Assembly (NCBI RefSeq): GCF_030813915.1
Contig: NZ_JAUSUJ010000015.1
Location: 62,001-126,000 of the forward strand
Source: Rhodoplanes tepidamans
GTDB taxonomy: Bacteria; Pseudomonadota; Alphaproteobacteria; Rhizobiales; Xanthobacteraceae
Length of the DNA stretch: 64,000 nt
Reading direction: 5' to 3'
Shown here: one piece after another, positions 1 to 64,000 of the stretch
Layout: every line of letters begins with the position of its first letter
Numbering within the stretch: the stretch's first letter is position 1
The notes under the pieces: model-generated
What the model was told of the DNA's origin: nothing
The model's input: the letters and a program-made list of their open reading frames with translations, nothing else
The model's database searches: none
Program-made: the position numbers and the translations under genes

Positions 1-130
1 CGATCTCATGTACCATCTGCTGGTCCTCTTGAAGGCCCGCGACATTCCGTTCGCCGAGGTCGAGGCCTTGCTGAAATCCCGTACGGCGCAATCCGGACTC
101 GACGAAAAGGCCTCACGGAAGGATGCCTGA
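1..130 (+). CDS. hisE: Phosphoribosyl-ATP pyrophosphohydrolase, C-terminal fragment
   Basis: Only the last 42 codons lie in the window; the frame runs from base 2 to the TGA at 128-130. The residues [10 protein letters not shown] at the window edge, followed by a short helix and a charged tail, match the C-terminal end of HisE, which removes pyrophosphate from phosphoribosyl-ATP in the second step of histidine synthesis. The following coaA reading frame overlaps the end of this gene by eight bases if its first ATG is used, and hisE next to coaA is a common order in Hyphomicrobiales. The N-terminal metal-binding part is outside the window, so the call rests on the C-terminal helix and the neighbour. 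Confidence 0.8.
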
Positions 131-1100
131 CCCGATGGATCAGCTCGTCGCGCCGCGCTCCGAAAACCGGTTCTCACCCTACCGCGTCTTCTCCCGCGAC
201 GAATGGGCGGCGCTGCGCGAGGACACGCCGATGACGCTGGAGCCGGCCGAGGTGATCCGGCTGCGCTCGGTGCACGACCGGCTCGACATCGCCGAGATCG
301 AGGAGATCTACCTCCCGCTGTCGCGCCTCCTGTCGCTCTACGTCGCCGCCACCCAGAAGCTGTTCCGGGCCCAGCAGCGCTTCCTCAACACGGTCGACGC
401 CAAGGTGCCCTACGTGATCGGCGTCGCCGGCTCGGTGGCGGCCGGCAAGTCGACGACGGCCCGCGTGCTGCAGGCCCTGCTGGCGCGCTGGCCCAACGTG
501 CCGAAGGTCGACCTGATCACCACCGACGGCTTCCTGTTTCCCAATGCGGTGCTGCAGCAGGAAGGCCTGATGGACAAGAAGGGCTTTCCGGAGAGCTACG
601 ACCTGCCGGCGCTCCTGCGCTTCCTGTCGCACATCAAGGCGGGCCGCCGGCCGGTGCGGGCGCCCGTCTACTCGCATCTCGTCTACGACGTGGTGCCGAA
701 CGAGTGCATCGAGATCGATCGCCCCGACATCCTGATCGTCGAGGGCGTCAACGTGCTGCAGGCCGGCCGTCCGCCGAAGGACGGCAAGGCGATCCCGTTC
801 GTGTCCGACTTCTTCGACTTCTCGGTCTATATCGACGCCGAGGAGGACGTGCTGCGGCACTGGTACGTGAAGCGCTTCCTGGCGCTGCGCGGCACCGCGT
901 TCCGCGACCCGAAGTCCTATTTCCGCCGCTACTCGCAGCTGACCGACGACGAGGCGGTCGCCATGGCGACCGACATCTGGACGCGCATCAACCTGGTCAA
1001 CCTGCAGGAGAACATCCTGCCGACCCGCCAGCGCGCCGACCTGATCCTTAAGAAGAGCGAGACGCACCGCATCGCCGAGGTCGCCCTGCGGCGGCTGTGA
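123..1100 (+). CDS. coaA: Type I pantothenate kinase
   Basis: Catalyses ATP-dependent phosphorylation of pantothenate, the first and usually rate-setting step of coenzyme A synthesis in the cytoplasm. The 325-residue product has the family's P-loop GSVAAGKS near residues 103-110, followed by the conserved TTDGFL and NVLQ segments, and its length fits bacterial type I enzymes. The first ATG (123) overlaps the end of hisE by eight bases; a second in-frame ATG at 135 would remove the overlap and is equally possible. Tight packing suggests cotranscription with the his genes. The gene ends 79 bases before the convergent acyltransferase stop, with a strong palindrome between them. The identity is secure. 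Confidence 0.96.
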
Positions 1101-1106
1101 TGATCC

Positions 1107-1148
1107 GGTCATTCCGGGTTCGCGGCTTTGCCGCGCCCCGGAATGACC
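1107..1148. repeat. Palindromic element, family A copy 1
   Basis: A 42-base nearly perfect palindrome with outer arms GGTCATTCCGGG and CCCCGGAATGACC and an inner CGCGGC/GCCGCG hairpin around TTT. The same outer arms occur at 26523-26631 and 29888-29995. It lies between convergent genes, where the hairpin could also stop transcription, but no T-run follows, so it is listed as a dispersed repeat. Confidence 0.85.
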
Positions 1149-1179
1149 GAGCTGTGATCGAATCAGCTCACGCGCGAAC

Positions 1180-2124
1180 TCACGCCGCGTGGCGTTCGGC
1201 GCCGGCGCCGAAATGGCCGATGTAGCGGGTGTTGATCAGGCTCACCGGCAGGATCACCAGGATGTCGGTGGTGCCGAACTGGTGGTCGATCACGGCACCG
1301 TCGCCGACCACGGCGCCGAGCCGCAGATAGCCCTTCACCAGCGGCGGCAGCGCGTGCAGGGCGGCCTTCGGGTCGACGCTCTCCCGGGGCAGGCGGTCGA
1401 GCGGTACGAAGCGCCGCGGCAGGGCGCGGGCCCGCCACGCCTCCGGGGCCGGCGCGTAATGGTGCAGGAACGACAGCGGCAGCGCCAGCGCGTCGGGATC
1501 GGTGCCCTCCAGGCTGGCGCAGCCCAGCATCACGTCGATCTTGTGGCGCAGCACATAGGTCCAGATGCCGTGCCACAGCAGCTCGACGGTCCGCTTGTTG
1601 CGGTAGGGCGGCAGCACGCAGGAGCGGCCGAGCTCGAGGAATTTCAGGCCGCGGTGGCGGGCGATCAGCGGCGCGATGTCGAACTCGCCGGCCGTGTAGA
1701 AGCCGCCGCGGCGCTCGGCGATCTCCTGGCGCAGCAGCCGGTAGGTGCCGACCACGGCCGGACCCTGGCGGGTCGGCTTGGCGTGATCGAGCACCAGCAG
1801 GTGGTCGCACAGCGCATCGTAGGGATCGACGTCGCGCCGGGCGATCATCGTCGTGGCGTCGGCGACCGCCGACATCTCCTGGTAGAATACGTCGAAGCGC
1901 AGGCGCTGGGCGCGGCGGATCTCGGCCGCCCGGTGGGCGAGCCGCACCTCGAGCGTGCCGATGCGGCCGAGCGTCTCGTCGCTGCGGCTCAGCCGCGGGT
2001 CGGAGACCCGCAGCCCGCCGAGCGCCTTGAGGGCGGCGAGGCGCGGCACGCGGGCGCCCGGGCGCGCCTGGCCGGGCTGGCCGAACAGACGCTTGGGCTC
2101 GTTCTCGCGCGGCAGAGTGGGCAT
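1180..2124 (-). CDS. olsB: L-ornithine N-acyltransferase-like GNAT protein
   Basis: Probable acyl-ACP-dependent acyltransferase that makes lyso-ornithine lipid, the first step of ornithine-lipid membrane synthesis. The 314-residue protein has the Acetyltransf_5 layout: an early RLRFDVFY segment, a central block with LELGRSCVLPPYRN, then MLGCASLEG and a C-terminal VKGYLRLGA block. I chose the ATG at 2124 because GGGAG sits just upstream; an upstream ATG at 2229 adds 35 poorly conserved residues. It converges on coaA. OlsB is supported by overall motif order, but the related hemolysin/GNAT group cannot be excluded without alignment. No olsA (second acyltransferase) is in the window. Confidence 0.78.
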   Translation of the reverse strand: MPTLPRENEPKRLFGQPGQARPGARVPRLAALKALGGLRVSDPRLSRSDETLGRIGTLEVRLAHRAAEIRRAQRLRFDVFYQEMSAVADATTMIARRDVDPYDALCDHLLVLDHAKPTRQGPAVVGTYRLLRQEIAERRGGFYTAGEFDIAPLIARHRGLKFLELGRSCVLPPYRNKRTVELLWHGIWTYVLRHKIDVMLGCASLEGTDPDALALPLSFLHHYAPAPEAWRARALPRRFVPLDRLPRESVDPKAALHALPPLVKGYLRLGAVVGDGAVIDHQFGTTDILVILPVSLINTRYIGHFGAGAERHAA

Positions 2125-2350
2125 CGACGGCTCCCGGCATCCCTCACGACCGGCCGCGGCGACCGACACGATTCGCGGCGCCCGGCCGATCTTCTTCAGT
2201 AAGCCGCAGCGGACACGGTTTTGTGACACCGCCGGTGTTCGATGGTGTGACTCTACACCCTCGGGTCACCCCACGTCAGGTGTCCGGTTCGCGGCATGGT
2301 CCCGTGAGGGCGTCCGGCGATGTGATCAGAACCGCGGCGGCCGCGGCGGC

Positions 2351-4561
2351 TCAGGCGGCGAGCGCGCCGCGCCCCGAATGGCTGGCGAGCAGCGCCTCCA
2401 GCCGGTCCCGGTCGAGCGGCTTCGTCAGCACCGCATCGAGCCCGGCGCCGGCATAGGTCTCCGGGTCGGCCGGCGAGGCGTCGGCCGTCAGGGCGGCGAT
2501 CAGCGCCGGCGGGACGCCGAGCTCCGCCTCGAGGAAGCGGAGGCAGCGGGTCGCGGCGAGGCCGTCGAGCCCGGGCATGTGCAGGTCCATCAGCACCACG
2601 TCGAAGGGCCGGCGGTCTGCCAGCGCCCGCTGCCAGGCCGTCACGGCGGCGGTGCCGTCGCTCGTGACGGTGACGCGGTGGCCGAGCCGCTCCAGCAGGA
2701 CCCGCACCAGCAGGGCGTTGATCTCGTTGTCCTCGGCGACCAGCACGGCGCGCGTGTACGGCACGGCCCGGGGGGCCTGCGGCCGGGACACCGGCGCGGC
2801 GAGGGGCGTTCCGGGGAGCGCGGCCGCCGGCGCTCCGGCGACACCGAGCCGCTCGGCGAGCGAGGCCGCCCGCACCGGCTTGATCAGATAGCCGGTGAAG
2901 CCTGCCGCCTCGAGCCCGGCCAGGGCGCCGCGCTCGCCGGGGCGGAGCATGACGATCCGGCGGGCGACGGGACAGCCGGCGAGGCGCGCCGCCGCGGCGG
3001 GCCCGATCGCGTGGTCGACCAGCACGGCGTCGCAGTCCGGGGCCGCGGTGGCCGCGGGGTCGTCCGGGCCGGCGAGCAGCGTGCGGGCGCCCCAGGCGGC
3101 GAGCTGGCGTCGGAGCGCCTCGACGGTGCGCGGATCGGCCGTGACGACGAGGACGCTGCGGCCGGCGAGATCCGGGCGCGCGGCCGGCGCCGTCGGCTGG
3201 ACGGCCGGGTCGGCGGCCGGGAGCGGCAGCTCCACCCGGAAGCTCGCGCCGGCGCCCGGCGCGCTGTCGACCGCGATGCTGCCGTCGAGCCGCGCGACGA
3301 TGCGCCGGGTGATGGCGAGGCCGAGCCCGGTGCCGCCGAAGCGGCGGTCGGTCCCGGCGTCGGCCTGCTCGAACTCGCCGAAGATGCGCTCCATCGCGTC
3401 GGCCGCGATGCCGATGCCGGTGTCCTGCACGGTCAGGGCGACGGTGCCGTCGCGCGGGCCGGGCTCCGCCGTCACGGTGATGCCGCCGGCCTCGGTGAAC
3501 TTCACGGCGTTGCCGGCGAGATTGAGCAGGATCTGGCGCAGCCGTGCGGCGTCGCCGATCACCCGGGCCGGCAGGCCGGGGTCGACGAAGGCGGCGATCT
3601 CGATCGCCTTTCCGTGGGCGCGCGGCGCCAGCAGCTCGACCGTCTCCTCGATCACGGCGGCGAGGTCGAAGGGCTTCGCCGCCACCTCGACACGGCCGGA
3701 CTCGATCTTGGCGAAGTCGAGAATGTCCTCGATCAGAACCAGCAGGGCCCGGCCGGACGCCTGCACGGCCTCGGCATAGGTGGTCTGGGCCGGCGTCAGC
3801 GGCGTGTCGAGCAGCAGGTCGGTCATCCCCAGGATGCCGTTCAGGGGCGTCCGGATCTCGTGCGACACGGTGGCCAGGAAGCGGCTCTTGGCGCGGTTCG
3901 CCGCCTCGGCCTGGTCGCGCGCCTCGGCGAGCGCGCGCTCGGCCGTGACCCGGTCGGTGACGTCGCGGCCGACGCTCAGCGTCTCGGTGCCGGCGCCCGC
4001 CCGTACCGCGACCTCGCGCCAGGCGATCCAGCGCGGCCCGTCGGGCGAGGCGATCTTCTGGTCGTGGGTGCGGGTGCCCTCGTCCAGCACGGCGACCGGG
4101 CCCTGCTCCAGCACCAGCGGCGTGAAGGCGTGGCCGACGAGCTCGGCGGAGGACAGCCGGACCAGGCGGCAGTAGGCGTCGTTGGCGAATCCGATGCGGC
4201 CGGCGGCGTCGCGGCGGACGATCACGTCGCTCATGAGCTCGACGAAGCCGCGGGCGCGCTCCTCCTGCTCCCTCAGCTCCCACTGCGCGTCGGCGAGCTC
4301 CTCGACACGCTGCTCGAGCCGGGCGATCTCCTGGCGCAGCAGGCGATTGCTGCGGACGAGCGGCGCCAGGGCGCCGCACGAGGCCGCCGTCAGGGCGGCC
4401 GCCAGGGTGGCGAACAGCATCACGTCGGGGCCGGCGGCCTGGGCGGCGCGCAACGCCAGGATCAGGTAGACCAGGGTGCCGAGCAGGATCAGCACCGATC
4501 CGCCCACCACCACCGCGGCGTTGCGGACCAGACGATCGATCTTGCTGCGCATCCGCGCCAT
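2351..4561 (-). CDS. Hybrid sensor histidine kinase (PAS-HisKA-HATPase-pseudoREC-REC)
   Basis: The 736-residue membrane kinase has two hydrophobic segments (about 15-38 and 46-68), a short coiled coil (75-105), a PAS-like domain (105-205), a HisKA domain with phospho-acceptor His234 in SHEIRTP, and a HATPase domain with NAVKF, DTGIGI and [10 protein letters not shown]. Two receivers follow. The first (470-572) keeps Asp516 and Lys561 but lacks the acidic pair and the Thr/Ser, so it is probably a pseudo-receiver. The second (605-725) is complete, with acceptor Asp659. Start ATG 4561 is chosen; 4552 and 4669 are alternatives. It lies 251 bases downstream of another hybrid kinase on the same strand and may share its operon. 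The signal sensed is unknown. Confidence 0.9.
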   Translation of the reverse strand: MARMRSKIDRLVRNAAVVVGGSVLILLGTLVYLILALRAAQAAGPDVMLFATLAAALTAASCGALAPLVRSNRLLRQEIARLEQRVEELADAQWELREQEERARGFVELMSDVIVRRDAAGRIGFANDAYCRLVRLSSAELVGHAFTPLVLEQGPVAVLDEGTRTHDQKIASPDGPRWIAWREVAVRAGAGTETLSVGRDVTDRVTAERALAEARDQAEAANRAKSRFLATVSHEIRTPLNGILGMTDLLLDTPLTPAQTTYAEAVQASGRALLVLIEDILDFAKIESGRVEVAAKPFDLAAVIEETVELLAPRAHGKAIEIAAFVDPGLPARVIGDAARLRQILLNLAGNAVKFTEAGGITVTAEPGPRDGTVALTVQDTGIGIAADAMERIFGEFEQADAGTDRRFGGTGLGLAITRRIVARLDGSIAVDSAPGAGASFRVELPLPAADPAVQPTAPAARPDLAGRSVLVVTADPRTVEALRRQLAAWGARTLLAGPDDPAATAAPDCDAVLVDHAIGPAAAARLAGCPVARRIVMLRPGERGALAGLEAAGFTGYLIKPVRAASLAERLGVAGAPAAALPGTPLAAPVSRPQAPRAVPYTRAVLVAEDNEINALLVRVLLERLGHRVTVTSDGTAAVTAWQRALADRRPFDVVLMDLHMPGLDGLAATRCLRFLEAELGVPPALIAALTADASPADPETYAGAGLDAVLTKPLDRDRLEALLASHSGRGALAA

Positions 4562-4812
4562 GGCAGGTGTCCTGCTCCGGGTTCCGGTCCGACCCGGCCG
4601 GGCGTGGGGCGGTCGACCACCGGGGTCGTCGTCGGTCGGCGTCGCGGGGAGATCAGCGGCTCTCGTCATCGGAGATAGCACCCGAACCTTGCCAGTCTCT
4701 TTGCCTGCCAGGAGAGTGCGGCTCCGCCGGGGCGGTTCGCGGCGGCCGGCCGGAAGGGTTGCGGGATGGTTGACGGACTCTGAAGGGGCGCCGGCCGAGG
4801 CTGGTGCGGCGC

Positions 4813-7496
<2,684 letters not shown>

Positions 7497-7500
<4 letters not shown>

Positions 7501-7976
7501 GCCGACCAGCCGGCCGGCGTGAGGCCGATGGCGTTGCGCTGGCGCACGTCGATCAGGATGGCCCGGAGCTGGGCGAGATCGACCGGCTTGGGCAGGGTGC
7601 GGCAGACATTGAGGCTGAGCAGGTTCGCCATCGCCGCGGTCTCGCGGCGGATCGTCTCGGTCGAGCTCGACACGATGACGATCGGCGTCTTGAGGTCCAT
7701 GGCGGCGATCACGTGCAGCACCTCGGCGCCGCCGTGCCGGCCCAGCGTGAGGTCGAGGCTGATCAGCGTGTAGGCGTGGCGCTCGAGCAGCGCGACGGCC
7801 TCCTCGTAGGAGGCGGCCTCGGCGACCTCGTAGCCGGCCCGGTGCGCCACCCGGCCGATGATCATCCGGTGGACGGTGTCGTCGTCGATGACCAGGAGCG
7901 TGGGCGGTGCGGCGGCGGCGGGCTGCTCCACATCCCGGGTGGCGTTCGGCGTGTGGTCTTCGCTCCGGTCCAGCAT
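7497..7976 (-). CDS. Single-domain (CheY-like) response regulator
   Basis: The 159-residue protein consists of a roughly 27-residue Pro/Ala-rich leader followed by one receiver domain: acidic cluster IDDD, acceptor Asp in [12 protein letters not shown] for the Thr/Ser position and LPKP for the lysine. There is no output domain, so it is probably a phosphorelay intermediate or acts by protein-protein contact. Start ATG 7976 has GGGGA well placed upstream; an upstream in-frame ATG at 8012 has no ribosome site. Its TGA overlaps the GTG start of the hybrid kinase with Hpt, so the two are likely made in fixed proportion and work together. Confidence 0.88.
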
Positions 7977-8012
7977 CCTGCATCCCCGCGCGATCGCGTC
8001 ATGTCCGGCCAT

Positions 8013-8473
8013 GATGGCCGAGAAGCGGAAACATTCGATTAAACCGGGACGGGCAGACCCTCCCGATGGTGCAGCCCGGACGGGTGGAGGCTGAACTAGC
8101 CCATGCGGGCCGAACGCGACTGGAACGAGGGAGGCAGACCCGGGGCGGCGCAAGCGGGGTGGCGCAGGCCGGACGCACGCCTTCCGACGCACGCAACGTG
8201 ACGCGAGCCGAAGCGACGGCCGCCGGAATGCCACTCGTTCCGGCGGAGTCCGGGCACGCGGACCCAAGACGCGGCCCAGAGCGCGGCCCGAGACGCAGGC
8301 TGAAACGCAGGCTGAATACGCGGGCTGAAGACGACCAGGCGGGACGCACACCGACGGAGGGCCGGCCCGGGCGCGCCGGACCGTCCGGCCGAAGGCCGAA
8401 TCGCGCACGCGCCCCGGCGATGATGGTCCGATCCCCCGGCCGAAGTCCAGATCGCCAAACCGGCGGAACGCCG
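8013..8473. other. Gene-free gap upstream of the receiver gene
   Basis: About 460 bases separate the receiver gene and comM, which run in the same direction. No frame here has recognisable protein content; the open frames are Arg/Pro/Ala-rich compositional artefacts. The only structure seen is a run of short degenerate repeats around 8260-8330. A promoter for the signalling genes should lie near 7980-8100 but I could not pick out boxes. Confidence 0.6.
8293..8329. repeat. Three short tandem repeats (ACGCRGGCTGAA)
   Basis: Two perfect adjacent copies of ACGCAGGCTGAA (8293-8304, 8305-8316) and a third with one change (8318-8329, ACGCGGGCTGAA) after a single-base spacer. Less regular copies of a related GACGCGGCCC motif precede it. 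Function unknown; it lies in a gene-free region. Confidence 0.8.
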
Positions 8474-10012
8474 TCACGCGGCGCGGCGGACCTCGTCGAG
8501 GCGGGTCCGGTAGGCGAGCGCCTCGGCGACGTGGACCCGGCCGACCCGCTCGCTGCCGGCGAGGTCGGCGAGCGTGCGGGCGACCCGCAGGACGCGATGA
8601 TAGCCGCGGGCGGAGAGCCGCATGGCGTCGGCGGCCTCGCGGATCAGGGCGAGGCCGGCCTTGTCCGGGGCGGCGACGTCCTCCAGCAGGCCGCCCTGCG
8701 CCTGCGCGTTGGTGCGCACATGCGGGAAGCCGAGGTCCTCGTAGCGGCGCGCCTGCAGGTCGCGGGCGCGCGCCACCCGGGCCGCGACGGCGGCGCTGCC
8801 CTCGGCGGCCGGTGGCAGCACCAGGTCGGCGGCGCTCACCGCCGGGATGTCGACATGCAGGTCGATGCGGTCGAGCAGCGGTCCCGAGAGGCGCCCCTGG
8901 TACTCGGCCGTGCAGCGCTCGATCGGACCGCGCCGGCAGGCGAAGCCGGGCTCGCTCGCGCGGCCGCAGCGGCACGGGTTCATGGCGGCGACGAGCATGA
9001 AACGGGCCGGATAGGTGACCCGGTGATTGGCCCGGGCGATCGCCACCTCGCCGGTCTCCAGCGGCTGGCGCAGCGATTCCAGCACCCGCGGCTCGAACTC
9101 GGGCAGCTCGTCGAGGAACAGCACGCCGTTGTGGGCCAGCGAGATCTCGCCGGGCCTGGCCTTCAGCCCGCCGCCGACCAGGGCCGGCATCGAGGCGGAG
9201 TGGTGCGGGCTGCGGAACGGGCGCCGGCTGGTCAGCGCCCCGTCCTCGATCTCGCCCGCCACCGAGGCGATCATCGAGATCTCCAAGAGCTCGGCCGGCG
9301 ACAGCGGCGGCAGGATCGACGGCAGCCGTGCGGCGAGCATCGACTTGCCGGCGCCGGGCGGGCCGATCATCAAGAGGTTGTGGCCGCCGGCGGCGGCGAT
9401 CTCCAGGGCCCGCTTGGCGCTCTCCTGGCCCTTGATGTCGGCGAGGTCGGGCAGGCCGCCCGCCGGCTCGCGGATGCGCGGCTGCGGCCGCGACAGCACC
9501 TGCGTGCCCTTGAAGTGATTTGCCAGCTGGATCAGCGAGCCGGCCGCGACGATCGCCATGTCGGGGCTCGCCCAGGCGGCCTCCGGGCCGCAGGCCGCCG
9601 GGCAGATCAGCGCGTCGCCGCGGGCGTTGGCCGCGATGGCGGCCGGCAGCGCGCCGGCGACCGCCGCGATCGAGCCGTCGAGCCCGAGCTCGCCCAGCAC
9701 CGTGCAGCCGTCGAGCGCGTCGGGCGGGATCGCCCCGATGGCGCCCATCAGGCCGAGCGCGATCGGGAGGTCGTAGTGGCTGCCCTCCTTGGGGAGGTCG
9801 GCCGGGGCGAGATTGACGGTGATGCGCCGCGCCGGCAGGGCGAGACCCGAGGCGACCAGCGCGGCCCGCACGCGTTCGCGCGCTTCGGACACGGCCTTGT
9901 CCGGCAGACCCACGACATTGAACGCGGGCAGCCCGGGCGCGACCTGCACCTGGACGTCGACGGCCCGCGCCTCGATGCCCTCGAACGCCACGGTCGTCAC
10001 CCGCTGGACCAT
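8474..10012 (-). CDS. comM: YifB/ComM family Mg-chelatase-like AAA+ ATPase
   Basis: The 512-residue product has the N-terminal ChlI-like domain (VTVNLAPAD, LGELGLDG), a Walker A GPPGAGKS, Walker B LFLDELPEF, the zinc-ribbon-like NPCRCG segment and the C-terminal Mg_chelatase_C region (LSARGYHRVLRVARTIAD-like), the full architecture and usual length of the family. ComM in naturally competent bacteria is a helicase that helps integrate incoming DNA by branch migration; its role in alphaproteobacteria is less studied. Start ATG 10012 is chosen because GGGGCGAGG precedes it; an upstream start would add an unconserved extension. It is not obviously cotranscribed with the signalling genes downstream. 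Confidence 0.93.
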   Translation of the reverse strand: MVQRVTTVAFEGIEARAVDVQVQVAPGLPAFNVVGLPDKAVSEARERVRAALVASGLALPARRITVNLAPADLPKEGSHYDLPIALGLMGAIGAIPPDALDGCTVLGELGLDGSIAAVAGALPAAIAANARGDALICPAACGPEAAWASPDMAIVAAGSLIQLANHFKGTQVLSRPQPRIREPAGGLPDLADIKGQESAKRALEIAAAGGHNLLMIGPPGAGKSMLAARLPSILPPLSPAELLEISMIASVAGEIEDGALTSRRPFRSPHHSASMPALVGGGLKARPGEISLAHNGVLFLDELPEFEPRVLESLRQPLETGEVAIARANHRVTYPARFMLVAAMNPCRCGRASEPGFACRRGPIERCTAEYQGRLSGPLLDRIDLHVDIPAVSAADLVLPPAAEGSAAVAARVARARDLQARRYEDLGFPHVRTNAQAQGGLLEDVAAPDKAGLALIREAADAMRLSARGYHRVLRVARTLADLAGSERVGRVHVAEALAYRTRLDEVRRAA

Positions 10013-10323
10013 GCCTCGCCCCACGCCAGGATTGCGCGCCAGGGTAGCAGGCGGCCGTGGCTGCGGCAAGAACGATAAGGGAACAACAGCGCCGGCGCTG
10101 CCGCATGCGCCTCAGCGCCGGTATCGACCGGACGATAGAACTTGGGGGATAACCCGGGTCATCCGGTGGCAATGCAGTCTCGAATAAGACGGCGAGAAAT
10201 TCCCGGCCTGCAGGCCCGATGCCCGTACTCTCACAGTATCGGAAACGATGGATTGAATGGCATACGGGTCGCAGACCAGCGGCGTGAGATGGGCTGCGGG
10301 GCGACCGGTCGGGCAGAAAGACG
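10013..10323. other. Gene-free gap at the edge of an AT-richer island
   Basis: This stretch holds the comM promoter side and the region beyond the hidden 59-residue gene. Open frames present have no family features. The base composition drops from the GC-rich comM side toward the island. No tRNA gene, integrase or insertion-sequence end was seen. Confidence 0.5.
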
Positions 10324-10503
10324 CTAAGCTCTGCCTATTTCGACAGTTCCCGGTGTGTCGCACGCGGTGGCTGTCGCCAGCGATTCCCGGCTCAGCGACC
10401 TCAGAACGCCGGGTCGATCGCGCAGGACCTCTCGCGCCCGAGAGACCTCGGTCTCGCGTGCACTGTCGAACTGCTCACTCACCCAAGCCGGACACGCGGT
10501 CAT
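10324..10503 (-). CDS. Hidden 59-residue protein coupled to the GNAT-like gene
   Basis: On the minus strand an ATG at 10503 overlaps the TGA stop of the upstream GNAT-like gene as ATGA and opens a 59-codon frame ending at TAG (10324-10326). The predicted protein is hydrophilic and largely helical: a short N-terminus MTACPAW, then a charged stretch containing SARETEVSRAREVL, and a Thr/Ala-rich tail. I do not recognise a family. The overlap and shared orientation suggest translational coupling, so the two products probably act together. It is too short for ordinary length cut-offs and could easily be missed. It could still be a chance frame. Confidence 0.55.
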   Translation of the reverse strand: MTACPAWVSEQFDSARETEVSRAREVLRDRPGVLRSLSRESLATATACDTPGTVEIGRA

Positions 10504-11033
10504 GCCACTCTCCGTCTGTAGTATGTGCTCCCGCGAATCGGCATTGCAAGTTCGAATCCGATGGCCTCATATCTAGGCACCAGCGGAGCCACCGGGTTCT
10601 TCACCTTAAGCCACTGACGATCGGTCAATTTCGCGAAGTTGTCGTCGGCGTCGATGGCGATCGGCAAGAGCCACCCGCGGAAGTCATCCTCGCTACGGTT
10701 TCTTTCCAGATAGTGAATGGTCACATTGTCGTTGCCGCGTGAAGCTCGGCCGATTGCGAGACCAAGCAAGATTCCGTTGCACCACAGCGCTAGCTCGAAA
10801 CGACGTACATACGGCCGGAACTGGCCGACTATTCGCCCCCACGGCAACGTCCAGGTTCTGCTTAAGTCCAAACAAGCGTCTGTGATGCCTGTCAATTCAA
10901 CGCCAATTAGCTGAACAGGGATCAGCCTCTCCGTTATCGCCCGATGAAGTTCGTCGGATGTCGCGGCGCGTGCCTCCTCGCGACGTACCTCGTACCTTGT
11001 GCAGGCGTCGCTGAATGTCTGATCGGTGCTCAA
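10500..11033 (-). CDS. GNAT-fold-like protein of unknown function, accessory
   Basis: The 177-residue protein begins at a TTG (11033) with a GGGGGA tract upstream. Its centre (residues 79-112: RFELALWCNG, LAIGRASRG, VTIHYLE) and its end (PLVPRYEAIGFEL, 150-162) resemble the strand pairs and the Y-x-x-x-GF motif of GNAT acetyltransferases, but no clear acetyl-CoA pyrophosphate loop is seen, so activity is uncertain. It sits in a visibly AT-richer stretch: bases 10681-10740 contain 29 G/C out of 60, against 42 of 60 at 9061-9120. That suggests acquisition by transfer. Its stop overlaps the start of a 59-residue gene. A toxin, modifying enzyme or mobile-element cargo are all possible. Confidence 0.65.
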   Translation of the reverse strand: MSTDQTFSDACTRYEVRREEARAATSDELHRAITERLIPVQLIGVELTGITDACLDLSRTWTLPWGRIVGQFRPYVRRFELALWCNGILLGLAIGRASRGNDNVTIHYLERNRSEDDFRGWLLPIAIDADDNFAKLTDRQWLKVKNPVAPLVPRYEAIGFELAMPIRGSTYYRRRVA

Positions 11034-11301
11034 GACTCAGGACATCCCCCGGATCCCGCGATCACGATACCGTCAGGGTTGTGCGTTGACCAGATCTCCC
11101 GTCTGTCGTCCTGGCGGTCGAGCAAAGAACAAAAGAGCGATCAACAATCGAACGACCTGCCCGGGCAGGGATGCAACATTTCGGCACCTCGTCCAAATGC
11201 GCCGCCCGGCTGACAGTTATCGGAGTCCATGCGATCGCGCGCCGGGACTCCAGCGGCAAGCTCGCGAATCCGGACAGGAGTCTGGTCTGCCGCCGCCCGG
11301 C

Positions 11302-11427
11302 TCAGTCGACGCCGAAGGACGGGAAGACGAAGGCCAGGACCGTCAGCAGGGACGATCCGACCACGGCAGCGGTGGGGAGGGGGTTGGCCGCGACCAGGGT
11401 CAGCAGCGAAAATCCGAAGTCGTGCAT
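11302..11427 (-). CDS. Candidate 41-residue small membrane protein
   Basis: ATG 11427 opens a 41-codon frame ending at TGA (11302-11304). The predicted peptide starts MHDFGFSLL and is dominated by hydrophobic segments (about 6-14 and 20-36), with a Pro pair in the middle and a short FPSFGVD end, which is typical of small integral membrane peptides. GGGAC lies about 12 bases upstream. It stands alone between the GNAT-like island and glgA. No family is recognised. Hydrophobic codons in GC-rich DNA can arise by chance, so conservation would be needed to accept it. Confidence 0.4.
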   Translation of the reverse strand: MHDFGFSLLTLVAANPLPTAAVVGSSLLTVLAFVFPSFGVD

Positions 11428-11661
11428 CACGTCACGTCCCGAATGCTCGGCCTGCACGCAGCGGCCGAATGGCCGACCTAGGCGCGCGTCCGGGCTTGAA
11501 CGTGGTCTTTGCAGGCAGCCGTTTCTATCAGGGCCGCCTTATACCCGATCAGGGTTTCACGAGGATGAAGTTTCGTCCGCGACTCCGCGATGGCGCGGCG
11601 GCCATGCGTTCCGGGCAGGGCCCGGCCCGCGGCGCCCGGCCGGAGGCGCCGCCCGGCGCCG

Positions 11662-13122
11662 TCATCGCCGCCGCTCGGCCATCAGATCGCGGTAGAGCTG
11701 GGCGTAGCGGCGGGCCGAGCGGCGCCAGGAGACGTCGGCCCGCATGGCGTTGCGCTGGACGCGGCGCCAGGTCTTGCCGTTCCGCCACATCGCCGTGGTG
11801 CGCAGCACCGCCGCCTCCAGCATGCCGATGGTGGGGGTGAACTGGATGCCGGTGCCGACGCCCTCGGCGATCGCCATGTCGTTGCAGTCGATCACCGTGT
11901 CGGCGAGGCCGCCGACATGGCTGACCACCGGCAGGGTGCCGTAGCGCAGCGCGCACATTTGGGCGAGGCCGCAGGGCTCGTAGCGCGACGGCATCAGCAG
12001 CGCGTCGGCGCCGGCCTGGATCAGGTGGGCGAGCTCCTCGTCGTAGCCGATCACACAGGCGACGCGGCCCGGATGGATGCGGGCGGCGTCGAGGAAGGCC
12101 TGCTGCAGGTTGCGCTCGCCGGAGCCGAGCACGACCAGCTGGGAGCCGGTGGCGAGCAGGGTCGGCAACACCTCGACCAGCATGTCGAGGCCCTTCTGCC
12201 AGGTCAGCCGGCTGACCACGCCGAACAGGAGCGCGTCGTCGGCGGCGAGGTTCATGCGCTTCTTCAGCACCGCCTTGTTGGCAATGCGCGGGGCGATGCG
12301 CCGGGCGTCGAAATTGGCGGCGATCAGCGGGTCGCGGCTCGGGTTCCACACCGCGTCGTCGATGCCGTTGAGGATGCCGGAGAGCCGCTCGGTGCGGCCG
12401 CGCAGCAGGCCATCGAGGCCCATGCCGTACTCGCGGGTGCGGATCTCGGCCGCGTAGGTCGGCGACACCGTGGTGATCCAGTCGGACAGCGCCAGCCCCG
12501 CCTTGAGGAAGCCGATCTCGCCGTGGAACTCGACACCGTTGATCGAGAAGGCCTGCGGCGGCAGCGCCAGGCTGGCGAGCAGCGAGGCCGGGAACAGGCC
12601 CTGGAAGGCGAGGTTGTGCACCGTCATCACGGTGCGCGGGCGGCGCTCGAAGCGGTAGCGCAGATAGGCGGCGGCGAGGCCCGCCTGCCAGTCGTGGGCG
12701 TGCAGGATGTCGGGCCGCAGCGCCGGCACCTCGCCGCTGGCGAGCCGCGCCGCCATCAGGCCGAGCGCTCCGAACCGGACGGCGTTGTCGGGCCAGTCGC
12801 GCCCGTCGGCCGCCATGTAGGGATTGCCCGGCCGGTCGTAGAGATGCGGCGCGTCGATGGCGATCAGCTCGACGGCGCGGGCGCGACCGTGGACCAGCCG
12901 GGCCGGGCCGCCGAACAGGTCCGCCACCTCGAGCACCGGGCTCGGCTCGCGCAGCGCCGCCAGCACGGCCGGATAGCCGGGCACGAGCGTGACGGTGCGC
13001 ACGTTCTCGGGTGCCAGCGCCCCCGGCAGCGCGCCCGCGACGTCGGCGAGGCCTCCGGTCTTCACGAAGGGGAAAAGCTCGGAGACGACGGAGAGGACGA
13101 GGATCGGCGGTGCAGCGGTCAC
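11662..13122 (-). CDS. glgA: Glycogen synthase (ADP-glucose, GT5)
   Basis: Transfers glucose from ADP-glucose to the growing alpha-1,4-glucan. The 486-residue product has the N-terminal KTGGLADV nucleotide-binding loop, [17 protein letters not shown], the [12 protein letters not shown] block and the C-terminal PSRYEPCGL and YGTLPVV motifs of GT5 synthases. It starts at GTG 13122, overlapping the glgC stop (TTGTGA), so translation is probably coupled. Order of transcription is glgP, glgC, glgA. Length is normal for bacterial GlgA. No branching (glgB) or debranching (glgX) gene is in the window. Confidence 0.96.
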
Positions 13123-14381
13123 AACCGATCGATCATGTGCTGGGTGATCAGACAGATGCCGTCCTCGGTGCGGCGGAACCTGTCGGCGTCGAGTTCGGGG
13201 TCCTCGCCGACCACGAGCTTGGGCGGAATCTGGGTGCCCTTGTCGATCACGACGTTGCGCAGCCGGGCGCCGCGGCCGACGTCGACGGCCGGCAGGATCA
13301 CCGAGTTCTCGATGAAGGCGTAGGAGTGGACGCGGGCGCCGGTGCCGACCAGCGAGCGGCGGATCGAGGCGCCGGAGACGATGCAGCCCCCGGCGACCAG
13401 CGACGAGATGGCGGTGCCGCGCCGGCCCTGCTCGTCGTGCACGAACTTGGCGGGCGGGGTGATCTCGGCATAGGTCCAGATCGGCCAGTTGTGGTCGAAC
13501 AGGTCGAGCTGCGGCACCACGGCGGTGAGGTCGATGTTCGCCTCCCAGTAGGCCCCGATGGTGCCGACGTCGCGCCAGTAGACGGCCGCCTCCTCGCGCG
13601 AGCGTACGCAGGAGCGCGAGAACGGATGCGCCACCGCCTTCCCGTACTTGACCAGGTACGGGACGATGTCCTTGCCGAAGTCGTGCGTCGAATGCGGATC
13701 CTGGGCGTCGCGGCGGACCTGGTCGATGAGGAACTTGGTGTTGAAGACGTAGATGCCCATGCTGGCCAGCGCCTGGGTCGGGTCGCCGGGCATGTGGGGC
13801 GGCTTCGGCGGCTTCTCGACGAAGTCGACCACCACGTCGTTCTCGTCGACATGGACGACGCCGAAATGGACCGCCTGCTTGAGCGGCACCTCGATGGTGG
13901 CGATGGTGATGTCGGCCTTCTGCTCCACGTGCTGCTGGAGCATCGGCTCGTAGTCCATCTTGTAGACGTGGTCGCCGGCGAGCAGGACGATGAACTCGGG
14001 ATTGTAGCTCTCGATGATGTCGAGGTTCTGGTAGACTGCGTCGGCCGTGCCGGCGTACCAGCTCGCGCCGGCGATGCGCTGGCTGGCGGGCAGGATGTCG
14101 AAGCTCTCGTTCCGCTCGGGCCGGAAGAAGTTCCAGCCGCGCTGCATGTGGCGGATCAGGCTGTGCGCCTTGTACTGGGTCGCCACCGCGATGCGGCGGA
14201 TGCCCGAGTTGAGCGCGTTCGACAGCGTGAAGTCGATGATCCGGGACTTGCCGCCGAAATAGACCGCCGGCTTGGCGCGGTTGTCGCACAGCTCGTGCAG
14301 CCGGCTGCCGCGGCCGCCGGCCAGGACATAGGCCATCGCACTACGCGCGAGCGGCCCCGGCGTGGGGTGATCAATCGGCAC
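13119..14381 (-). CDS. glgC: Glucose-1-phosphate adenylyltransferase
   Basis: Makes ADP-glucose from ATP and glucose-1-phosphate, the committed step of glycogen synthesis. The 420-residue protein shows GGRGSRL near residues 22-28, [11 protein letters not shown], the catalytic [11 protein letters not shown] segment, the FVEKP sugar-binding motif and a C-terminal left-handed beta-helix. The GTG start at 14381 has GAGG about eight bases upstream. It ends overlapping glgA. In this family activity is allosterically set by carbon metabolites; the N-terminal Arg/Lys-rich nucleotide loop is intact, so the enzyme is probably functional. Confidence 0.96.
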
Positions 14382-14498
14382 GGAATTGCCTCGTTCGGGT
14401 TGAGAAACGCATCGACGAAATGTCCCGATCGAACCGCCCGCGCGGGCGCGACACGTCCCGCAGGTCCCGCGTCGCGGCGCCGCGCGCGGCGGCTCGGC

Positions 14499-16199
14499 CT
14501 AGGAGCGAAGGTAAGCCTCCGTGGAGTAGCGCCGCATCATGCGGGCGCTGTTGAACACCGCACCGATCTTCGCGATGGTCTGCTGCATCATCCAGATCCA
14601 GCGGGCCCGATCGTCGTGATAGAGCGGCAGGACGGTCGACTCGAGCTTGTCGTACATGGCGGCGGCGTGCGCCTCGGGCGACGAGTCGCTGCCGTCGCTG
14701 CCGATCGCCCAGCCGGTGACGCCTTCTTCCCAGCCCTCGAGCCACCATCCGTCCAGCACGCTGAAGTTCAGGACGCCGTTGAACGCCGCTTTCATGCCGC
14801 TCGTCCCCGAGGCCTCGAGCGGCGGCACCGGATTGTTGAGCCAGACGTCGGTGCCGGAGACGAGCTTCGAAGCGATGGCGATGCTGTAGTTTGGCAGAAA
14901 CGCCATCGGCACGTCTTTGATCGATCTCATATGCTGGTGAATCGCCCGGATGCGCGCCTTGCCTTCGAAGTCGCGCGGATGCGCCTTGCCGGCCATCACC
15001 ACCTGGAACGGCCGCCTGCCGGCGATCGCCTTGAGCCGTTCCACATCGTGGAACAGGAGGTCGGGCCGCTTGTAGCCGGTCATGCGGCGGGCGAAGCCGA
15101 TCAGCGGGACGTCCGGGTCCATCTCGACTCCGGTCGTGGCCTTCACGTAGTCGATGAGCTCGCGCTTCGCCTGCTGGTGGGCGCTCCACAGCGCGTCCGG
15201 CGGCACCTGGTCGGCCTTGAGCAGATCCTCCAGCTCGTAGGCCCAGTGCGGCGCGATGGTCTTGAACAGGTCGGCGACCGCCGGATGCATCCACATCGGC
15301 ACGTGCGCGCCGTTGGTGACGGTCCGGATCTTGTAGGCCGGGAACATCTTCTGCGCCGTCTCGGCGTGCCGCCGCGCGACGCCGTTGGCGTAGCGCGACA
15401 GGTTGAGGGCGAGGAGCGACATGTTCAGGTGATCGGGGCCGGCCAGCAGCTTGAGCTGGTCGAACTCGATCAGGTCGCCGACGATGGCGCGCACGTCCTC
15501 GTAGGAGAAACGGTCGTGGCCGGCCTCCACGGGCGTGTGGGTGGTGAACACGCACTTCTCGCGCACCGCGTGGACGTCGTAGCTGAACGGCTCCGGGATG
15601 CCGGGGATGCGGTTGATGCGGTGCTGGTCGAGCAGCGCCAGCGACAGGAAGGCCGCGTGCCCCTCGTTGAGATGATAGGTGTCGATGGTGAAGCCGAGCG
15701 CGCGCAGCACCCGCACACCGCCGACCCCGAGCACGGCCTCCTGCTTGATGCGGTCGCGCTCGTCGCCGAAATACAGCCGGTTGGTGATGTTGCGGTCGCG
15801 CGGATCGTTCTCGGGGACGTTGGTGTCGAGCAGCAGCACCGGGATCTGGAAGCCGCGCGGCGACTTCAGGTCGTAGAGCCAGGGGCGGATCCACACCTGG
15901 CGCCCCTCGAGCTGCACCGCCACCATGGCGCCGATCGGGGTCGCCCACTCCTCCGGGTTCCACGGGTCGGGGCCGTCGATCTGGTTGCCGTCGGCGTCGA
16001 TCTCCTGCTTGATCGAGCCCTCGCGCGAGGCCAGCGTCACGAACACCATCGGCAGGTCGAGATCGGCCGCCGAGCGCGCGGCGTCGCCGGCCAGCAGCCC
16101 GAGGCCGCCCGAATAGGTGTGCATCTCCTGCCGGATCCCGACCTCCATCGAGAAGTAGGCGATGCGACTGACGGAGAGATAGCGCGCGACCTCGATCAT
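14499..16199 (-). CDS. glgP: Alpha-glucan phosphorylase, short type (GT35)
   Basis: Releases glucose-1-phosphate from glycogen or maltodextrin by phosphorolysis. The 566-residue product belongs to the short group of GT35 (TIGR02094-like) rather than the roughly 800-residue enteric form: it has YFSMEVG near the N-terminus, HLNEGHAAF, TVTNGAHVP and the pyridoxal-phosphate region ASGTSGMKAAFNG, where the Lys binds the cofactor. Start ATG 16199 has GGAG at a good distance; longer upstream frames lack similarity. It leads the operon glgP-glgC-glgA, with 117 bases before glgC. Confidence 0.93.
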   Translation of the reverse strand: MIEVARYLSVSRIAYFSMEVGIRQEMHTYSGGLGLLAGDAARSAADLDLPMVFVTLASREGSIKQEIDADGNQIDGPDPWNPEEWATPIGAMVAVQLEGRQVWIRPWLYDLKSPRGFQIPVLLLDTNVPENDPRDRNITNRLYFGDERDRIKQEAVLGVGGVRVLRALGFTIDTYHLNEGHAAFLSLALLDQHRINRIPGIPEPFSYDVHAVREKCVFTTHTPVEAGHDRFSYEDVRAIVGDLIEFDQLKLLAGPDHLNMSLLALNLSRYANGVARRHAETAQKMFPAYKIRTVTNGAHVPMWMHPAVADLFKTIAPHWAYELEDLLKADQVPPDALWSAHQQAKRELIDYVKATTGVEMDPDVPLIGFARRMTGYKRPDLLFHDVERLKAIAGRRPFQVVMAGKAHPRDFEGKARIRAIHQHMRSIKDVPMAFLPNYSIAIASKLVSGTDVWLNNPVPPLEASGTSGMKAAFNGVLNFSVLDGWWLEGWEEGVTGWAIGSDGSDSSPEAHAAAMYDKLESTVLPLYHDDRARWIWMMQQTIAKIGAVFNSARMMRRYSTEAYLRS

Positions 16200-16767
16200 T
16201 GCAGCTCCGCGAGGGGGGTGTGCTTTCAGTGGTGAACGAATCCGGGCCGCGGACGGCCCGTCACGCGGGGCGCGACGGCCCCCGGGCCGGCCGGGTGGCG
16301 AACAGGCGATCGGCGCGGGGCGAGCTTCGATCCGGCATCGTGCGACCGGTGCGGGCGAGGGTGGCGCCCCGGAAACCGGCGGAAGCCTGCGGCCACGGAT
16401 CTTTCGACGGACGACGCATCGTGTCGGCTCCCTATCGCGCAGTCGCAATGGATGCGATGCACACAGGTGTCGTCAGGGCTCGCATCCGAGGTCCTTTGTC
16501 GCACACTATCGGGCGACCGCGCAAAGGTCTCGTCGGGTCGCCGCGACGCCGGCCGTGTGCGGCGCGTCGACGCCGTCGCGGCATCGCACGACAGTCGACG
16601 GAACTCGTTCCGGTCCCCCGATCGCGTGTCCACGCCCGCCCCGTTCCCTTTTGCGCCACGCCGTCGCGGCGGTCTCCACGACACGTGGGAGCAACCGCCG
16701 TGCCATCGTGATCGCCTTCCGCCGTGTCGGTGGTGCGACAGGTGGTCGTGCGGCCGGGACGGGCATG
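16200..16767. other. Gene-free gap upstream of glgP
   Basis: About 570 bases between the glgP start and the rlpA terminator. Open frames in all directions are Arg-rich and show no family features. The glg promoter should lie in the glgP-proximal part, but no convincing boxes were identified. Confidence 0.55.
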
Positions 16768-16796
16768 AAAAAGGGCGCCGCGGCGCGGCGCCCTTT
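16768..16796 (-). terminator. Rho-independent terminator of rlpA-like gene
   Basis: On the minus strand a perfect 12-base stem (AAAGGGCGCCGC / GCGGCGCCCTTT) with a three-base loop is followed by TTTTTC, 26 bases past the rlpA-like stop. This is a textbook intrinsic terminator. Confidence 0.88.
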
Positions 16797-16821
16797 CGAA
16801 CCCGGATCGTGCGCTGGACGA

Positions 16822-17187
16822 TCAGTTGCGGCCGAGCACCGCGAGCGACACCGGCGCCAGGCCGTAGCCCAGGCCGATCGAACGCGCCGCCGCGGGCGTC
16901 AGGTCGATCACCCGGCCGCGCACGAAGGGGCCGCGGTCGTTGATGCGGACCACCACGGAGCGGCCGGTCTTGCGGTGCGTGACGCGCACCATGGTGCCGA
17001 AAGGAAGATGCTTGTGCGCGGCGGTCAGTCCGCCGGCATGGGCCCGCTCGCCATTGGCGGTCCGGCCGCCCGAGTAGACCGAAGCAATGCCGGACTGGGT
17101 GAAAGCCTCGGCCCGAGTCGAAATGGTCGCGAGAGTGAATAGAGCGATGAGGATTGCGAAACGTCGTACGAAGATCAGCCTTGCCAT
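16822..17187 (-). CDS. RlpA-family double-psi beta-barrel protein
   Basis: The 121-residue secreted protein has a signal peptide ending in AEA at about residue 28, then a single DPBB domain: [22 protein letters not shown], and [16 protein letters not shown], where the Asp in NDRGPF matches the catalytic residue of RlpA lytic transglycosylases. It lacks the lipobox and SPOR domain of long RlpA proteins, so it is the short periplasmic type. The likely role is cleaving peptidoglycan glycan strands. It is followed by its own terminator and is probably monocistronic. Confidence 0.9.
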
Positions 17188-17399
17188 GCGCTGTATAGTC
17201 CCCTTCTCGTTGCGTGGAGGTCGCTCTTAAACGGGGAGAATGTGCACAGAAAATGGCAAGATTGACGGGTTCCATCAAGAAGTGTTTCTTCGAATTACAG
17301 AGAAGAAGTAAGGTTAAACTCGTTGGGGGTGCGGCGTCACCTGCGGATGTGGCGGGGATGGGGTGTCCGGCCCGCGCATCGGGAGACGGCGGCGTCTTC

Positions 17400-17440
17400 A
17401 AAGAAAACGCGCCGCGGCCCGGGGGCCGGCGGCGCGCTGT
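17400..17440 (-). terminator. Rho-independent terminator of cytochrome c gene
   Basis: Reading the minus strand, a long GC hairpin (CGCGCCGCCGGCCC paired with GGGCCGCGGCGCG, one bulge) is followed by TTTTCTTT. It begins about 27 bases past the cytochrome stop. Confidence 0.8.
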
Positions 17441-17466
17441 GGATCCGATGAAACCCGGTTGGGCGA

Positions 17467-17853
17467 TTACTTCTTCTTGCCGTCCGGCCCGTACTGGGTG
17501 AGGAAGGCCCACAGGTCCTCCTGCTCCTTCTCGTTCTTGATGCCGGCGAACACCATCTTGGTGCCCGGGATCTTGGCGCGCGGATCGGCGATGTAGGACT
17601 TGAACGTCGCCTTGTCCCAGGTGAGGCCGGACTTCTTGTTCGCCTCGGAATAGTTGAAGCCGGGAATCGAGCCACTGTGGCGGCCCTCGAGGCCGTTGAG
17701 CACCGGGCCGACCTTGTTGGTCGCGCCTTCGCCGATGTTGTGGCAGGGCGTGCACTTGCGGAACGACACGGCGCCGGCAGCGACGTCCTGGGCAGCGGCG
17801 ATGCCGGTCGACGCCGCAAACGCGAATCCGATAACGAACGCTCTGGTGATCAT
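17467..17853 (-). CDS. Soluble class I cytochrome c (c2 type)
   Basis: A periplasmic electron carrier of 128 residues: a cleavable signal peptide ending AAAQ at about residue 22, the haem motif CTPCH at the N-terminus of the mature protein, a KVGPVLNGL segment, and the axial Met in PGTKMVFAG. A Lys-rich tail ends the protein. This is the pattern of cytochrome c2/c550 that links the bc1 complex to terminal oxidases, denitrification enzymes or a photosynthetic reaction centre. Start ATG 17853 places the signal peptide correctly; the upstream start would add a charged extension. It is divergent from nnrS, with an FNR-like box between. Confidence 0.93.
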   Translation of the reverse strand: MITRAFVIGFAFAASTGIAAAQDVAAGAVSFRKCTPCHNIGEGATNKVGPVLNGLEGRHSGSIPGFNYSEANKKSGLTWDKATFKSYIADPRAKIPGTKMVFAGIKNEKEQEDLWAFLTQYGPDGKKK

Positions 17854-17944
17854 AGTGCCTGGTTCCCTCTTGGTTCCACGAGGACGATCGACGAGCCGTC
17901 CGGCCACGCGTTGACGGTCCTACCGTCAGCAAAAAACCAGAAGC

Positions 17945-17958
17945 TTGTCGAAAATCAA
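17945..17958. promoter_or_regulatory. FNR/FixK/NnrR-like binding site
   Basis: TTGTCGAAAATCAA matches the TTGAT-N4-ATCAA consensus of the FNR/CRP family at eight of ten positions. It lies in the divergent region 92 bases from the cytochrome c start and 126 bases from the nnrS start, where it could control either by oxygen or nitric oxide through FixK, FNR or NnrR. Confidence 0.5.
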
Positions 17959-18083
17959 GCGACTCTAAACTGGCGGGTTCCGTCGCGGCTCTCGGGCGGT
18001 CTCTAATGCGATGTCGAACCGCGGCGCAGCTCGCCGGGTTCCTCTCCCGATCTCGTGCCCCACCCTCGTGCCCCGGACGTCGC

Positions 18084-19271
18084 ATGGCCCCCGTTCCCCG
18101 CACCGCCCCCTATGCCGGCCCGGCCCTGCTGAGCTACGGCTTCCGCCCGTTCTTCCTCTTCGGGGCGCTGTTCGCCGGCGTGACCGTGCTGCTGTGGATG
18201 CCGGTCTGGGAGGGCCGCATCGCGATCGACACCGTGTTCGCGGCGGTCGACTGGCATGCCCACGAGCTCCTGTTCGGCTATGTCGCCGCCGTGGTCACGG
18301 GCTTCCTCCTGACCGCGATTCCGAACTGGACCGGACGGCTGCCGCTCGCCGGCACGCCGCTGCTGGTCCTGGTGCTGGCCTGGCTGGCCGGACGGCTGGC
18401 CGTCGCGGCCGGCGGCACGCTCGGCTGGGCCGTGGTCGCAGTCGTCGACGTGGCGTTCCTGCTCATGGTGCTCGCCGCCGCCGGCCGCGAAGTGATCGCC
18501 GGCCGGAACTGGCGCAACCTGCGTGTGCTCGTCATCGTCGCCGTCTTCGCGGCCGCCAACATCGTCTTCCATGTCGAGGCGCATGTGCGCGGCGAGGCGG
18601 TGCTGGGCCGGCGGCTCGCGCTGGCCGCCATCGTGGTGCTGATCGTGCTGATCGGCGGCCGCATCGTGCCGAGCTTCACCCGCAACTGGCTGGTGCGCGA
18701 GAACCCGGGCCGCCTGCCGGCGCCGTTCGGGCGCGTCGACGCCGCGGCGATCGCGCTCGCCGTGATGGCCCTCGCGGCCTGGCTGGCGGCGCCCGAGGGC
18801 GTCGTCACGGCCGTCCTGCTGGCGGCGTCCGGGCTCGTCCAGGCGGTGCGGCTCGCCCGCTGGGCCGGCGACCGCACCGGGCGCGACGCCCTCGTCGTCA
18901 TCCTTCACGTCGGCTACGCGTTCATCCCGCTCGGCTTCCTGCTGCTGGCGGCGGCCGCCGCGACCCCGCTGGTGTCGCCCTCGGCCGGCATCCACGCCTG
19001 GACGGTCGGGGCGGCCGGGGTGATGACGCTCGCCGTGATGACCCGGGCGACCCGCGGCCATACCGGCCGGGCCCTGGAGGCGCCGGCGTCGACCCGGGCC
19101 GTCTACGTCGCCGTCGTCGCGGCGGCGGCGCTGCGCATCGCCGCCGGCCTCGTGCCCGATCACGTGACGCCGCTCCTGTGGGCCGCCGCCCTCGCCTGGA
19201 CCGCCGCCTTCCTGGGCTTCTGCGCCGTCTACGGCCCGATGCTGCTGCGCCCGCGGCTGGGGAAGGGGTGA
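18084..19271 (+). CDS. nnrS: NnrS family membrane protein
   Basis: The 395-residue protein (from ATG 18084) has about twelve hydrophobic segments and the family's hallmark motifs YGFRPFFLFG near the N-terminus, WHAHELLFGY, and later HAWTVGA and MTRATRGHTGR. NnrS is a haem- and copper-binding membrane protein that protects against nitric oxide and is usually found in denitrifiers under NnrR or FNR control. An upstream ATG at 18006 adds an Arg/Pro-rich leader unlike the family. It is divergent from cytochrome c2. Its stop TGA directly abuts the stop of the convergent glycosyltransferase, forming TGATCA. Confidence 0.93.
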   Translation: MAPVPRTAPYAGPALLSYGFRPFFLFGALFAGVTVLLWMPVWEGRIAIDTVFAAVDWHAHELLFGYVAAVVTGFLLTAIPNWTGRLPLAGTPLLVLVLAWLAGRLAVAAGGTLGWAVVAVVDVAFLLMVLAAAGREVIAGRNWRNLRVLVIVAVFAAANIVFHVEAHVRGEAVLGRRLALAAIVVLIVLIGGRIVPSFTRNWLVRENPGRLPAPFGRVDAAAIALAVMALAAWLAAPEGVVTAVLLAASGLVQAVRLARWAGDRTGRDALVVILHVGYAFIPLGFLLLAAAAATPLVSPSAGIHAWTVGAAGVMTLAVMTRATRGHTGRALEAPASTRAVYVAVVAAAALRIAAGLVPDHVTPLLWAAALAWTAAFLGFCAVYGPMLLRPRLGKG

Positions 19272-20576
19272 TCAGGTCGCGTCGCCGGCCCGCGCCGCGT
19301 CGGCGGCGGCGAGCACGTCGGCGGCGGTGTCGGCCCAGCCGACCAGCCGGAACGTGTCGGCGATGGCGGCCTCGGCCCGGGCGAGCGCCCGGTCGTCGTC
19401 GAGAAGCGCCTGCACGGCGGCCCGCCACGTCGCGGCGTCGGCCGGGTCGAGATGCCGCGCCGCGCCCTGGCTCGCCTCGGGAATCGCCGTGGCGTTCGAG
19501 GCGATGCACGCCTTGCCGGCCGCCAGGCTCTCGACCACCGGCAGGCCGAAGCCCTCCGACAGCGACGGGAACACCGTGAAGCGGCAGTTCGCGTAGAGCC
19601 AGCGGAGCTGTCGATCGTCGACATTGCTGAGGAAGCGGATCACCGCGGCGGCCGCCGGGTCCGCCTCGACCGCGGCGACCAGCGGGGCGCCGTCGTGGCC
19701 GATCCGCCCGGCGACGACCAGCGGCATCACCCGTCCGCCGCGCTCGCGCGACAGCCCGGACCAGACATCGACCAGCAGCCGGTGGTTCTTGCGCGCCGTC
19801 ACGTCGCCGACGGTGAGCACGTAGCCGCCCGGTGCGAGGCCGGCCACGGCGGGCCCGTCCTCCTCGGCCGGGCCGATGCGGTGGCCGAGCCGGATCACCG
19901 CCAGCGGCGGCAGGGGGACGCCGCGCTCGGCCGCGTGGGCCCGCAGGGCGCCGGCCGAGAAAGCCGAGATCGACAGCACCAGCGCCGCGTGGCGCAGAAT
20001 GAACTCGCTCGACGGGATGTCGGCGGCGTCCGGATTCGTCACCCGCGGATCATCGGCCGGCAGCGTGCCGAGCAGATCGTAGAACACGGTCGCGAGCCGG
20101 ACGCCGAGGCGGCGGCGGAGCGCGATCAGGTGGGCGAAGTCGTGCCGCTGCAGCTCGCCGGGCAGCAGCAGCCACGCGCCGGGCGGAAAGATGTCGGCCG
20201 GGCCGGCGACCTGCTCGAGCACGGCGCGGCGCTTGCGGCGGAAGCGGTCGCGGATCGCGGTGCGCACGAACCGCTCCAGCCGGCGCCCGGCCTGCAGGAC
20301 CGGGTGCGACCGCCAGGCCGGGCGCGGCGCCCGCCGCCGCTCGGCTCCGGTCGGCGCCCGCACGATCGCCAGCGCCTCGGCCGCCGACATCGCCACGAAG
20401 CGCCGGGCGGCCGGGTCGAACCGGCAGAAGGCGAGGTCGTCGCGGCCGCCGAGCGCCCGCTCGGCCAGCGCCCCGACCAGCTCGCGCTCGACCCGCACGG
20501 TGCCATGGGCGATGCGGCCGCGCTCCTGGAACGCGGTGGTGAGGTCGACGAACAGGGGGGACGGGGAGGACGGCAT
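19272..20576 (-). CDS. Glycosyltransferase family 4 protein
   Basis: The 434-residue cytoplasmic glycosyltransferase has a GT-B fold: an N-terminal acceptor half with FVDLTT and FYDLLG segments and a C-terminal donor half with VGDVTARKNH and the signature SEGFGLPVVESLAAGK, whose Glu residues hold the nucleotide-sugar. The substrate is unknown; relatives act in polysaccharide or O-antigen synthesis (mannosyltransferase-like). It is solitary, facing the atp operon divergently and converging on nnrS with no spacing. Confidence 0.88.
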   Translation of the reverse strand: MPSSPSPLFVDLTTAFQERGRIAHGTVRVERELVGALAERALGGRDDLAFCRFDPAARRFVAMSAAEALAIVRAPTGAERRRAPRPAWRSHPVLQAGRRLERFVRTAIRDRFRRKRRAVLEQVAGPADIFPPGAWLLLPGELQRHDFAHLIALRRRLGVRLATVFYDLLGTLPADDPRVTNPDAADIPSSEFILRHAALVLSISAFSAGALRAHAAERGVPLPPLAVIRLGHRIGPAEEDGPAVAGLAPGGYVLTVGDVTARKNHRLLVDVWSGLSRERGGRVMPLVVAGRIGHDGAPLVAAVEADPAAAAVIRFLSNVDDRQLRWLYANCRFTVFPSLSEGFGLPVVESLAAGKACIASNATAIPEASQGAARHLDPADAATWRAAVQALLDDDRALARAEAAIADTFRLVGWADTAADVLAAADAARAGDAT

Positions 20577-20934
20577 GACCGGGAACGCGTGGCGGGCGGC
20601 ACAGGCGCCGCCGCGGTCTCCTTATAGGATGCGGTCCCGGCAGGGAACCCGAGCCGCCGACGGAGGCTGTCGAACAGTCCTCCGTCGCCCGCCGGAGCGC
20701 CGCACCGGGCCCCCGCCGGCCCGGTCTCCGCCGCGCCTTTCGGCCTCGTCCGGCGACCCCTCGCCATATTGCACCGCCAACGGGCCTGTGTTAGCAAACG
20801 CGCGGTTTTTCAACGGGGCGAGGGCCGCTCCGGACGCCCCATTCAATCCTGGTCCCGCTTAGAATCCAGGGGCTTGCGCGCGTTCTGCGGAACCGCGGCG
20901 GGACCCTGGATGCTGAAAGCCGAAAGAGAGCGCC
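20577..20934. other. Divergent regulatory gap upstream of atpH
   Basis: 358 bases between the glycosyltransferase start and atpH. No gene is seen. Just before atpH, ATCCAGGG (20864-20871) and CCCTGGAT (20904-20911) could form a leader hairpin in the atp mRNA. Promoter boxes were not identified with confidence. Confidence 0.5.
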
Positions 20935-23024
<2,090 letters not shown>

Positions 23025-23030
23025 TCGATC

Positions 23031-23123
23031 GCCGTCGTCGTGGCCGGGCTCGTTCCGGCCGCCACGTCCCCGACGCGGCCGACGACGAACGTGAATGCCC
23101 GGCCGCGCGGCCGGGCATGACGG
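23031..23123. repeat. Palindromic element, family B copy 1
   Basis: Between atpA and atpG: GTGGCCGGGCTCGTTCCGGCC at one end and ATGCCCGGCCGCGCGGCCGG with CATGACGG at the other, each forming its own hairpin. Related elements occur at 42629-42720 and 48112-48203. It lies in the atp transcript and could affect mRNA stability. Confidence 0.75.
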
Positions 23124-23159
23124 AACAGAAGCCGGACCGGGCGCAAAGGTGACCACGGA

Positions 23160-24035
23160 ATGCCCAGCCTGAAAGACCTGCGAAACCGGATCGCCGCGAC
23201 CAAGGCGACGCAGAAGATCACCAAGGCCATGCAGATGGTCGCCGCGTCCAAGCTCCGGCGCGCCCAGGCGGCCGCCGAGGCGGCGCGCCCGTATTCGGAG
23301 CGGATGCAGCGCACCCTCGGCAACATCGCGGCCTCGGTGCAGGACAATCCCGAGGGGCCGCGTCTGCTCGCCGGCACCGGGCGCGACCAGGTTCACCTGC
23401 TGCTCGTCTGCACGGGCGAGCGCGGCCTGTGCGGCCCGTTCAACTCGGCGATCGTGCGGCTCGCCCGCGACCGCGCCAACCAGCTTCTCGCCGAAGGCAA
23501 GCAGATCAAGATCCTCTGCGTCGGCCGCAAGGGCTTCGACCAGCTCAAGCGGCTGTTCGAGGACGAGATCATCGACGTGATCGATCTGCGCGCGGTGCGC
23601 CAGATCCGCTTCGAGAACGCCCACGAGATCGCCCAGCGCGTCATCTCGCTCTACGACCAGGGCGCCTTCGACGTCTGCACCCTGTTCTACTCGCGCTTCA
23701 AGTCGGTGATCGCCCAGGTCCCGACCGCCCAGCAGCTCATCCCGGCCGTGTTCGAGGGGGCGCCCGCCAACGGCCCGGCGCCGTCCTACGAGTACGAGCC
23801 CGACGAGGAGCAGCTCCTCGCGGAGCTGCTGCCGCTCAACATCTCGGTGCAGGTGTTCAAGGCGCTGCTGGAGAACGCCGCCTCGTTCTACGGCGCCCAG
23901 ATGAGCGCGATGGACAACGCCACCCGCAATGCCGGCGAGATGATCCGCAAGCAGACCCTGAAGTACAACCGCACCCGCCAGGCGATGATCACCAGCGAGC
24001 TGATCGAGATCATCTCGGGCGCCGAGGCGCTCTGA
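23160..24035 (+). CDS. atpG: ATP synthase F1 subunit gamma
   Basis: The 291-residue central rotor shaft of F1. The N-terminal coiled-coil helix begins [20 protein letters not shown], and the C-terminal helix contains [13 protein letters not shown] and [16 protein letters not shown], which are the family signature. It is followed after 28 bases by an Ohr-type peroxidase gene rather than directly by atpD. Confidence 0.99.
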
Positions 24036-24063
24036 CGACTTCCGGTCGAACAGGAGACCCCCC

Positions 24064-24468
24064 ATGGCCTACACGACGACGGCGACCACCAAGGGCGGAC
24101 GTGACGGACGGGCGGTGCTGGAGAACGGCGGCCTCGGGCTCGCCATGGCGCTGCCCAAAGAGATGGGCGGCTCGGGCGAAGGCCACAATCCCGAGCAGCT
24201 GTTCGCGCTCGGCTGGTCGTCCTGCTTCGGCCAGGCGATCCTGGCGCTGTCGAAGAAGCACGGCGTCGACGGCCAGGCCGCGCGCGTGACCGTGTCGATC
24301 GGCATCGACAAGGACGAGGTGAGCTTCGCCCTCACCGCCGAGATCAAGGTCTCGATCCCGGGCGCCGACAAGGCCAAGGTCGAGGCCCTGGTCGAGGACG
24401 CCCACCGCATCTGCCCGTACTCGCGGGCCACCCGCAACAACGTGCCGGTCAAGCTGACCGTCGTCTGA
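24064..24468 (+). CDS. ohr: Organic hydroperoxide resistance protein (Ohr/OsmC family)
   Basis: A thiol peroxidase of 134 residues that reduces organic peroxides with lipoylated partners. Both redox cysteines are present: Cys54 in GWSSCFGQAI and Cys117 in RICPYSRAT, together with Glu44 and Arg16 at places matching the active-site pair. The ribosome site AGGAGA precedes the ATG. It lies between atpG and atpD in the same direction with spacers of 28 and 63 bases, so it is almost certainly transcribed with the ATP synthase genes. That position is unusual. Ohr rather than OsmC is favoured by the CPYS motif. Confidence 0.93.
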   Translation: MAYTTTATTKGGRDGRAVLENGGLGLAMALPKEMGGSGEGHNPEQLFALGWSSCFGQAILALSKKHGVDGQAARVTVSIGIDKDEVSFALTAEIKVSIPGADKAKVEALVEDAHRICPYSRATRNNVPVKLTVV

Positions 24469-25977
<1,509 letters not shown>

Positions 25978-26004
25978 GCCGCGACTTCCGAACGAACTGC
26001 GAGT

Positions 26005-26100
26005 GAATTGGCGAATAGCGAATAGGGAGTAGCGAATAGGGAAGAGCGGTGGCGGATAGGTCGTGCAACCATTCGCTATTCGCTACTCGCCATTCGCTAA
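26005..26100. repeat. Imperfect inverted repeat between atpD and atpC (family D)
   Basis: The left arm (TAGCGAATAGGGAGTAGCGA region, 26014-26040) and the right arm (26072-26100, complement TAGCGAATGGCGAGTAGCGA) pair over about 24 bases with a few mismatches, and each arm itself carries GCGAATAG direct repeats. The right arm ends seven bases before the atpC start and seems to occupy the normal ribosome-site position. Confidence 0.85.
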
Positions 26101-26107
26101 ATGAGCC

Positions 26108-26506
26108 ATGTCCACCTTTCACTTCGAGCTCGTGTCGCCCGAGAAGCTGATGTTCTCCGGCGAGGTCACCCAGGTGGACGTGCCGGGCGAGGAGGGCGAC
26201 TTCGGCATCATGGCCGGCCATGCGCCCTTCGTCGCGACGCTGCGGCCCGGCGTGCTCACCGTCTATGGCGAGAACGCTCCGAAGATGATCGTGGTGCGGG
26301 GCGGCTTCGCCGAGGTCGGGCCGAACGGCCTCACCGTGCTGGCCCAGGAGGTCGTCCCGGTCGACGAGCTCCAGCCGGAGGTGATCCGCCAGGCGATCCA
26401 GGACGCCCAGGAAGACGTCACCGACGCCAAGGACGACCGCGCCCGCGACAAGGCCACCCAGCGCCTGTCCCAGCTGCAGACCCTGAAGGACGCGCTCGGG
26501 CACTGA
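26108..26506 (+). CDS. atpC: ATP synthase F1 subunit epsilon
   Basis: The 132-residue rotor subunit with the beta-sandwich N-domain ([29 protein letters not shown]) and a C-terminal helical hairpin. It couples rotation and inhibits idle ATP hydrolysis. The ATG at 26108 lacks a clear Shine-Dalgarno sequence because a palindromic repeat ends just before it, so translation may rely on mRNA structure or be weak. It is the last gene of the operon. Confidence 0.97.
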
Positions 26507-26522
26507 GTCGGGTGGCGCACGC

Positions 26523-26631
26523 GGTCATTCCGGGGCGCCGCGCAGCGGCGAACCCGGAATCCAGCCGCGAATTCGGAACTGGTCGCTGGATTCCGGGTTC
26601 GCGGACCTGGTGGTCCGCGCCCCGGAATGAC
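26523..26631. repeat. Palindromic element, family A copy 2
   Basis: Outer arms GGTCATTCCGGGG and CCCCGGAATGAC with inner arms CCCGGAATCCAG and CTGGATTCCGGG make a nested pair of hairpins after atpC. It shares its outer arms with the elements at 1107 and 29888. Confidence 0.88.
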
Positions 26632-26716
26632 GGGAGGACGGTCGTCCTCCACCGCGTGCTTAAGCGCCCCGCTCGCGCTATGATGGCGCCGACCGTCCGG
26701 TGTCGAGCGCCGCGCC

Positions 26717-27616
26717 ATGATGTTCGCGCCCCTGCAGTACGACGAGCCGCTCTACCGGCCCCCGAGCGAGGGCCGCAACCTGATCGTCCAGGCGACGATC
26801 GGCTGTTCGTTCAACCGCTGCACCTTCTGCGCCATGTACAAGGGCAAGCACTTTCACGCGCGCCCGCTCGGCGACGTGTTCGCCGACATCGAGGCGGCGG
26901 CGCGGGTGTGGCCGGACGCCGACCGGGTGTTTCTCGCCGACGGCGACGCCCTGGTGCTGCCGACCGAGACGCTCGCCGCCATCCTCGACCGGCTGTCGGC
27001 CGCCTTCCCGCGGCTCGAGCGGGTGTCGTCCTACGCGACGCCGATCAACCTCACGCAGAAGCAGCCCGGCGAGCTGCGGCTGCTGCGCGAGAAGCGGCTG
27101 TCGCTGGTCTATGTCGGCGTCGAGTCGGGCGCGCCGGCGATCCTGTCGCGGATCCGCAAGGGCGCGACGCCGGAGCGCATCGCCGAAGCGTTGAACCGCG
27201 CCCGCGCCGCCGGCCTCGCCGTTTCGGCCACGGTGATTCTCGGCGTCGGCGGCCGTCGCCTGTGGCGCGAGCATGTCGAGGGCACGGCGGCCGTGATCAA
27301 TGCGGCGCCGCCCGCCTATCTCTCGACCCTGCAGCTCCGCCTCGGCGCGGACGAGATCGACGAGTTTCTTCAGCGCTTCCAGCGCGACGGCCCGCCGTTC
27401 GAGTGGCAGGACGACGCCGGTGTGCTGGAGGAGCAGGAGGCGCTGCTCGCCGCCCTCGACCCGAAGCAGCCCGTGGTGTTCCGCTCCAACCACGCCTCGA
27501 ACTGCCTGCCGCTCGCCGGCACGCTGCCGCAGGACCGTGACCGGCTCCTGCAGATCGTCGGGGCCGCCCGAAGAGGCGCCCCGGTGCTGAGGCCCGAGTT
27601 CCTGCGGGGATTGTGA
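26717..27616 (+). CDS. Radical SAM protein (COG1032-like)
   Basis: The 299-residue protein has an N-terminal cysteine cluster CSFNRCTFC (near residues 30-38), spaced CX4CX2C rather than the textbook CX3CX2C, followed by MYKGKHF. A radical SAM TIM-barrel continues with DGDALVLPT, SSYATPINL, YVGVESGAP and TVILGVGG, which bind S-adenosylmethionine. The C-terminal half lacks a second cluster motif. I infer a family of uncharacterised radical SAM enzymes with this CTFC-MYK start; the substrate is unknown. It stands alone between the atp operon and a convergent ABC operon. Confidence 0.85.
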   Translation: MMFAPLQYDEPLYRPPSEGRNLIVQATIGCSFNRCTFCAMYKGKHFHARPLGDVFADIEAAARVWPDADRVFLADGDALVLPTETLAAILDRLSAAFPRLERVSSYATPINLTQKQPGELRLLREKRLSLVYVGVESGAPAILSRIRKGATPERIAEALNRARAAGLAVSATVILGVGGRRLWREHVEGTAAVINAAPPAYLSTLQLRLGADEIDEFLQRFQRDGPPFEWQDDAGVLEEQEALLAALDPKQPVVFRSNHASNCLPLAGTLPQDRDRLLQIVGAARRGAPVLRPEFLRGL

Positions 27617-27693
27617 GCGGCGCACCGTGAGAGCCTCGCGCCCCGGACGCGGCGCACCGCACCGCGAGCCGGGACACGCGGCATGCGACCTGA

Positions 27694-29055
27694 TCAGATC
27701 ACCATCCGGCTCACCGCCCGCCGCGCCTCGGCGAACAGGCCGGGCAGGTCGAGGCCGGGAATCCGTCCGTCCTCGACGATCAGGCGGCCGTTGCAGAAGC
27801 CCCATTTCACGTGGGCCTGGCCGCCTCCGGCGACCGGGGCGATGGCGGGGTCGTGCAGGCCGGCATAGCGCGGGTGATCGAGCGAATAGACGACCAGGTC
27901 GGCCGCCATGCCGGGTGCCACCATGCCGGTGTCGGAGAGGCCCAGCACGGTCGCGCCGCCGGTCGTCCCCCACCGGATCACGTCCTCGACCGTGACGGCC
28001 GCGGCACCGTCGCGGACGCGGTGCACGAGCCACGCCATGTGGCTCTCGCAGATCATGTCGGCCGCCTCGTTGGAGCCGGCGCCGTCCACGCCGAGCGAGA
28101 CGCGGCCGCCGAGCCGGGCCAGCTCCGGGGCGAACGCGATCCCCGAGCCGAGCCGGCAATTCGATTGCGGGCAGTGCGCCATGCCGGTGCCGGTCTCCGC
28201 CATCAGCCGGATCTCCTCGGGCTGCATGTGGCAGAGATGAGCGAAGAACACGTCCGGCCCGACCCAGTCGTGGCGCCGTACGAACTCGAGCGGCGTGCAG
28301 CCGTGCACGTCGCGGCAGAAGTCGATGTAGTCGAGCGATTCCGACAGATGGCTGTGCAGCCCGATCCCCATCTTCCGCGCGGCCGCGGCGAACGCGGGCA
28401 GCTCGTGCGCGTGCACCGACCAGGTCGGCGTGGTCGGGGCGAGGATGACCTTGCGCATCGCGTCGCCGCCCGCCTGATGGAAGCGGCCGACGTCGGTCTC
28501 GACGCTCGCCAGCATGTCGTCGAGCGTCTCGGGCCGCGCCTCCGGCGGCGGGTTCTTGTCGATCTCGCGCACCTTGGTGGCGCCGCCCCGCATCAGCACG
28601 AAGCGCACGCCGAATTTTTCGGCGAGCTCGAACAGCAGGGCCGAGCCGTCGAAGCCCATGCCGGGCCAGTAGGCGTAGTGATGGTCGGCGATGGTGGTGC
28701 AGCCGGACAGCACCAGCTCGGCGATGCCGATGGTGGCGGCGATCCGCAGCGTCTCGTCGTTCACGAAGCGGCGATAGGCGACCGGCACGGCGGAGAGCCA
28801 CGGCGCCAGCTGCAGGTCGATGCCGGCCGGGATGCCCTTCATCAACGACTGGAACAGGTGGTGGTGCGTGTTGATCCAGCCCGGATAGACGACGCAGTCG
28901 GTGGCGTCGAGCACACGCTCGCCGGGCTCCGGCGCGAGCACGCCGATCGCCGCGATGTGATTGCCGCGCAGGCGGATGTCGGGGCCGGCCGCGCGGGCGG
29001 CCGCTCCCGTGCCACCGGTCATGATGGCGGTGGCGTTGCGGATGAGGAGGTCCAT
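27694..29055 (-). CDS. Amidohydrolase, 8-oxoguanine deaminase / triazine hydrolase-like
   Basis: The 453-residue cytoplasmic metal-dependent deaminase or hydrolase has the HxH ligands at NTHHHLFQ (64-66), a third His in GLHSHLSES, a fourth in FAHLCHM, and the Asp in LGVDGAGSNEAADM. The GVDG-x-x-SN motif is shared with 8-oxoguanine deaminase, AtzA, AtzB and TrzN, which remove amino groups or halogens from purine or s-triazine rings. Its ATG overlaps the stop of an ABC permease by one base, so it is the last gene of an importer operon and probably acts on the imported ring compound. Confidence 0.85.
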   Translation of the reverse strand: MDLLIRNATAIMTGGTGAAARAAGPDIRLRGNHIAAIGVLAPEPGERVLDATDCVVYPGWINTHHHLFQSLMKGIPAGIDLQLAPWLSAVPVAYRRFVNDETLRIAATIGIAELVLSGCTTIADHHYAYWPGMGFDGSALLFELAEKFGVRFVLMRGGATKVREIDKNPPPEARPETLDDMLASVETDVGRFHQAGGDAMRKVILAPTTPTWSVHAHELPAFAAAARKMGIGLHSHLSESLDYIDFCRDVHGCTPLEFVRRHDWVGPDVFFAHLCHMQPEEIRLMAETGTGMAHCPQSNCRLGSGIAFAPELARLGGRVSLGVDGAGSNEAADMICESHMAWLVHRVRDGAAAVTVEDVIRWGTTGGATVLGLSDTGMVAPGMAADLVVYSLDHPRYAGLHDPAIAPVAGGGQAHVKWGFCNGRLIVEDGRIPGLDLPGLFAEARRAVSRMVI

Positions 29056-29852
29056 CAGGTCTCCGGAACGAGCTCGCTCTCGTGCCAGTCGCCGAGCGCC
29101 AGCTTGGAGAGCGTGACCATGATCAGGAACAGGGCGACGCCGGTCAGCGTGATCAGGAACAGGGCGGCGAAGAGGAGCGGGATGTCGAGCTGGAAGCCGG
29201 CCTGGAGGATCTGGTAGGCGAGGCCGGCCGAGGTGCCGCCGGTGCCGGCGACGAACTCGGCCACCACGGCGCCGATCAGCGCGAGGCCCGAGGAGATGCG
29301 CAGGCCGCCGAAGAAGTAGGGCGCCGCGCTCGGGATGCGCAGGCGGACCAGCTCCTGCAGCCGGGTCGCCCTGTTCATCCGGAACAGGTTCAGCAGCCCC
29401 GGATTGACGCTGCGCAGCCCCAGGATGGTGTTCGAGATGATCGGGAACAGCGCCACGATGGTGGCGCAGACGACGAGGGCCGCGGTCGGCTCCTTCACCC
29501 AGATGATGATCAGCGGCGCGATGGCGACGACCGGGGTCACCTGGAGAAGCACCGCATAGGGGAAGAACGACATCTCGATGAACTTGCTCTGCGCGAACGC
29601 GAAGGCGATCAGCGTGCCGATGACGACGGCCAGAAAGAAAGCCATGAACGTCACCTTCAGGGTGACGAGCAGCGAGGCGAACAGGAGCGACCACTGGTCG
29701 ACAAGCGTCTCGGCGACCAGGATGGGCGACGGCACCAGATACTTGGGCACCTGCCAGTACCACACCGCGCCGTGCCAGACGACGAGCACGAGGATGCCGA
29801 CCAGGACGGGCAGGAGGACGGCGAGAGTGCGGTTGTTGGGATCGAGTGCCAT
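29055..29852 (-). CDS. ABC transporter permease (SsuC/ThiX-like)
   Basis: The 265-residue inner-membrane permease has about six hydrophobic segments and the BPD_transp_1 coupling loop near RLRIPSAAPYFFGGLRI. It forms the channel of the importer encoded by the two upstream genes (ATPase and binding protein). Its stop overlaps the amidohydrolase start by one base. A repeat element separates it from the ATPase gene. The substrate is unknown; related systems import pyrimidine-like, sulfonate or nitrile compounds. Confidence 0.9.
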   Translation of the reverse strand: MALDPNNRTLAVLLPVLVGILVLVVWHGAVWYWQVPKYLVPSPILVAETLVDQWSLLFASLLVTLKVTFMAFFLAVVIGTLIAFAFAQSKFIEMSFFPYAVLLQVTPVVAIAPLIIIWVKEPTAALVVCATIVALFPIISNTILGLRSVNPGLLNLFRMNRATRLQELVRLRIPSAAPYFFGGLRISSGLALIGAVVAEFVAGTGGTSAGLAYQILQAGFQLDIPLLFAALFLITLTGVALFLIMVTLSKLALGDWHESELVPET

Positions 29853-29887
29853 GGCGGGCCTCAGTCGGCGAGGATGCGATTACGGAT

Positions 29888-29995
29888 GGTCATTCCGGGC
29901 GAGGCTGCGTCAGCAGCCGGGACCCGGATCCAGCCCGGAACTCGGAGTGCGTGGCTGGAGTCCGGGTTCGCGGCTTCGCCGCGCCCCGGAATGAC
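29888..29995. repeat. Palindromic element, family A copy 3
   Basis: Outer arms GGTCATTCCGGG and CCCCGGAATGAC enclosing CCCGGATCCAGCC and GGCTGGAGTCCGGG. It occupies the spacer between the ABC ATPase and permease genes, inside the presumed transcript. Confidence 0.85.
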
Positions 29996-30013
29996 GAGAA
30001 AGACGCCGCCGTC

Positions 30014-30856
30014 TCATTCGTGCGCCGCGCCGGAGACGCTGGCCTCGGCCAGCAGGACCTGCAGGTCGCGCGCATAGGCGGCGAAGCGTTGCGAGACGCG
30101 CCAGGCGTCGTCGCGCGGATAGGGCTCGTCGATGACGACCTCGCGCAGCACCCGGCCCGGCCGCGCCGCCATCACGACGACGCGGGTGGAGAGGAAGACC
30201 GACTCGTAGATCGAGTGGGTGACGAACACCACGGTCAGCTTCCGCTCGAACCACAGGTCGAGCAGATCCTGGTCGAGCTTGTTGCGGGTGATCTCGTCGA
30301 GCGCGCCGAACGGCTCGTCCATCAGGAGCAGGTTCGGCTCGGTGACCAGCGCGCGGGCGATCGAGACGCGCATCTGCATGCCGCCGGAGAGCTGGCGCGG
30401 ATAGCTCGAATCGAACTTCTCGAGGCCGACCATCGCGAGCGCGCGATCGACGCGGGCATTGCCTTCGGCCTTCGGCACGCCGGCGAGGTCGAGCGGCAGC
30501 CGGACGTTGCCGCGCACCCGCGACCACGGCATCAGGGTCGGATCCTGGAAGACGAAGACCAGCTTCTTGCCCTCCTCGCCGACATGGCCGTAGTCGCGGC
30601 CCCACCACATCAGGCCGCCCGAGGTCGGCTCGATCAGGTTGGCCACCATCTTGAGGAGGGTCGACTTGCCGCAGCCGGAGGGGCCGAGCAGGGTGACGAA
30701 CTCGCCCTGGTTGACGGTGAGGTCGATCGGCGTCAGGGCCCGCACGCCGGTGCTGAACACCTTGTCGGCGCCCAGCACCTCGATGGCGGGCGGTCCGGCG
30801 GGGGCGGGCTCCTGGGCGTCGAACTCGGGGGTGCGCACGGCCTGGGCGATCGTCAT
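30014..30856 (-). CDS. ABC transporter ATP-binding protein (SsuB/ThiZ-like)
   Basis: The 280-residue ATPase energises the importer. Walker [11 protein letters not shown]-loop [14 protein letters not shown] signature LSGGMQMRV, Walker [14 protein letters not shown] and H-loop VTHSIYE are all present. The ALTPIDLTV start and the LMPW motif place it with the nitrate/sulfonate/taurine importer group. It lies 92 bases after the binding-protein gene and before the permease. Confidence 0.92.
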
Positions 30857-30948
30857 GGCGTTTTCCGCTTCCGGCGGACCCGCGGCGCGCCGCGGGTCCG
30901 TCCTGTCTCGTCGGGTGGGGCGGCGGGCGGCCGCGGCCGCCCGGCCGG

Positions 30949-31944
30949 TCACGGCATGATCTTGAGGTCCTTGACGAACTGCAGCGTGTACGCGGCCTTC
31001 ATGTCGACCTCGGGCTTGAGCAGCTTCTCCTTCACCATGAAGTCGTAGGTCGCCTTCCAGCGCGCGTCGGTCATGATGCCGATGCCCTGCGTCGCCGCGT
31101 CGCCGCCGACCAGTACCTTGCTCTCGCGCAGCTTGCCGATCGCGTAGGCGATCTGCTCGTCGCTCATCTTCGGATTGTCCTTCTTGATGAGCGCGTTCGC
31201 GGGCGACGGATCGCCGTACAGGTAGCTCTTCCAGCCCTCCATCGACGCCTTGACGAAGCGCTGCACCATGTCGGGCTTCTCGTCGGCGATCTTCTTCAGC
31301 GTCACGATCGTGGTGCCGTAGGGCGGGTAGCCGTCGTTGGCGAAGAGGAAGAAGTTGACCTTGGCGCCGCTCTGCTGGGCCGCGAACGGCTCCGACGACA
31401 TGTAGGCCTGCATGGCGGCGTTCGGGTCGGCCAGGAACGGCTGCAGGTTGAACGTGTAGGTGCGGGTCTGGTCGTCCGTGTAGCCGAACTTGGTCTTCAT
31501 CCACGGCCACCAGTTGGAGCGGCCCGCGGTGGCGACGTAGATGGTCTTGCTCTTCAGGTCGGCGAGGCTCTTGACGTCCGGATGGGTCATCAGGCCCTGC
31601 AGGTCGGACTGGAACGACGTGGCGACCGTGACGGCCGGCACGCCCTGCTCGAGCGCCTTGTAGACCGAGAAGTCGTAGCTCATCAGGAACTCGGTCTGGC
31701 CGGCGCCGAGGATCTGCATGCCGTTGACCTGCGGGCCGCCCATGCGGATCGTCACGTCGAGGCCGTACTTCTTGTAGATGCCGGTGGCGACCGCTTGGTA
31801 GAAGCCGCCGTGCTCGGCCTGGGCGTACCAACTGGTGAGCATCGTGACCTTGTCCTCGGCCCGGGCGGGAGCCGGACCGATCGCGACGGCTGCCGTGCCG
31901 GCGAGGCAGGCGAGAACGGCCAACGGGCGCGCGAAAGCAAGCAT
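30949..31944 (-). CDS. ABC transporter substrate-binding protein (NMT1/THI5-like)
   Basis: The 331-residue periplasmic protein has a signal peptide ending ARA near residue 29 and an NMT1-like body: WYAQAEHGGFYQA, GIYKKYGLDVTI, QILGAGQTEFLM and DLKSKTIYV. GAGG lies eight bases before the ATG. This fold binds pyrimidine or thiamine-precursor-like molecules, sulfonates and others. As first gene of the importer operon that ends in a ring deaminase, it probably captures a nitrogen heterocycle. Confidence 0.9.
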   Translation of the reverse strand: MLAFARPLAVLACLAGTAAVAIGPAPARAEDKVTMLTSWYAQAEHGGFYQAVATGIYKKYGLDVTIRMGGPQVNGMQILGAGQTEFLMSYDFSVYKALEQGVPAVTVATSFQSDLQGLMTHPDVKSLADLKSKTIYVATAGRSNWWPWMKTKFGYTDDQTRTYTFNLQPFLADPNAAMQAYMSSEPFAAQQSGAKVNFFLFANDGYPPYGTTIVTLKKIADEKPDMVQRFVKASMEGWKSYLYGDPSPANALIKKDNPKMSDEQIAYAIGKLRESKVLVGGDAATQGIGIMTDARWKATYDFMVKEKLLKPEVDMKAAYTLQFVKDLKIMP

Positions 31945-32590
31945 GGAGACCTCATCCTGTGGATGTCGGACGACACCGGGGTGGCGAGTGGACGGACCGG
32001 GTGGACGCGACGGCGGACTGCGATGGCGACTGGCAATGCGGACGTGACGACGATCGCACCCCGGCCTGGCGGCCCGCGTGACCTTGCCACCCCGCCTGCG
32101 CCGGCGCCGTGACGGGCCGAGCGCGACCGACATGCGGTGTCCCGCATGCCCCGGATGACACGCCTTGCGAGGCTCGCAAGCTGTCGAGTGCACACGATTA
32201 GTGGCACTGCCCGAACGATTGTCAATCAAGCGGCCAGTCCAGATTCTATGCAGCTGCCTGGTTTTGCGGCGCAAATGTCGGGCGGGCGGTGGCGCTCCGG
32301 GACGGCTCTCCAGACGAGTCTTTCGCCGTATCATGTTGCCGTTCAAGCCGGTCCGCCGCCCGCCGAGGGGCTGTCGCCCGATCGCATCGAAGCGGCGGAC
32401 TGCAGCGGCATGTCGCACACGCTCGGTTCGCATGGCTGTCGCCGAGTGGCTCGAAGGGCCGGTTGCGGGCAGCTTCGCCCACCATCCGCTGCCACCCGCG
32501 AGTCCCCGATCTTGGCGAGAAACCATTCACCACGCGCGGCTTTGGACCCGCGACACCGCCCGCGGACGGTCTCCGGGCGCGACTCTGGGC
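31945..32590. other. Gene-free divergent region
   Basis: About 650 bases between the binding-protein gene (minus) and the RND efflux operon (plus). Several open frames exist but are Arg/Pro-rich and overlap one another, without family features. Parts near 32180-32280 are less GC-rich and probably hold the ABC operon promoter. Confidence 0.5.
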
Positions 32591-32639
32591 TTGACAAAGC
32601 CTGAGTGATGACAATTTTTAATATTCGTCACTCGTCATC
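32591..32639 (+). promoter_or_regulatory. Likely promoter and operator of the RND efflux operon
   Basis: TTGACA (32591-32596) resembles a -35 box, and an AT-rich core TTTTTAATATT follows. Around it GAGTGATGAC (32603-32612) is mirrored by GTCACTCGTCATC (32627-32639), giving interleaved inverted repeats GAGTGA/TCACTC and GATGAC/GTCATC. This is where the TetR regulator encoded in the operon would be expected to bind. Confidence 0.5.
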
Positions 32640-32655
32640 TCTCAGTGGTCCTCGC

Positions 32656-33867
32656 ATGCTCCGGCTCGCCGCCCCCATCCCCCGCCTGTCCGGACATGCC
32701 CGGTGCCTGTTCGGCGCCCGCCGTGGCGCCGCCGAGACCGCCGCCGTCGCTCCCCCCGTCCCGTCGTCCCCATGGGCCGGCCGGGGAGCGGCGGCGGTGG
32801 TGCCTCTCGTTCTCGCGCTCGCCCTCGCCGGTTGCGATTCCGGCAACAGCAGCACCGGCAATGCGCCCCGGGTGCTCGACCGTCCGGTGCTGACCGAGAC
32901 GATCCATTTCGAGGATCTCACCGAGACCCGCACCTTCGCGGCCACCATCAAGCCGCGCATCGAGAGCGATCTCGGCTTCCGGGTGACCGGCAAGGTGGCG
33001 AAGCGGCTGGTGCAGAACGGCGACCGTGTCAGCAAGGGGCAGCCGCTCCTGGTGCTCGATACCAACGACCTCGAGCTGCAGCTCCAGCAGGCGGAAGCCG
33101 AGGTCCGGGCCGCCAAGACCAATCTGGTGCAGGCCGAGGCCGACGAGGCACGCGCCACCGAGCTGCAGAAGAAGGGGTGGACGGCCGCAGCGACGCTGGA
33201 GAAGTCGCGCGCCACCGCCGAGGAGGCGCGCGGGCGCCTCACCCGGGCGCAACGGTCGCTCGATCTCGCCAGGAACTCGCTCGATTACGCGACCCTCGAA
33301 GCCGATGCCGACGGCGTCATCACGGCGACCCCCGTCGAGCCGGGCCAGGTGGTGCCATCCGGCCAAGCGGCAGTGCGGCTCGCCCGCCTCGCCGAGGTGG
33401 AGGCGCTGGTGGCGCTGCCCGAGACCTTCGTCGAGCGCGCCCGGCAGGCGACCGGCAGCCTGACCTTGTGGTCGGTGCCCGATCGCGCCTATCCGGTGAA
33501 GCTGCGCGAGCTGTCCCCGGCCGCCGACGCCGCCACCCGCACCTATGCGGCACGGTACACGATCCCCGCTGCCGACGAGGCGGTGCGCCTCGGCATGAGC
33601 GCGACCCTGACGCTGCGCGAAGGTACCGGGACGAAGGCGGCGCGCCTGCCGCTCACCGCGCTCCTCAACCAGGGCCGCGGCCCGATCGTCTGGGTGGTCG
33701 ACAAGAACGGCAAGCTCGAGCCGCGTCCCGTGTCGGTGGCCGGCTACGAGGGCAAGACCGTGCTGATCGCCGCCGGCGTCAAGGAGGGGGAGACCGTGGT
33801 GACGCTCGGCGTCCAGAAGCTCGATCCCGGCCTGACCGTCCGTCCAGTCGCCTCGCTGGCGTTCTGA
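32656..33867 (+). CDS. RND efflux periplasmic adaptor (membrane fusion protein)
   Basis: Links the inner-membrane RND pump to an outer-membrane channel. From ATG 32656 it has 403 residues, with a lipobox LALAGC around residues 55-60, a lipoyl/barrel-sandwich half (FRVTGKVAKRLVQNGDRVSKGQPLLVL), a coiled-coil hairpin (about 130-190) and a C-terminal beta-barrel. The start is uncertain: an upstream GTG/ATG at 32605/32608 lies inside the operator-like palindrome, so I prefer 32656. The long N-terminus before the lipobox is odd and a later start is possible. It is followed 12 bases later by the pump. Confidence 0.88.
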   Translation: MLRLAAPIPRLSGHARCLFGARRGAAETAAVAPPVPSSPWAGRGAAAVVPLVLALALAGCDSGNSSTGNAPRVLDRPVLTETIHFEDLTETRTFAATIKPRIESDLGFRVTGKVAKRLVQNGDRVSKGQPLLVLDTNDLELQLQQAEAEVRAAKTNLVQAEADEARATELQKKGWTAAATLEKSRATAEEARGRLTRAQRSLDLARNSLDYATLEADADGVITATPVEPGQVVPSGQAAVRLARLAEVEALVALPETFVERARQATGSLTLWSVPDRAYPVKLRELSPAADAATRTYAARYTIPAADEAVRLGMSATLTLREGTGTKAARLPLTALLNQGRGPIVWVVDKNGKLEPRPVSVAGYEGKTVLIAAGVKEGETVVTLGVQKLDPGLTVRPVASLAF

Positions 33868-33879
33868 CCGGAGATCGAG

Positions 33880-36800
33880 ATGCGCCGTTTCAACGTCTCG
33901 GCCTGGGCAGTCGCCCATCCGACCCTCGTGCTGTTTCTGATCATCATGCTCGGGGCGATCGGGGCGATGTCGTACCTGAAGCTCGGGCGCGACGAGGACC
34001 CGTCCTTCACGATCAAGGTCGCCATCGTGACCGCGGCTTGGCCGGGTGCCAGCACCGAGGAGATGCAGTATCAGGTCGCCGACCGCATCGAGAAGAAGCT
34101 GCAGGAGCTGCCCTGGTTCGACAAGGTCTCGACCTACTCGAAGCCCGGCTTCGTCGCCGCGACGATGGAGTTCCGCGACACCACGCCGCCCGGGCAGGTC
34201 CCGTATCTGTTCTATCTCGTCCGCCGTAAGATGTCGGATCTGAAGTCCGACCTGCCGACTGGCGTGATCGGCCCCAACATCAACGACGAGTACGGCGACG
34301 TCGACTCGATCCTCTACACGTTGCGCTCCGACGGCGCCGACTACGCACAGATGAAGCGTGTCGCCGAGTCGATGCGCCAGCGCCTCCTGAAGGTGAAGGA
34401 CGTCACCAAGGTGACGATCTACGGCACCCAGGACGAGCGAATCTTCGTCGACTTCGACCACGTCAAGCTCGCCAATCTGGGCATCTCGACGCAGTCGATC
34501 TTCGACAGCCTCGCCAAGCAGAACGACCTCGCACCGGCGGGCGTCGTCCAGTCGACCTCGCGGATTCCGCTGCGCGTCACCGGGGCGTTCGACGGCGTCG
34601 AGACCGTCAAGGAGACGCCGGTCGCCGCGTCGAACGGGACCATCGTCCGGCTCGGCGACATCGCGACCGTGTCCCGCGGCTTCGTCGATCCGCCCGAGTT
34701 CCTGTTGCGCCAACGCGGGGCGCCGGCGCTCGCCATCGGCGTCGTCATGCAGAAGGGCGCCAACATCCTGCATCTCGGCGAGGCCGTCGACTCGGCCATG
34801 GCCGAGGTCGAGCGCGCGACCCCGGTCGGCTTCGTCTACGAGCGCATCGCCAACCAGCCGAAGATCGTCGAGGAGGCGGTCGGCGACTTCATGAAGTCGT
34901 TCGTCGAGGCCGTCGCCATCGTGCTCGGCGTGTCGTTCCTGTCGCTCGGCTGGCGCACCGGCATCGTCGTCGCTCTCTCGGTGCCGCTGGTGCTCTGCAT
35001 CGTCTTCGCCGTCATGCTGACGATGGGGCTCGACCTGCACCGCATCACGCTCGGGGCGCTGATCATCGCGCTCGGCCTCTTGGTCGACGACGCCATTATC
35101 GCGGTCGAGATGATGGTGGTGAAGATGGAGCAGGGCTGGGATCGCGCCCGCGCCGCCTCCTTCGCCTGGACGTCGACCGCCTTCCCGATGCTGACCGGCA
35201 CGCTGGTGACGGCGGCCGGCTTCCTGCCGGTCGGATTCGCGGCCTCGGCGACCGGCGAATATGCGGGCGGCATCTTCTGGGTGGTGTCGATCGCCCTGCT
35301 CGCCTCCTGGGTCGTCGCGGTGCTGTTCACGCCCTATCTGGGCGTCCGGCTTCTTCCCGATTTCAAGCTCCATCACGCCGGCGGCGACGAAGACATCTAT
35401 CAGACGCCGCTCTATCGGCGGCTGCGCGCCGTCGTCGCCTGGTGCGTGCGCCGGCGCGGGCTCGTCGTCGCCGTGACGGTGTGCCTGTTCGTCGCCTCGG
35501 TGCTCGGCTTCGGCAAGGTGTCGCAGCAATTCTTCCCGATCTCCGACCGCAACGAGCTGTTCGTCCAGATCCGCATGCCGGAGGGCACCGCGATCGCCTC
35601 GTCGCTCGACGCCGCCCGCGAGGCGGAGCGGCTGATCGACGGCGACCAGGACGCCGCGACCTTCACCACCTATGTGGGCCAGGGGCCGCCGCGGTTCTGG
35701 CTCGGCATCAGCCCGGCGCTGCCGAACGAGGCCTATGCGGAGATCGTGATCATCGCCAAGGACGTGCCGGCCCGTGAACGCCTCAAGGCGAAGATCGACG
35801 GCGCCGTCGCCAAGGGCGCGCTCGCCGGCGCGAGGGTGCGGGTGAGCCGGCTCGACTTCGGCCCGCCGGTCGGGTTCCCGGTGCAGTTCCGCGTGATCGG
35901 GACCGAGCCGAACGTGGTGCGCGACATCGCCTACCAGGTCCGTGACGTCATGCGGACCGATCCGAACACGCTGGAGCCGCAGCTCGACTGGAACGAGCAG
36001 ATGCCGTCGGGCCGGCTGGTCATCGATCAGGACCGGGCCCGGGCGCTCGGCCTCGACCCGCAGAGCGTGGCGCAGACGCTGCAGATCCTGGTCTCCGGCT
36101 ACACCGTGACGACGGTGCGGGATCGCACCGAGAAGGTCGCCGTGGTGGCCCGCGCCATCGCGCCGCAACGCGACGATCTCGGCGCCATCGGCGACCTCAC
36201 GGTCATGTCGCGGGGCGGCGTGCCGGTGCCGCTTTCGCAGGTCGCCCGCATCGAGCAGGGCCACGAGGAGGCGATCCTGTGGCGGCGCAGCCGCGACATG
36301 GTGATCACGGTGCGCACCGACATCCGCGACGGCGTCCAGGCGCCCGACGTGTCCACCGCGATCTGGGGCAAGCTCGCCGATCTGCGCGGCAGCCTGCCGG
36401 CCGGCTACCGCATCGAGATGGGGGGCGCCATCGAGGAGTCGTCGAAGGCCAACGACTCGCTGTTCGCCGTCTTCCCGTTCATGCTGGTCGCCATGCTGAC
36501 CATCCTGATGGTGCAGCTGCAGAGCTTCTCGCGCCTCGCCTTGGTGCTGCTCACCGCACCGCTGGGCCTGATCGGGGCGGCGGCCGGGCTTCTGGTGTCC
36601 GGCCTGCCGTTCGGCTTCGTCGCGCTGCTCGGCCTGATTGCCCTCGCCGGCATGATCATCCGCAACACCGTGATCCTGGTCGACCAGATCGAGCAGGACG
36701 TCGCGGCCGGCTCGACGCGGGCGACCGCCATCGTCGATGCGACGGTGCGGCGAACCCGGCCCGTGGTGCTCACCGCGCTGGCCGCCGTGCTCGCCATGAT

Positions 36801-37044
36801 TCCGTTGTCGCGCTCCGGCTTCTGGGGACCGATGGCCGTCACCATCATGGGCGGCCTCCTGGTCGCCACCGCCCTGACGCTCCTGTTCCTGCCCGCCCTC
36901 TACGCCCTGTGGTTCCGCCGCTCGCTCGACGAGCGCGGCACCGGGCTTCCGGCCGAGGACGACGAGATCGATGCGCCGGCCGCCGCCGATGCGCCGCGCC
37001 TGGCGCCGGTCGGGCCGTCGATTCCGCATCCGCAAGAACCATGA
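33880..37044 (+). CDS. RND family efflux transporter permease
   Basis: The 1054-residue proton-driven inner-membrane pump has twelve predicted transmembrane helices and two large periplasmic loops. The proton-relay aspartates in GLLVDDAII (about residues 402-403) are present, as are the N-terminal FNVSAWAVAHPTLVLF and the C-terminal GLIALAGMIIRNTVILV. GGAG precedes the ATG. Sequence style (DEDPSF, STEEMQYQV) puts it in the branch of AcrB-like pumps often annotated as generic RND transporters. Substrate unknown. Its TGA overlaps an ATG that could start the TetR gene. Confidence 0.95.
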   Translation: MRRFNVSAWAVAHPTLVLFLIIMLGAIGAMSYLKLGRDEDPSFTIKVAIVTAAWPGASTEEMQYQVADRIEKKLQELPWFDKVSTYSKPGFVAATMEFRDTTPPGQVPYLFYLVRRKMSDLKSDLPTGVIGPNINDEYGDVDSILYTLRSDGADYAQMKRVAESMRQRLLKVKDVTKVTIYGTQDERIFVDFDHVKLANLGISTQSIFDSLAKQNDLAPAGVVQSTSRIPLRVTGAFDGVETVKETPVAASNGTIVRLGDIATVSRGFVDPPEFLLRQRGAPALAIGVVMQKGANILHLGEAVDSAMAEVERATPVGFVYERIANQPKIVEEAVGDFMKSFVEAVAIVLGVSFLSLGWRTGIVVALSVPLVLCIVFAVMLTMGLDLHRITLGALIIALGLLVDDAIIAVEMMVVKMEQGWDRARAASFAWTSTAFPMLTGTLVTAAGFLPVGFAASATGEYAGGIFWVVSIALLASWVVAVLFTPYLGVRLLPDFKLHHAGGDEDIYQTPLYRRLRAVVAWCVRRRGLVVAVTVCLFVASVLGFGKVSQQFFPISDRNELFVQIRMPEGTAIASSLDAAREAERLIDGDQDAATFTTYVGQGPPRFWLGISPALPNEAYAEIVIIAKDVPARERLKAKIDGAVAKGALAGARVRVSRLDFGPPVGFPVQFRVIGTEPNVVRDIAYQVRDVMRTDPNTLEPQLDWNEQMPSGRLVIDQDRARALGLDPQSVAQTLQILVSGYTVTTVRDRTEKVAVVARAIAPQRDDLGAIGDLTVMSRGGVPVPLSQVARIEQGHEEAILWRRSRDMVITVRTDIRDGVQAPDVSTAIWGKLADLRGSLPAGYRIEMGGAIEESSKANDSLFAVFPFMLVAMLTILMVQLQSFSRLALVLLTAPLGLIGAAAGLLVSGLPFGFVALLGLIALAGMIIRNTVILVDQIEQDVAAGSTRATAIVDATVRRTRPVVLTALAAVLAMIPLSRSGFWGPMAVTIMGGLLVATALTLLFLPALYALWFRRSLDERGTGLPAEDDEIDAPAAADAPRLAPVGPSIPHPQEP

Positions 37045-37118
37045 GACATCTGCGCAAGGTTTTGGATACACTCGCGACCCAGGCGGGCTGCAAACCGCCG
37101 CACAAGGGAGGCGGGGGC

Positions 37119-37712
37119 GTGAACGAGGCGAGGGCCGAGGTGCGGGATTCCGACACCCGCACCCGCATCATCATCACGGCGGACCGGCTGTACCGGCAGA
37201 TCGGATTCCAGAAGACCACGGTGGCCGACATCGCCCGCGAGCTCGGCATGTCGCCGGCGAACGTCTACCGCTTCTTCCGCTCCAAGGACGAGATCAACGA
37301 GGCGGTCGGGCAGCAGCTGCTCGGCGAGGTGATCGCCGCGGCCAGGGAGATCGCCGGCGTGGACGCGCCGGCGGCCGATCGGCTGCGGACGCTGTTCGTG
37401 ACGATCGAACGCATGAACACCGAGCGGTTCACGGTGGAGAAGAAGCTGCACGATCTCGTCGCCCTGGCGCTGACCGAGAACTGGCAGATCGTGTTCGACT
37501 ACGTGGACCGCATGGACGGCGTGATCGCCGGAATCATCGCCGACGGCATGGCGCGCGGCGAGTTCCGCCAGGGCGATCCGAAGCAGGCGGCGCGCTGCCT
37601 GCACACCGCGATGATCCGTTACTCCCATCCCCGCCTGATGGTCGAGTGCGCCGACTTCGAAGATCCGACCGTGGCGCGGATGAGCGAGTTCGCCATCGCG
37701 GCGCTGCGTTAG
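37119..37712 (+). CDS. TetR family transcriptional regulator
   Basis: The 197-residue regulator has an N-terminal helix-turn-helix in which TVADIARELGMS and NVYRFFRSKDEI are typical TetR residues, then an all-helical ligand domain. GTG 37119 is chosen because AAGGGAGG sits seven bases upstream; an ATG at 37041 that overlaps the pump stop adds 26 residues without HTH similarity. As the last gene of the efflux operon it probably represses its own operon, perhaps through the inverted repeats near 32603-32639. Confidence 0.9.
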   Translation: MNEARAEVRDSDTRTRIIITADRLYRQIGFQKTTVADIARELGMSPANVYRFFRSKDEINEAVGQQLLGEVIAAAREIAGVDAPAADRLRTLFVTIERMNTERFTVEKKLHDLVALALTENWQIVFDYVDRMDGVIAGIIADGMARGEFRQGDPKQAARCLHTAMIRYSHPRLMVECADFEDPTVARMSEFAIAALR

Positions 37713-37766
37713 GCGCGGCGTTCCGGTACGCTCCACCCGCAGTCCGCCGGCGCTTCACGCGGGCCA

Positions 37767-37780
37767 GGGCCGTACGGCCC
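37767..37780. terminator. Palindrome between convergent tetR-like gene and opgH
   Basis: GGGCCGTACGGCCC is a perfect palindrome between two gene ends. It may form a weak bidirectional terminator, but there is no T-run. Confidence 0.3.
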
Positions 37781-37795
37781 CGCGGCGCCCTGTCG

Positions 37796-39931
37796 TCACC
37801 CGCGCGGCGTCCTCATCGCCTCGGCGAGCGCACGGCGGTCGGCCAGAATGGAGAACGTCTCCTTCGGCGTCAGCAGCGTCGCGGCCTCGGCGAGGGTGTC
37901 GGCGTCGGCGACGCGGGCCAGCGCCACGACCAGCGGCACCTCGACGTCGCCCTTCCGGCGCGCCGGCTTGTCCTCCAGCAGCGCGAGGTGAGCCTCGAGC
38001 AGGGCCGGATTGGCGGCGAGCCGCAGCAGTGCCGGCGCCTCGGGGTCGGCCGGTGCCGCAGCGAGCTCCTGCGCCCGTACGAGCACGGCGGGCGGATCCC
38101 GCTCTTCGGGGATCAGCAGCAGGCCGATGCGGCGCAGGCCGCGTCCGACCCGCTCACTCGAGGTGACGGCGACGGTCGGGATCGCCAGCACGAGGCCGAC
38201 CACCACGGGCGTCATCCACAGAAGCAGCGGGGCCGACACCGCGTAGGCGGCGCCGCCGAGCAGCAGGCCGAGCACGACGTGCCAGCCATAGAGGCGCGTC
38301 AGCAGGCCGAAGCCGGCATGCGCCGCGTCGCGCTGCTGCGCCTGCCAGCCGGCATCGCGGCCGAGCAGGATCTCGCCGACGGCGCGGGACTGGAGCAGCA
38401 TCATGATCGGTGCGATCAGGCTGGTGACGAAGGTCTCGAGGACGACGCTGACGAAGGAGCGAACGACGCCGCCGGTGCCGCGGCGCTCGGACGTGCGCGC
38501 CATCGCGGCGATCCAGCCCAGAAGCTTGGGGACGACGAGGATGCCCATGGTGCCGGCGAACACCCAGGCGGCGCGGACCGGGTCCTGGGCGGGCCATTGC
38601 GGGAACAGCGAGAAACCGGACGGAAAGTACTCCGGCTTCACGAACTGCGCCTGCAGGGCGATCAGCAGCCCGACGAGCAGGAAGACCAGCCACAGCGGCG
38701 AGGTGATGTAGGAGCCGATGCCGGTGAGCAGATGCAGCCGCGACACCCAGTGCAGGCCGCGCGCCGGCAGCACGCCGAGATGCTGCAGGTTGCCCTGGCA
38801 CCAGCGGCGGTCGCGGATCGCGTATTCGGTAAGCGAGGGCGGGCACTCCTCGAAGCTGCCGCCGAGCGAGGGGGCCATGTGGACGCCCCAGCCGGCCCGC
38901 CGCATCAGCGCGGCCTCGACGAAGTCGTGGCTGAGGATGTGGCCGCCGAACGGCTTTCGCCCCTTGAGCAGCGGCAGCCCCGCCTGGCCGGCGAAGGCCT
39001 CGACCCGGATGATGGCGTTGTGGCCCCAGTAGTTGCTCTCGGCGCCGTGCCACCAGGCGATGCCGCGGGCGATCAGCGGGCCGTAGACGCGGCCGGCGAA
39101 CTGCTGGATGCGGGCGAACAGGGTCGTTCCGTTCAGCACCACCGGAAAGGTCTGGATCAGGCCGGCGCTGCGGTGCCGCTCCATCGCGGCGGCGAGCCGC
39201 ACCACGGTGTCGCCGGTCATCAGGCTGTCGGCGTCGAGCACCAGCATGTGGGCGTAGGCGCCGCCGAAGCGCGTCGTCCATTCGGCGATGTTGCCGGCCT
39301 TCCGCGCGACGTTCTCGCGGCGGTGACGGTAGTAGATGTTGTCGGCGCCGGTGCGCCCGAGGAGAGCCAGGAACGCCGCCTCCTCGCGGATCCAGACGTC
39401 CGGGTCGGTCGTGTCGCTGAGGACGAAGACGTCGAAATGCGCGAGCCGGCCGGTCTCGGCGATCGATTCGAAGATCGCCTGCAGGCGCGACATCACGCGG
39501 TGCGGATCCTCGTTGTAGGTCGGCAGGAGCACGGCGGTGCGGGTCGTCAGCTCCGGCAGCGCCGCCGCCGTGTCGATGCCGAGCGTCCGGTCCGGCCCGG
39601 CCAGGATGGCGACGAAGCCGACCACGCTGCTGACCAGCGAGAAGGCGATCCAGGCGAACAGGGAGACGAACAGCCCGAGCACGGTCGCTTCGGGCGGGGT
39701 CAGGCCCTGCACCTGCAGCACCTGGTACATCTCGTGGGCGGCGCCGGCGGTGAGGAGCGCAGTGCCGCCGAACACGACGAGCCGCCGCAGCCAGGTCCTG
39801 GGCGGCCGCTCGGGGCGCGGTGCCGCCGCGCCGGCCGGCCGCCACAGCGACTGCTCCGGCATGGCGAGCGGCCGCTCCGGCGGCAGGCTCGGGCGTGGCG
39901 GCTCGGGACGGATCGCGACCGCGTCGTGCAT
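37796..39931 (-). CDS. opgH: Osmoregulated periplasmic glucan glucosyltransferase
   Basis: The 711-residue inner-membrane GT2-type transferase builds the beta-glucan backbone from UDP-glucose and exports it. It has N-terminal and C-terminal clusters of membrane helices and the catalytic residues in LLPTYNEDP, LDADSLM, DFVEAALM and RRWCQGNLQH. The length is shorter than the roughly 850 residues of E. coli MdoH, with an abbreviated N-terminus. It starts one base after opgG, so both are translated from one message. Confidence 0.94.
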   Translation of the reverse strand: MHDAVAIRPEPPRPSLPPERPLAMPEQSLWRPAGAAAPRPERPPRTWLRRLVVFGGTALLTAGAAHEMYQVLQVQGLTPPEATVLGLFVSLFAWIAFSLVSSVVGFVAILAGPDRTLGIDTAAALPELTTRTAVLLPTYNEDPHRVMSRLQAIFESIAETGRLAHFDVFVLSDTTDPDVWIREEAAFLALLGRTGADNIYYRHRRENVARKAGNIAEWTTRFGGAYAHMLVLDADSLMTGDTVVRLAAAMERHRSAGLIQTFPVVLNGTTLFARIQQFAGRVYGPLIARGIAWWHGAESNYWGHNAIIRVEAFAGQAGLPLLKGRKPFGGHILSHDFVEAALMRRAGWGVHMAPSLGGSFEECPPSLTEYAIRDRRWCQGNLQHLGVLPARGLHWVSRLHLLTGIGSYITSPLWLVFLLVGLLIALQAQFVKPEYFPSGFSLFPQWPAQDPVRAAWVFAGTMGILVVPKLLGWIAAMARTSERRGTGGVVRSFVSVVLETFVTSLIAPIMMLLQSRAVGEILLGRDAGWQAQQRDAAHAGFGLLTRLYGWHVVLGLLLGGAAYAVSAPLLLWMTPVVVGLVLAIPTVAVTSSERVGRGLRRIGLLLIPEERDPPAVLVRAQELAAAPADPEAPALLRLAANPALLEAHLALLEDKPARRKGDVEVPLVVALARVADADTLAEAATLLTPKETFSILADRRALAEAMRTPRG

Positions 39932-39932
39932 G

Positions 39933-41498
39933 TCAGGCCGTCCAGCGATAGAGCCAGGTCTCGGTGAGGCGCTCCTCGCCGCGCATCAGCAGCGCGCGCA
40001 GCTCGACCACGGTCTCCCGCTCCGGCGCGAGCTCGAACGACATCCGCCAGCCGCCCTCGACCGGATTCGGCTGGGTGACGACGTTCAGGATCCGGCCCTT
40101 GTCGGTCTCGACGAGGCCACGCACCGCCGCCGGATCGAGCCGCTTCAGCGCGTCGCCCGTGATGTCGAGCACGAAGCGGCGCGTCCCGTCCGGCCCGGCG
40201 CCCGCGCGCGTCCGCGCGAAGACGGCGAGCGGCGGCGTGCCGGGCTTCCCGGCGCCCCAGTGCAGCCGGTACGTGAACCAGTACTCGCCCTTGGCGGAGA
40301 GCCGGTCCTTCGGCCGCCAGAACGCGACGATGTTGTCGTGGATCTCCTCCCGGGTCGGAATCTCCACCAGCTGGGTCGCGCCCGTGCCCCAGTCGCCGAT
40401 CGGCTCGACCCACAGGCTCGGCCGCGTCTCGAAGCGCGATTCCAGATCCTCGTAGGCACGGAAGTCGCGTGCCCGCTGCAGCAGGCCGAAGCCGCGCGGA
40501 TTGGTGTCCTCGAAGATGCTGATCTGCAGGTCGGCGGGATTGTGCAGCGGCCGCCAGATCTCCTCGCCGCGGCCGTTGCGGATGGCGAGGCCGTCGGAGT
40601 CGTGCACGGCCGGGCGGAAGTCGTCGACGCCGACGCGGTCGTTCGGGCCGAAGAAGAACATGCTGGTGCAGGTGCCGATGCCGGGCAGATCGAGGTCGGT
40701 GCGCGGATAGAGCGTCATCTCGACGTCGAACACGGTGGTCTCGCCGGGCCGGATGGTGAAGCGATAGGCCGCCGCGGCGCTCTTCGAATCGAGCAGCGCG
40801 TGGACGACGATCGAGCCGGTGTGCGGCGGCGGCTTCTCGATCCAGAAGGCGCGGAACGCCGGGAACTCCTCGCCGCGCGGGTCGGCCGTCGCGATGGAGA
40901 GGCCGCGGGCGGAGAGGCCGTAGGTCTGGCCTTTCGCCACCGCGCGAAAATAGCTGGCGCCGAGGAAGACGGCGACCTCGTCGTAATAGTCCGGGCGGTT
41001 GATCGGCGTGTGCAGGCGGAAGCCGGCGAAGCCGACGCGCGCGTCGGAGGGCGGCGGCGGCACGGCGCCGAAGTCGAACAGGTCGGGCGAGTAGAGGATC
41101 GGCCGCGCCTTGCCGTCCCTCACCTCGTGGATGGCGACCCGATCCGTGAACAGGAAGCCGCGATGGAAGAACTGCGCCTCGAACGGCAGGCCTTCGCCGC
41201 GCCACAGCGCGCGATCCGGCTTGAACCGGATGGTGCGGTACTTGTCGTAGTCGAGATCGGTCAGGCTCGGCGGCAGGCTGGTGTCGGGTTGCTGAAACGG
41301 CTTCTCGGCGAGCGTCCGCGCGGTGCGCCGCACGACATTGGCGTCGAACGGCAGCTCGACCGGCTGCTGCTGCGGCTGGCCCTTGTCCTGCGCGTACGCC
41401 GGCCCGGCGCGTCCCGCGCCTGCCAGCACGAACGGCAGCGCCACCGACCCGGCCAGCAGGTCGCGGCGACTCGTCTGATGCGTGGTGATGGTACCCAT
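39933..41498 (-). CDS. opgG: Periplasmic glucan biosynthesis protein OpgG/OpgD type
   Basis: The 521-residue periplasmic protein acts on nascent beta-glucans from OpgH; members of the family add or shape branches. A twin-arginine signal (TSRRDLLAG) precedes the A-rich stretch ending AYA, so export of the folded protein via Tat is likely, as in OpgD. The MdoG body shows NVVRRTARTLAEKPF, YFRAVAKGQTYGLSARGL and NRVGVDDFRPAVHDSDGL-like segments. ATG 41498 is chosen; TTG 41528 would add ten residues. The E. coli counterpart with Tat export is OpgD, so the symbol is by operon position. Confidence 0.9.
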   Translation of the reverse strand: MGTITTHQTSRRDLLAGSVALPFVLAGAGRAGPAYAQDKGQPQQQPVELPFDANVVRRTARTLAEKPFQQPDTSLPPSLTDLDYDKYRTIRFKPDRALWRGEGLPFEAQFFHRGFLFTDRVAIHEVRDGKARPILYSPDLFDFGAVPPPPSDARVGFAGFRLHTPINRPDYYDEVAVFLGASYFRAVAKGQTYGLSARGLSIATADPRGEEFPAFRAFWIEKPPPHTGSIVVHALLDSKSAAAAYRFTIRPGETTVFDVEMTLYPRTDLDLPGIGTCTSMFFFGPNDRVGVDDFRPAVHDSDGLAIRNGRGEEIWRPLHNPADLQISIFEDTNPRGFGLLQRARDFRAYEDLESRFETRPSLWVEPIGDWGTGATQLVEIPTREEIHDNIVAFWRPKDRLSAKGEYWFTYRLHWGAGKPGTPPLAVFARTRAGAGPDGTRRFVLDITGDALKRLDPAAVRGLVETDKGRILNVVTQPNPVEGGWRMSFELAPERETVVELRALLMRGEERLTETWLYRWTA

Positions 41499-41670
41499 CC
41501 TCGGTGAATGGCCGACCCTGCCCGACAACCGGACGCGGGCACACCGGTTCCATCGCGCAGGTAGCCGGCGGATGAATGACGGTAATTTGGTCCAGATGCG
41601 CAGGAAGCGTGACGCCGCTGCCGCAGAGATGAGCGGGCGTTAAGGTGTGCGCATCACGTGCGGACGGACG

Positions 41671-42588
41671 TCACTCGCGCATGCCTTCGATCGAGCGTAC
41701 CAGCTGCTCGGCGAACACGGCGGCCGGGACCGGCAGGTTGCGGCTGCGCAGCTGACCGACGACGAGATCGGCGGCCGGCACGTCGCGCGGATCGAGCACG
41801 CGGGCGACGACGCCCGGCTCGGCGCCGCGCGGCGCGAGGTCGGCGCCGATCTCGACCTGGAAGGAGAGCACGCGGTCACGCCGCACCAGCCCGCGCAGCA
41901 TCTCGAACGAGTTCGACTCGGCGACGATGCGCAGCGCGATGCCGGTGCGGGCACAGGCGGCATCGAGAAGCTGTCGGCCGCCGAGCGAGCGGTCGGCGAC
42001 CGCGCAGGCGTGGCCGACGCAGTCGCGCAGCCGCACCGGCTCGTCCGGCGGCGTCGCGGCGAGCGGATGGTCCTCGGGCATCAGCACGGCGAGACGTTGC
42101 GGCGCCGTCATCAGCGGCCGGAAGCTCGCATGGAAGGACGGCCGGTAGACGGCGACGAGGTCGACCTCGTAGGCCTCGAGCGCCGCCATGGCGCGGTCGT
42201 GGTCGGCCACCCGCACGTCGAAGGCGACATAGGGGTGCCTGGCCCGGAAGGTCGCGATCTCGCGCGGCAGGAAGTCGTAGGCGAGCGCCTGGCTGCAGGC
42301 GAGGCTCACGGTGCCGCGCTTGAGCCCGCGCAGATCCTCGATCTGCGACTTCATCCGCTCGACGTCGCCGGCCTGCTCGCGCAGATAGCGCACGAACACC
42401 TCGCCGGCCGCGGTGAGGCGCACGCCGCGCGGCTTGCGCTCGAACAGGGCGGCGCCGAGCTCCTCCTCCAGATCCATGATCCGGCGGTTGACGGCCGAGG
42501 CCGTGACGGCGAGCCGCTCGGCCGCCTTGCGGATCGACCCGGTGCGGGCGACCTCGTCGACATAGCGCAGGATTCGCAGGTGACGCAT
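41671..42588 (-). CDS. LysR family transcriptional regulator
   Basis: The 305-residue regulator has an N-terminal winged HTH (GSIRKAAERLAVTASAVNRRI) and a LysR substrate domain (SLACSQALAYDFLP, DVRVADHDRAMAAL). It is divergent from the ring-catabolism operon starting at 42922, the usual arrangement for a LysR activator and its target. The ligand is probably an intermediate of that pathway. The 333-base intergenic region contains a repeat and an AT-rich inverted repeat that may be its site. Confidence 0.92.
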   Translation of the reverse strand: MRHLRILRYVDEVARTGSIRKAAERLAVTASAVNRRIMDLEEELGAALFERKPRGVRLTAAGEVFVRYLREQAGDVERMKSQIEDLRGLKRGTVSLACSQALAYDFLPREIATFRARHPYVAFDVRVADHDRAMAALEAYEVDLVAVYRPSFHASFRPLMTAPQRLAVLMPEDHPLAATPPDEPVRLRDCVGHACAVADRSLGGRQLLDAACARTGIALRIVAESNSFEMLRGLVRRDRVLSFQVEIGADLAPRGAEPGVVARVLDPRDVPAADLVVGQLRSRNLPVPAAVFAEQLVRSIEGMRE

Positions 42589-42628
42589 GGGGCGAGGTCC
42601 GTGCGGGGCACGCCACCCGACCCCGACC

Positions 42629-42720
42629 CGTCATGCCCGGCCTGGTGCCGGGCATCCAAGTCTTCACGACCTGTCCGAGGTCGCCTTGGTGGATGGCCGG
42701 GACGAGCCCGGCCGTGACGG
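42629..42720. repeat. Palindromic element, family B copy 2
   Basis: CGTCATGCCCGGCCTGGTGC at one end and GATGGCCGGGACGAGCCCGG with CGTGACGG at the other, each a hairpin, with inverted ends CCGTCA/TGACGG. Similar to the elements at 23031 and 48112. Confidence 0.8.
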
Positions 42721-42758
42721 AAACGGGCGGTAGCGACCGAGTGAAGCCTTTTCGGCAA

Positions 42759-42779
42759 CGCTAGATCAAAAAATCAGCG
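42759..42779. promoter_or_regulatory. Possible LysR operator
   Basis: CGCTAGAT-CAAAAA-ATCAGCG is an inverted repeat with one bulged base and an AT-rich centre, in a region otherwise very GC-rich, between the LysR gene and its presumed target operon. No exact T-N11-A match was found, so this is tentative. Confidence 0.3.
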
Positions 42780-42921
42780 GCAGAAGTCAACGCCGGCATT
42801 CGCTAGCGTGATCGAGCCGGGTCGCGGAGGGTTCCGTGGTTCGGCACGGATGTTGCCTGCAAGCCGTTCTTTTCACGTCCGAAACGCCACCCCGCCACGC
42901 CGCTCCAGCCCCGCTCGGACC

Positions 42922-43716
42922 ATGCCGAACCCCGCCCCCGTCCCCTCCTCCAGCATCGCCCACACCAGCCTGGTGCGGCCGCGGCGGCCGGAGACCATCG
43001 TCCGCTTCGCGGCGGGGAGCGGCGGCACGGTCGAGATCGATCTCGGCCGCACGGCGCTGCTGGTGGTCGACATGCAGAACGACTTCCTGCATCCGGACGG
43101 GTGGTTTCCGCAGGCCGGGATCGCGACGGCGGCGGCACTCGGAATCGTCCCCGGCATCGATGCGCTCGCCGCGGCGCTGCGCGGGGCCGGCGCGCCCGTG
43201 ATCTTCGTCAACTGGGGCGTGCGGGCCGACGTCGCCAACCTGCCGGCCGGCCTGATCGACAAGGGCCGCTGCGGCGGCACCCGGCCCGGTTACGCCGACC
43301 TCTCGCCCGCCGGCCGCGGCGACATCCTGGTCCAGGGCCAGTGGGGCGCCGCGACCATCGATGCGCTCGCCGTCGCGCCGGGCGACCTCGTCGTCCACAA
43401 GCACCGCTTCTCGGGCTTCCACGACAACGAGCTCGACTCGATCCTGCGCGCCCGCGACGTGACGACCCTCCTGTTCGCCGGCATCAACACCGACCGCTGC
43501 GTCTTCGCGACCCTCACCGACGCGAGCTTCCGCGGCTACGACTGCGTGCTGCTGTCCGACCTCTGCGCGACCGTGTCGCCGCCGAGCGTCACCGACACGA
43601 TCCTGTTCCTCACCGACCTTCTCTACGGCGCCGTCGCCAGCGGCGCCGCGCTCACTGCCGTGCTCGCCGGGGCCGGTCCCTCCGCCTCCCCCATCCCACA
43701 GGAGACTTCCCGATGA
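42922..43716 (+). CDS. Isochorismatase-family cysteine hydrolase (biuret/ureide hydrolase-like)
   Basis: The 264-residue hydrolase has the family triad Asp50 (LLVVDMQNDF), Lys160 (VVHKHRFSGF) and Cys193 (GINTDRCVFAT), so it is a true amidohydrolase rather than isochorismatase. The HKHRFSGFHDNELD and NTDRCV segments resemble biuret hydrolase, RutB-type ureidoacrylate hydrolase and N-carbamoylsarcosine amidase, all of which cut carbamoyl amides. Because a cyanuric-acid-hydrolase/barbiturase family gene is in the same operon, a linear ureide such as biuret is the best guess. It is the first gene; its stop overlaps the ATG of the binding protein (ATGA). Confidence 0.85.
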   Translation: MPNPAPVPSSSIAHTSLVRPRRPETIVRFAAGSGGTVEIDLGRTALLVVDMQNDFLHPDGWFPQAGIATAAALGIVPGIDALAAALRGAGAPVIFVNWGVRADVANLPAGLIDKGRCGGTRPGYADLSPAGRGDILVQGQWGAATIDALAVAPGDLVVHKHRFSGFHDNELDSILRARDVTTLLFAGINTDRCVFATLTDASFRGYDCVLLSDLCATVSPPSVTDTILFLTDLLYGAVASGAALTAVLAGAGPSASPIPQETSR

Positions 43717-44744
43717 GGCTCGCCTCCCTGCGCACCGCCCTGATGGCGGCCGCGGCGCTCGCTGCCGCCGCCCTGCCCTCCGCCGCCTCGGCGGAGACCA
43801 AGCTGAAGATGGTGCTGAACTGGAAGTACCAGGGCCCGCAGGGCTTCTTCTTCGTCGCCCAGGACAAGGGGTACTTCAAGGCCGAGGGCCTCGACGTGAC
43901 CATCGACCAGGGCGACGGCTCGGCCGCGGCGGTGCCGAAGGTGGCGAGCGGCGCCTACGACATCGGCTTCGGCGATCTCAACGCGCTGATCGAGTTCGCC
44001 GCCAAGAAGCCCGAGGAAGCGCCGGTCGCCGTCTATGTGATGTTCAACCGGCCGCCCTTCACGGTCGCCGTGAAGGCGGATAGCCCGATCAAGACCCCGA
44101 AGGACTTCGAGGGCAAGACGCTCGGCGGCGCGGCCAACGACGGCGCCCTGAAGCTGTTCCCGGCGCTGTGCAAGTCGGCCAAGATCGACTGCTCCAAGGT
44201 GAACATCACCAACATGGCGCCGAACCTGCGCGAGCAGATGCTGATGCGCGGCCAGGTCGACGGCGTGTTCGGCTACGTCAACACGATCCGCTTCTCGGCC
44301 AAGCTGATCGGTGTGAAGGACGACCAGATCCGCTTCATCAACTACGGCGACTACGGCATGGACCTCTACTCCAACGCCATCATCGTCTCGAAGAAGCTGG
44401 TGAAGGAGAATCCGGAGGCCGTGAAGGGCTTCCTGCGCGCGCTGAACAAGGGTGTGATCGAGTCGCTGAAGGATCCCAAGGCGTCGGTCGCGTCGGTCGC
44501 CAAGCGCGAGCCGCTGATCAAGTCCGACGTCGAGCTCGAGCGCTTCGACGCCACCGTGAAGGACGAGATGAACCACCCCGAGATCGCCAGGATCGGCCTC
44601 GGCAGCATCGACCCGGCGCGACTGAAGACCTCGATCGACATTCTGGTCGAGGCCAACGCCCTGCCCCGCACGCCGGCGACGAGCGAGATCTTCGATCCTT
44701 CGTTCCTCCCGCCGGCGTCCGAGCTGCCGAAGAAGCTGTTCTGA
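43713..44744 (+). CDS. ABC transporter substrate-binding protein (NMT1-like)
   Basis: The 343-residue periplasmic protein has a signal peptide ending ASA near residue 27 and NMT1/SsuA-like motifs NWKYQGPQGFFFVAQDKGYF, GDGSAAAVPKVASGAYDIG and NMAPNLREQMLMRGQVDG. AGGAGA precedes the ATG, which overlaps the hydrolase stop. It is the capture component of the importer whose ATPase and permease are three and four genes downstream. The ligand is presumably the ring compound degraded by this operon. Confidence 0.9.
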   Translation: MRLASLRTALMAAAALAAAALPSAASAETKLKMVLNWKYQGPQGFFFVAQDKGYFKAEGLDVTIDQGDGSAAAVPKVASGAYDIGFGDLNALIEFAAKKPEEAPVAVYVMFNRPPFTVAVKADSPIKTPKDFEGKTLGGAANDGALKLFPALCKSAKIDCSKVNITNMAPNLREQMLMRGQVDGVFGYVNTIRFSAKLIGVKDDQIRFINYGDYGMDLYSNAIIVSKKLVKENPEAVKGFLRALNKGVIESLKDPKASVASVAKREPLIKSDVELERFDATVKDEMNHPEIARIGLGSIDPARLKTSIDILVEANALPRTPATSEIFDPSFLPPASELPKKLF

Positions 44745-44790
44745 CATTCGTCCCGGGCGCGGCTGTCCGATCCGCGCCCCTCTCTCCCCT

Positions 44791-44888
44791 GTCGTGCTCC
44801 GCGAAGGCGGAGCACCCAGTTCGCTGCAGCGCCGCTGGTGACCCGTTGGCGCAGGTGGATACCGGGTCGCCCGCCTTCGCGGACGACG
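44791..44888. repeat. Palindromic element, family C
   Basis: TGTCGTGCTCCGCGAAGGCGGAGCAC near one end and CGCCCGCCTTCGCGGACGACGA near the other; CCGCGAAGGCGG and CCGCCTTCGCGG are reverse complements. It fills the spacer between the binding-protein gene and the SDR gene. Confidence 0.75.
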
Positions 44889-44935
44889 ACCACCGAGATG
44901 CCGTCCTCTTAACCAACCCGACAAGAAGACTCCGC

Positions 44936-45727
44936 ATGAATCTCGATCTCGCCGGCCGCGTCGTTCTGGTCACCGGGCCCGCCAAGGGGATGGGCGCCGC
45001 CATCTCGCTCGCCTTCGCGGCCGAAGGCTGCCGGCTCGCGCTGGTCGGCCGCGACACGGCCGCGATCGCGCCGGTCGCCGAGGCGGCGAAGGCGAGCGGC
45101 GTCGCGGCGATCGTGATCGCCTGCGACGTGACGGACGCGGCCCAATGCGACGCGGCGGCCGCATCGGCGCGCGAAGCCTTCGGGAAGGTCGACATCCTGG
45201 TGAACGTCGCCGGTGGCTCCGGGCCGATCGGCAAGACCGGCGCCGAGACGACGCCGGAGGAGTTCGACGAGATCGTCACCCTCAACATGGGCGGCTGCTT
45301 CAACACGATCCGTGCCGTGCTGCCGGACATGATGGCGCGGCGCTACGGCAAGGTCGTCAATGTCGGCGGCACCTTCGGGCTGCGCGGCCGGGCCGGGCGG
45401 CTCGCCTACTCGGCGTCCAAGTGGGGCCTGCGCGGCATCACCAAGAGCTTCGCGCTGGAGGCGGGCCCCTACAACATCAACGTCAACTGCGTCGCGCCCG
45501 GCATGGTCGAGGGGCCGCGCTTCCGCGACAAGGTGTGCGCCAACCTCGCCGCGAAGCACGGCATCTCGGTCGAGGAGGCGGCGCGGCTGCACGCCGAGGA
45601 CTACGCGCTCAGGCGCGTCTCCACCGACGCGGACGTCGCCAATGCCTGCCTGTTCCTGGCGAGCGACGTGTCCCGCCAGATCACCGGCGTCGACCTGCCG
45701 GTCGACGGCGGCTGGGCGATGCTGTGA
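44936..45727 (+). CDS. SDR family oxidoreductase
   Basis: The 263-residue NAD(P)-dependent short-chain dehydrogenase has the nucleotide loop TGPAKGMGAA (14-23), NVAGG, and the active-site Tyr and Lys in YSASKWG. The residue pair that is normally Ser-Ser before the loop reads VGGTFG here, so the catalytic serine may be replaced by Thr or lost. The C-terminus SRQITGVDLPVDGGWAML is typical. Its role in the pathway is unclear: it could oxidise or reduce a ring or ring-opening product, in place of, for instance, a uracil or dihydropyrimidine dehydrogenase. Confidence 0.88.
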   Translation: MNLDLAGRVVLVTGPAKGMGAAISLAFAAEGCRLALVGRDTAAIAPVAEAAKASGVAAIVIACDVTDAAQCDAAAASAREAFGKVDILVNVAGGSGPIGKTGAETTPEEFDEIVTLNMGGCFNTIRAVLPDMMARRYGKVVNVGGTFGLRGRAGRLAYSASKWGLRGITKSFALEAGPYNINVNCVAPGMVEGPRFRDKVCANLAAKHGISVEEAARLHAEDYALRRVSTDADVANACLFLASDVSRQITGVDLPVDGGWAML

Positions 45728-45750
45728 CCTGTACCGTGAGGGAGACCACC

Positions 45751-47205
45751 ATGACAGCCGATCTCGTCATCCACGGCGGAACCGTGGTCACCGACACCAC
45801 GACATTCGCGGCGAGCGTCGCGATCAAGGACGGCCGCGTGCTCGCGGTCGGCGCCCGCGAGGCGATGCCGGAGGCCGCCGAGCAGCTCGATGCGACCGGC
45901 CTGCACGTGCTGCCCGGTGCGATCGACGTGCACGTGCATTTCCGCGAGCCCGGCTACACCCACAAGGAGGACTTCGGCACCGGCACGGCGGCGGCGGCGT
46001 TCGGCGGCGTCACCACGGTGTTCGACATGCCGAACGTGATCCCGGCGACCGGCACGGCCGAGGCGCTGGCCGCCAAGCACAGGCTCGCCTCCGAGAAGGC
46101 CTATGTCGACTACGGCCTCTACGGGCTGCTCGGCGAGGACACCATCGCCCACGTGCCGGACCTCGTCGCCGGCGGCGTGATCGGCTTCAAGCTCTACATG
46201 GGCAACACCTTCGGCAACATCCCGTCGCCCACCACGGGGGGCATGCTGGAGGCGTTCGAGGTGGTGGCGCCGACCGGCAAGCGCGTCTCGCTGCATGCCG
46301 AGACCGCGTCGATCATGGCGCGGCGCGAGGCGCGCCTGCGCGCGGCGGGCCGCAAGGATCCGCTGGCGCATCTCGCGGCGCGGCCGGCCGTCGTCGCCGT
46401 CGAGGCGGTGGCCCGCGCCGCCATCCTGTCCGAGTGGACCGGCTGCCGCATCCACGTCCTGCACATCTCCTCGGCCGAGGAGCTGCGGCCGCTCGCGGAA
46501 GCAAAAGCGCGCGGCGTCGACATCACGGGCGAGACCTGCCCGCAATATCTGCTGCTCGGCGCCGAGGACTACGGCCGCATCGGCCCGGTGATCCGCGTCA
46601 ACCCGCCGGTGCGCGAGGCGCGCAACCAGGCGCCGCTGTGGGCGGCGCTCGCGAGCGGCGTCGTCGACATGATCGCCACCGACCACGCCCCGCACATCCC
46701 CGACGAGAAGGTGCGCGACGACATCTTCACGGTGGACTGCGGCTTCCCGGGCGTCGAGACCCAGATGCCGCTGATGCTCACCGAGGTGGCGGCCGGCCGC
46801 ATGTCGATCAGCGACTATGTGCGGTGGAGCGCCGTCAACCCGGCGAAGTGCTGGGGCCTCTATCCGCGCAAGGGCCACCTGCAGCCCGGCGCCGACGCCG
46901 ACATCGCCATCGTCGATCTCGCACGGCGCTGGACCATCGACGACGCGAAACTCCAGTCGCGGGCCAAGATCACGCCGTGGCACGGGCGCGGCGTCACCGG
47001 GCTGCCGGTCCACACGCTGGTGCGCGGCCGCTTCGTGATGAAGGACCGCGCGCTGGTCGAGAGCGCACGCGGGACGGGCCGTTCGGTCCACACGATCCAG
47101 GAGATGCCGGCGCCGCGCGTCGCGAACCCGGACAGCACCATGACCGAGATCGTCAGGATCCCGGCCGCCTCGCGCGGCGATGCCGCCACCGGAGCCGCCG
47201 CATGA
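45751..47205 (+). CDS. Allantoinase/dihydroorotase-like cyclic amidohydrolase
   Basis: The 484-residue binuclear metal hydrolase opens cyclic amide or ureide rings. Ligands are present: His61 and His63 (DVHVHFREPG), carbamylated Lys147 (GFKLYMG), His182 (LHAET), His238 (VLHISS) and Asp311 (ATDHAPH). The FREPGYTHKED motif and FKLYMG favour the allantoinase/dihydroorotase branch over dihydropyrimidinase. GGGAG precedes the ATG. Its stop overlaps the ATPase start (ATGA). The natural substrate may be a hydantoin, dihydropyrimidine or allantoin-like ring. Confidence 0.88.
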   Translation: MTADLVIHGGTVVTDTTTFAASVAIKDGRVLAVGAREAMPEAAEQLDATGLHVLPGAIDVHVHFREPGYTHKEDFGTGTAAAAFGGVTTVFDMPNVIPATGTAEALAAKHRLASEKAYVDYGLYGLLGEDTIAHVPDLVAGGVIGFKLYMGNTFGNIPSPTTGGMLEAFEVVAPTGKRVSLHAETASIMARREARLRAAGRKDPLAHLAARPAVVAVEAVARAAILSEWTGCRIHVLHISSAEELRPLAEAKARGVDITGETCPQYLLLGAEDYGRIGPVIRVNPPVREARNQAPLWAALASGVVDMIATDHAPHIPDEKVRDDIFTVDCGFPGVETQMPLMLTEVAAGRMSISDYVRWSAVNPAKCWGLYPRKGHLQPGADADIAIVDLARRWTIDDAKLQSRAKITPWHGRGVTGLPVHTLVRGRFVMKDRALVESARGTGRSVHTIQEMPAPRVANPDSTMTEIVRIPAASRGDAATGAAA

Positions 47206-48095
47206 GCGCCGCCGTCGTCCCGTTCGGCCAGCAACCGGCAGCGCCGCCGCCGTCCGCCGGTCCCGCGGCCGAGCCGATCCATCTCGACTCCTATGTGGAG
47301 CTCGAGCGCACCACGGTGACGTACGGCCGCGAGCCGAACGTCGTGCGGGCGCTCGCCGAGACGAGCCTCCGCATCGCCAAGGGCGACTTCGTCGCGCTGG
47401 TCGGCCCGAGCGGCTGCGGCAAGTCGACCATCCTCAAGCTGGTCGGCGGGATTCTTCGCGCGTCCTCCGGCTACGTCTACGTCGCCGGCCGCGAGGTCGA
47501 CGCCGAGCCGGTGCGCATCGGCATGGCGTTCCAGAACCCGACCATGCTGCCGTGGCTGACGATCCGCGACAACGTGATGATGCCGCTGAAGATCGTGCCG
47601 CCGTTCCGGGGCGAGTACCGCAGGAAGCGCAAGACCGAGTTCCGCGACCGCGTCGAGGCGCTGCTCGCCCAGGTCGGCCTCAAGGGCTTCGGCGACAAGC
47701 ATCCCTGGCAGCTCTCCGGCGGCATGCTGCAGCGCGCCTCGCTGTGCCGGGCGCTGGTGCACGATCCGCAGCTCCTGCTGCTCGACGAGCCGTTCGGCGC
47801 GCTCGACCAGTTCACCCGCGAGGAGCTGTGGTCGATCATGCAGCAGCTCTGGATCACCCGGCGGCCGACCGTGCTGCTCGTCACTCACGACCTGCGCGAG
47901 GCCGGCTATCTCGCCAACCGCATCTGCGTGATGAGCGCGCGACCCGGCCGGATCGTCGACGACCGCGTGTTCGAGGCGCCGCGCCCGCGCACCCTCGCCA
48001 TGACCTACGAGCCCGACTTCGTCGCGATGACCCAGCGCCTGCGCGAGCTGATCGTCGAGGCGCGAACCGACGAGCCGGCGGGATCGACGGCATGA
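47202..48095 (+). CDS. ABC transporter ATP-binding protein
   Basis: The 297-residue ATPase has Walker [11 protein letters not shown]-loop AFQNPTMLPW, signature LSGGMLQRASL, Walker [14 protein letters not shown] and VTHDLREA. The MLPW motif is shared with the ATPase at 30014, so both importers are of the nitrate/sulfonate/taurine-like group. It has a 25-residue Pro/Ala-rich N-terminal extension. It overlaps the cyclic amidohydrolase stop and is followed by a repeat, then the permease. Confidence 0.92.
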   Translation: MSAAVVPFGQQPAAPPPSAGPAAEPIHLDSYVELERTTVTYGREPNVVRALAETSLRIAKGDFVALVGPSGCGKSTILKLVGGILRASSGYVYVAGREVDAEPVRIGMAFQNPTMLPWLTIRDNVMMPLKIVPPFRGEYRRKRKTEFRDRVEALLAQVGLKGFGDKHPWQLSGGMLQRASLCRALVHDPQLLLLDEPFGALDQFTREELWSIMQQLWITRRPTVLLVTHDLREAGYLANRICVMSARPGRIVDDRVFEAPRPRTLAMTYEPDFVAMTQRLRELIVEARTDEPAGSTA

Positions 48096-48111
48096 CCCCG
48101 GACACCGATCC

Positions 48112-48203
48112 CGTCATGGCCGGGCTCGTCCCGGCCATCCACGACCTCCCCCGCGGCAACACGGCAAGAGCGTGGATGTCCGCGACGAGCGCGGGCACGA
48201 CGG
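48112..48203. repeat. Palindromic element, family B copy 3
   Basis: CGTCATGGCCGGGCTCGTCC-GGCCATCCACG on the left and GTGGATGTCCGCGACGAGCG with CACGACGG on the right. It lies between the ATPase and permease genes of the importer, inside the transcript. Confidence 0.75.
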
Positions 48204-48246
48204 CGCAGAGCGCCATCGAACGGCCCACAGCCCCGAGGATCGCATC

Positions 48247-49020
48247 ATGAGCTCCACCCTCAAGCGCAAGATCGCCTCGGTCGTGCTGATCGTCGGGCTG
48301 TTCGTCGTCTGGGAGGTGCTGTGCCTCGCCTTCGGGGTGAGCGACACGGTGCTGCCGCGGCCGAGCCAGATCTTCGTGACGCTGTGGCAGCGCTTCCCGG
48401 CGCTGTGGCCGCACACGGTGCAGACCCTCTACACGACGCTGCTCGGCTTCGTGCTCGGGGTGGGCATCGGCATCGTCATCGGCGTGCTGATCGGCTGGTC
48501 GAAGCTCGCCTATGACGTCGCCTATCCGCTGCTCGTCGGCTTCTCGTCGATCCCCAAGGTCGCCGTCGTGCCGATCTTCGTCCTGTATTTCGGCGCCGGC
48601 ACCGTGCCGGCCGTGCTCACCGCGCTGATCATGAGCATCTTCCCGGTGGTCGTGAACGTCGCGACCGGGCTCGCGACCACCGAGCCGGAGCTCGAGGACG
48701 TGATGAAGACGCTGCGGGCGACCAAGTTCGACATCCTGTGGAACGTCGGCCTGCCGCGCGCCATGCCCTATTTCTTCGCCTCGCTGAAGGTCGCCGTGAC
48801 GCTGTCCTTCGTCGGCTCGGTGATCTCCGAGACGGTGGCGTCGAACCGCGGCATCGGCAACATGATGATGATCGCCTCGTCGTCCTTCGACGTGCCGCTC
48901 GTCTTCGCCGGCCTGTTCATCCTGGCGGCGCTCGGCATCCTGCTCTACGGCGTCTTCTCGCTGATCGAAGGCCGCGTCACCGGCTGGGCCCACCGCAAGA
49001 CCGAGTTCGCGATGGGATGA
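48247..49020 (+). CDS. ABC transporter permease
   Basis: The 257-residue membrane protein has about six helices and the BPD coupling loop near NVGLPRAMPYFFASLKVA. It forms the channel of the importer with the ATPase upstream and the binding protein at 43713. It begins after a family B repeat. Codon use and orientation match the operon. Confidence 0.92.
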   Translation: MSSTLKRKIASVVLIVGLFVVWEVLCLAFGVSDTVLPRPSQIFVTLWQRFPALWPHTVQTLYTTLLGFVLGVGIGIVIGVLIGWSKLAYDVAYPLLVGFSSIPKVAVVPIFVLYFGAGTVPAVLTALIMSIFPVVVNVATGLATTEPELEDVMKTLRATKFDILWNVGLPRAMPYFFASLKVAVTLSFVGSVISETVASNRGIGNMMMIASSSFDVPLVFAGLFILAALGILLYGVFSLIEGRVTGWAHRKTEFAMG

Positions 49021-49051
49021 GGCGCAGCCGCGCCGGGCAGGAGTCCTCGCT

Positions 49052-50500
49052 ATGACCACCCTCGATGCCGCCGTGGTGATCGCCGGACCGGATGGAGCGA
49101 CGCTGAGCGATCGGGCGATCAGGCTCGCGGAGGGCCGGATCGCGGGGCTGGCGCCGGCGGCCGCGCCTCTCGGCGGCGGAAGCCTCGTGATGCCGGCCCT
49201 GGTCAACGCGCACGACCACGCGCGCGTGGTGCGCTCCAGCCAGATCGGCAATTTCGACGTCGCCCTGGAGGCGTGGCTGCCGCATCTCGCCGCCGTCCCG
49301 GCGGTCGATCCCTGGCTCGCCGCCGCGGTGGCGTTCGGGCGCAGCGCCCGCGCCGGCATCGCGGTCGAGATGGCGCACTACACCCGCGTCCAGGGCCTGA
49401 CCGGCTATCTCGACGAGGCGCGCGCGGTGGCCAAGGCGGCCCGCGACGTCGGCATCAGGATCGCCTTCGCGGTGCAGTGCCGCGACCGCAACCCGCTGGT
49501 CTACGGCCCGCATGGCGACATGCTCCGGCGCCTCTCGCACGCCGCCTGCGCCTGCGTGAGCGAGACGCTCCTGCGCGCGCCGCTGCCGGGGGCCGAGCAG
49601 ATCGCCCTGGTCGAGGCGACGGCCGCGGCGATCGCCGGCGACGGCGTCACGGTGCAGTACGGGCCGGCCGGGCCGCAGTGGTGCAGCGACGACCTCCTGG
49701 CCCGCATCGGCGAGGCCTCGGCGGCGCACGGGCGGCGCGTGCACATGCATCTGCTGGAGAGCCGCTACCAGCGCGCCTGGGCCGACGCCACCTATCCGCA
49801 CGGGCTGCTGAACCACCTGGACGGCCTCGGGCTGGTGAACGCGCGCGTCTCGTTTGCGCACGGCACCTGGCTGCGGCCCGACGAGATGGAGCTGATCGCC
49901 GAACGCGGCGCCACCATCGTCGTCAACACCTCGTCGAATCTGGTGCTGCGCTCGGGCATCGCGCCGCTCGCCGAGATGCTGCGGCGCGGCTGTCGGGTCG
50001 CGATGGGGCTCGACGGCGTCGCGCTCGACGAGCAGGAGGACCCGCTCGCCGAGATGCAGCTCGCCTATCTGCTCCACAAGGGCGAGGGCTTCGCCACCAC
50101 GATGTCGCGCGACCAGCTGCTGCGCTTCGCGCTCGCCGCCGGGCGCTTCGCCGTGCTGGGCGAGGACGCCGGCGGCACGGTGGCGCCGGGGGCGCCGGCC
50201 GATCTCCTGGTGCTCGACTGGGCGACGCTCGCGGCCGACCGTCTCGACGACACGGTGCCGCCGCTGGAGACGCTGCTCGCCCGGGCCCGCCGCCGGCACG
50301 TCAGGGATCTGTTCGTCGCCGGCCGGCAGGTGGTGCGCGACGGCGCGGTCACCGGCGTCGACCTGCCGGCGCTCGAGACCGAGCTGCTCGCCGTCCTCAA
50401 GGCCCGCTTCGGCTCGACCGCCGAGATCCGCGCCGCCCTGCCCGAGCTGCGCGCCGCCCTCGGTGCCCACTACGGCGCCGGCACGTTCATCTGTTCCTGA
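49052..50500 (+). CDS. Amidohydrolase (cytosine/guanine deaminase-like)
   Basis: The 482-residue metal-dependent hydrolase has His54 and His56 (NAHDHAR), His233 (HMHLLES, with Glu236), His270 (FAHGTWL) and Asp321 (MGLDGVALDEQEDP), the ligand set of mononuclear deaminases such as cytosine, guanine and triazine deaminases. The odd NAHDHA, with Asp between the two His, is noted. It lies between the permease and the ring-opening amidohydrolase, so it may deaminate a heterocycle to the form that the next enzyme opens. Confidence 0.85.
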   Translation: MTTLDAAVVIAGPDGATLSDRAIRLAEGRIAGLAPAAAPLGGGSLVMPALVNAHDHARVVRSSQIGNFDVALEAWLPHLAAVPAVDPWLAAAVAFGRSARAGIAVEMAHYTRVQGLTGYLDEARAVAKAARDVGIRIAFAVQCRDRNPLVYGPHGDMLRRLSHAACACVSETLLRAPLPGAEQIALVEATAAAIAGDGVTVQYGPAGPQWCSDDLLARIGEASAAHGRRVHMHLLESRYQRAWADATYPHGLLNHLDGLGLVNARVSFAHGTWLRPDEMELIAERGATIVVNTSSNLVLRSGIAPLAEMLRRGCRVAMGLDGVALDEQEDPLAEMQLAYLLHKGEGFATTMSRDQLLRFALAAGRFAVLGEDAGGTVAPGAPADLLVLDWATLAADRLDDTVPPLETLLARARRRHVRDLFVAGRQVVRDGAVTGVDLPALETELLAVLKARFGSTAEIRAALPELRAALGAHYGAGTFICS

Positions 50501-50534
50501 TTCAGCTGGTCCCGATCACATCCGAGAGTCTTCC

Positions 50535-51632
50535 ATGTCCCGCCGCGCCTATGTCCATCGCATTTCCGCCGCCGCACCCGACGACGTCTCGGGCATCGAG
50601 GCGGCGATCGCCGCCGGTCGCATCGACCCGAAGGGCATCGTCGCCATCTTCGGCAAGACCGAGGGCAACGGCTGCGTCAACGACTTCGCCCGCGGCTTCG
50701 CCACCCAGTCGCTCGGCCTGATGCTGCAGCGATACATGAGCGCCGAGGCGGCGCACGCCGTCTGCCTCGTCATGTCGGGCGGCACCGAGGGCGGGATGTC
50801 GCCGCACTGGACCGTGTTCGAGCGCCGCGACACCGACGAGACCGCGACAGGCGCGGCGCTCGCCATCGGCCGCACCCGCACGCCGGTGCTGCCGTTCCCG
50901 GCGCTCGGCCGGGTCGCCGAGGTCGACATGGTGGCGGAGGGCGTGCGCGCGGCGATGGCCGACGCCGGCATCGCGGATCCGGCGGACGTGCATTTCGTCC
51001 AGATCAAGTGCCCGCTGCTCACGCTCCAGCGCATCGGCCAGGCGGAGGCGATGGGCGGGACCGTCGCGACCCGCGACACGCTGAAGTCGATGGGGCTGTC
51101 GCGCGCCGCCAGCGCGCTCGGCGTGGCGGTCGCGCTGGGCGAGGTTTCTCGCGACGCGATCACGGACGACAGGATCGCGTCCGACTGGTCGCTGTGGTCG
51201 GGCCGCGCCTCGTGCTCGTCGGGCATCGAGCTGCTCGACCACGAGATCGTCGTGATCGGCACCTCGCCGGCCTGGGTCGGTCCGCTCACCGTGGATCACG
51301 CCGTGATGGCCGACGGCATCGACGTGGAGCCGGTGCGGGCGGCGCTGCGCCGCCTCGGCTTTTCGGCCGACGGCCAGCTCGCGCCGGCCGAGCGCGACCG
51401 GCTCGTCGCGCTCCTGTCCAAGGCCGAGGCGAGCCACGACGGGCGCCTGCGCGGCAATCGCCACACCATGCTGGACGACTCCGACATCTCGGCGACCCGC
51501 CACGCCCGCGCCTTCGTGTGCGGGGCGCTCGCCGGCCTAGTCGGCCACGCCGAGATCTACGTCTCGGGCGGCGCCGAGCACCAGGGCCCGGACGGCGGCG
51601 GCCCGGTGGCGGTGATCGCCGCGCGCGCGTGA
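50535..51632 (+). CDS. Ring-opening amidohydrolase, cyanuric acid hydrolase/barbiturase family
   Basis: The 365-residue protein matches the AtzD/TrzD/barbiturase family, which has a fold of three repeated units with Ser-Lys dyads. All three are visible: Lys41 (GKTEGNG) with Ser81 (MSGGTEGG), Lys158 (VQIKCPLL) with a serine of ASCSSG (226-229), and Lys296 (SKAEAS) with Ser344 (VSGGAEHQGPDGGG). These enzymes hydrolyse cyanuric acid to carboxybiuret or barbiturate to ureidomalonate. Length is normal. Which of the two it uses cannot be told from sequence alone. It is the last gene of the operon that starts with the ureide hydrolase. Confidence 0.9.
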   Translation: MSRRAYVHRISAAAPDDVSGIEAAIAAGRIDPKGIVAIFGKTEGNGCVNDFARGFATQSLGLMLQRYMSAEAAHAVCLVMSGGTEGGMSPHWTVFERRDTDETATGAALAIGRTRTPVLPFPALGRVAEVDMVAEGVRAAMADAGIADPADVHFVQIKCPLLTLQRIGQAEAMGGTVATRDTLKSMGLSRAASALGVAVALGEVSRDAITDDRIASDWSLWSGRASCSSGIELLDHEIVVIGTSPAWVGPLTVDHAVMADGIDVEPVRAALRRLGFSADGQLAPAERDRLVALLSKAEASHDGRLRGNRHTMLDDSDISATRHARAFVCGALAGLVGHAEIYVSGGAEHQGPDGGGPVAVIAARA

Positions 51633-51745
51633 CGGTCGACGCGACCGCGGGTCGCGGGGCGGCGGGTTGCCACGGTGTCCCGCTCGCCTAGAGTCCCGGG
51701 CGAAGCGGCGCCTGCGCCGCGTGACCGTCTCGCCTGGAGTGAAAC

Positions 51746-52372
51746 ATGCGGATCTTTCTTCCGGCCGCCGTCGCGGCCGTCGTGCTCGTCCTCTCGGGCC
51801 CCGCGTCGGCGCAGTCCGCCCCGCCCGAGCGGCCCGGCAGGCCGGACGTCTCGCGTGTCGCCGCCGGCACCTACAAGGTCGACACCGACCACACCCAGGT
51901 GGCGTTCACGGTCAATCACTTCGGCTTCACCGACTATCACGGCCTGATCGGCGGCAGCACCGGCTCGCTGACCATCGATCCGAGCCAGCCGGCCGCCGCC
52001 AAGGTCGAGATCGAGATCCCGCTCGGCGCGGCGATCACCACCAGCAAGGCGCTCGACGCGCATCTCCAGAAGGCCGACTTCTTCGAGACCGCCAGGTTTC
52101 CCAAGGCGACGTTCCGTTCGACCCGCATCGAGGTGGACGGCGAGCGCGCCCGCATCGTCGGCGATCTCACGCTGCGCGGCGTGACCCAGCCGGTCGTGCT
52201 CGACGCGCGCTTCACCGGCGCCGGCGTCAACCCGATGAACAAGGCCGCGACGATCGGCTTCGAGGCCTCCACCTCGATCAAGCGCAGCGCCTTCGGGATG
52301 ACGTTCGCCGTGCCGATGGTGTCCGACCAGGTCGACCTCACGATCGCGGCCGCCTTCGAGAAGGCGAACTGA
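51746..52372 (+). CDS. YceI family periplasmic lipid-binding protein
   Basis: The 208-residue protein has a signal peptide ending ASA near residue 23 and the YceI lipocalin-like barrel: YKVDTDHTQVAFTVNHFGFTD-type start, GSLTIDPS, HLQKADFFETARFPKATF and DLTLRGVTQPVVLD. YceI proteins bind isoprenoid quinones or other polyisoprenoids in the periplasm. It is 113 bases after the ring-opening amidohydrolase and may be separate from that operon. A convergent LysR gene follows. Confidence 0.92.
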   Translation: MRIFLPAAVAAVVLVLSGPASAQSAPPERPGRPDVSRVAAGTYKVDTDHTQVAFTVNHFGFTDYHGLIGGSTGSLTIDPSQPAAAKVEIEIPLGAAITTSKALDAHLQKADFFETARFPKATFRSTRIEVDGERARIVGDLTLRGVTQPVVLDARFTGAGVNPMNKAATIGFEASTSIKRSAFGMTFAVPMVSDQVDLTIAAAFEKAN

Positions 52373-52430
52373 TCGCGATCCCCCGCCCCGGGCTGACGCT
52401 CGGTGGCTTCGACGTCAGCCGGGATGAGCG

Positions 52431-53357
52431 TTACGCCCCGGTGCGCGGCTCCTCGCCGGAGATGAACCGCCGCAGCTTGGCCAGTTCGGCGGCGAGAAAG
52501 TCCATGAACACGCGCACCCGGGCGGCGTGGCGCAGGTCCGGATGGGTGAGCAGCCAGAGGTCGGCGGAGAGCGCCGGGTCCGGCGGCGCGAGGCGCAGGA
52601 GCGCCGGGCGCGCCTCGCCGATCAGGCAGGGCAGATGGCCGATGCCGAGCCCGTTCTCCACGGCCTCGGCGAGGCCGAGCACCGAGTTGACCCGGTAGGC
52701 GACGCGCTCGGGCGCGACATGCGCCTGCACGTACTTTACCGCCTGCAGCGAGCCGAGGTGCTCGCCGAGGGCGATCCAGTCGCGGGCATGGAGATCGGTC
52801 TCGTCGCCGGGCGGGCCGTTCGGAAAGTCCGCGGCGCGGCCGTACAGCGCCCAGGCGATGGTGGCGGCGCGGCGGCCGACCAGCGTCTCGGGCGGCGCGT
52901 CCGTCGCCCGGATCGCGACGTCGGCATCCCGACGCGAGAGGTTGAGGGCCTGGTTGGCCAGCACGATGTCGAGCCGCACGTCCGGGCAGGCCGCCCGGAA
53001 CTTGGCGAACAGCGGCGTCAGCAGGTGGACCAGCAGCGAGTCGTTGGTGGTCACCCGCAGCTCACCGGAGGGCGAGACCTCCTGGCCGGCGAGGCGGCGC
53101 GTGACGGCGGCGACGTCGTCGTCCATGCGGCGGGCGACCGCGATCATCTCCTCGCCGGCGGCGGTCGCGGCGTAGCCGGCGCGGTGGCGCTCGAACAGCG
53201 GCGTGCCGAGCGCCGCCTCGATCTGGCCGAGCCGGCGGAAGACGGTCGAGTGATTGATTCCGAGCAGGGTCGCGGCCGCCGGCAGGGTGCGGGCGTCGGC
53301 GATCGCCTTGATCAGCCGGAAGTCGTCCCAGGCCAGGGCCTTTTGGGAATCGGGCAT
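52431..53357 (-). CDS. LysR family transcriptional regulator
   Basis: The 308-residue regulator has an N-terminal HTH (ARTLPAAATLLGINHSTVFRRLGQIE) and a LysR effector domain with SPSGELRVTTNDSLL. It is divergent from the VOC dioxygenase operon, and the 155-base gap holds an 18-base perfect palindrome, so it most likely regulates that operon. Effector unknown; a quinone or phenolic is a reasonable inference from the target genes. Confidence 0.92.
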   Translation of the reverse strand: MPDSQKALAWDDFRLIKAIADARTLPAAATLLGINHSTVFRRLGQIEAALGTPLFERHRAGYAATAAGEEMIAVARRMDDDVAAVTRRLAGQEVSPSGELRVTTNDSLLVHLLTPLFAKFRAACPDVRLDIVLANQALNLSRRDADVAIRATDAPPETLVGRRAATIAWALYGRAADFPNGPPGDETDLHARDWIALGEHLGSLQAVKYVQAHVAPERVAYRVNSVLGLAEAVENGLGIGHLPCLIGEARPALLRLAPPDPALSADLWLLTHPDLRHAARVRVFMDFLAAELAKLRRFISGEEPRTGA

Positions 53358-53414
53358 CGGGGGTGTGCCTCGTTGTTCACAGATGCAATAGCCCGGGCGT
53401 TAATGCACTTCAAG

Positions 53415-53432
53415 CATTGCGACGTCGCAATG
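53415..53432. promoter_or_regulatory. 18-base perfect palindrome, probable LysR operator
   Basis: CATTGCGACGTCGCAATG is its own reverse complement. It lies 58 bases from the LysR start and 81 bases from the VOC gene start, which is the normal place for a LysR recognition site. Confidence 0.6.
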
Positions 53433-53512
53433 GCATCAAGGCGTGGCCGCTGCCATCTTGGGCAGGACACGAACGAGCGGGCGATGCCCGCCGAACCCCC
53501 GGAGACACCCCC

Positions 53513-54457
53513 ATGGCCCATGGCATTCACCACGTGACCATCATGGCCGGCCGCGCCCACCGCAATCTCGACGTCTACACGCGGACGCTGGGCCTCCGGC
53601 TGGTGAAGAAGACCGTCAATTTCGACGATCCGAGCACCTATCACTTCTACTACGGCGACGAGACCGGCCGGCCCGGCACCATCGTCACGTTCTTCCCGTG
53701 GGAGCACGCGGCGCCTGGCCAGTCCGGCGTCGGGGAGACGATCGAGACGGCCCTGCGCATTCCGGAGAGCGCGGTCGCGTTCTGGACGCACCGGCTGGTC
53801 GAGGCCGGCCTGCGCCACGAGGCGCCCGAGAAGCGCTTCGGCGAGACCGTGATCCGGTTCCGCGATCCCGACGGCACCCGCCTCGCGCTGGTCGGCGTGC
53901 CGGGGATCGAGCGCGAGCCGGCGTGGAGCTCGGCGGAGATCCCGGCCGAGGTGGCGATCCGCGGCGTGCACTCGGTCGGTCTGCTGGTCGCCGACACGAC
54001 GCCGACGGCCGCGATCCTGACCGACGCGCTCGGCTTCGAGGAGGTCGGCCGCGACGCGGAGGCCGACGTGCTGCGCTATCGCTCGCGTGACGCCGCCGCC
54101 GGCATGCCCGGCACCATCGTCGATCTGCACCAGGCGGCCGCATCGTTCCGCCGCCGGCTCGGCGCCGGCTCGGTCCACCACGTCGCCTTCCGGGCCGCGG
54201 ACGACGCGGCGCAGGCCGCGATGGTGGCGCGGCTGGCGAGCGAGCACGGGATCCGGACGACCGAGCAGCGCGACCGCAACTACTTCCGCTCGGTCTATTT
54301 CCGCGAGCCGGGCGGCGTGCTGTTCGAGATCGCCACCGACGTGCCCGGCTTCGCCGTCGACGAGCCGGTCGCGGCGCTCGGCACCGCGCTCAAGCTGCCG
54401 GCCCGCTACGAGCCGCGCCGCGCCGCCATCGAGGCGGCGCTGCCGCAGGTGGCGTGA
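53513..54457 (+). CDS. Ring-cleaving dioxygenase, VOC superfamily (MhqO-like), copy 1
   Basis: The 314-residue two-domain VOC protein is of the type that opens hydroquinone- or catechol-like rings or handles quinone-thiol adducts. Likely metal ligands are the His in GIHHVTI, the His in VHHVAFRA and the Glu in GGVLFEIATD. It starts AHGIHHVTIMAG and shows [14 protein letters not shown] and FAVDEP, shared with the second copy at 55226. GGAGA precedes the ATG. It is the first gene of a three-gene module under a divergent LysR gene. Confidence 0.88.
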   Translation: MAHGIHHVTIMAGRAHRNLDVYTRTLGLRLVKKTVNFDDPSTYHFYYGDETGRPGTIVTFFPWEHAAPGQSGVGETIETALRIPESAVAFWTHRLVEAGLRHEAPEKRFGETVIRFRDPDGTRLALVGVPGIEREPAWSSAEIPAEVAIRGVHSVGLLVADTTPTAAILTDALGFEEVGRDAEADVLRYRSRDAAAGMPGTIVDLHQAAASFRRRLGAGSVHHVAFRAADDAAQAAMVARLASEHGIRTTEQRDRNYFRSVYFREPGGVLFEIATDVPGFAVDEPVAALGTALKLPARYEPRRAAIEAALPQVA

Positions 54458-54475
54458 GCGAAGGCAGGGCGCTCC

Positions 54476-54509
54476 ACGTCCCTCTCCCCGCTCGCGGGGA
54501 GAGGGACGT
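54476..54509. repeat. Perfect 16-base-arm hairpin
   Basis: ACGTCCCTCTCCCCGC and GCGGGGAGAGGGACGT are exact reverse complements with a TC loop. It lies between the first VOC gene and the hydrolase gene, 18 bases after the stop. It could be a dispersed repeat and partly end transcription. Confidence 0.85.
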
Positions 54510-54545
54510 CCGCCGATCACAAACCCTCTCACCCCCGAGGCCAGG

Positions 54546-55190
54546 ATGTCCATCGCGACGAAGAGCGCGTCGGCGCTCGATCTTCATGTCCATCGCTTCG
54601 TGCCGGCGACGGCGCCGGGACGACCGCCGCTCCTGCTGCTGCACGGCACCGGCGGCGACGAGACCGATCTGATCGGGCTCGGGCAGGCGCTGTCGCCCGG
54701 CTCCGCCCTGCTGTCGCCGCGCGGCAACGTGCTGGAGGGCCGCGCGCCGCGCTTCTTCCGCCGGCTCGCCGAGGGCGTGCTGGACCAGGACGACGTGCGC
54801 CGGCGCGCCGGAGACCTGGCGGCGTTCGTCGGCGCGGCGCGGGAGGAGTACGGGATCGCGGCGCCGGTGGCGCTCGGCTTCTCCAACGGCGCCAACATCG
54901 CGGCGGCGCTGCTGCAGCTCCATCCCGGCGTTCTCGCCGGGGCCGTCCTGCTGCGCGCCATGGTGCCGCTGACCGACCGCCCGGCGCCCGTGCAGACGCT
55001 CGGCAGAACGCCGGTGCTGATCGTGGCGGGCGACGCCGACCCGATCATGCCGCAAGGCGATCCGGAAAAGCTCGCCACGATCCTGGTCACGGCCGGCGCC
55101 GACGTGACGCTCCGCACCGTAACGGCCGGGCACGGCCTCGTGCAGGCCGACCTCGCCCTCGCGGCGGCCTTCCTGGCGCGGCTCTCCTGA
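54546..55190 (+). CDS. Alpha/beta hydrolase (MhqD/phospholipase-carboxylesterase-like)
   Basis: The 214-residue serine hydrolase has an oxyanion strand [14 protein letters not shown], the nucleophile in [12 protein letters not shown] (Ser), an Asp in [10 protein letters not shown] and a His in [10 protein letters not shown]. It resembles the MhqD carboxylesterases that sit with MhqO dioxygenases. Being flanked by the two VOC genes in the same direction, it probably hydrolyses the product of ring cleavage or a conjugate. Confidence 0.9.
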
Positions 55191-55225
55191 GCCGCACACG
55201 ATTCCCGATCAGAAGAGCGACCCCC

Positions 55226-56170
55226 ATGCAACTCACCGGAATCCACCACCTCACCGCCGTCACGGCGAACGCGCCCGGCAACCATGCCTTCTACACCGGC
55301 ACGCTCGGCATGCGGCTCGTGAAGAAGACCGTGAATCAGGACGACGTCTCGGCCTATCACCTCTTCTACGCGGACGGCCTCGCCTCGCCGGGCTCGGACC
55401 TCACCTTCTTCGACTGGCCGGTCGGGCGCGAGCGGCGCGGCACGCACAGCATCAGCCGTACCGGCCTGCGGGTCGCCGGGGAGGCGAGCCTCGCCTGGTG
55501 GAAGGAGCGCCTCGCCGAGGCGGGCGTGACCCACTCCGACATCGTGTTGCGTGACGGCCGCGCCACCCTCGATCTCGAGGATCCCGAAGGCCAGCGCCTC
55601 AGCCTGATCGACGACGGCGGCGCCGGCGAATCGCACGCCTGGGCCGGCAGCCCGGTCGCGGCCGCGCACCAGATTCGCGGCCTCGGGCCGATCACCCTGT
55701 CGGTCCCGGACCTCGCGCCCACCGACGCGGTGCTGACCGCGCTGATGAACATGACCCGCGTGCGCGACTACGAGACGCCCGGCCATGCCGGCTCGCGCAC
55801 CCATGTCTATGCGATGGGACCGGGCGGGCCGGCGGCCGAACTGCACGTCGCCGTCGAGCCGGACCTGCCGGCGGCCGGACCCGGTGCCGGTGGCGTCCAT
55901 CACGTCGCCTTCCGGGTTCCCGACGCCGCCTATCAGGACTGGGTCGAGCGGCTGCGCCGCCTGCGCATTCCGTCGAGCGGGCCGGTCGACCGCTACTACT
56001 TCCGCAGCCTCTATTTCCGCGAGCCGAACGGCATCCTGTTCGAGATCGCCACCGATGGGCCGGGCTTCGCGGTCGACGAGCCGCTGGAGACGCTCGGCGA
56101 GCAGCTCGCGCTGCCGCCCTTCCTGGAGCCGCGGCGGGCCGAGATCGAGGCGGGCCTCGTTCCGTTGTGA
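55226..56170 (+). CDS. Ring-cleaving dioxygenase, VOC superfamily (MhqO-like), copy 2
   Basis: The 314-residue paralogue of the protein at 53513: it has the same GIHHLTA start, [45 protein letters not shown] with its Glu ligand, and FAVDEP. The two equal-length copies flank a hydrolase gene, suggesting duplication with divergence of substrate range. It ends the module; a 176-base gap follows. Confidence 0.9.
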
Positions 56171-56346
56171 AGCGGCGCCGGCGCTCCGCGCGGCGTAACG
56201 CCACGGCGGGGTTTTCGACGCAACATCCGCGGTATGGTAATATGCCTTAAACCGGTTTGCGGCATCCTGCCGCCGGTCTTCGTAGCCCACGGGCCGGCGC
56301 GGGTCCGGTCCGCAGATGTTGCCGACGCCTCGGATTGGAGTGTTCG

Positions 56347-56622
56347 ATGAATATCATCTATGCGCTTGCTGTCGTGGTGCTGACTCTCGTCGCCGTGTTC
56401 AAGATGCCGTATCCCGGCGCCAAGCCCATTTCCCCGAACCCGGTGTCCGCCGCCGTCGCCGCCACCCCGGCGACCGCCGCGAAGGCTGCCGAAGCCGCGC
56501 CGGCCGTGGTCGTCGCGCCGGAGCCGCCGCGCGTCCAGTACGTCAGCACCCGCCAGTGCAGCCGCACGGCCTGGGGCAACGTGAACTGCACCGAGATCAC
56601 CACGGTGAAGCGCGGCTCGTGA
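56347..56622 (+). CDS. Small membrane-anchored or secreted protein, unknown
   Basis: The 91-residue protein has an N-terminal hydrophobic helix (NIIYALAVVVLTLVAVF) and then a Pro/Ala-rich linker (about 25-60) and a short C-terminal part with two cysteines (RQCSRTAW and VNCTEI). The cysteines could form a disulphide in the periplasm. ATG follows GGAGTG. It is monocistronic and unrecognised. Confidence 0.65.
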   Translation: MNIIYALAVVVLTLVAVFKMPYPGAKPISPNPVSAAVAATPATAAKAAEAAPAVVVAPEPPRVQYVSTRQCSRTAWGNVNCTEITTVKRGS

Positions 56623-56688
56623 CGCGCCCATTGTGACGCCGGTCTGACGCGCCGACGCTCGGTCCGAGGGACGGCCGGCGGGCGGTGG

Positions 56689-57285
56689 TCAGTTCCGCAC
56701 GTCGCGCACCAGCACGGTGGCGAAGCGAAGCCGGAGCTCCTCCGGCAGGTCGATGCCGACCAGCGTCCAGGTGCCGGCGATCAGCCGCAGCCGGATGCGG
56801 AACTGCTGCGCCGCCGGCGTGTCGAGCGGCAGGGCGATCCAGAAGCTGCGGCCGCGATAGTGTGCGGCCGCGAAGACGCCCCAGACATTGCCGATGTCGG
56901 CGGGGCGGATGCCGCCGATGCGCGGCGTGGCCGCCGGCGCGTCGTCGGGCAGGGTCTCGGGCCAGCCGCGCGCCAGCAGGGTGGCGACGCCCTCGGGCGT
57001 GACGAAGCGCTCGACCAGCGGATCGGCGACGGCGCCGAGCGACATGACGAGGCCGCTTCCCAGCCGCCCGAGCCGCTTGTCCTGGCCCGTGATGGTGAGC
57101 ACGGCCCGCGAGATCTGAAACGACAGGGACTGGCGCAGCTCCGGGAACGCGATCAGCCGGTTCAGCTGCGCGGCGTCGCGCCGTTCGACCGCGTCGGCGA
57201 TCCGGTACAGCCCCCACAGCGGCCAGGCCGCGTAGAGCACGAGCAGAACCGCCAGGCCGGCGGCGATCCGAACTGCGAGACGCAT
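56689..57285 (-). CDS. DUF2939 family protein
   Basis: The 198-residue protein has one N-terminal membrane helix (about 4-23), then WPLWGLYRIADAVERRDAAQLNRLIAFP-type sequence typical of DUF2939, and a C-terminal beta-rich part with FWIALPLD and WTLVGIDLP. It is probably anchored in the inner membrane with the body in the periplasm. Function unknown. ATG 57285 is chosen because the family starts just before the helix. Confidence 0.8.
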   Translation of the reverse strand: MRLAVRIAAGLAVLLVLYAAWPLWGLYRIADAVERRDAAQLNRLIAFPELRQSLSFQISRAVLTITGQDKRLGRLGSGLVMSLGAVADPLVERFVTPEGVATLLARGWPETLPDDAPAATPRIGGIRPADIGNVWGVFAAAHYRGRSFWIALPLDTPAAQQFRIRLRLIAGTWTLVGIDLPEELRLRFATVLVRDVRN

Positions 57286-57332
57286 GGGTCCTCGATCGGC
57301 CGGGCCGGCCTCGACGGCGGGCGCCCGGTCCG

Positions 57333-57512
57333 TCAACCCCCGCCGATTCCCTGCACCACCTTGCCGGTTCCGGCGCAGGTCGGGCAAGTCCGGCCGCGCA
57401 GCGTACCGGTGCCCTCGCAGCCCGGACAGATCGCCTCGCCGGTACCGGGCGTTCCGGCCGGCGCCTCGTCGCCGGGACGGGGGCGGGCCGTGGGTGTCGT
57501 GCTCCGTGTCAT
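57333..57512 (-). CDS. 59-residue DnaJ-type zinc-ribbon protein
   Basis: A small protein with two CxxCxGTG motifs (CPGCEGTG and CPTCAGTG) near residues 29-50, spaced as in the cysteine-rich zinc-binding domain of DnaJ, after a Pro/Thr-rich leader. It has a perfect AGGAGG ribosome site about ten bases before ATG 57512. It lacks the J-domain and client-binding parts. It lies upstream of the DUF2939 gene on the same strand. A chaperone-adaptor or metal-binding role is only inference. Confidence 0.75.
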   Translation of the reverse strand: MTRSTTPTARPRPGDEAPAGTPGTGEAICPGCEGTGTLRGRTCPTCAGTGKVVQGIGGG

Positions 57513-57628
57513 CGGAAGACCTCCTGCTCGCCGCGCCGGGCGGCGCGGCTCACGGAGACAACGACCCGCGCTCCGCCCGGGTTCGACGCCCGGGGGGCGT
57601 GCCGAGCCGAGCGTTCGGCCGGGCCCGG

Positions 57629-58015
57629 TCAGTCCTGCAGGTCGCGGCTGGAGAAGCTGCCGAGCCGGGTGGAGTCCCGGGCCCGCACCGTGATGGTGCG
57701 CAGCATGTTGGCGTAGCGCTCGCCGGTCGCGCAGGCGATCTCCTGGACCCATCGCCGTCGCACCGCCGGGGCGGCCCGATCCCACTTCGGCTTGTCGACC
57801 ACGACGGAGACGTTCGGCGGAAACTCGCCGACCTCGACGATCAGACCGATGTCGGTCATGCGCCGCATCTCGGCGGCGGCTCTCCCGACCTCGCAGACAT
57901 AGGGACCGGCCTGATTGGCCGGCAGCGGCCGGGCCGGGTACGTCTGGGCGGCGGCGGCCGTGGCGAGCAGCACGACGGCGCCAGCGTACGCGATTCGGCT
58001 CCGGACGATCGACAT
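57629..58015 (-). CDS. Secreted protein of unknown function
   Basis: The 128-residue protein has a signal peptide ending AAAAQ near residue 24 and a mature part with two cysteines (YVCEVGRAA and IACATGER), likely to form a disulphide. No family is recognised. It follows the TAXI binding-protein gene on the same strand after 61 bases, so it may be cotranscribed with it. Confidence 0.65.
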   Translation of the reverse strand: MSIVRSRIAYAGAVVLLATAAAAQTYPARPLPANQAGPYVCEVGRAAAEMRRMTDIGLIVEVGEFPPNVSVVVDKPKWDRAAPAVRRRWVQEIACATGERYANMLRTITVRARDSTRLGSFSSRDLQD

Positions 58016-58076
58016 GACAGTCCTTTGCGGATCGGCCGCGGCGGGCTGCGTGCCGCCCGGCCGCGGTCGCGCAGGT

Positions 58077-59222
58077 TCACCGTGGCGGGGCGCCGCGGCT
58101 CTGCTGCCACTGGAGGAACTGGCGGAACAGGGCTTCGCGGTCGCCGCCGGCGCCGGCGCCGGACCGCGTGAGGAACTCCTGGAACTCGTTGCGCAGCGAG
58201 CTCTGCTGCCGGGACGACGCGTCGCTGCGCATCTTCTGCAGCATCTGCTCGGCGACCGGGAACCGGGTCCACCCCGGCACCGTCGCGGCCGGATTGATGT
58301 CGCGCCATTTCGGGTGATAGGGCGGCTTCTGCAGCTTGTCCCAGTTGTCGAACAGGCGCGTCACCATCCGGTCGATCTTGGCGCGGCGGGGATGGTTGGC
58401 CGGCCAGTTGTAGACCGCCAGGACCGACGGCACCGCCACCGTGTCGACAGTTCGTCCGGCCGGCACGAGGTTGGGATAATCCTTCTCGGTGAATTCGCCG
58501 ATCCCGTAATAGTCGGCCATGGACTTGGAGAACGGCACCGAGAGCAGATGCAGGCCGGAGCCCGGCGGGATCTTGTTGAAGAAGTCGACCGGCTTGGTGA
58601 CCACCCGGATCAGCGCCGAGATCGCCCCGGAACGCAGCTGGTGCAGGGCGTTGGTCTGGTCGGTCATCACCTGCTCGACCGGGATGCCGAGCCGCTGGAA
58701 GACGATCGAGCCGGTGAGGCTGGAGCCGCTGCCCGGCGGGCCGAAATTCACCTTCTTGCCGCGGAGATCCTGGATGGTCCGGATCTCCTCCCGGGCCAGG
58801 ATGTGCAGGTCCGACATCGGCAGCGGCAGGACGTAGTTGACCCGTGCGGCGAGGTTCGGGGTGCGGCGCTCGACCCGGAAATACTCGAACACGTCCGCCT
58901 GGGTCACCGCCGCGTCGACGCCGTGAAGGTAGAGGAGGTCCTCGAGGTTCGAGGCGTTGCCGTAGGAGACGATCGGCAGGATGCGGAGATCGTCGCCGTC
59001 GTCGAGCGCCTTGGCGAGCTCGTCGACGAACCGCATGCTGGAGCCGTCGATCAGGCCGCCGACGATGCCGACTGTCCAGGCGTTCTTGCGCTGCCGGAGC
59101 GTCGCCTCGGGCCCCGACTCCTGAAGCGACTGCGGAATGGCTTGCGCCACGGCAGGCCTGGGAGCCAGATCCGCCGCGAGCACGAGCAGCGCGGCTGTCA
59201 GAAACGCGACGCGACACATCAT
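58077..59222 (-). CDS. TAXI family TRAP transporter substrate-binding protein
   Basis: The 381-residue periplasmic protein has a signal peptide ending AVAQ near residue 27 and a TAXI body: GIVGGLIDGSSMRFVDELAKAL, ASNLEDLLYLHGVDAAVTQADVF, IQDLRGKKVNFGPPGSGS. It presents an organic acid or similar ligand to a DctQM-type membrane unit, which is not in the window; it is an orphan binding protein here. GGGGGGAGAG precedes the ATG; 59219 is an equally good second ATG. Confidence 0.85.
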   Translation of the reverse strand: MMCRVAFLTAALLVLAADLAPRPAVAQAIPQSLQESGPEATLRQRKNAWTVGIVGGLIDGSSMRFVDELAKALDDGDDLRILPIVSYGNASNLEDLLYLHGVDAAVTQADVFEYFRVERRTPNLAARVNYVLPLPMSDLHILAREEIRTIQDLRGKKVNFGPPGSGSSLTGSIVFQRLGIPVEQVMTDQTNALHQLRSGAISALIRVVTKPVDFFNKIPPGSGLHLLSVPFSKSMADYYGIGEFTEKDYPNLVPAGRTVDTVAVPSVLAVYNWPANHPRRAKIDRMVTRLFDNWDKLQKPPYHPKWRDINPAATVPGWTRFPVAEQMLQKMRSDASSRQQSSLRNEFQEFLTRSGAGAGGDREALFRQFLQWQQSRGAPPR

Positions 59223-59577
59223 GAACTCTCCCCCCTTCGGGCGGCGAGGCCATCGGACGACCGGTGTAGCCGGAACAGCCGACCCGAGCGGGCGATTCTC
59301 TCTGGGGCCATCACGCCGAATCCGTGGCGGCACGGTGGCACCATCATGCACACGTATTAGTACGTGGACAAGCAAAAGGCTGCGTATGTGATTAACGGAG
59401 TCGTTATTCTCGTAATTTGCAAGATGTGCTGGTGGTGATCCGTATTCCCGCTGCCCCGGAACAGGCCTAGACCAAAGTCGGACACGACCTATCATCGTCC
59501 CGGGCGGTGCCACGACCTCTCTGCAGCTCCTTCCCTGCCGATCCTTCCGCGACTCTCCCGCCCGAACCCTGAGCTCC
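59223..59577. other. Divergent intergenic region with AT-rich segment
   Basis: 355 bases between the TAXI and tctC genes. No gene is seen. The stretch 59350-59430 is AT-rich for this genome and holds the palindrome at 59351-59366; promoters for both genes probably lie here. Confidence 0.5.
59351..59366. promoter_or_regulatory. 16-base palindrome, possible operator
   Basis: CACGTA-TTAG-TACGTG has perfect six-base arms and lies midway between two divergent transporter genes, in an AT-richer patch. It may bind a GntR- or other dimeric regulator not present in the window. Confidence 0.4.
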
Positions 59578-60588
59578 ATGTTCAAGATGACCGGGATCAC
59601 GAGGACGCCGATGCTCCGATCGTTCTGCCTGCTCGCCATGGCCGCACTGGCCGGCGCCACCCTGCAGCCGTCGCCTGCCGAGGCGCAGCAAAGCTTCTCC
59701 CGTGCGGTGCGCATCGTGGTGCCCTACGCGCCGGGCGGCACGTCCGACATCCTGGCGCGGCTGATCGCCCCGAAGCTCCAGGAGGAGATCGGCCAGGCGG
59801 TCGTCGTCGAGAACAAGCCGGGCGGCTCCGGCAATATCGGCGCCGACGCGGTCGCCAAGGCGGCGAAGGACGGCCACTCGCTGCTGCTCCTCGACGTCGG
59901 CACCCTGGCGCTGGCGCCGAGCCTGTTCCCCGACCTCACCTTCGATCCGCAGAAGGATCTGGCGCCGGTCGGCATGGTGATGTTCGCGCCCTATGTGCTG
60001 GCCGTGAACCCGAGCGTGCCGGCCAAGACGACCGGCGAGCTGGTCAGCTACGCCAAGGCCAATCCGGGCAAGCTCGCGGTGGCGAACTCGGGCATCGGCG
60101 GCATGAATCACGTCACCCCGGTCCGGATCGCCAAGGGTCTCGGCATCGAGTGGAAGAACGTGCCGTATCGCGGCGGCGCCGCGGCGAGCCGCGCCGTGGT
60201 GTCGGGCGAGAGCCAGGTGATCTTCAACGGCGTCACGGCGACGATGCCCTTCGTCAAGAACAAGCAGCTCGTCGGTCTCGCAGTGTCGGGTCCGGCGCGC
60301 CTGAAGGCGGCGCCCGACCTGCCGACCTTCGCCGAGGCGAAGCTGCCGGCCGGCGACGCCGGCACCTGGCAGGGCCTGATGGTGACGGCCGGCTCGCCGC
60401 CCGAGCTCGTCGCCAGGCTCGACACCGCTCTGCGCAAGATCCTCGCGATGCCGGACATCGCGACGAAGATCGAGGACCTCGGCGGCACCGTGAAGGCGGA
60501 CGGCCCGGCCGCGTTCCGGACCTGGTTCGCCGAGAACGTGAAGATGCTCGGCGAGGTCGTGCGCGAGAACGGCATCAAGGGCGAGTGA
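59578..60588 (+). CDS. tctC: Tripartite tricarboxylate transporter substrate-binding protein
   Basis: The 336-residue periplasmic protein of the TctC/Bug family has a signal peptide ending AEA near residue 36 and motifs VRIVVPYAPGGTSDILARLI, ENKPGGSGNIGADAVAKA and NVPYRGGAAASRAV. It binds citrate or another carboxylate and delivers it to the membrane parts encoded next. ATG 59611 is an alternative start with a shorter signal. First gene of tctC-tctB-tctA. Confidence 0.92.
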   Translation: MFKMTGITRTPMLRSFCLLAMAALAGATLQPSPAEAQQSFSRAVRIVVPYAPGGTSDILARLIAPKLQEEIGQAVVVENKPGGSGNIGADAVAKAAKDGHSLLLLDVGTLALAPSLFPDLTFDPQKDLAPVGMVMFAPYVLAVNPSVPAKTTGELVSYAKANPGKLAVANSGIGGMNHVTPVRIAKGLGIEWKNVPYRGGAAASRAVVSGESQVIFNGVTATMPFVKNKQLVGLAVSGPARLKAAPDLPTFAEAKLPAGDAGTWQGLMVTAGSPPELVARLDTALRKILAMPDIATKIEDLGGTVKADGPAAFRTWFAENVKMLGEVVRENGIKGE

Positions 60589-60604
60589 GGGAGCGCGAAG
60601 CGCC

Positions 60605-61054
60605 ATGGAGGGTCGCCGGATCGATCTGCAGGACCTGCTGTTCGGCCTGTTCCTGATGGTGGTCGCCGCCTTCACCACGGCGGCCACCTGGAGCCTGCGG
60701 GTCGGCACGGCGGCCAACATGGGGCCGGGCTACATGCCGCGGGCGATCGCCGTCCTGGTGCTCGCCTTCGGCCTGTTCTTCGTGGTGCGCGGGCTTGTCG
60801 CGCCGTTCAAGGGCATCACGCCGCTGCAGCCGCGCGCCGTGCTGTTCATCCTGCTCGCGGTCGCCGCCTTCGCGCTGCTGGTGACGACCGCCGGGCTGAT
60901 GATCGCCTCGCTCGTCACCATCGTGATCGCCGGCTTCGCCAGCCGCGAGACGCGGCCGCTGGAGACCGTGCTGTTCGGCGGCGCCATGGCGGTCGGCGCC
61001 GTCCTCCTGTTCGTCCAAGCCCTGAAGCTTCCGGTGCCGGTCTGGCCCTGGTGA
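60605..61054 (+). CDS. tctB: Tripartite tricarboxylate transporter small membrane subunit
   Basis: The 149-residue protein with four hydrophobic segments matches TctB: RIDLQDLLFGLFLMVVAAF at the start, GPGYMPRAIAVLVLAFG and the second half with TAGLMIASLVTIVIAGFASRE. It is 16 bases after tctC and 13 before tctA. Confidence 0.92.
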   Translation: MEGRRIDLQDLLFGLFLMVVAAFTTAATWSLRVGTAANMGPGYMPRAIAVLVLAFGLFFVVRGLVAPFKGITPLQPRAVLFILLAVAAFALLVTTAGLMIASLVTIVIAGFASRETRPLETVLFGGAMAVGAVLLFVQALKLPVPVWPW

Positions 61055-61067
61055 GGATCCGGCACTC

Positions 61068-62567
61068 ATGGACCTGTTCACCAATCTCGCGCTCGGCCTC
61101 GCCACCGCGGTCGAGCCGATCAACCTGCTCTACTGCCTGATCGGCGTCGTCATCGGTACGGCGATCGGGGTGCTGCCCGGCATCGGCCCGATCCCGACCG
61201 TCGCGCTCCTGCTGCCCTTCACGTTCGGGCTGGAGGCGACATCGGCCTTCATCATGCTGGCCGGCATCTTCTACGGCGCCCAGTACGGCGGCTCGACCAC
61301 GGCCATCCTGGTCAACGTGCCGGGCGAGACCTCGGCCGTGATCACCTGCCTGGACGGCCACAAGATGGCGCAGAACGGCCGAGCCGGGCCGGCGCTGGCG
61401 ATCGCCGCCATCTCCTCCTTCTATGCCGGCACCATCGCCACCGTGGTGATCTGCCTGCTCAGCGTCCCGCTGTCGGTGCTCGCCCTCAAGTTCACGGCGG
61501 TCGAGTACTTCTCGCTGCTGGTGCTCGGCCTGCTGGCCGCCGTGATCCTGGCCCACGGCTCGGTGATGAAGGCGCTCGCCATGGTGCTGCTCGGCCTGCT
61601 GCTCGGGCTGATCGGCATCGACGTGTCGTCGGGTGCCGCCCGCATGACCTTCGGGGTCGCCGAGCTCGGCGACGGCATCGACTTCGTGCCGGTGGCGATG
61701 GGCATGTTCGGGCTCGGCGAGATCATGGCCAATCTCGAGCGGCCGCCGGTCCGCCAGGTGGTCAGCCAGAAGGTGCGCGACCTGATCCCCAGCCTCGCCG
61801 ACCTCAGGGCGGCGTTCCCGGCGATGACCCGCGGCACCCTGATCGGCTCGATCCTCGGCGTGCTGCCGGGCGGCGGCGCCGCGCTGCCGCCGTTCACGGC
61901 CTACGCGGTCGAGAAGAAGGTGTCGAAGAACAAGGCGATGTTCGGCCACGGCGCGATCGAGGGCGTCGCCGCGCCGGAAGCCGCCAACAACGCCGGCGCG
62001 CAGACCAGCTTCATCCCGCTGCTGACCCTCGGCATACCGGCCAACGCCCTGATGGCCCTGATGATCGGCGCCCTGATGATGCACGGCATCCAGCCCGGGC
62101 CGCAGATCATGACCGAGCAGCCGCAGCTCGTCTGGGGCGTCATCGCCTCGATGTGGGTCGGCAACCTGATGCTCCTGGTCATCAACCTGCCGCTGGTCGG
62201 GATCTGGGTCTCGATGCTGAAGATCCCCTACCGGCTGCTGTTCCCGGCGATCGCGCTCCTGTGCTGCATCGGCACCTACGGCATCGCCAACAGCGTGTTC
62301 AACATCTGGCTGATGCTGGGCTGCGCCGTGATCGGCTACTTCTTCATCAAGGTCGGGGCCGAGCCGGCGCCGCTGCTGCTCGGCTTGGTGCTCGGGCCGC
62401 AGCTCGAGGAGAACTTCCGCCGCGCCATGATGCTGTCCGACGGCGACTTCACGGTGTTCGTCCAGCGGCCGATCAGCGCAACGCTGCTCGGCGTCGCCGC
62501 GCTGCTGATCCTGGTGCTGCTGTCGCCGACCGTGTTCCGCAAGCGCAAGGAGGCGCTGGCGGAGTAG
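61068..62567 (+). CDS. tctA: Tripartite tricarboxylate transporter large permease
   Basis: The 499-residue permease has about twelve hydrophobic segments and the TctA motifs GIGPIPTVALLLPFTFGL, GIFYGAQYGGSTTAILVN and GIEGVAAPEAANNAGAQTSF-like EGVAAPEAANNA. It uses the ion gradient to import the ligand held by TctC. It is followed nine bases later by a patatin-like gene. Confidence 0.95.
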   Translation: MDLFTNLALGLATAVEPINLLYCLIGVVIGTAIGVLPGIGPIPTVALLLPFTFGLEATSAFIMLAGIFYGAQYGGSTTAILVNVPGETSAVITCLDGHKMAQNGRAGPALAIAAISSFYAGTIATVVICLLSVPLSVLALKFTAVEYFSLLVLGLLAAVILAHGSVMKALAMVLLGLLLGLIGIDVSSGAARMTFGVAELGDGIDFVPVAMGMFGLGEIMANLERPPVRQVVSQKVRDLIPSLADLRAAFPAMTRGTLIGSILGVLPGGGAALPPFTAYAVEKKVSKNKAMFGHGAIEGVAAPEAANNAGAQTSFIPLLTLGIPANALMALMIGALMMHGIQPGPQIMTEQPQLVWGVIASMWVGNLMLLVINLPLVGIWVSMLKIPYRLLFPAIALLCCIGTYGIANSVFNIWLMLGCAVIGYFFIKVGAEPAPLLLGLVLGPQLEENFRRAMMLSDGDFTVFVQRPISATLLGVAALLILVLLSPTVFRKRKEALAE

Positions 62568-62576
62568 ACTGCCGCC

Positions 62577-63662
62577 ATGACGGCCGAATCACCCGCGTCC
62601 CCGCCCGCCGGCGCGCCGGCCAGCGGGGCGCCGAAGCGCATCAATCTCGCCCTGCAGGGCGGCGGCGCCCACGGCGCCTTCACCTGGGGCGTGGTCGACC
62701 ACCTGCTCGCCGACGGGCGCCTGCAGGTCGAGGGCATCTCCGGCACCTCGGCCGGCGCCGTCAACGCCGTGATGCTGGCCGACGGGCTCGCCCGCGGCGG
62801 GCCGGCGGAGGCGCAGCGGCGGCTCTCCGACCTGTGGCGGGCGGTCAGCACGGCCGGCGGCCTGCCGGCCCTGCAGCGGGCCGTGCTCGACCGGCTCCTG
62901 TCCTTCGTTCCGCTGGAGACGTCGCCGATCGGGATGTGGTTCGACGTGCTGGGCCGCTTCCTTCCGCCCTACGACCTGCGGCCGCTCGACATCAATCCGC
63001 TGCGCGAGGTGATCGAGCGCTTCGTCGATTTCGACGCCGTGCGGGCTTATGCGCCGCTGCAGCTGTTCGTCTCGGCGACCGACGTCCACACCGGCCGGCT
63101 GCGGGTGTTTTCCCGCGAGAAGATCACGACCGACGTGATCCTCGCCTCGGCCTGCCTGCCGATGCTGTTCCGGGCCGTCGAGATCGACGGCGTGCCGCAT
63201 TGGGACGGCGGCTATCTGGGCAATCCGGCGATCTTCCCGTTCTTTCACACCACCGCCACCGAGGACGTGCTGATCGTCCAGCTCAATCCGCTGGTGCGGC
63301 GGACGACGCCGACGACGTCGCGCGAGATCCTCGACCGGGTCAACGAGATCAACTTCAACTCGTCGCTGCTGTCGGAGGTGCGCGCCATCGAATTCGTGGC
63401 GCGGCTGATCGACGAGGGACGCCTGCCGCACGGCACCGGGCCGGGCGCCTACCGCCGCATCAACCTGCACCGCATCGCGCTGGACGTGATCGGCCACGAG
63501 CTATCGGCGGCGAGCCGGATGTCCACCGACTTCGACTTCTTCGCCTTCCTGCGCGACGAGGGACGGCGCTGCGCGAAAACGTTCCTGGACGCGCATTTCG
63601 ACGACATCGGGGTGCGCGGCAGCGTCGACCTCACGGCCGAGGCGCGGGCCGAATGGGCGTGA
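62577..63662 (+). CDS. Patatin-like phospholipase
   Basis: The 361-residue protein has the oxyanion motif GGGAHG (28-33), the nucleophile Ser58 in GTSAG and the catalytic Asp210 in DGGYLGNP, the complete Ser-Asp dyad of the patatin family. It probably cleaves acyl chains from membrane or imported lipids. It follows tctA after only nine bases, so it is probably in the tct operon, though a functional link is not known. Confidence 0.92.
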   Translation: MTAESPASPPAGAPASGAPKRINLALQGGGAHGAFTWGVVDHLLADGRLQVEGISGTSAGAVNAVMLADGLARGGPAEAQRRLSDLWRAVSTAGGLPALQRAVLDRLLSFVPLETSPIGMWFDVLGRFLPPYDLRPLDINPLREVIERFVDFDAVRAYAPLQLFVSATDVHTGRLRVFSREKITTDVILASACLPMLFRAVEIDGVPHWDGGYLGNPAIFPFFHTTATEDVLIVQLNPLVRRTTPTTSREILDRVNEINFNSSLLSEVRAIEFVARLIDEGRLPHGTGPGAYRRINLHRIALDVIGHELSAASRMSTDFDFFAFLRDEGRRCAKTFLDAHFDDIGVRGSVDLTAEARAEWA

Positions 63663-63782
63663 TCCGACGCGCCGGCCGAACCCTGCGGCCGGTCGGCGAT
63701 TGACCCCGGGCGGGCGACCCGGCGCGGGCGTGACAGCCGGGCGCCCGCCGCGCAGAATGACGCCGCGCCGCCGGAGGCCGCC

Positions 63783-64000
63783 ATGAACCGTCTCGTCGCG
63801 AGCCTCGTCGTCCTCGCCGGCATCGCCGGAACTCCCGGGCCGGCGCTCGCCCAGCTCACCACGACGCCCGGACCGGGCGGCATCCCGATCGCCCCCGGGG
63901 CGCCGGTGCAGGGCTGGACGCCGGGCGGCGTCGGCATCGGCGGCGGCCGCGTCGCACCGGGGCCGGCGGCGCGCGACGTGCCGATGTATCGCCGCGGCCC
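63783..64000 (+). CDS. Secreted protein, truncated by window end
   Basis: ATG 63783 opens a frame with a signal peptide (NRLVASLVVLAGIAG, ending ALAQ near residue 24) followed by a Gly/Pro-rich region with TPGPGGIPIAPGAPV. The frame runs off the window after 72 codons. No function can be assigned. GGAGG lies upstream. Confidence 0.6.
   Translation, partial: MNRLVASLVVLAGIAGTPGPALAQLTTTPGPGGIPIAPGAPVQGWTPGGVGIGGGRVAPGPAARDVPMYRRG

Follow-up and report, generated by a model that had tools for sequence, protein, structure and literature searches.

The operon and its neighbors

In the window, a stretch of 64,000 nucleotides from Rhodoplanes tepidamans, eight genes follow one another on the plus strand. 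Each of the eight ORFs is open where the original prediction placed it, and their order is as stated there; the two ATGA overlaps that it reported, at 43713 and 47202, are both present in the sequence. The Pfam names in gene order are isochorismatase-type hydrolase, NMT1, adh_short, Amidohydro_1, ABC_tran, BPD_transp_1, Amidohydro_1 and Amido_AtzD_TrzD. Two further features belong with the eight-gene set and were missing from that earlier description, namely a LysR gene in divergent orientation and a conserved element in the intergenic region. The features are as follows:

41671-42588, minus strand: LysR-type regulator, divergent; a conserved neighbor, 61% identical to the orthologue at the A. 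caulinodans locus
42745-42781, no strand: conserved intergenic element with a GCC-N5-GGC dyad and a shared 12-mer; probable LysR operator
42922-43716, plus strand: RutB-like cysteine hydrolase of the isochorismatase family (Pfam Isochorismatase)
43713-44744, plus strand: NMT1/THI5-type ABC substrate-binding protein (Pfam NMT1, 152 bits)
44936-45727, plus strand: short-chain dehydrogenase/reductase (SDR) with Gly replacing the usual catalytic Ser (adh_short, 177 bits)
45724-47205, plus strand: cyclic amidohydrolase with an allantoinase fold and dihydroorotase-like Arg and Asn (TIGR03178, TIGR00857); start at GTG 45724 or ATG 45751
47202-48095, plus strand: ABC transporter ATPase (ABC_tran, 108 bits)
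48247-49020, plus strand: ABC transporter permease (BPD_transp_1, 95 bits); start at ATG 48247 or at GTG 48172, from which the ORF is also open
49052-50500, plus strand: TRZ/ATZ-type metal-dependent amidohydrolase, probable deaminase (Amidohydro_1, 117 bits)
50535-51632, plus strand: cyanuric acid hydrolase (CAH) of the AtzD/TrzD family (NF052395, 569 bits; equivalog cut-off 360)

The SDR start is most likely ATG 44936, which is common to all 18 aligned orthologues, window included. We use the term core for the set NMT1-SDR-cyclic amidohydrolase-ATPase-permease; of the 80 named CAH loci, 17 have it within 10 kb of the CAH gene.

A LysR gene is divergent from the core in 16 of these 17 loci; in the remaining one (L027) the sequence starts about 650 bases before the core. 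The conserved element was detected through shared 10-mers, and its 12-mer GCCTTTTCGGCA occurs with at most one mismatch in 9 of the 18 LysR intergenic regions that were compared (window included), with two mismatches in two further regions and with three or four in the remaining seven. The Xanthobacter row (two mismatches) and the A. caulinodans row (three) keep the dyad with changed arms. LysR boxes were also sought by a plain scan for palindromes, which gave none in 16 of 17 regions. The genome of the window holds one operator-like site of this kind, adjoining the LysR gene, and 42745-42781 is the probable LysR operator.

The ring-opening enzyme

Judged by its sequence, the last gene can be assigned to cyanuric acid hydrolase with near certainty. 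The NF052395 cut-off alone does not separate CAH from barbiturase, because a barbiturase-type paralogue in the same genome passes it as well (455 bits). The protein is 68% identical to PDB 4nq3, the CAH of A. caulinodans, and 41% identical to barbiturase 5hwe, and its three Ser-Lys dyads, Arg52 and Arg188 are all identical to those of 4nq3. Position 188 is Asn in 5hwe and in the paralogue. In the CAH tree, 4nq3 groups with the operon CAHs of Xanthobacter, Aquabacter and Azorhizobium with a support of 100/100. It was published that the A. caulinodans orthologue is active on cyanuric acid (PMC4051656). Set against this is a report that one A. caulinodans member of the family has neither CAH nor barbiturase activity (PMC3758960); the ORS 571 genome carries two CAH-family members, either of which could be the inactive one. 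The original prediction had named a CAH/barbiturase family enzyme and proposed placing it against the characterized ones; on sequence it falls on the CAH side, and the barbiturase half of the name is ruled out by Arg188 in place of Asn. Oxidative pyrimidine breakdown via barbiturate, with the last gene as the barbiturase, would draw on the common protein family and on a RutB-like first gene. Given Arg188, the lower identity to 5hwe than to 4nq3 and the presence elsewhere in the genome of another gene, of barbiturase type and with 66% identity to 5hwe, we regard this route as highly improbable.

The probable deaminase

The predicted fold of 49052-50500 (pLDDT 88) is nearest to adenosine-type and isocytosine deaminases, AtzA and TrzN. 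In the alignment HxxE, H and D are invariant, and HxH is found in at least 90% of the 15 rows, one of which is incomplete in length. The protein thus has both the fold and the motif of the TRZ/ATZ family, which we take to be HxH, HxxE, H and D in an amidohydrolase fold; it reached no NCBIfam model cut-off. It is a probable deaminase of an amino-triazine or an amino-pyrimidine.

Genomes with the deaminase also tend to carry a CAH-family gene (27 of 33, against 40 of 364 without it; raw counts, not corrected for kinship), where only deaminase matches of at least 600 bits were counted (33 of the 48 genomes with a match). When genomes with the cyclic amidohydrolase are excluded the counts are 16 of 22 against 28 of 350, likewise uncorrected for kinship. 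The deaminase is found without any CAH in 6 of the 33 genomes, and in two genomes (G070 and G106) it lies 32 bases from the CAH gene while the cyclic amidohydrolase is absent at the threshold of the order survey.

The first gene and the fate of biuret

The hydrolase at 42922-43716 keeps the Asp-Lys-Cys triad and scores far below the cut-offs of both relevant models (RutB, 119 bits against 378; BiuH, 114 bits against 370). RutB, the ureidoacrylate amidohydrolase, is its nearest solved relative and shares with it a K-x-R-x-SGF stretch, but the active Cys lies in DRC here and in NVC in RutB. The ureide-binding Lys145 and Gln215 of BiuH (132 and 202 in TrtA) are absent in all eight aligned operon copies, window included. 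It was shown that BiuH variants at Lys145 (Ala, Arg, His) are effectively inactive and that Gln215Ala/Glu raises the KM more than 25-fold (PMC5806882). A biuret or triuret hydrolase reading was set aside on the missing second Lys and Gln, and the enzyme is, by sequence, probably not a biuret hydrolase. The earlier label of a ureide-type cysteine hydrolase holds for the superfamily and the triad and fails for the BiuH/TrtA binding residues. Such an enzyme would perhaps strip the carbamoyl group from a ureido compound; it may act on 1-carboxybiuret, which has the same chain length as the RutB substrate.

These residues bear directly on a classical mineralization of cyanuric acid, in which CAH would give biuret, the first gene would be the biuret hydrolase and the rest would serve transport and side reactions. 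Such a route is in keeping with the well-supported CAH, with a first gene from the expected superfamily and with the allophanate hydrolase found in the genome. However, the score of the first gene, the loss of two residues whose variants cripple BiuH and the fact that 12 of the 17 named CAH-linked operon copies lack this gene make it improbable in our view. The prediction that no allophanate hydrolase is present is right for the operon and wrong for the genome, where C24:53801-55471 encodes such an enzyme (786 bits against a cut-off of 511). No biuret hydrolase over the cut-off was found in the same genome, and this leaves a gap in the proposed route after biuret. Two amidases were considered as AtzE-type replacements and rejected: one on contig C22, which reaches 195 bits with the allophanate hydrolase model and whose neighbors read as GatB- and GatC-like ORFs, and one on contig C9, with 230 bits against an AtzE cut-off of 426.

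The importer, the SDR and the cyclic amidohydrolase

Among the PDB sequence matches of the NMT1 protein are THI5 and a protein that binds formylaminopyrimidine (3ix1), which gives no more than a hint that the ligand is pyrimidine-like. The NCBIfam models nearest to the ATPase are TauB, SaoA and the nitrate type, all below cut-off.

In all 18 aligned orthologues of the SDR, Gly occupies the position Tyr-13, with Tyr and Lys kept; the set assembled as SDR background consists mostly of operon SDR orthologues and is hence no proper control for this count. What we take to be the classical catalytic Ser, Tyr and Lys set is thus incomplete, with Ser replaced by Gly. The cyclic amidohydrolase passes two models, TIGR03178 for allantoinase (383 bits, cut-off 358) and TIGR00857 (319 bits, cut-off 279), and both its whole-length sequence and its fold place allantoinase 3hm7 first, not dihydroorotase. 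Its active-site signature is different: it has HVHFREPG and MPN, as in the dihydroorotase domain of CAD, whereas 3hm7, the only allantoinase compared, has Asn after HxHF and MPLN. Over the N-terminal stretch, the scores with CAD and with 3hm7 are 60.7 and 60.5 bits. Arg74 and Asn104 are invariant in all 18 sequences; in dihydroorotase, the corresponding Arg and Asn bind the ring carboxylate. The earlier description of an allantoinase-like hydrolase can be kept for the fold and the TIGR03178 score, while the 3hm7-type Asn and MPLN give way to dihydroorotase-like Arg and Asn.

These two enzymes raise the option of oxonate or hydroxonate breakdown (5-aza-orotate, urate oxidation products), in which the SDR would set the redox state, the dihydroorotase-like enzyme would open the dihydro ring and CAH would open cyanuric acid formed on the way. 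Oxonate is converted to cyanuric acid by xanthine or aldehyde oxidase, and at one locus (L134) a Mo subunit of the xanthine-dehydrogenase type lies between CAH and a cyclic amidohydrolase homologue, with a protein of similar length at the same place in L135. The Arg and Asn pair and the SDR without its usual Ser also fit. Yet the fold of the cyclic amidohydrolase is nearest to allantoinase, its N-terminal scores are nearly equal and nothing on such a route was found in the literature searched, so that we think it has little chance of being correct. A wider form of this idea, which we likewise rate as unlikely, is that the operon encodes a natural pathway leading to the s-triazine cyanuric acid, for example from urate-derived oxonate or hydroxonate, and that CAH would be the last step of an old alphaproteobacterial purine-waste pathway and not a relic revived by herbicides.

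Conservation and modularity

The gene order is conserved far beyond chance. In an A. caulinodans genome that encodes a CAH with 100% identity to PDB 4nq3, the set is complete and is joined by a second binding protein. Of the 47 genera sampled in the family, 18 have close relatives of the cyclic amidohydrolase. Lack of conservation in any relative had been named as grounds for dropping the prediction; gene neighborhoods show instead that the operon is conserved. Among the 59 family genomes with a core protein, 35 have CAH within 10 kb. Across the order, a CAH-family gene is present in 23 of 25 genomes with the cyclic amidohydrolase against 44 of 372 without it, not corrected for kinship, and in one of the 23 (G206) the CAH-family match is weak, at 247 bits. 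The order set of the cyclic amidohydrolase has two levels, about 770-934 and 595-645 bits, and the lower one often has other neighbors.

The composition of the set varies. In the 17 CAH-linked loci the cysteine hydrolase is found in five and the deaminase in nine; CAH follows the permease, the deaminase or a second NMT1 gene in 16 and lies inside the core in one (L012). In 20 of the 59 core-bearing family genomes, no CAH reaches 59% identity to 4nq3, and of these 20 nine carry a family member that is more distant and 11 carry none (E up to 1e-60); the family count comprises 46 genomes with a best match at or above this identity, out of 127 with a match, and lower matches, barbiturase types included, were dropped. 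Single-contig genomes with the core and no CAH at that locus were also found, and the core therefore does not require CAH. In Rhizobium sp. LC145 (L079), the core LysR, NMT1 and SDR genes, where the locus ends, and an NMT1-deaminase pair both adjoin a classical CAH-BiuH-allophanate hydrolase operon. Because the cysteine hydrolase, the deaminase and a close CAH are each missing from many copies, the set is modular: the longer route that was originally proposed holds as a conserved uptake-and-hydrolysis operon with a ring opener, and does not hold as one obligatory eight-step route. The suggestion that the set is perhaps undescribed agrees with the sources searched on CAH and related operons, in whose available parts no description of it was found.

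This modularity allows for another explanation, that at least two independent nitrogen-scavenging modules share a regulator and an importer, in which the SDR, the cyclic amidohydrolase and the cysteine hydrolase would have an unrelated ureide or hydantoin as substrate, with CAH and deaminase being separate add-ons for cyanuric acid. It agrees with the 20 core genomes that lack a close CAH, with the CAH-family genes that occur without the core (44 of 67 genomes) and with four loci of genus g4 (L111, L182, L183 and L187) in which an acetamidase/formamidase-type gene lies beside the core permease. Operon membership on the CAH tree needs four changes (three to four in bootstraps), of which well-supported branches force only one. 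However, core and CAH co-occur even when they are unlinked on the chromosome, and in 16 of the 17 loci CAH comes after the permease, the deaminase or a second NMT1 gene. We consider independent modules a possibility to be taken seriously, though on the unlikely side.

A possible two-branch pathway

The conserved set seems to serve the uptake of a small ring compound rich in nitrogen and the opening of this ring for its nitrogen. Our preferred reading, which could as well be wrong as right, is a LysR-controlled nitrogen-scavenging operon for small N-heterocycles with two branches. The NMT1-type ABC importer would bring the N-heterocycle in. In the first branch, the enzyme at 49052-50500 may deaminate an amino-substituted oxo-triazine to cyanuric acid, a feeding step suggested by its fold and by its co-occurrence with CAH. 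CAH would then open cyanuric acid to carboxybiuret, which would lose CO2 to give biuret; this step is strongly indicated because the assayed orthologue sits in the same operon. The branch could be finished by the allophanate hydrolase encoded elsewhere in the genome. In the second branch, the SDR, the cyclic amidohydrolase and the RutB-like cysteine hydrolase would act on a related, probably carboxylated ring, which may undergo a redox change and be opened to a ureido compound from which the carbamoyl nitrogen is released. Nitrogen from both branches would end as ammonia.

Cyanuric acid is reported to occur naturally, arising occasionally from oxidative DNA damage (PMC3758960), and the partner genes of CAH may help to show where bacteria meet it. 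With the assayed A. caulinodans CAH placed within a conserved importer-deaminase-SDR-cyclic amidohydrolase operon, the natural compound can be sought with a defined set of genes, a host in culture and a candidate operator.

Comparison with known systems

The nearest characterized case is the CAH of A. caulinodans ORS 571 (4nq3; PMC4051656), which has the same active-site residues and whose gene ends the same operon; the available part of that paper gives no account of the neighbors of the gene. The Rhizobium-type CAH-BiuH-allophanate hydrolase operon is similar in having a CAH of the same alphaproteobacterial group and a dedicated importer. It differs in its BiuH, a second BiuH/TrtA-like hydrolase, an allophanate hydrolase and other transport genes (L079), none of which is present here, while the operon described here adds the SDR, the cyclic amidohydrolase and NMT1-type transport. 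The atzDGEHF genes of Pseudomonas sp. ADP also form one operon for cyanuric acid degradation, but AtzE, AtzG, AtzH and AtzF, as described in the available part of that report, have no counterpart in our operon (PMC6219798). A different kind of likeness, by analogy, is offered by the second branch. Reductive pyrimidine catabolism proceeds through a reductase, a dihydropyrimidinase and a ureidopropionase. The SDR, the cyclic amidohydrolase and the ureido-hydrolase would follow the same logic with enzymes from other families or subfamilies.

Gene organization of the operon

The R. tepidamans genome comprises 63 contigs, in which the window is C15:62001-126000. The original prediction described an eight-gene operon here, and the eight genes are all open on the + strand between 42922 and 51632, as judged by an ORF check and by Pfam and NCBIfam profiles; the ATGA overlaps proposed at 43713 and 47202 are both present in the sequence. 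The LysR gene and the operon genes, with our preferred starts, are as follows:

41671-42588, - strand, LysR gene, divergent from the operon
from 42922, + strand, cysteine hydrolase
from 43713, + strand, NMT1
from 44936, + strand, SDR
from 45724 (or 45751), + strand, cyclic amidohydrolase
from 47202, + strand, ATPase
from 48247, + strand, permease
from 49052, + strand, deaminase
from 50535, + strand, cyanuric acid hydrolase (CAH)

On the LysR gene side, two further ORFs (37796-41528, - strand) look by eye like a glucan glucosyltransferase paired with a periplasmic protein of the MdoH/MdoG type. The LysR-operon intergenic region holds a block of about 40 bases that is common to the compared regions. 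Its 12-mer, followed in 18 regions including the window, has at most one mismatch in nine, two in two and three or four in seven, and the Xanthobacter and Azorhizobium caulinodans copies of the element retain a dyad whose arms are changed. The element is found as a single copy in the R. tepidamans genome.

CAH and its assayed orthologue

In G409, a genome of the same family, CAH is 100% identical to PDB entry 4nq3 across 350 residues. The gene order there is LysR (divergent), cysteine hydrolase, NMT1, SDR, cyclic amidohydrolase, ATPase, permease, a second NMT1 (46% identical to the window's sole NMT1), deaminase and CAH, with 52-77% identity between its operon genes and the window's eight. The A. 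caulinodans CAH (4nq3) turns over cyanuric acid and loses activity 5,000-fold in R188K and 23,000-fold in R188Q (PMC4051656). The window CAH is 68% identical to 4nq3 and agrees with it at the Ser, Lys and Arg positions in the alignment; position 188 is Asn in the barbiturase 5hwe and in a paralogue on contig C9 of the same genome. Phylogenetic placement was proposed as a check with the original prediction; the CAH tree groups 4nq3 with the operon CAHs with support of 100/100. One characterised A. caulinodans family member is described in PMC3758960 as having neither CAH nor barbiturase activity; G409 holds another CAH-family member (49% identical), and either could be the one meant.

The C9 paralogue (C9:48000-67999, 9621-10715) is a second ring-opening amidohydrolase of the barbiturase type, 66% identical to 5hwe. 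Its neighbours are caprolactamase-like A and B subunits, an amidase, a CynR-like regulator and a FAD-dependent hydroxylase-like ORF, all below NCBIfam cut-offs.

Conservation and linkage

Scanning named genomes with the window CAH as query retained 80 loci, the closest being a Rhodoplanes MAG with a CAH 89% identical to the window's. The core, made up of NMT1, SDR, cyclic amidohydrolase, ATPase and permease genes, is found no farther than 10 kb from CAH in 17 of the 80, accompanied by the LysR gene in 16, the deaminase in nine and the cysteine hydrolase in five; a second NMT1 gene stands 3' of the permease in 11 and is absent from the other six and from the window. At one locus (L012) CAH is located within the core. 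The window's full eight-gene set is also found together at three loci (L004, L132 and L181), and genome G115 likewise has all eight genes. The classical Rhizobium arrangement, which has different transport genes and hydrolases like biuret hydrolase (BiuH), accounts for about 46 of the 80 loci; at one of these, L079 (Rhizobium sp. LC145), BiuH scores 418 bits (NCBIfam cut-off 370) and allophanate hydrolase 812 bits (cut-off 511). At 15743-21032 of L079, an operon-type NMT1-deaminase pair and LysR-NMT1-SDR adjoin the classical CAH-BiuH-allophanate hydrolase operon.

Since these loci were chosen for CAH, linkage was also searched without that bias. Among 397 genomes of the order, the cyclic amidohydrolase (E <=1e-170) occurs in 25 and a CAH-family gene in 67; the latter is present in 23/25 genomes with the cyclic amidohydrolase (in one, G206, only as a weak match of 247 bits) against 44/372 without it. 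The 391 genomes examined from the family include 59 with a closer cyclic amidohydrolase (E <=1e-200). A CAH sharing 59% or more identity with 4nq3 is no more than 10 kb away from it in 35 of the 59, elsewhere in the genome in 4 and absent in 20; nine of these 20 hold a more distant CAH-family member and 11 none at E <=1e-60. The deaminase (at least 600 bits) occurs in 33/397 order genomes, with a CAH-family gene in 27/33 against 40/364 of the others. Its co-occurrence with CAH persists without the core: with cyclic amidohydrolase genomes left out, the counts are 16/22 with the deaminase against 28/350 without it, and in genomes G070 and G106 the two genes are 32 bases apart. Fisher p-values for the CAH tables, which ignore relatedness, range from 4e-12 to 1e-31.

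Proposed steps before and after ring opening

The predicted deaminase model (pLDDT 88.4) has matches among adenosine-type deaminases, isocytosine deaminases, AtzA and TrzN, and the simplest reading is that this enzyme converts an amino-oxo-triazine to cyanuric acid.

The cyclic amidohydrolase is closest to allantoinase 3hm7, both over its whole length and in predicted fold (model pLDDT 75.9). Its substrate-site stretch reads HVHFREPGYTHKED...MPN, the dihydroorotase domain of CAD has HVHLREPGGTHKED...MPN, and 3hm7 has Asn in place of Arg, and MPLN. Searched alone, this stretch gives near-equal scores (CAD 60.7 bits, 3hm7 60.5), so the score cannot decide between them. The Arg and Asn, which in dihydroorotase hold the carboxylate of dihydroorotate, are invariant in 18/18 orthologues. 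In the SDR, Gly occupies the usual catalytic Ser position in 18/18, and its PDB relative 2et6 aligns with Ser there. From these residues, we infer that the SDR and cyclic amidohydrolase pair may act on a carboxylate-bearing ring.

Elsewhere in the genome, a paralogous set (C3:78000-97500) has a RutB-like cysteine hydrolase, NMT1, ABC genes, an ornithine-cyclodeaminase-like gene, a 52% identical cyclic amidohydrolase and, by similarity alone, possibly a further amidohydrolase. Four loci of family f16 (L125, L126, L127 and L129) combine the cyclic amidohydrolase with two SDRs having Gly for Ser; a pyroglutamyl-peptidase-like protein, a 2OG-Fe(II) oxygenase and a Gfo/Idh oxidoreductase were named in L125 only.

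The first gene, the cysteine hydrolase, has the Asp-Lys-Cys triad, and its nearest solved relative is the ureidoacrylate amidohydrolase RutB. The second Lys of KPGKG and the Gln of MQG/AQG are missing in 8/8 aligned operon cysteine hydrolases, the window's included; in BiuH and the triuret hydrolase TrtA, these residues bind biuret or triuret (PMC5806882, PMC7948467). A profile search of the R. tepidamans genome found no BiuH above cut-off, and one allophanate hydrolase is present. This leaves a gap in the fate of biuret after CAH. The first gene might act on 1-carboxybiuret, which equals the RutB substrate in chain length.

Another run in this genome (C5:265000-284500, 3569-14478) holds xanthine-dehydrogenase-like subunits, a binding protein, a permease, a RutB-like cysteine hydrolase, an ATPase, a regulator and an amidohydrolase, named by reading ORF starts, with the cysteine hydrolase alone aligned; it is perhaps a purine-type operon.

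Comparison with known systems

At four loci of genus g4 (L111, L182, L183 and L187), the core is accompanied by the deaminase and an acetamidase/formamidase-type gene (Pfam-named in L111 and assigned by similarity in the other three), with no CAH nearby. At L134, a xanthine-dehydrogenase-type Mo subunit (6682-9063) is flanked by CAH on one side and a cyclic amidohydrolase homologue on the other. The corresponding place at L135 (6211 onwards) is taken by a protein of similar length, and Pfam named that of L134 only. Together these arrangements show that the system is modular, and that of L134 and L135 suggests ring hydroxylation leading finally to cyanuric acid. The eight-gene operon is confirmed as a conserved and modular set, in which the CAH step is firmly placed and the other steps are ones that we infer. 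Our literature search found no account of this operon, a weak result since subscription papers are mostly outside its coverage. The window CAH adds a new member to an enzyme family already known, and the operon that surrounds it is a variant of known CAH operons.
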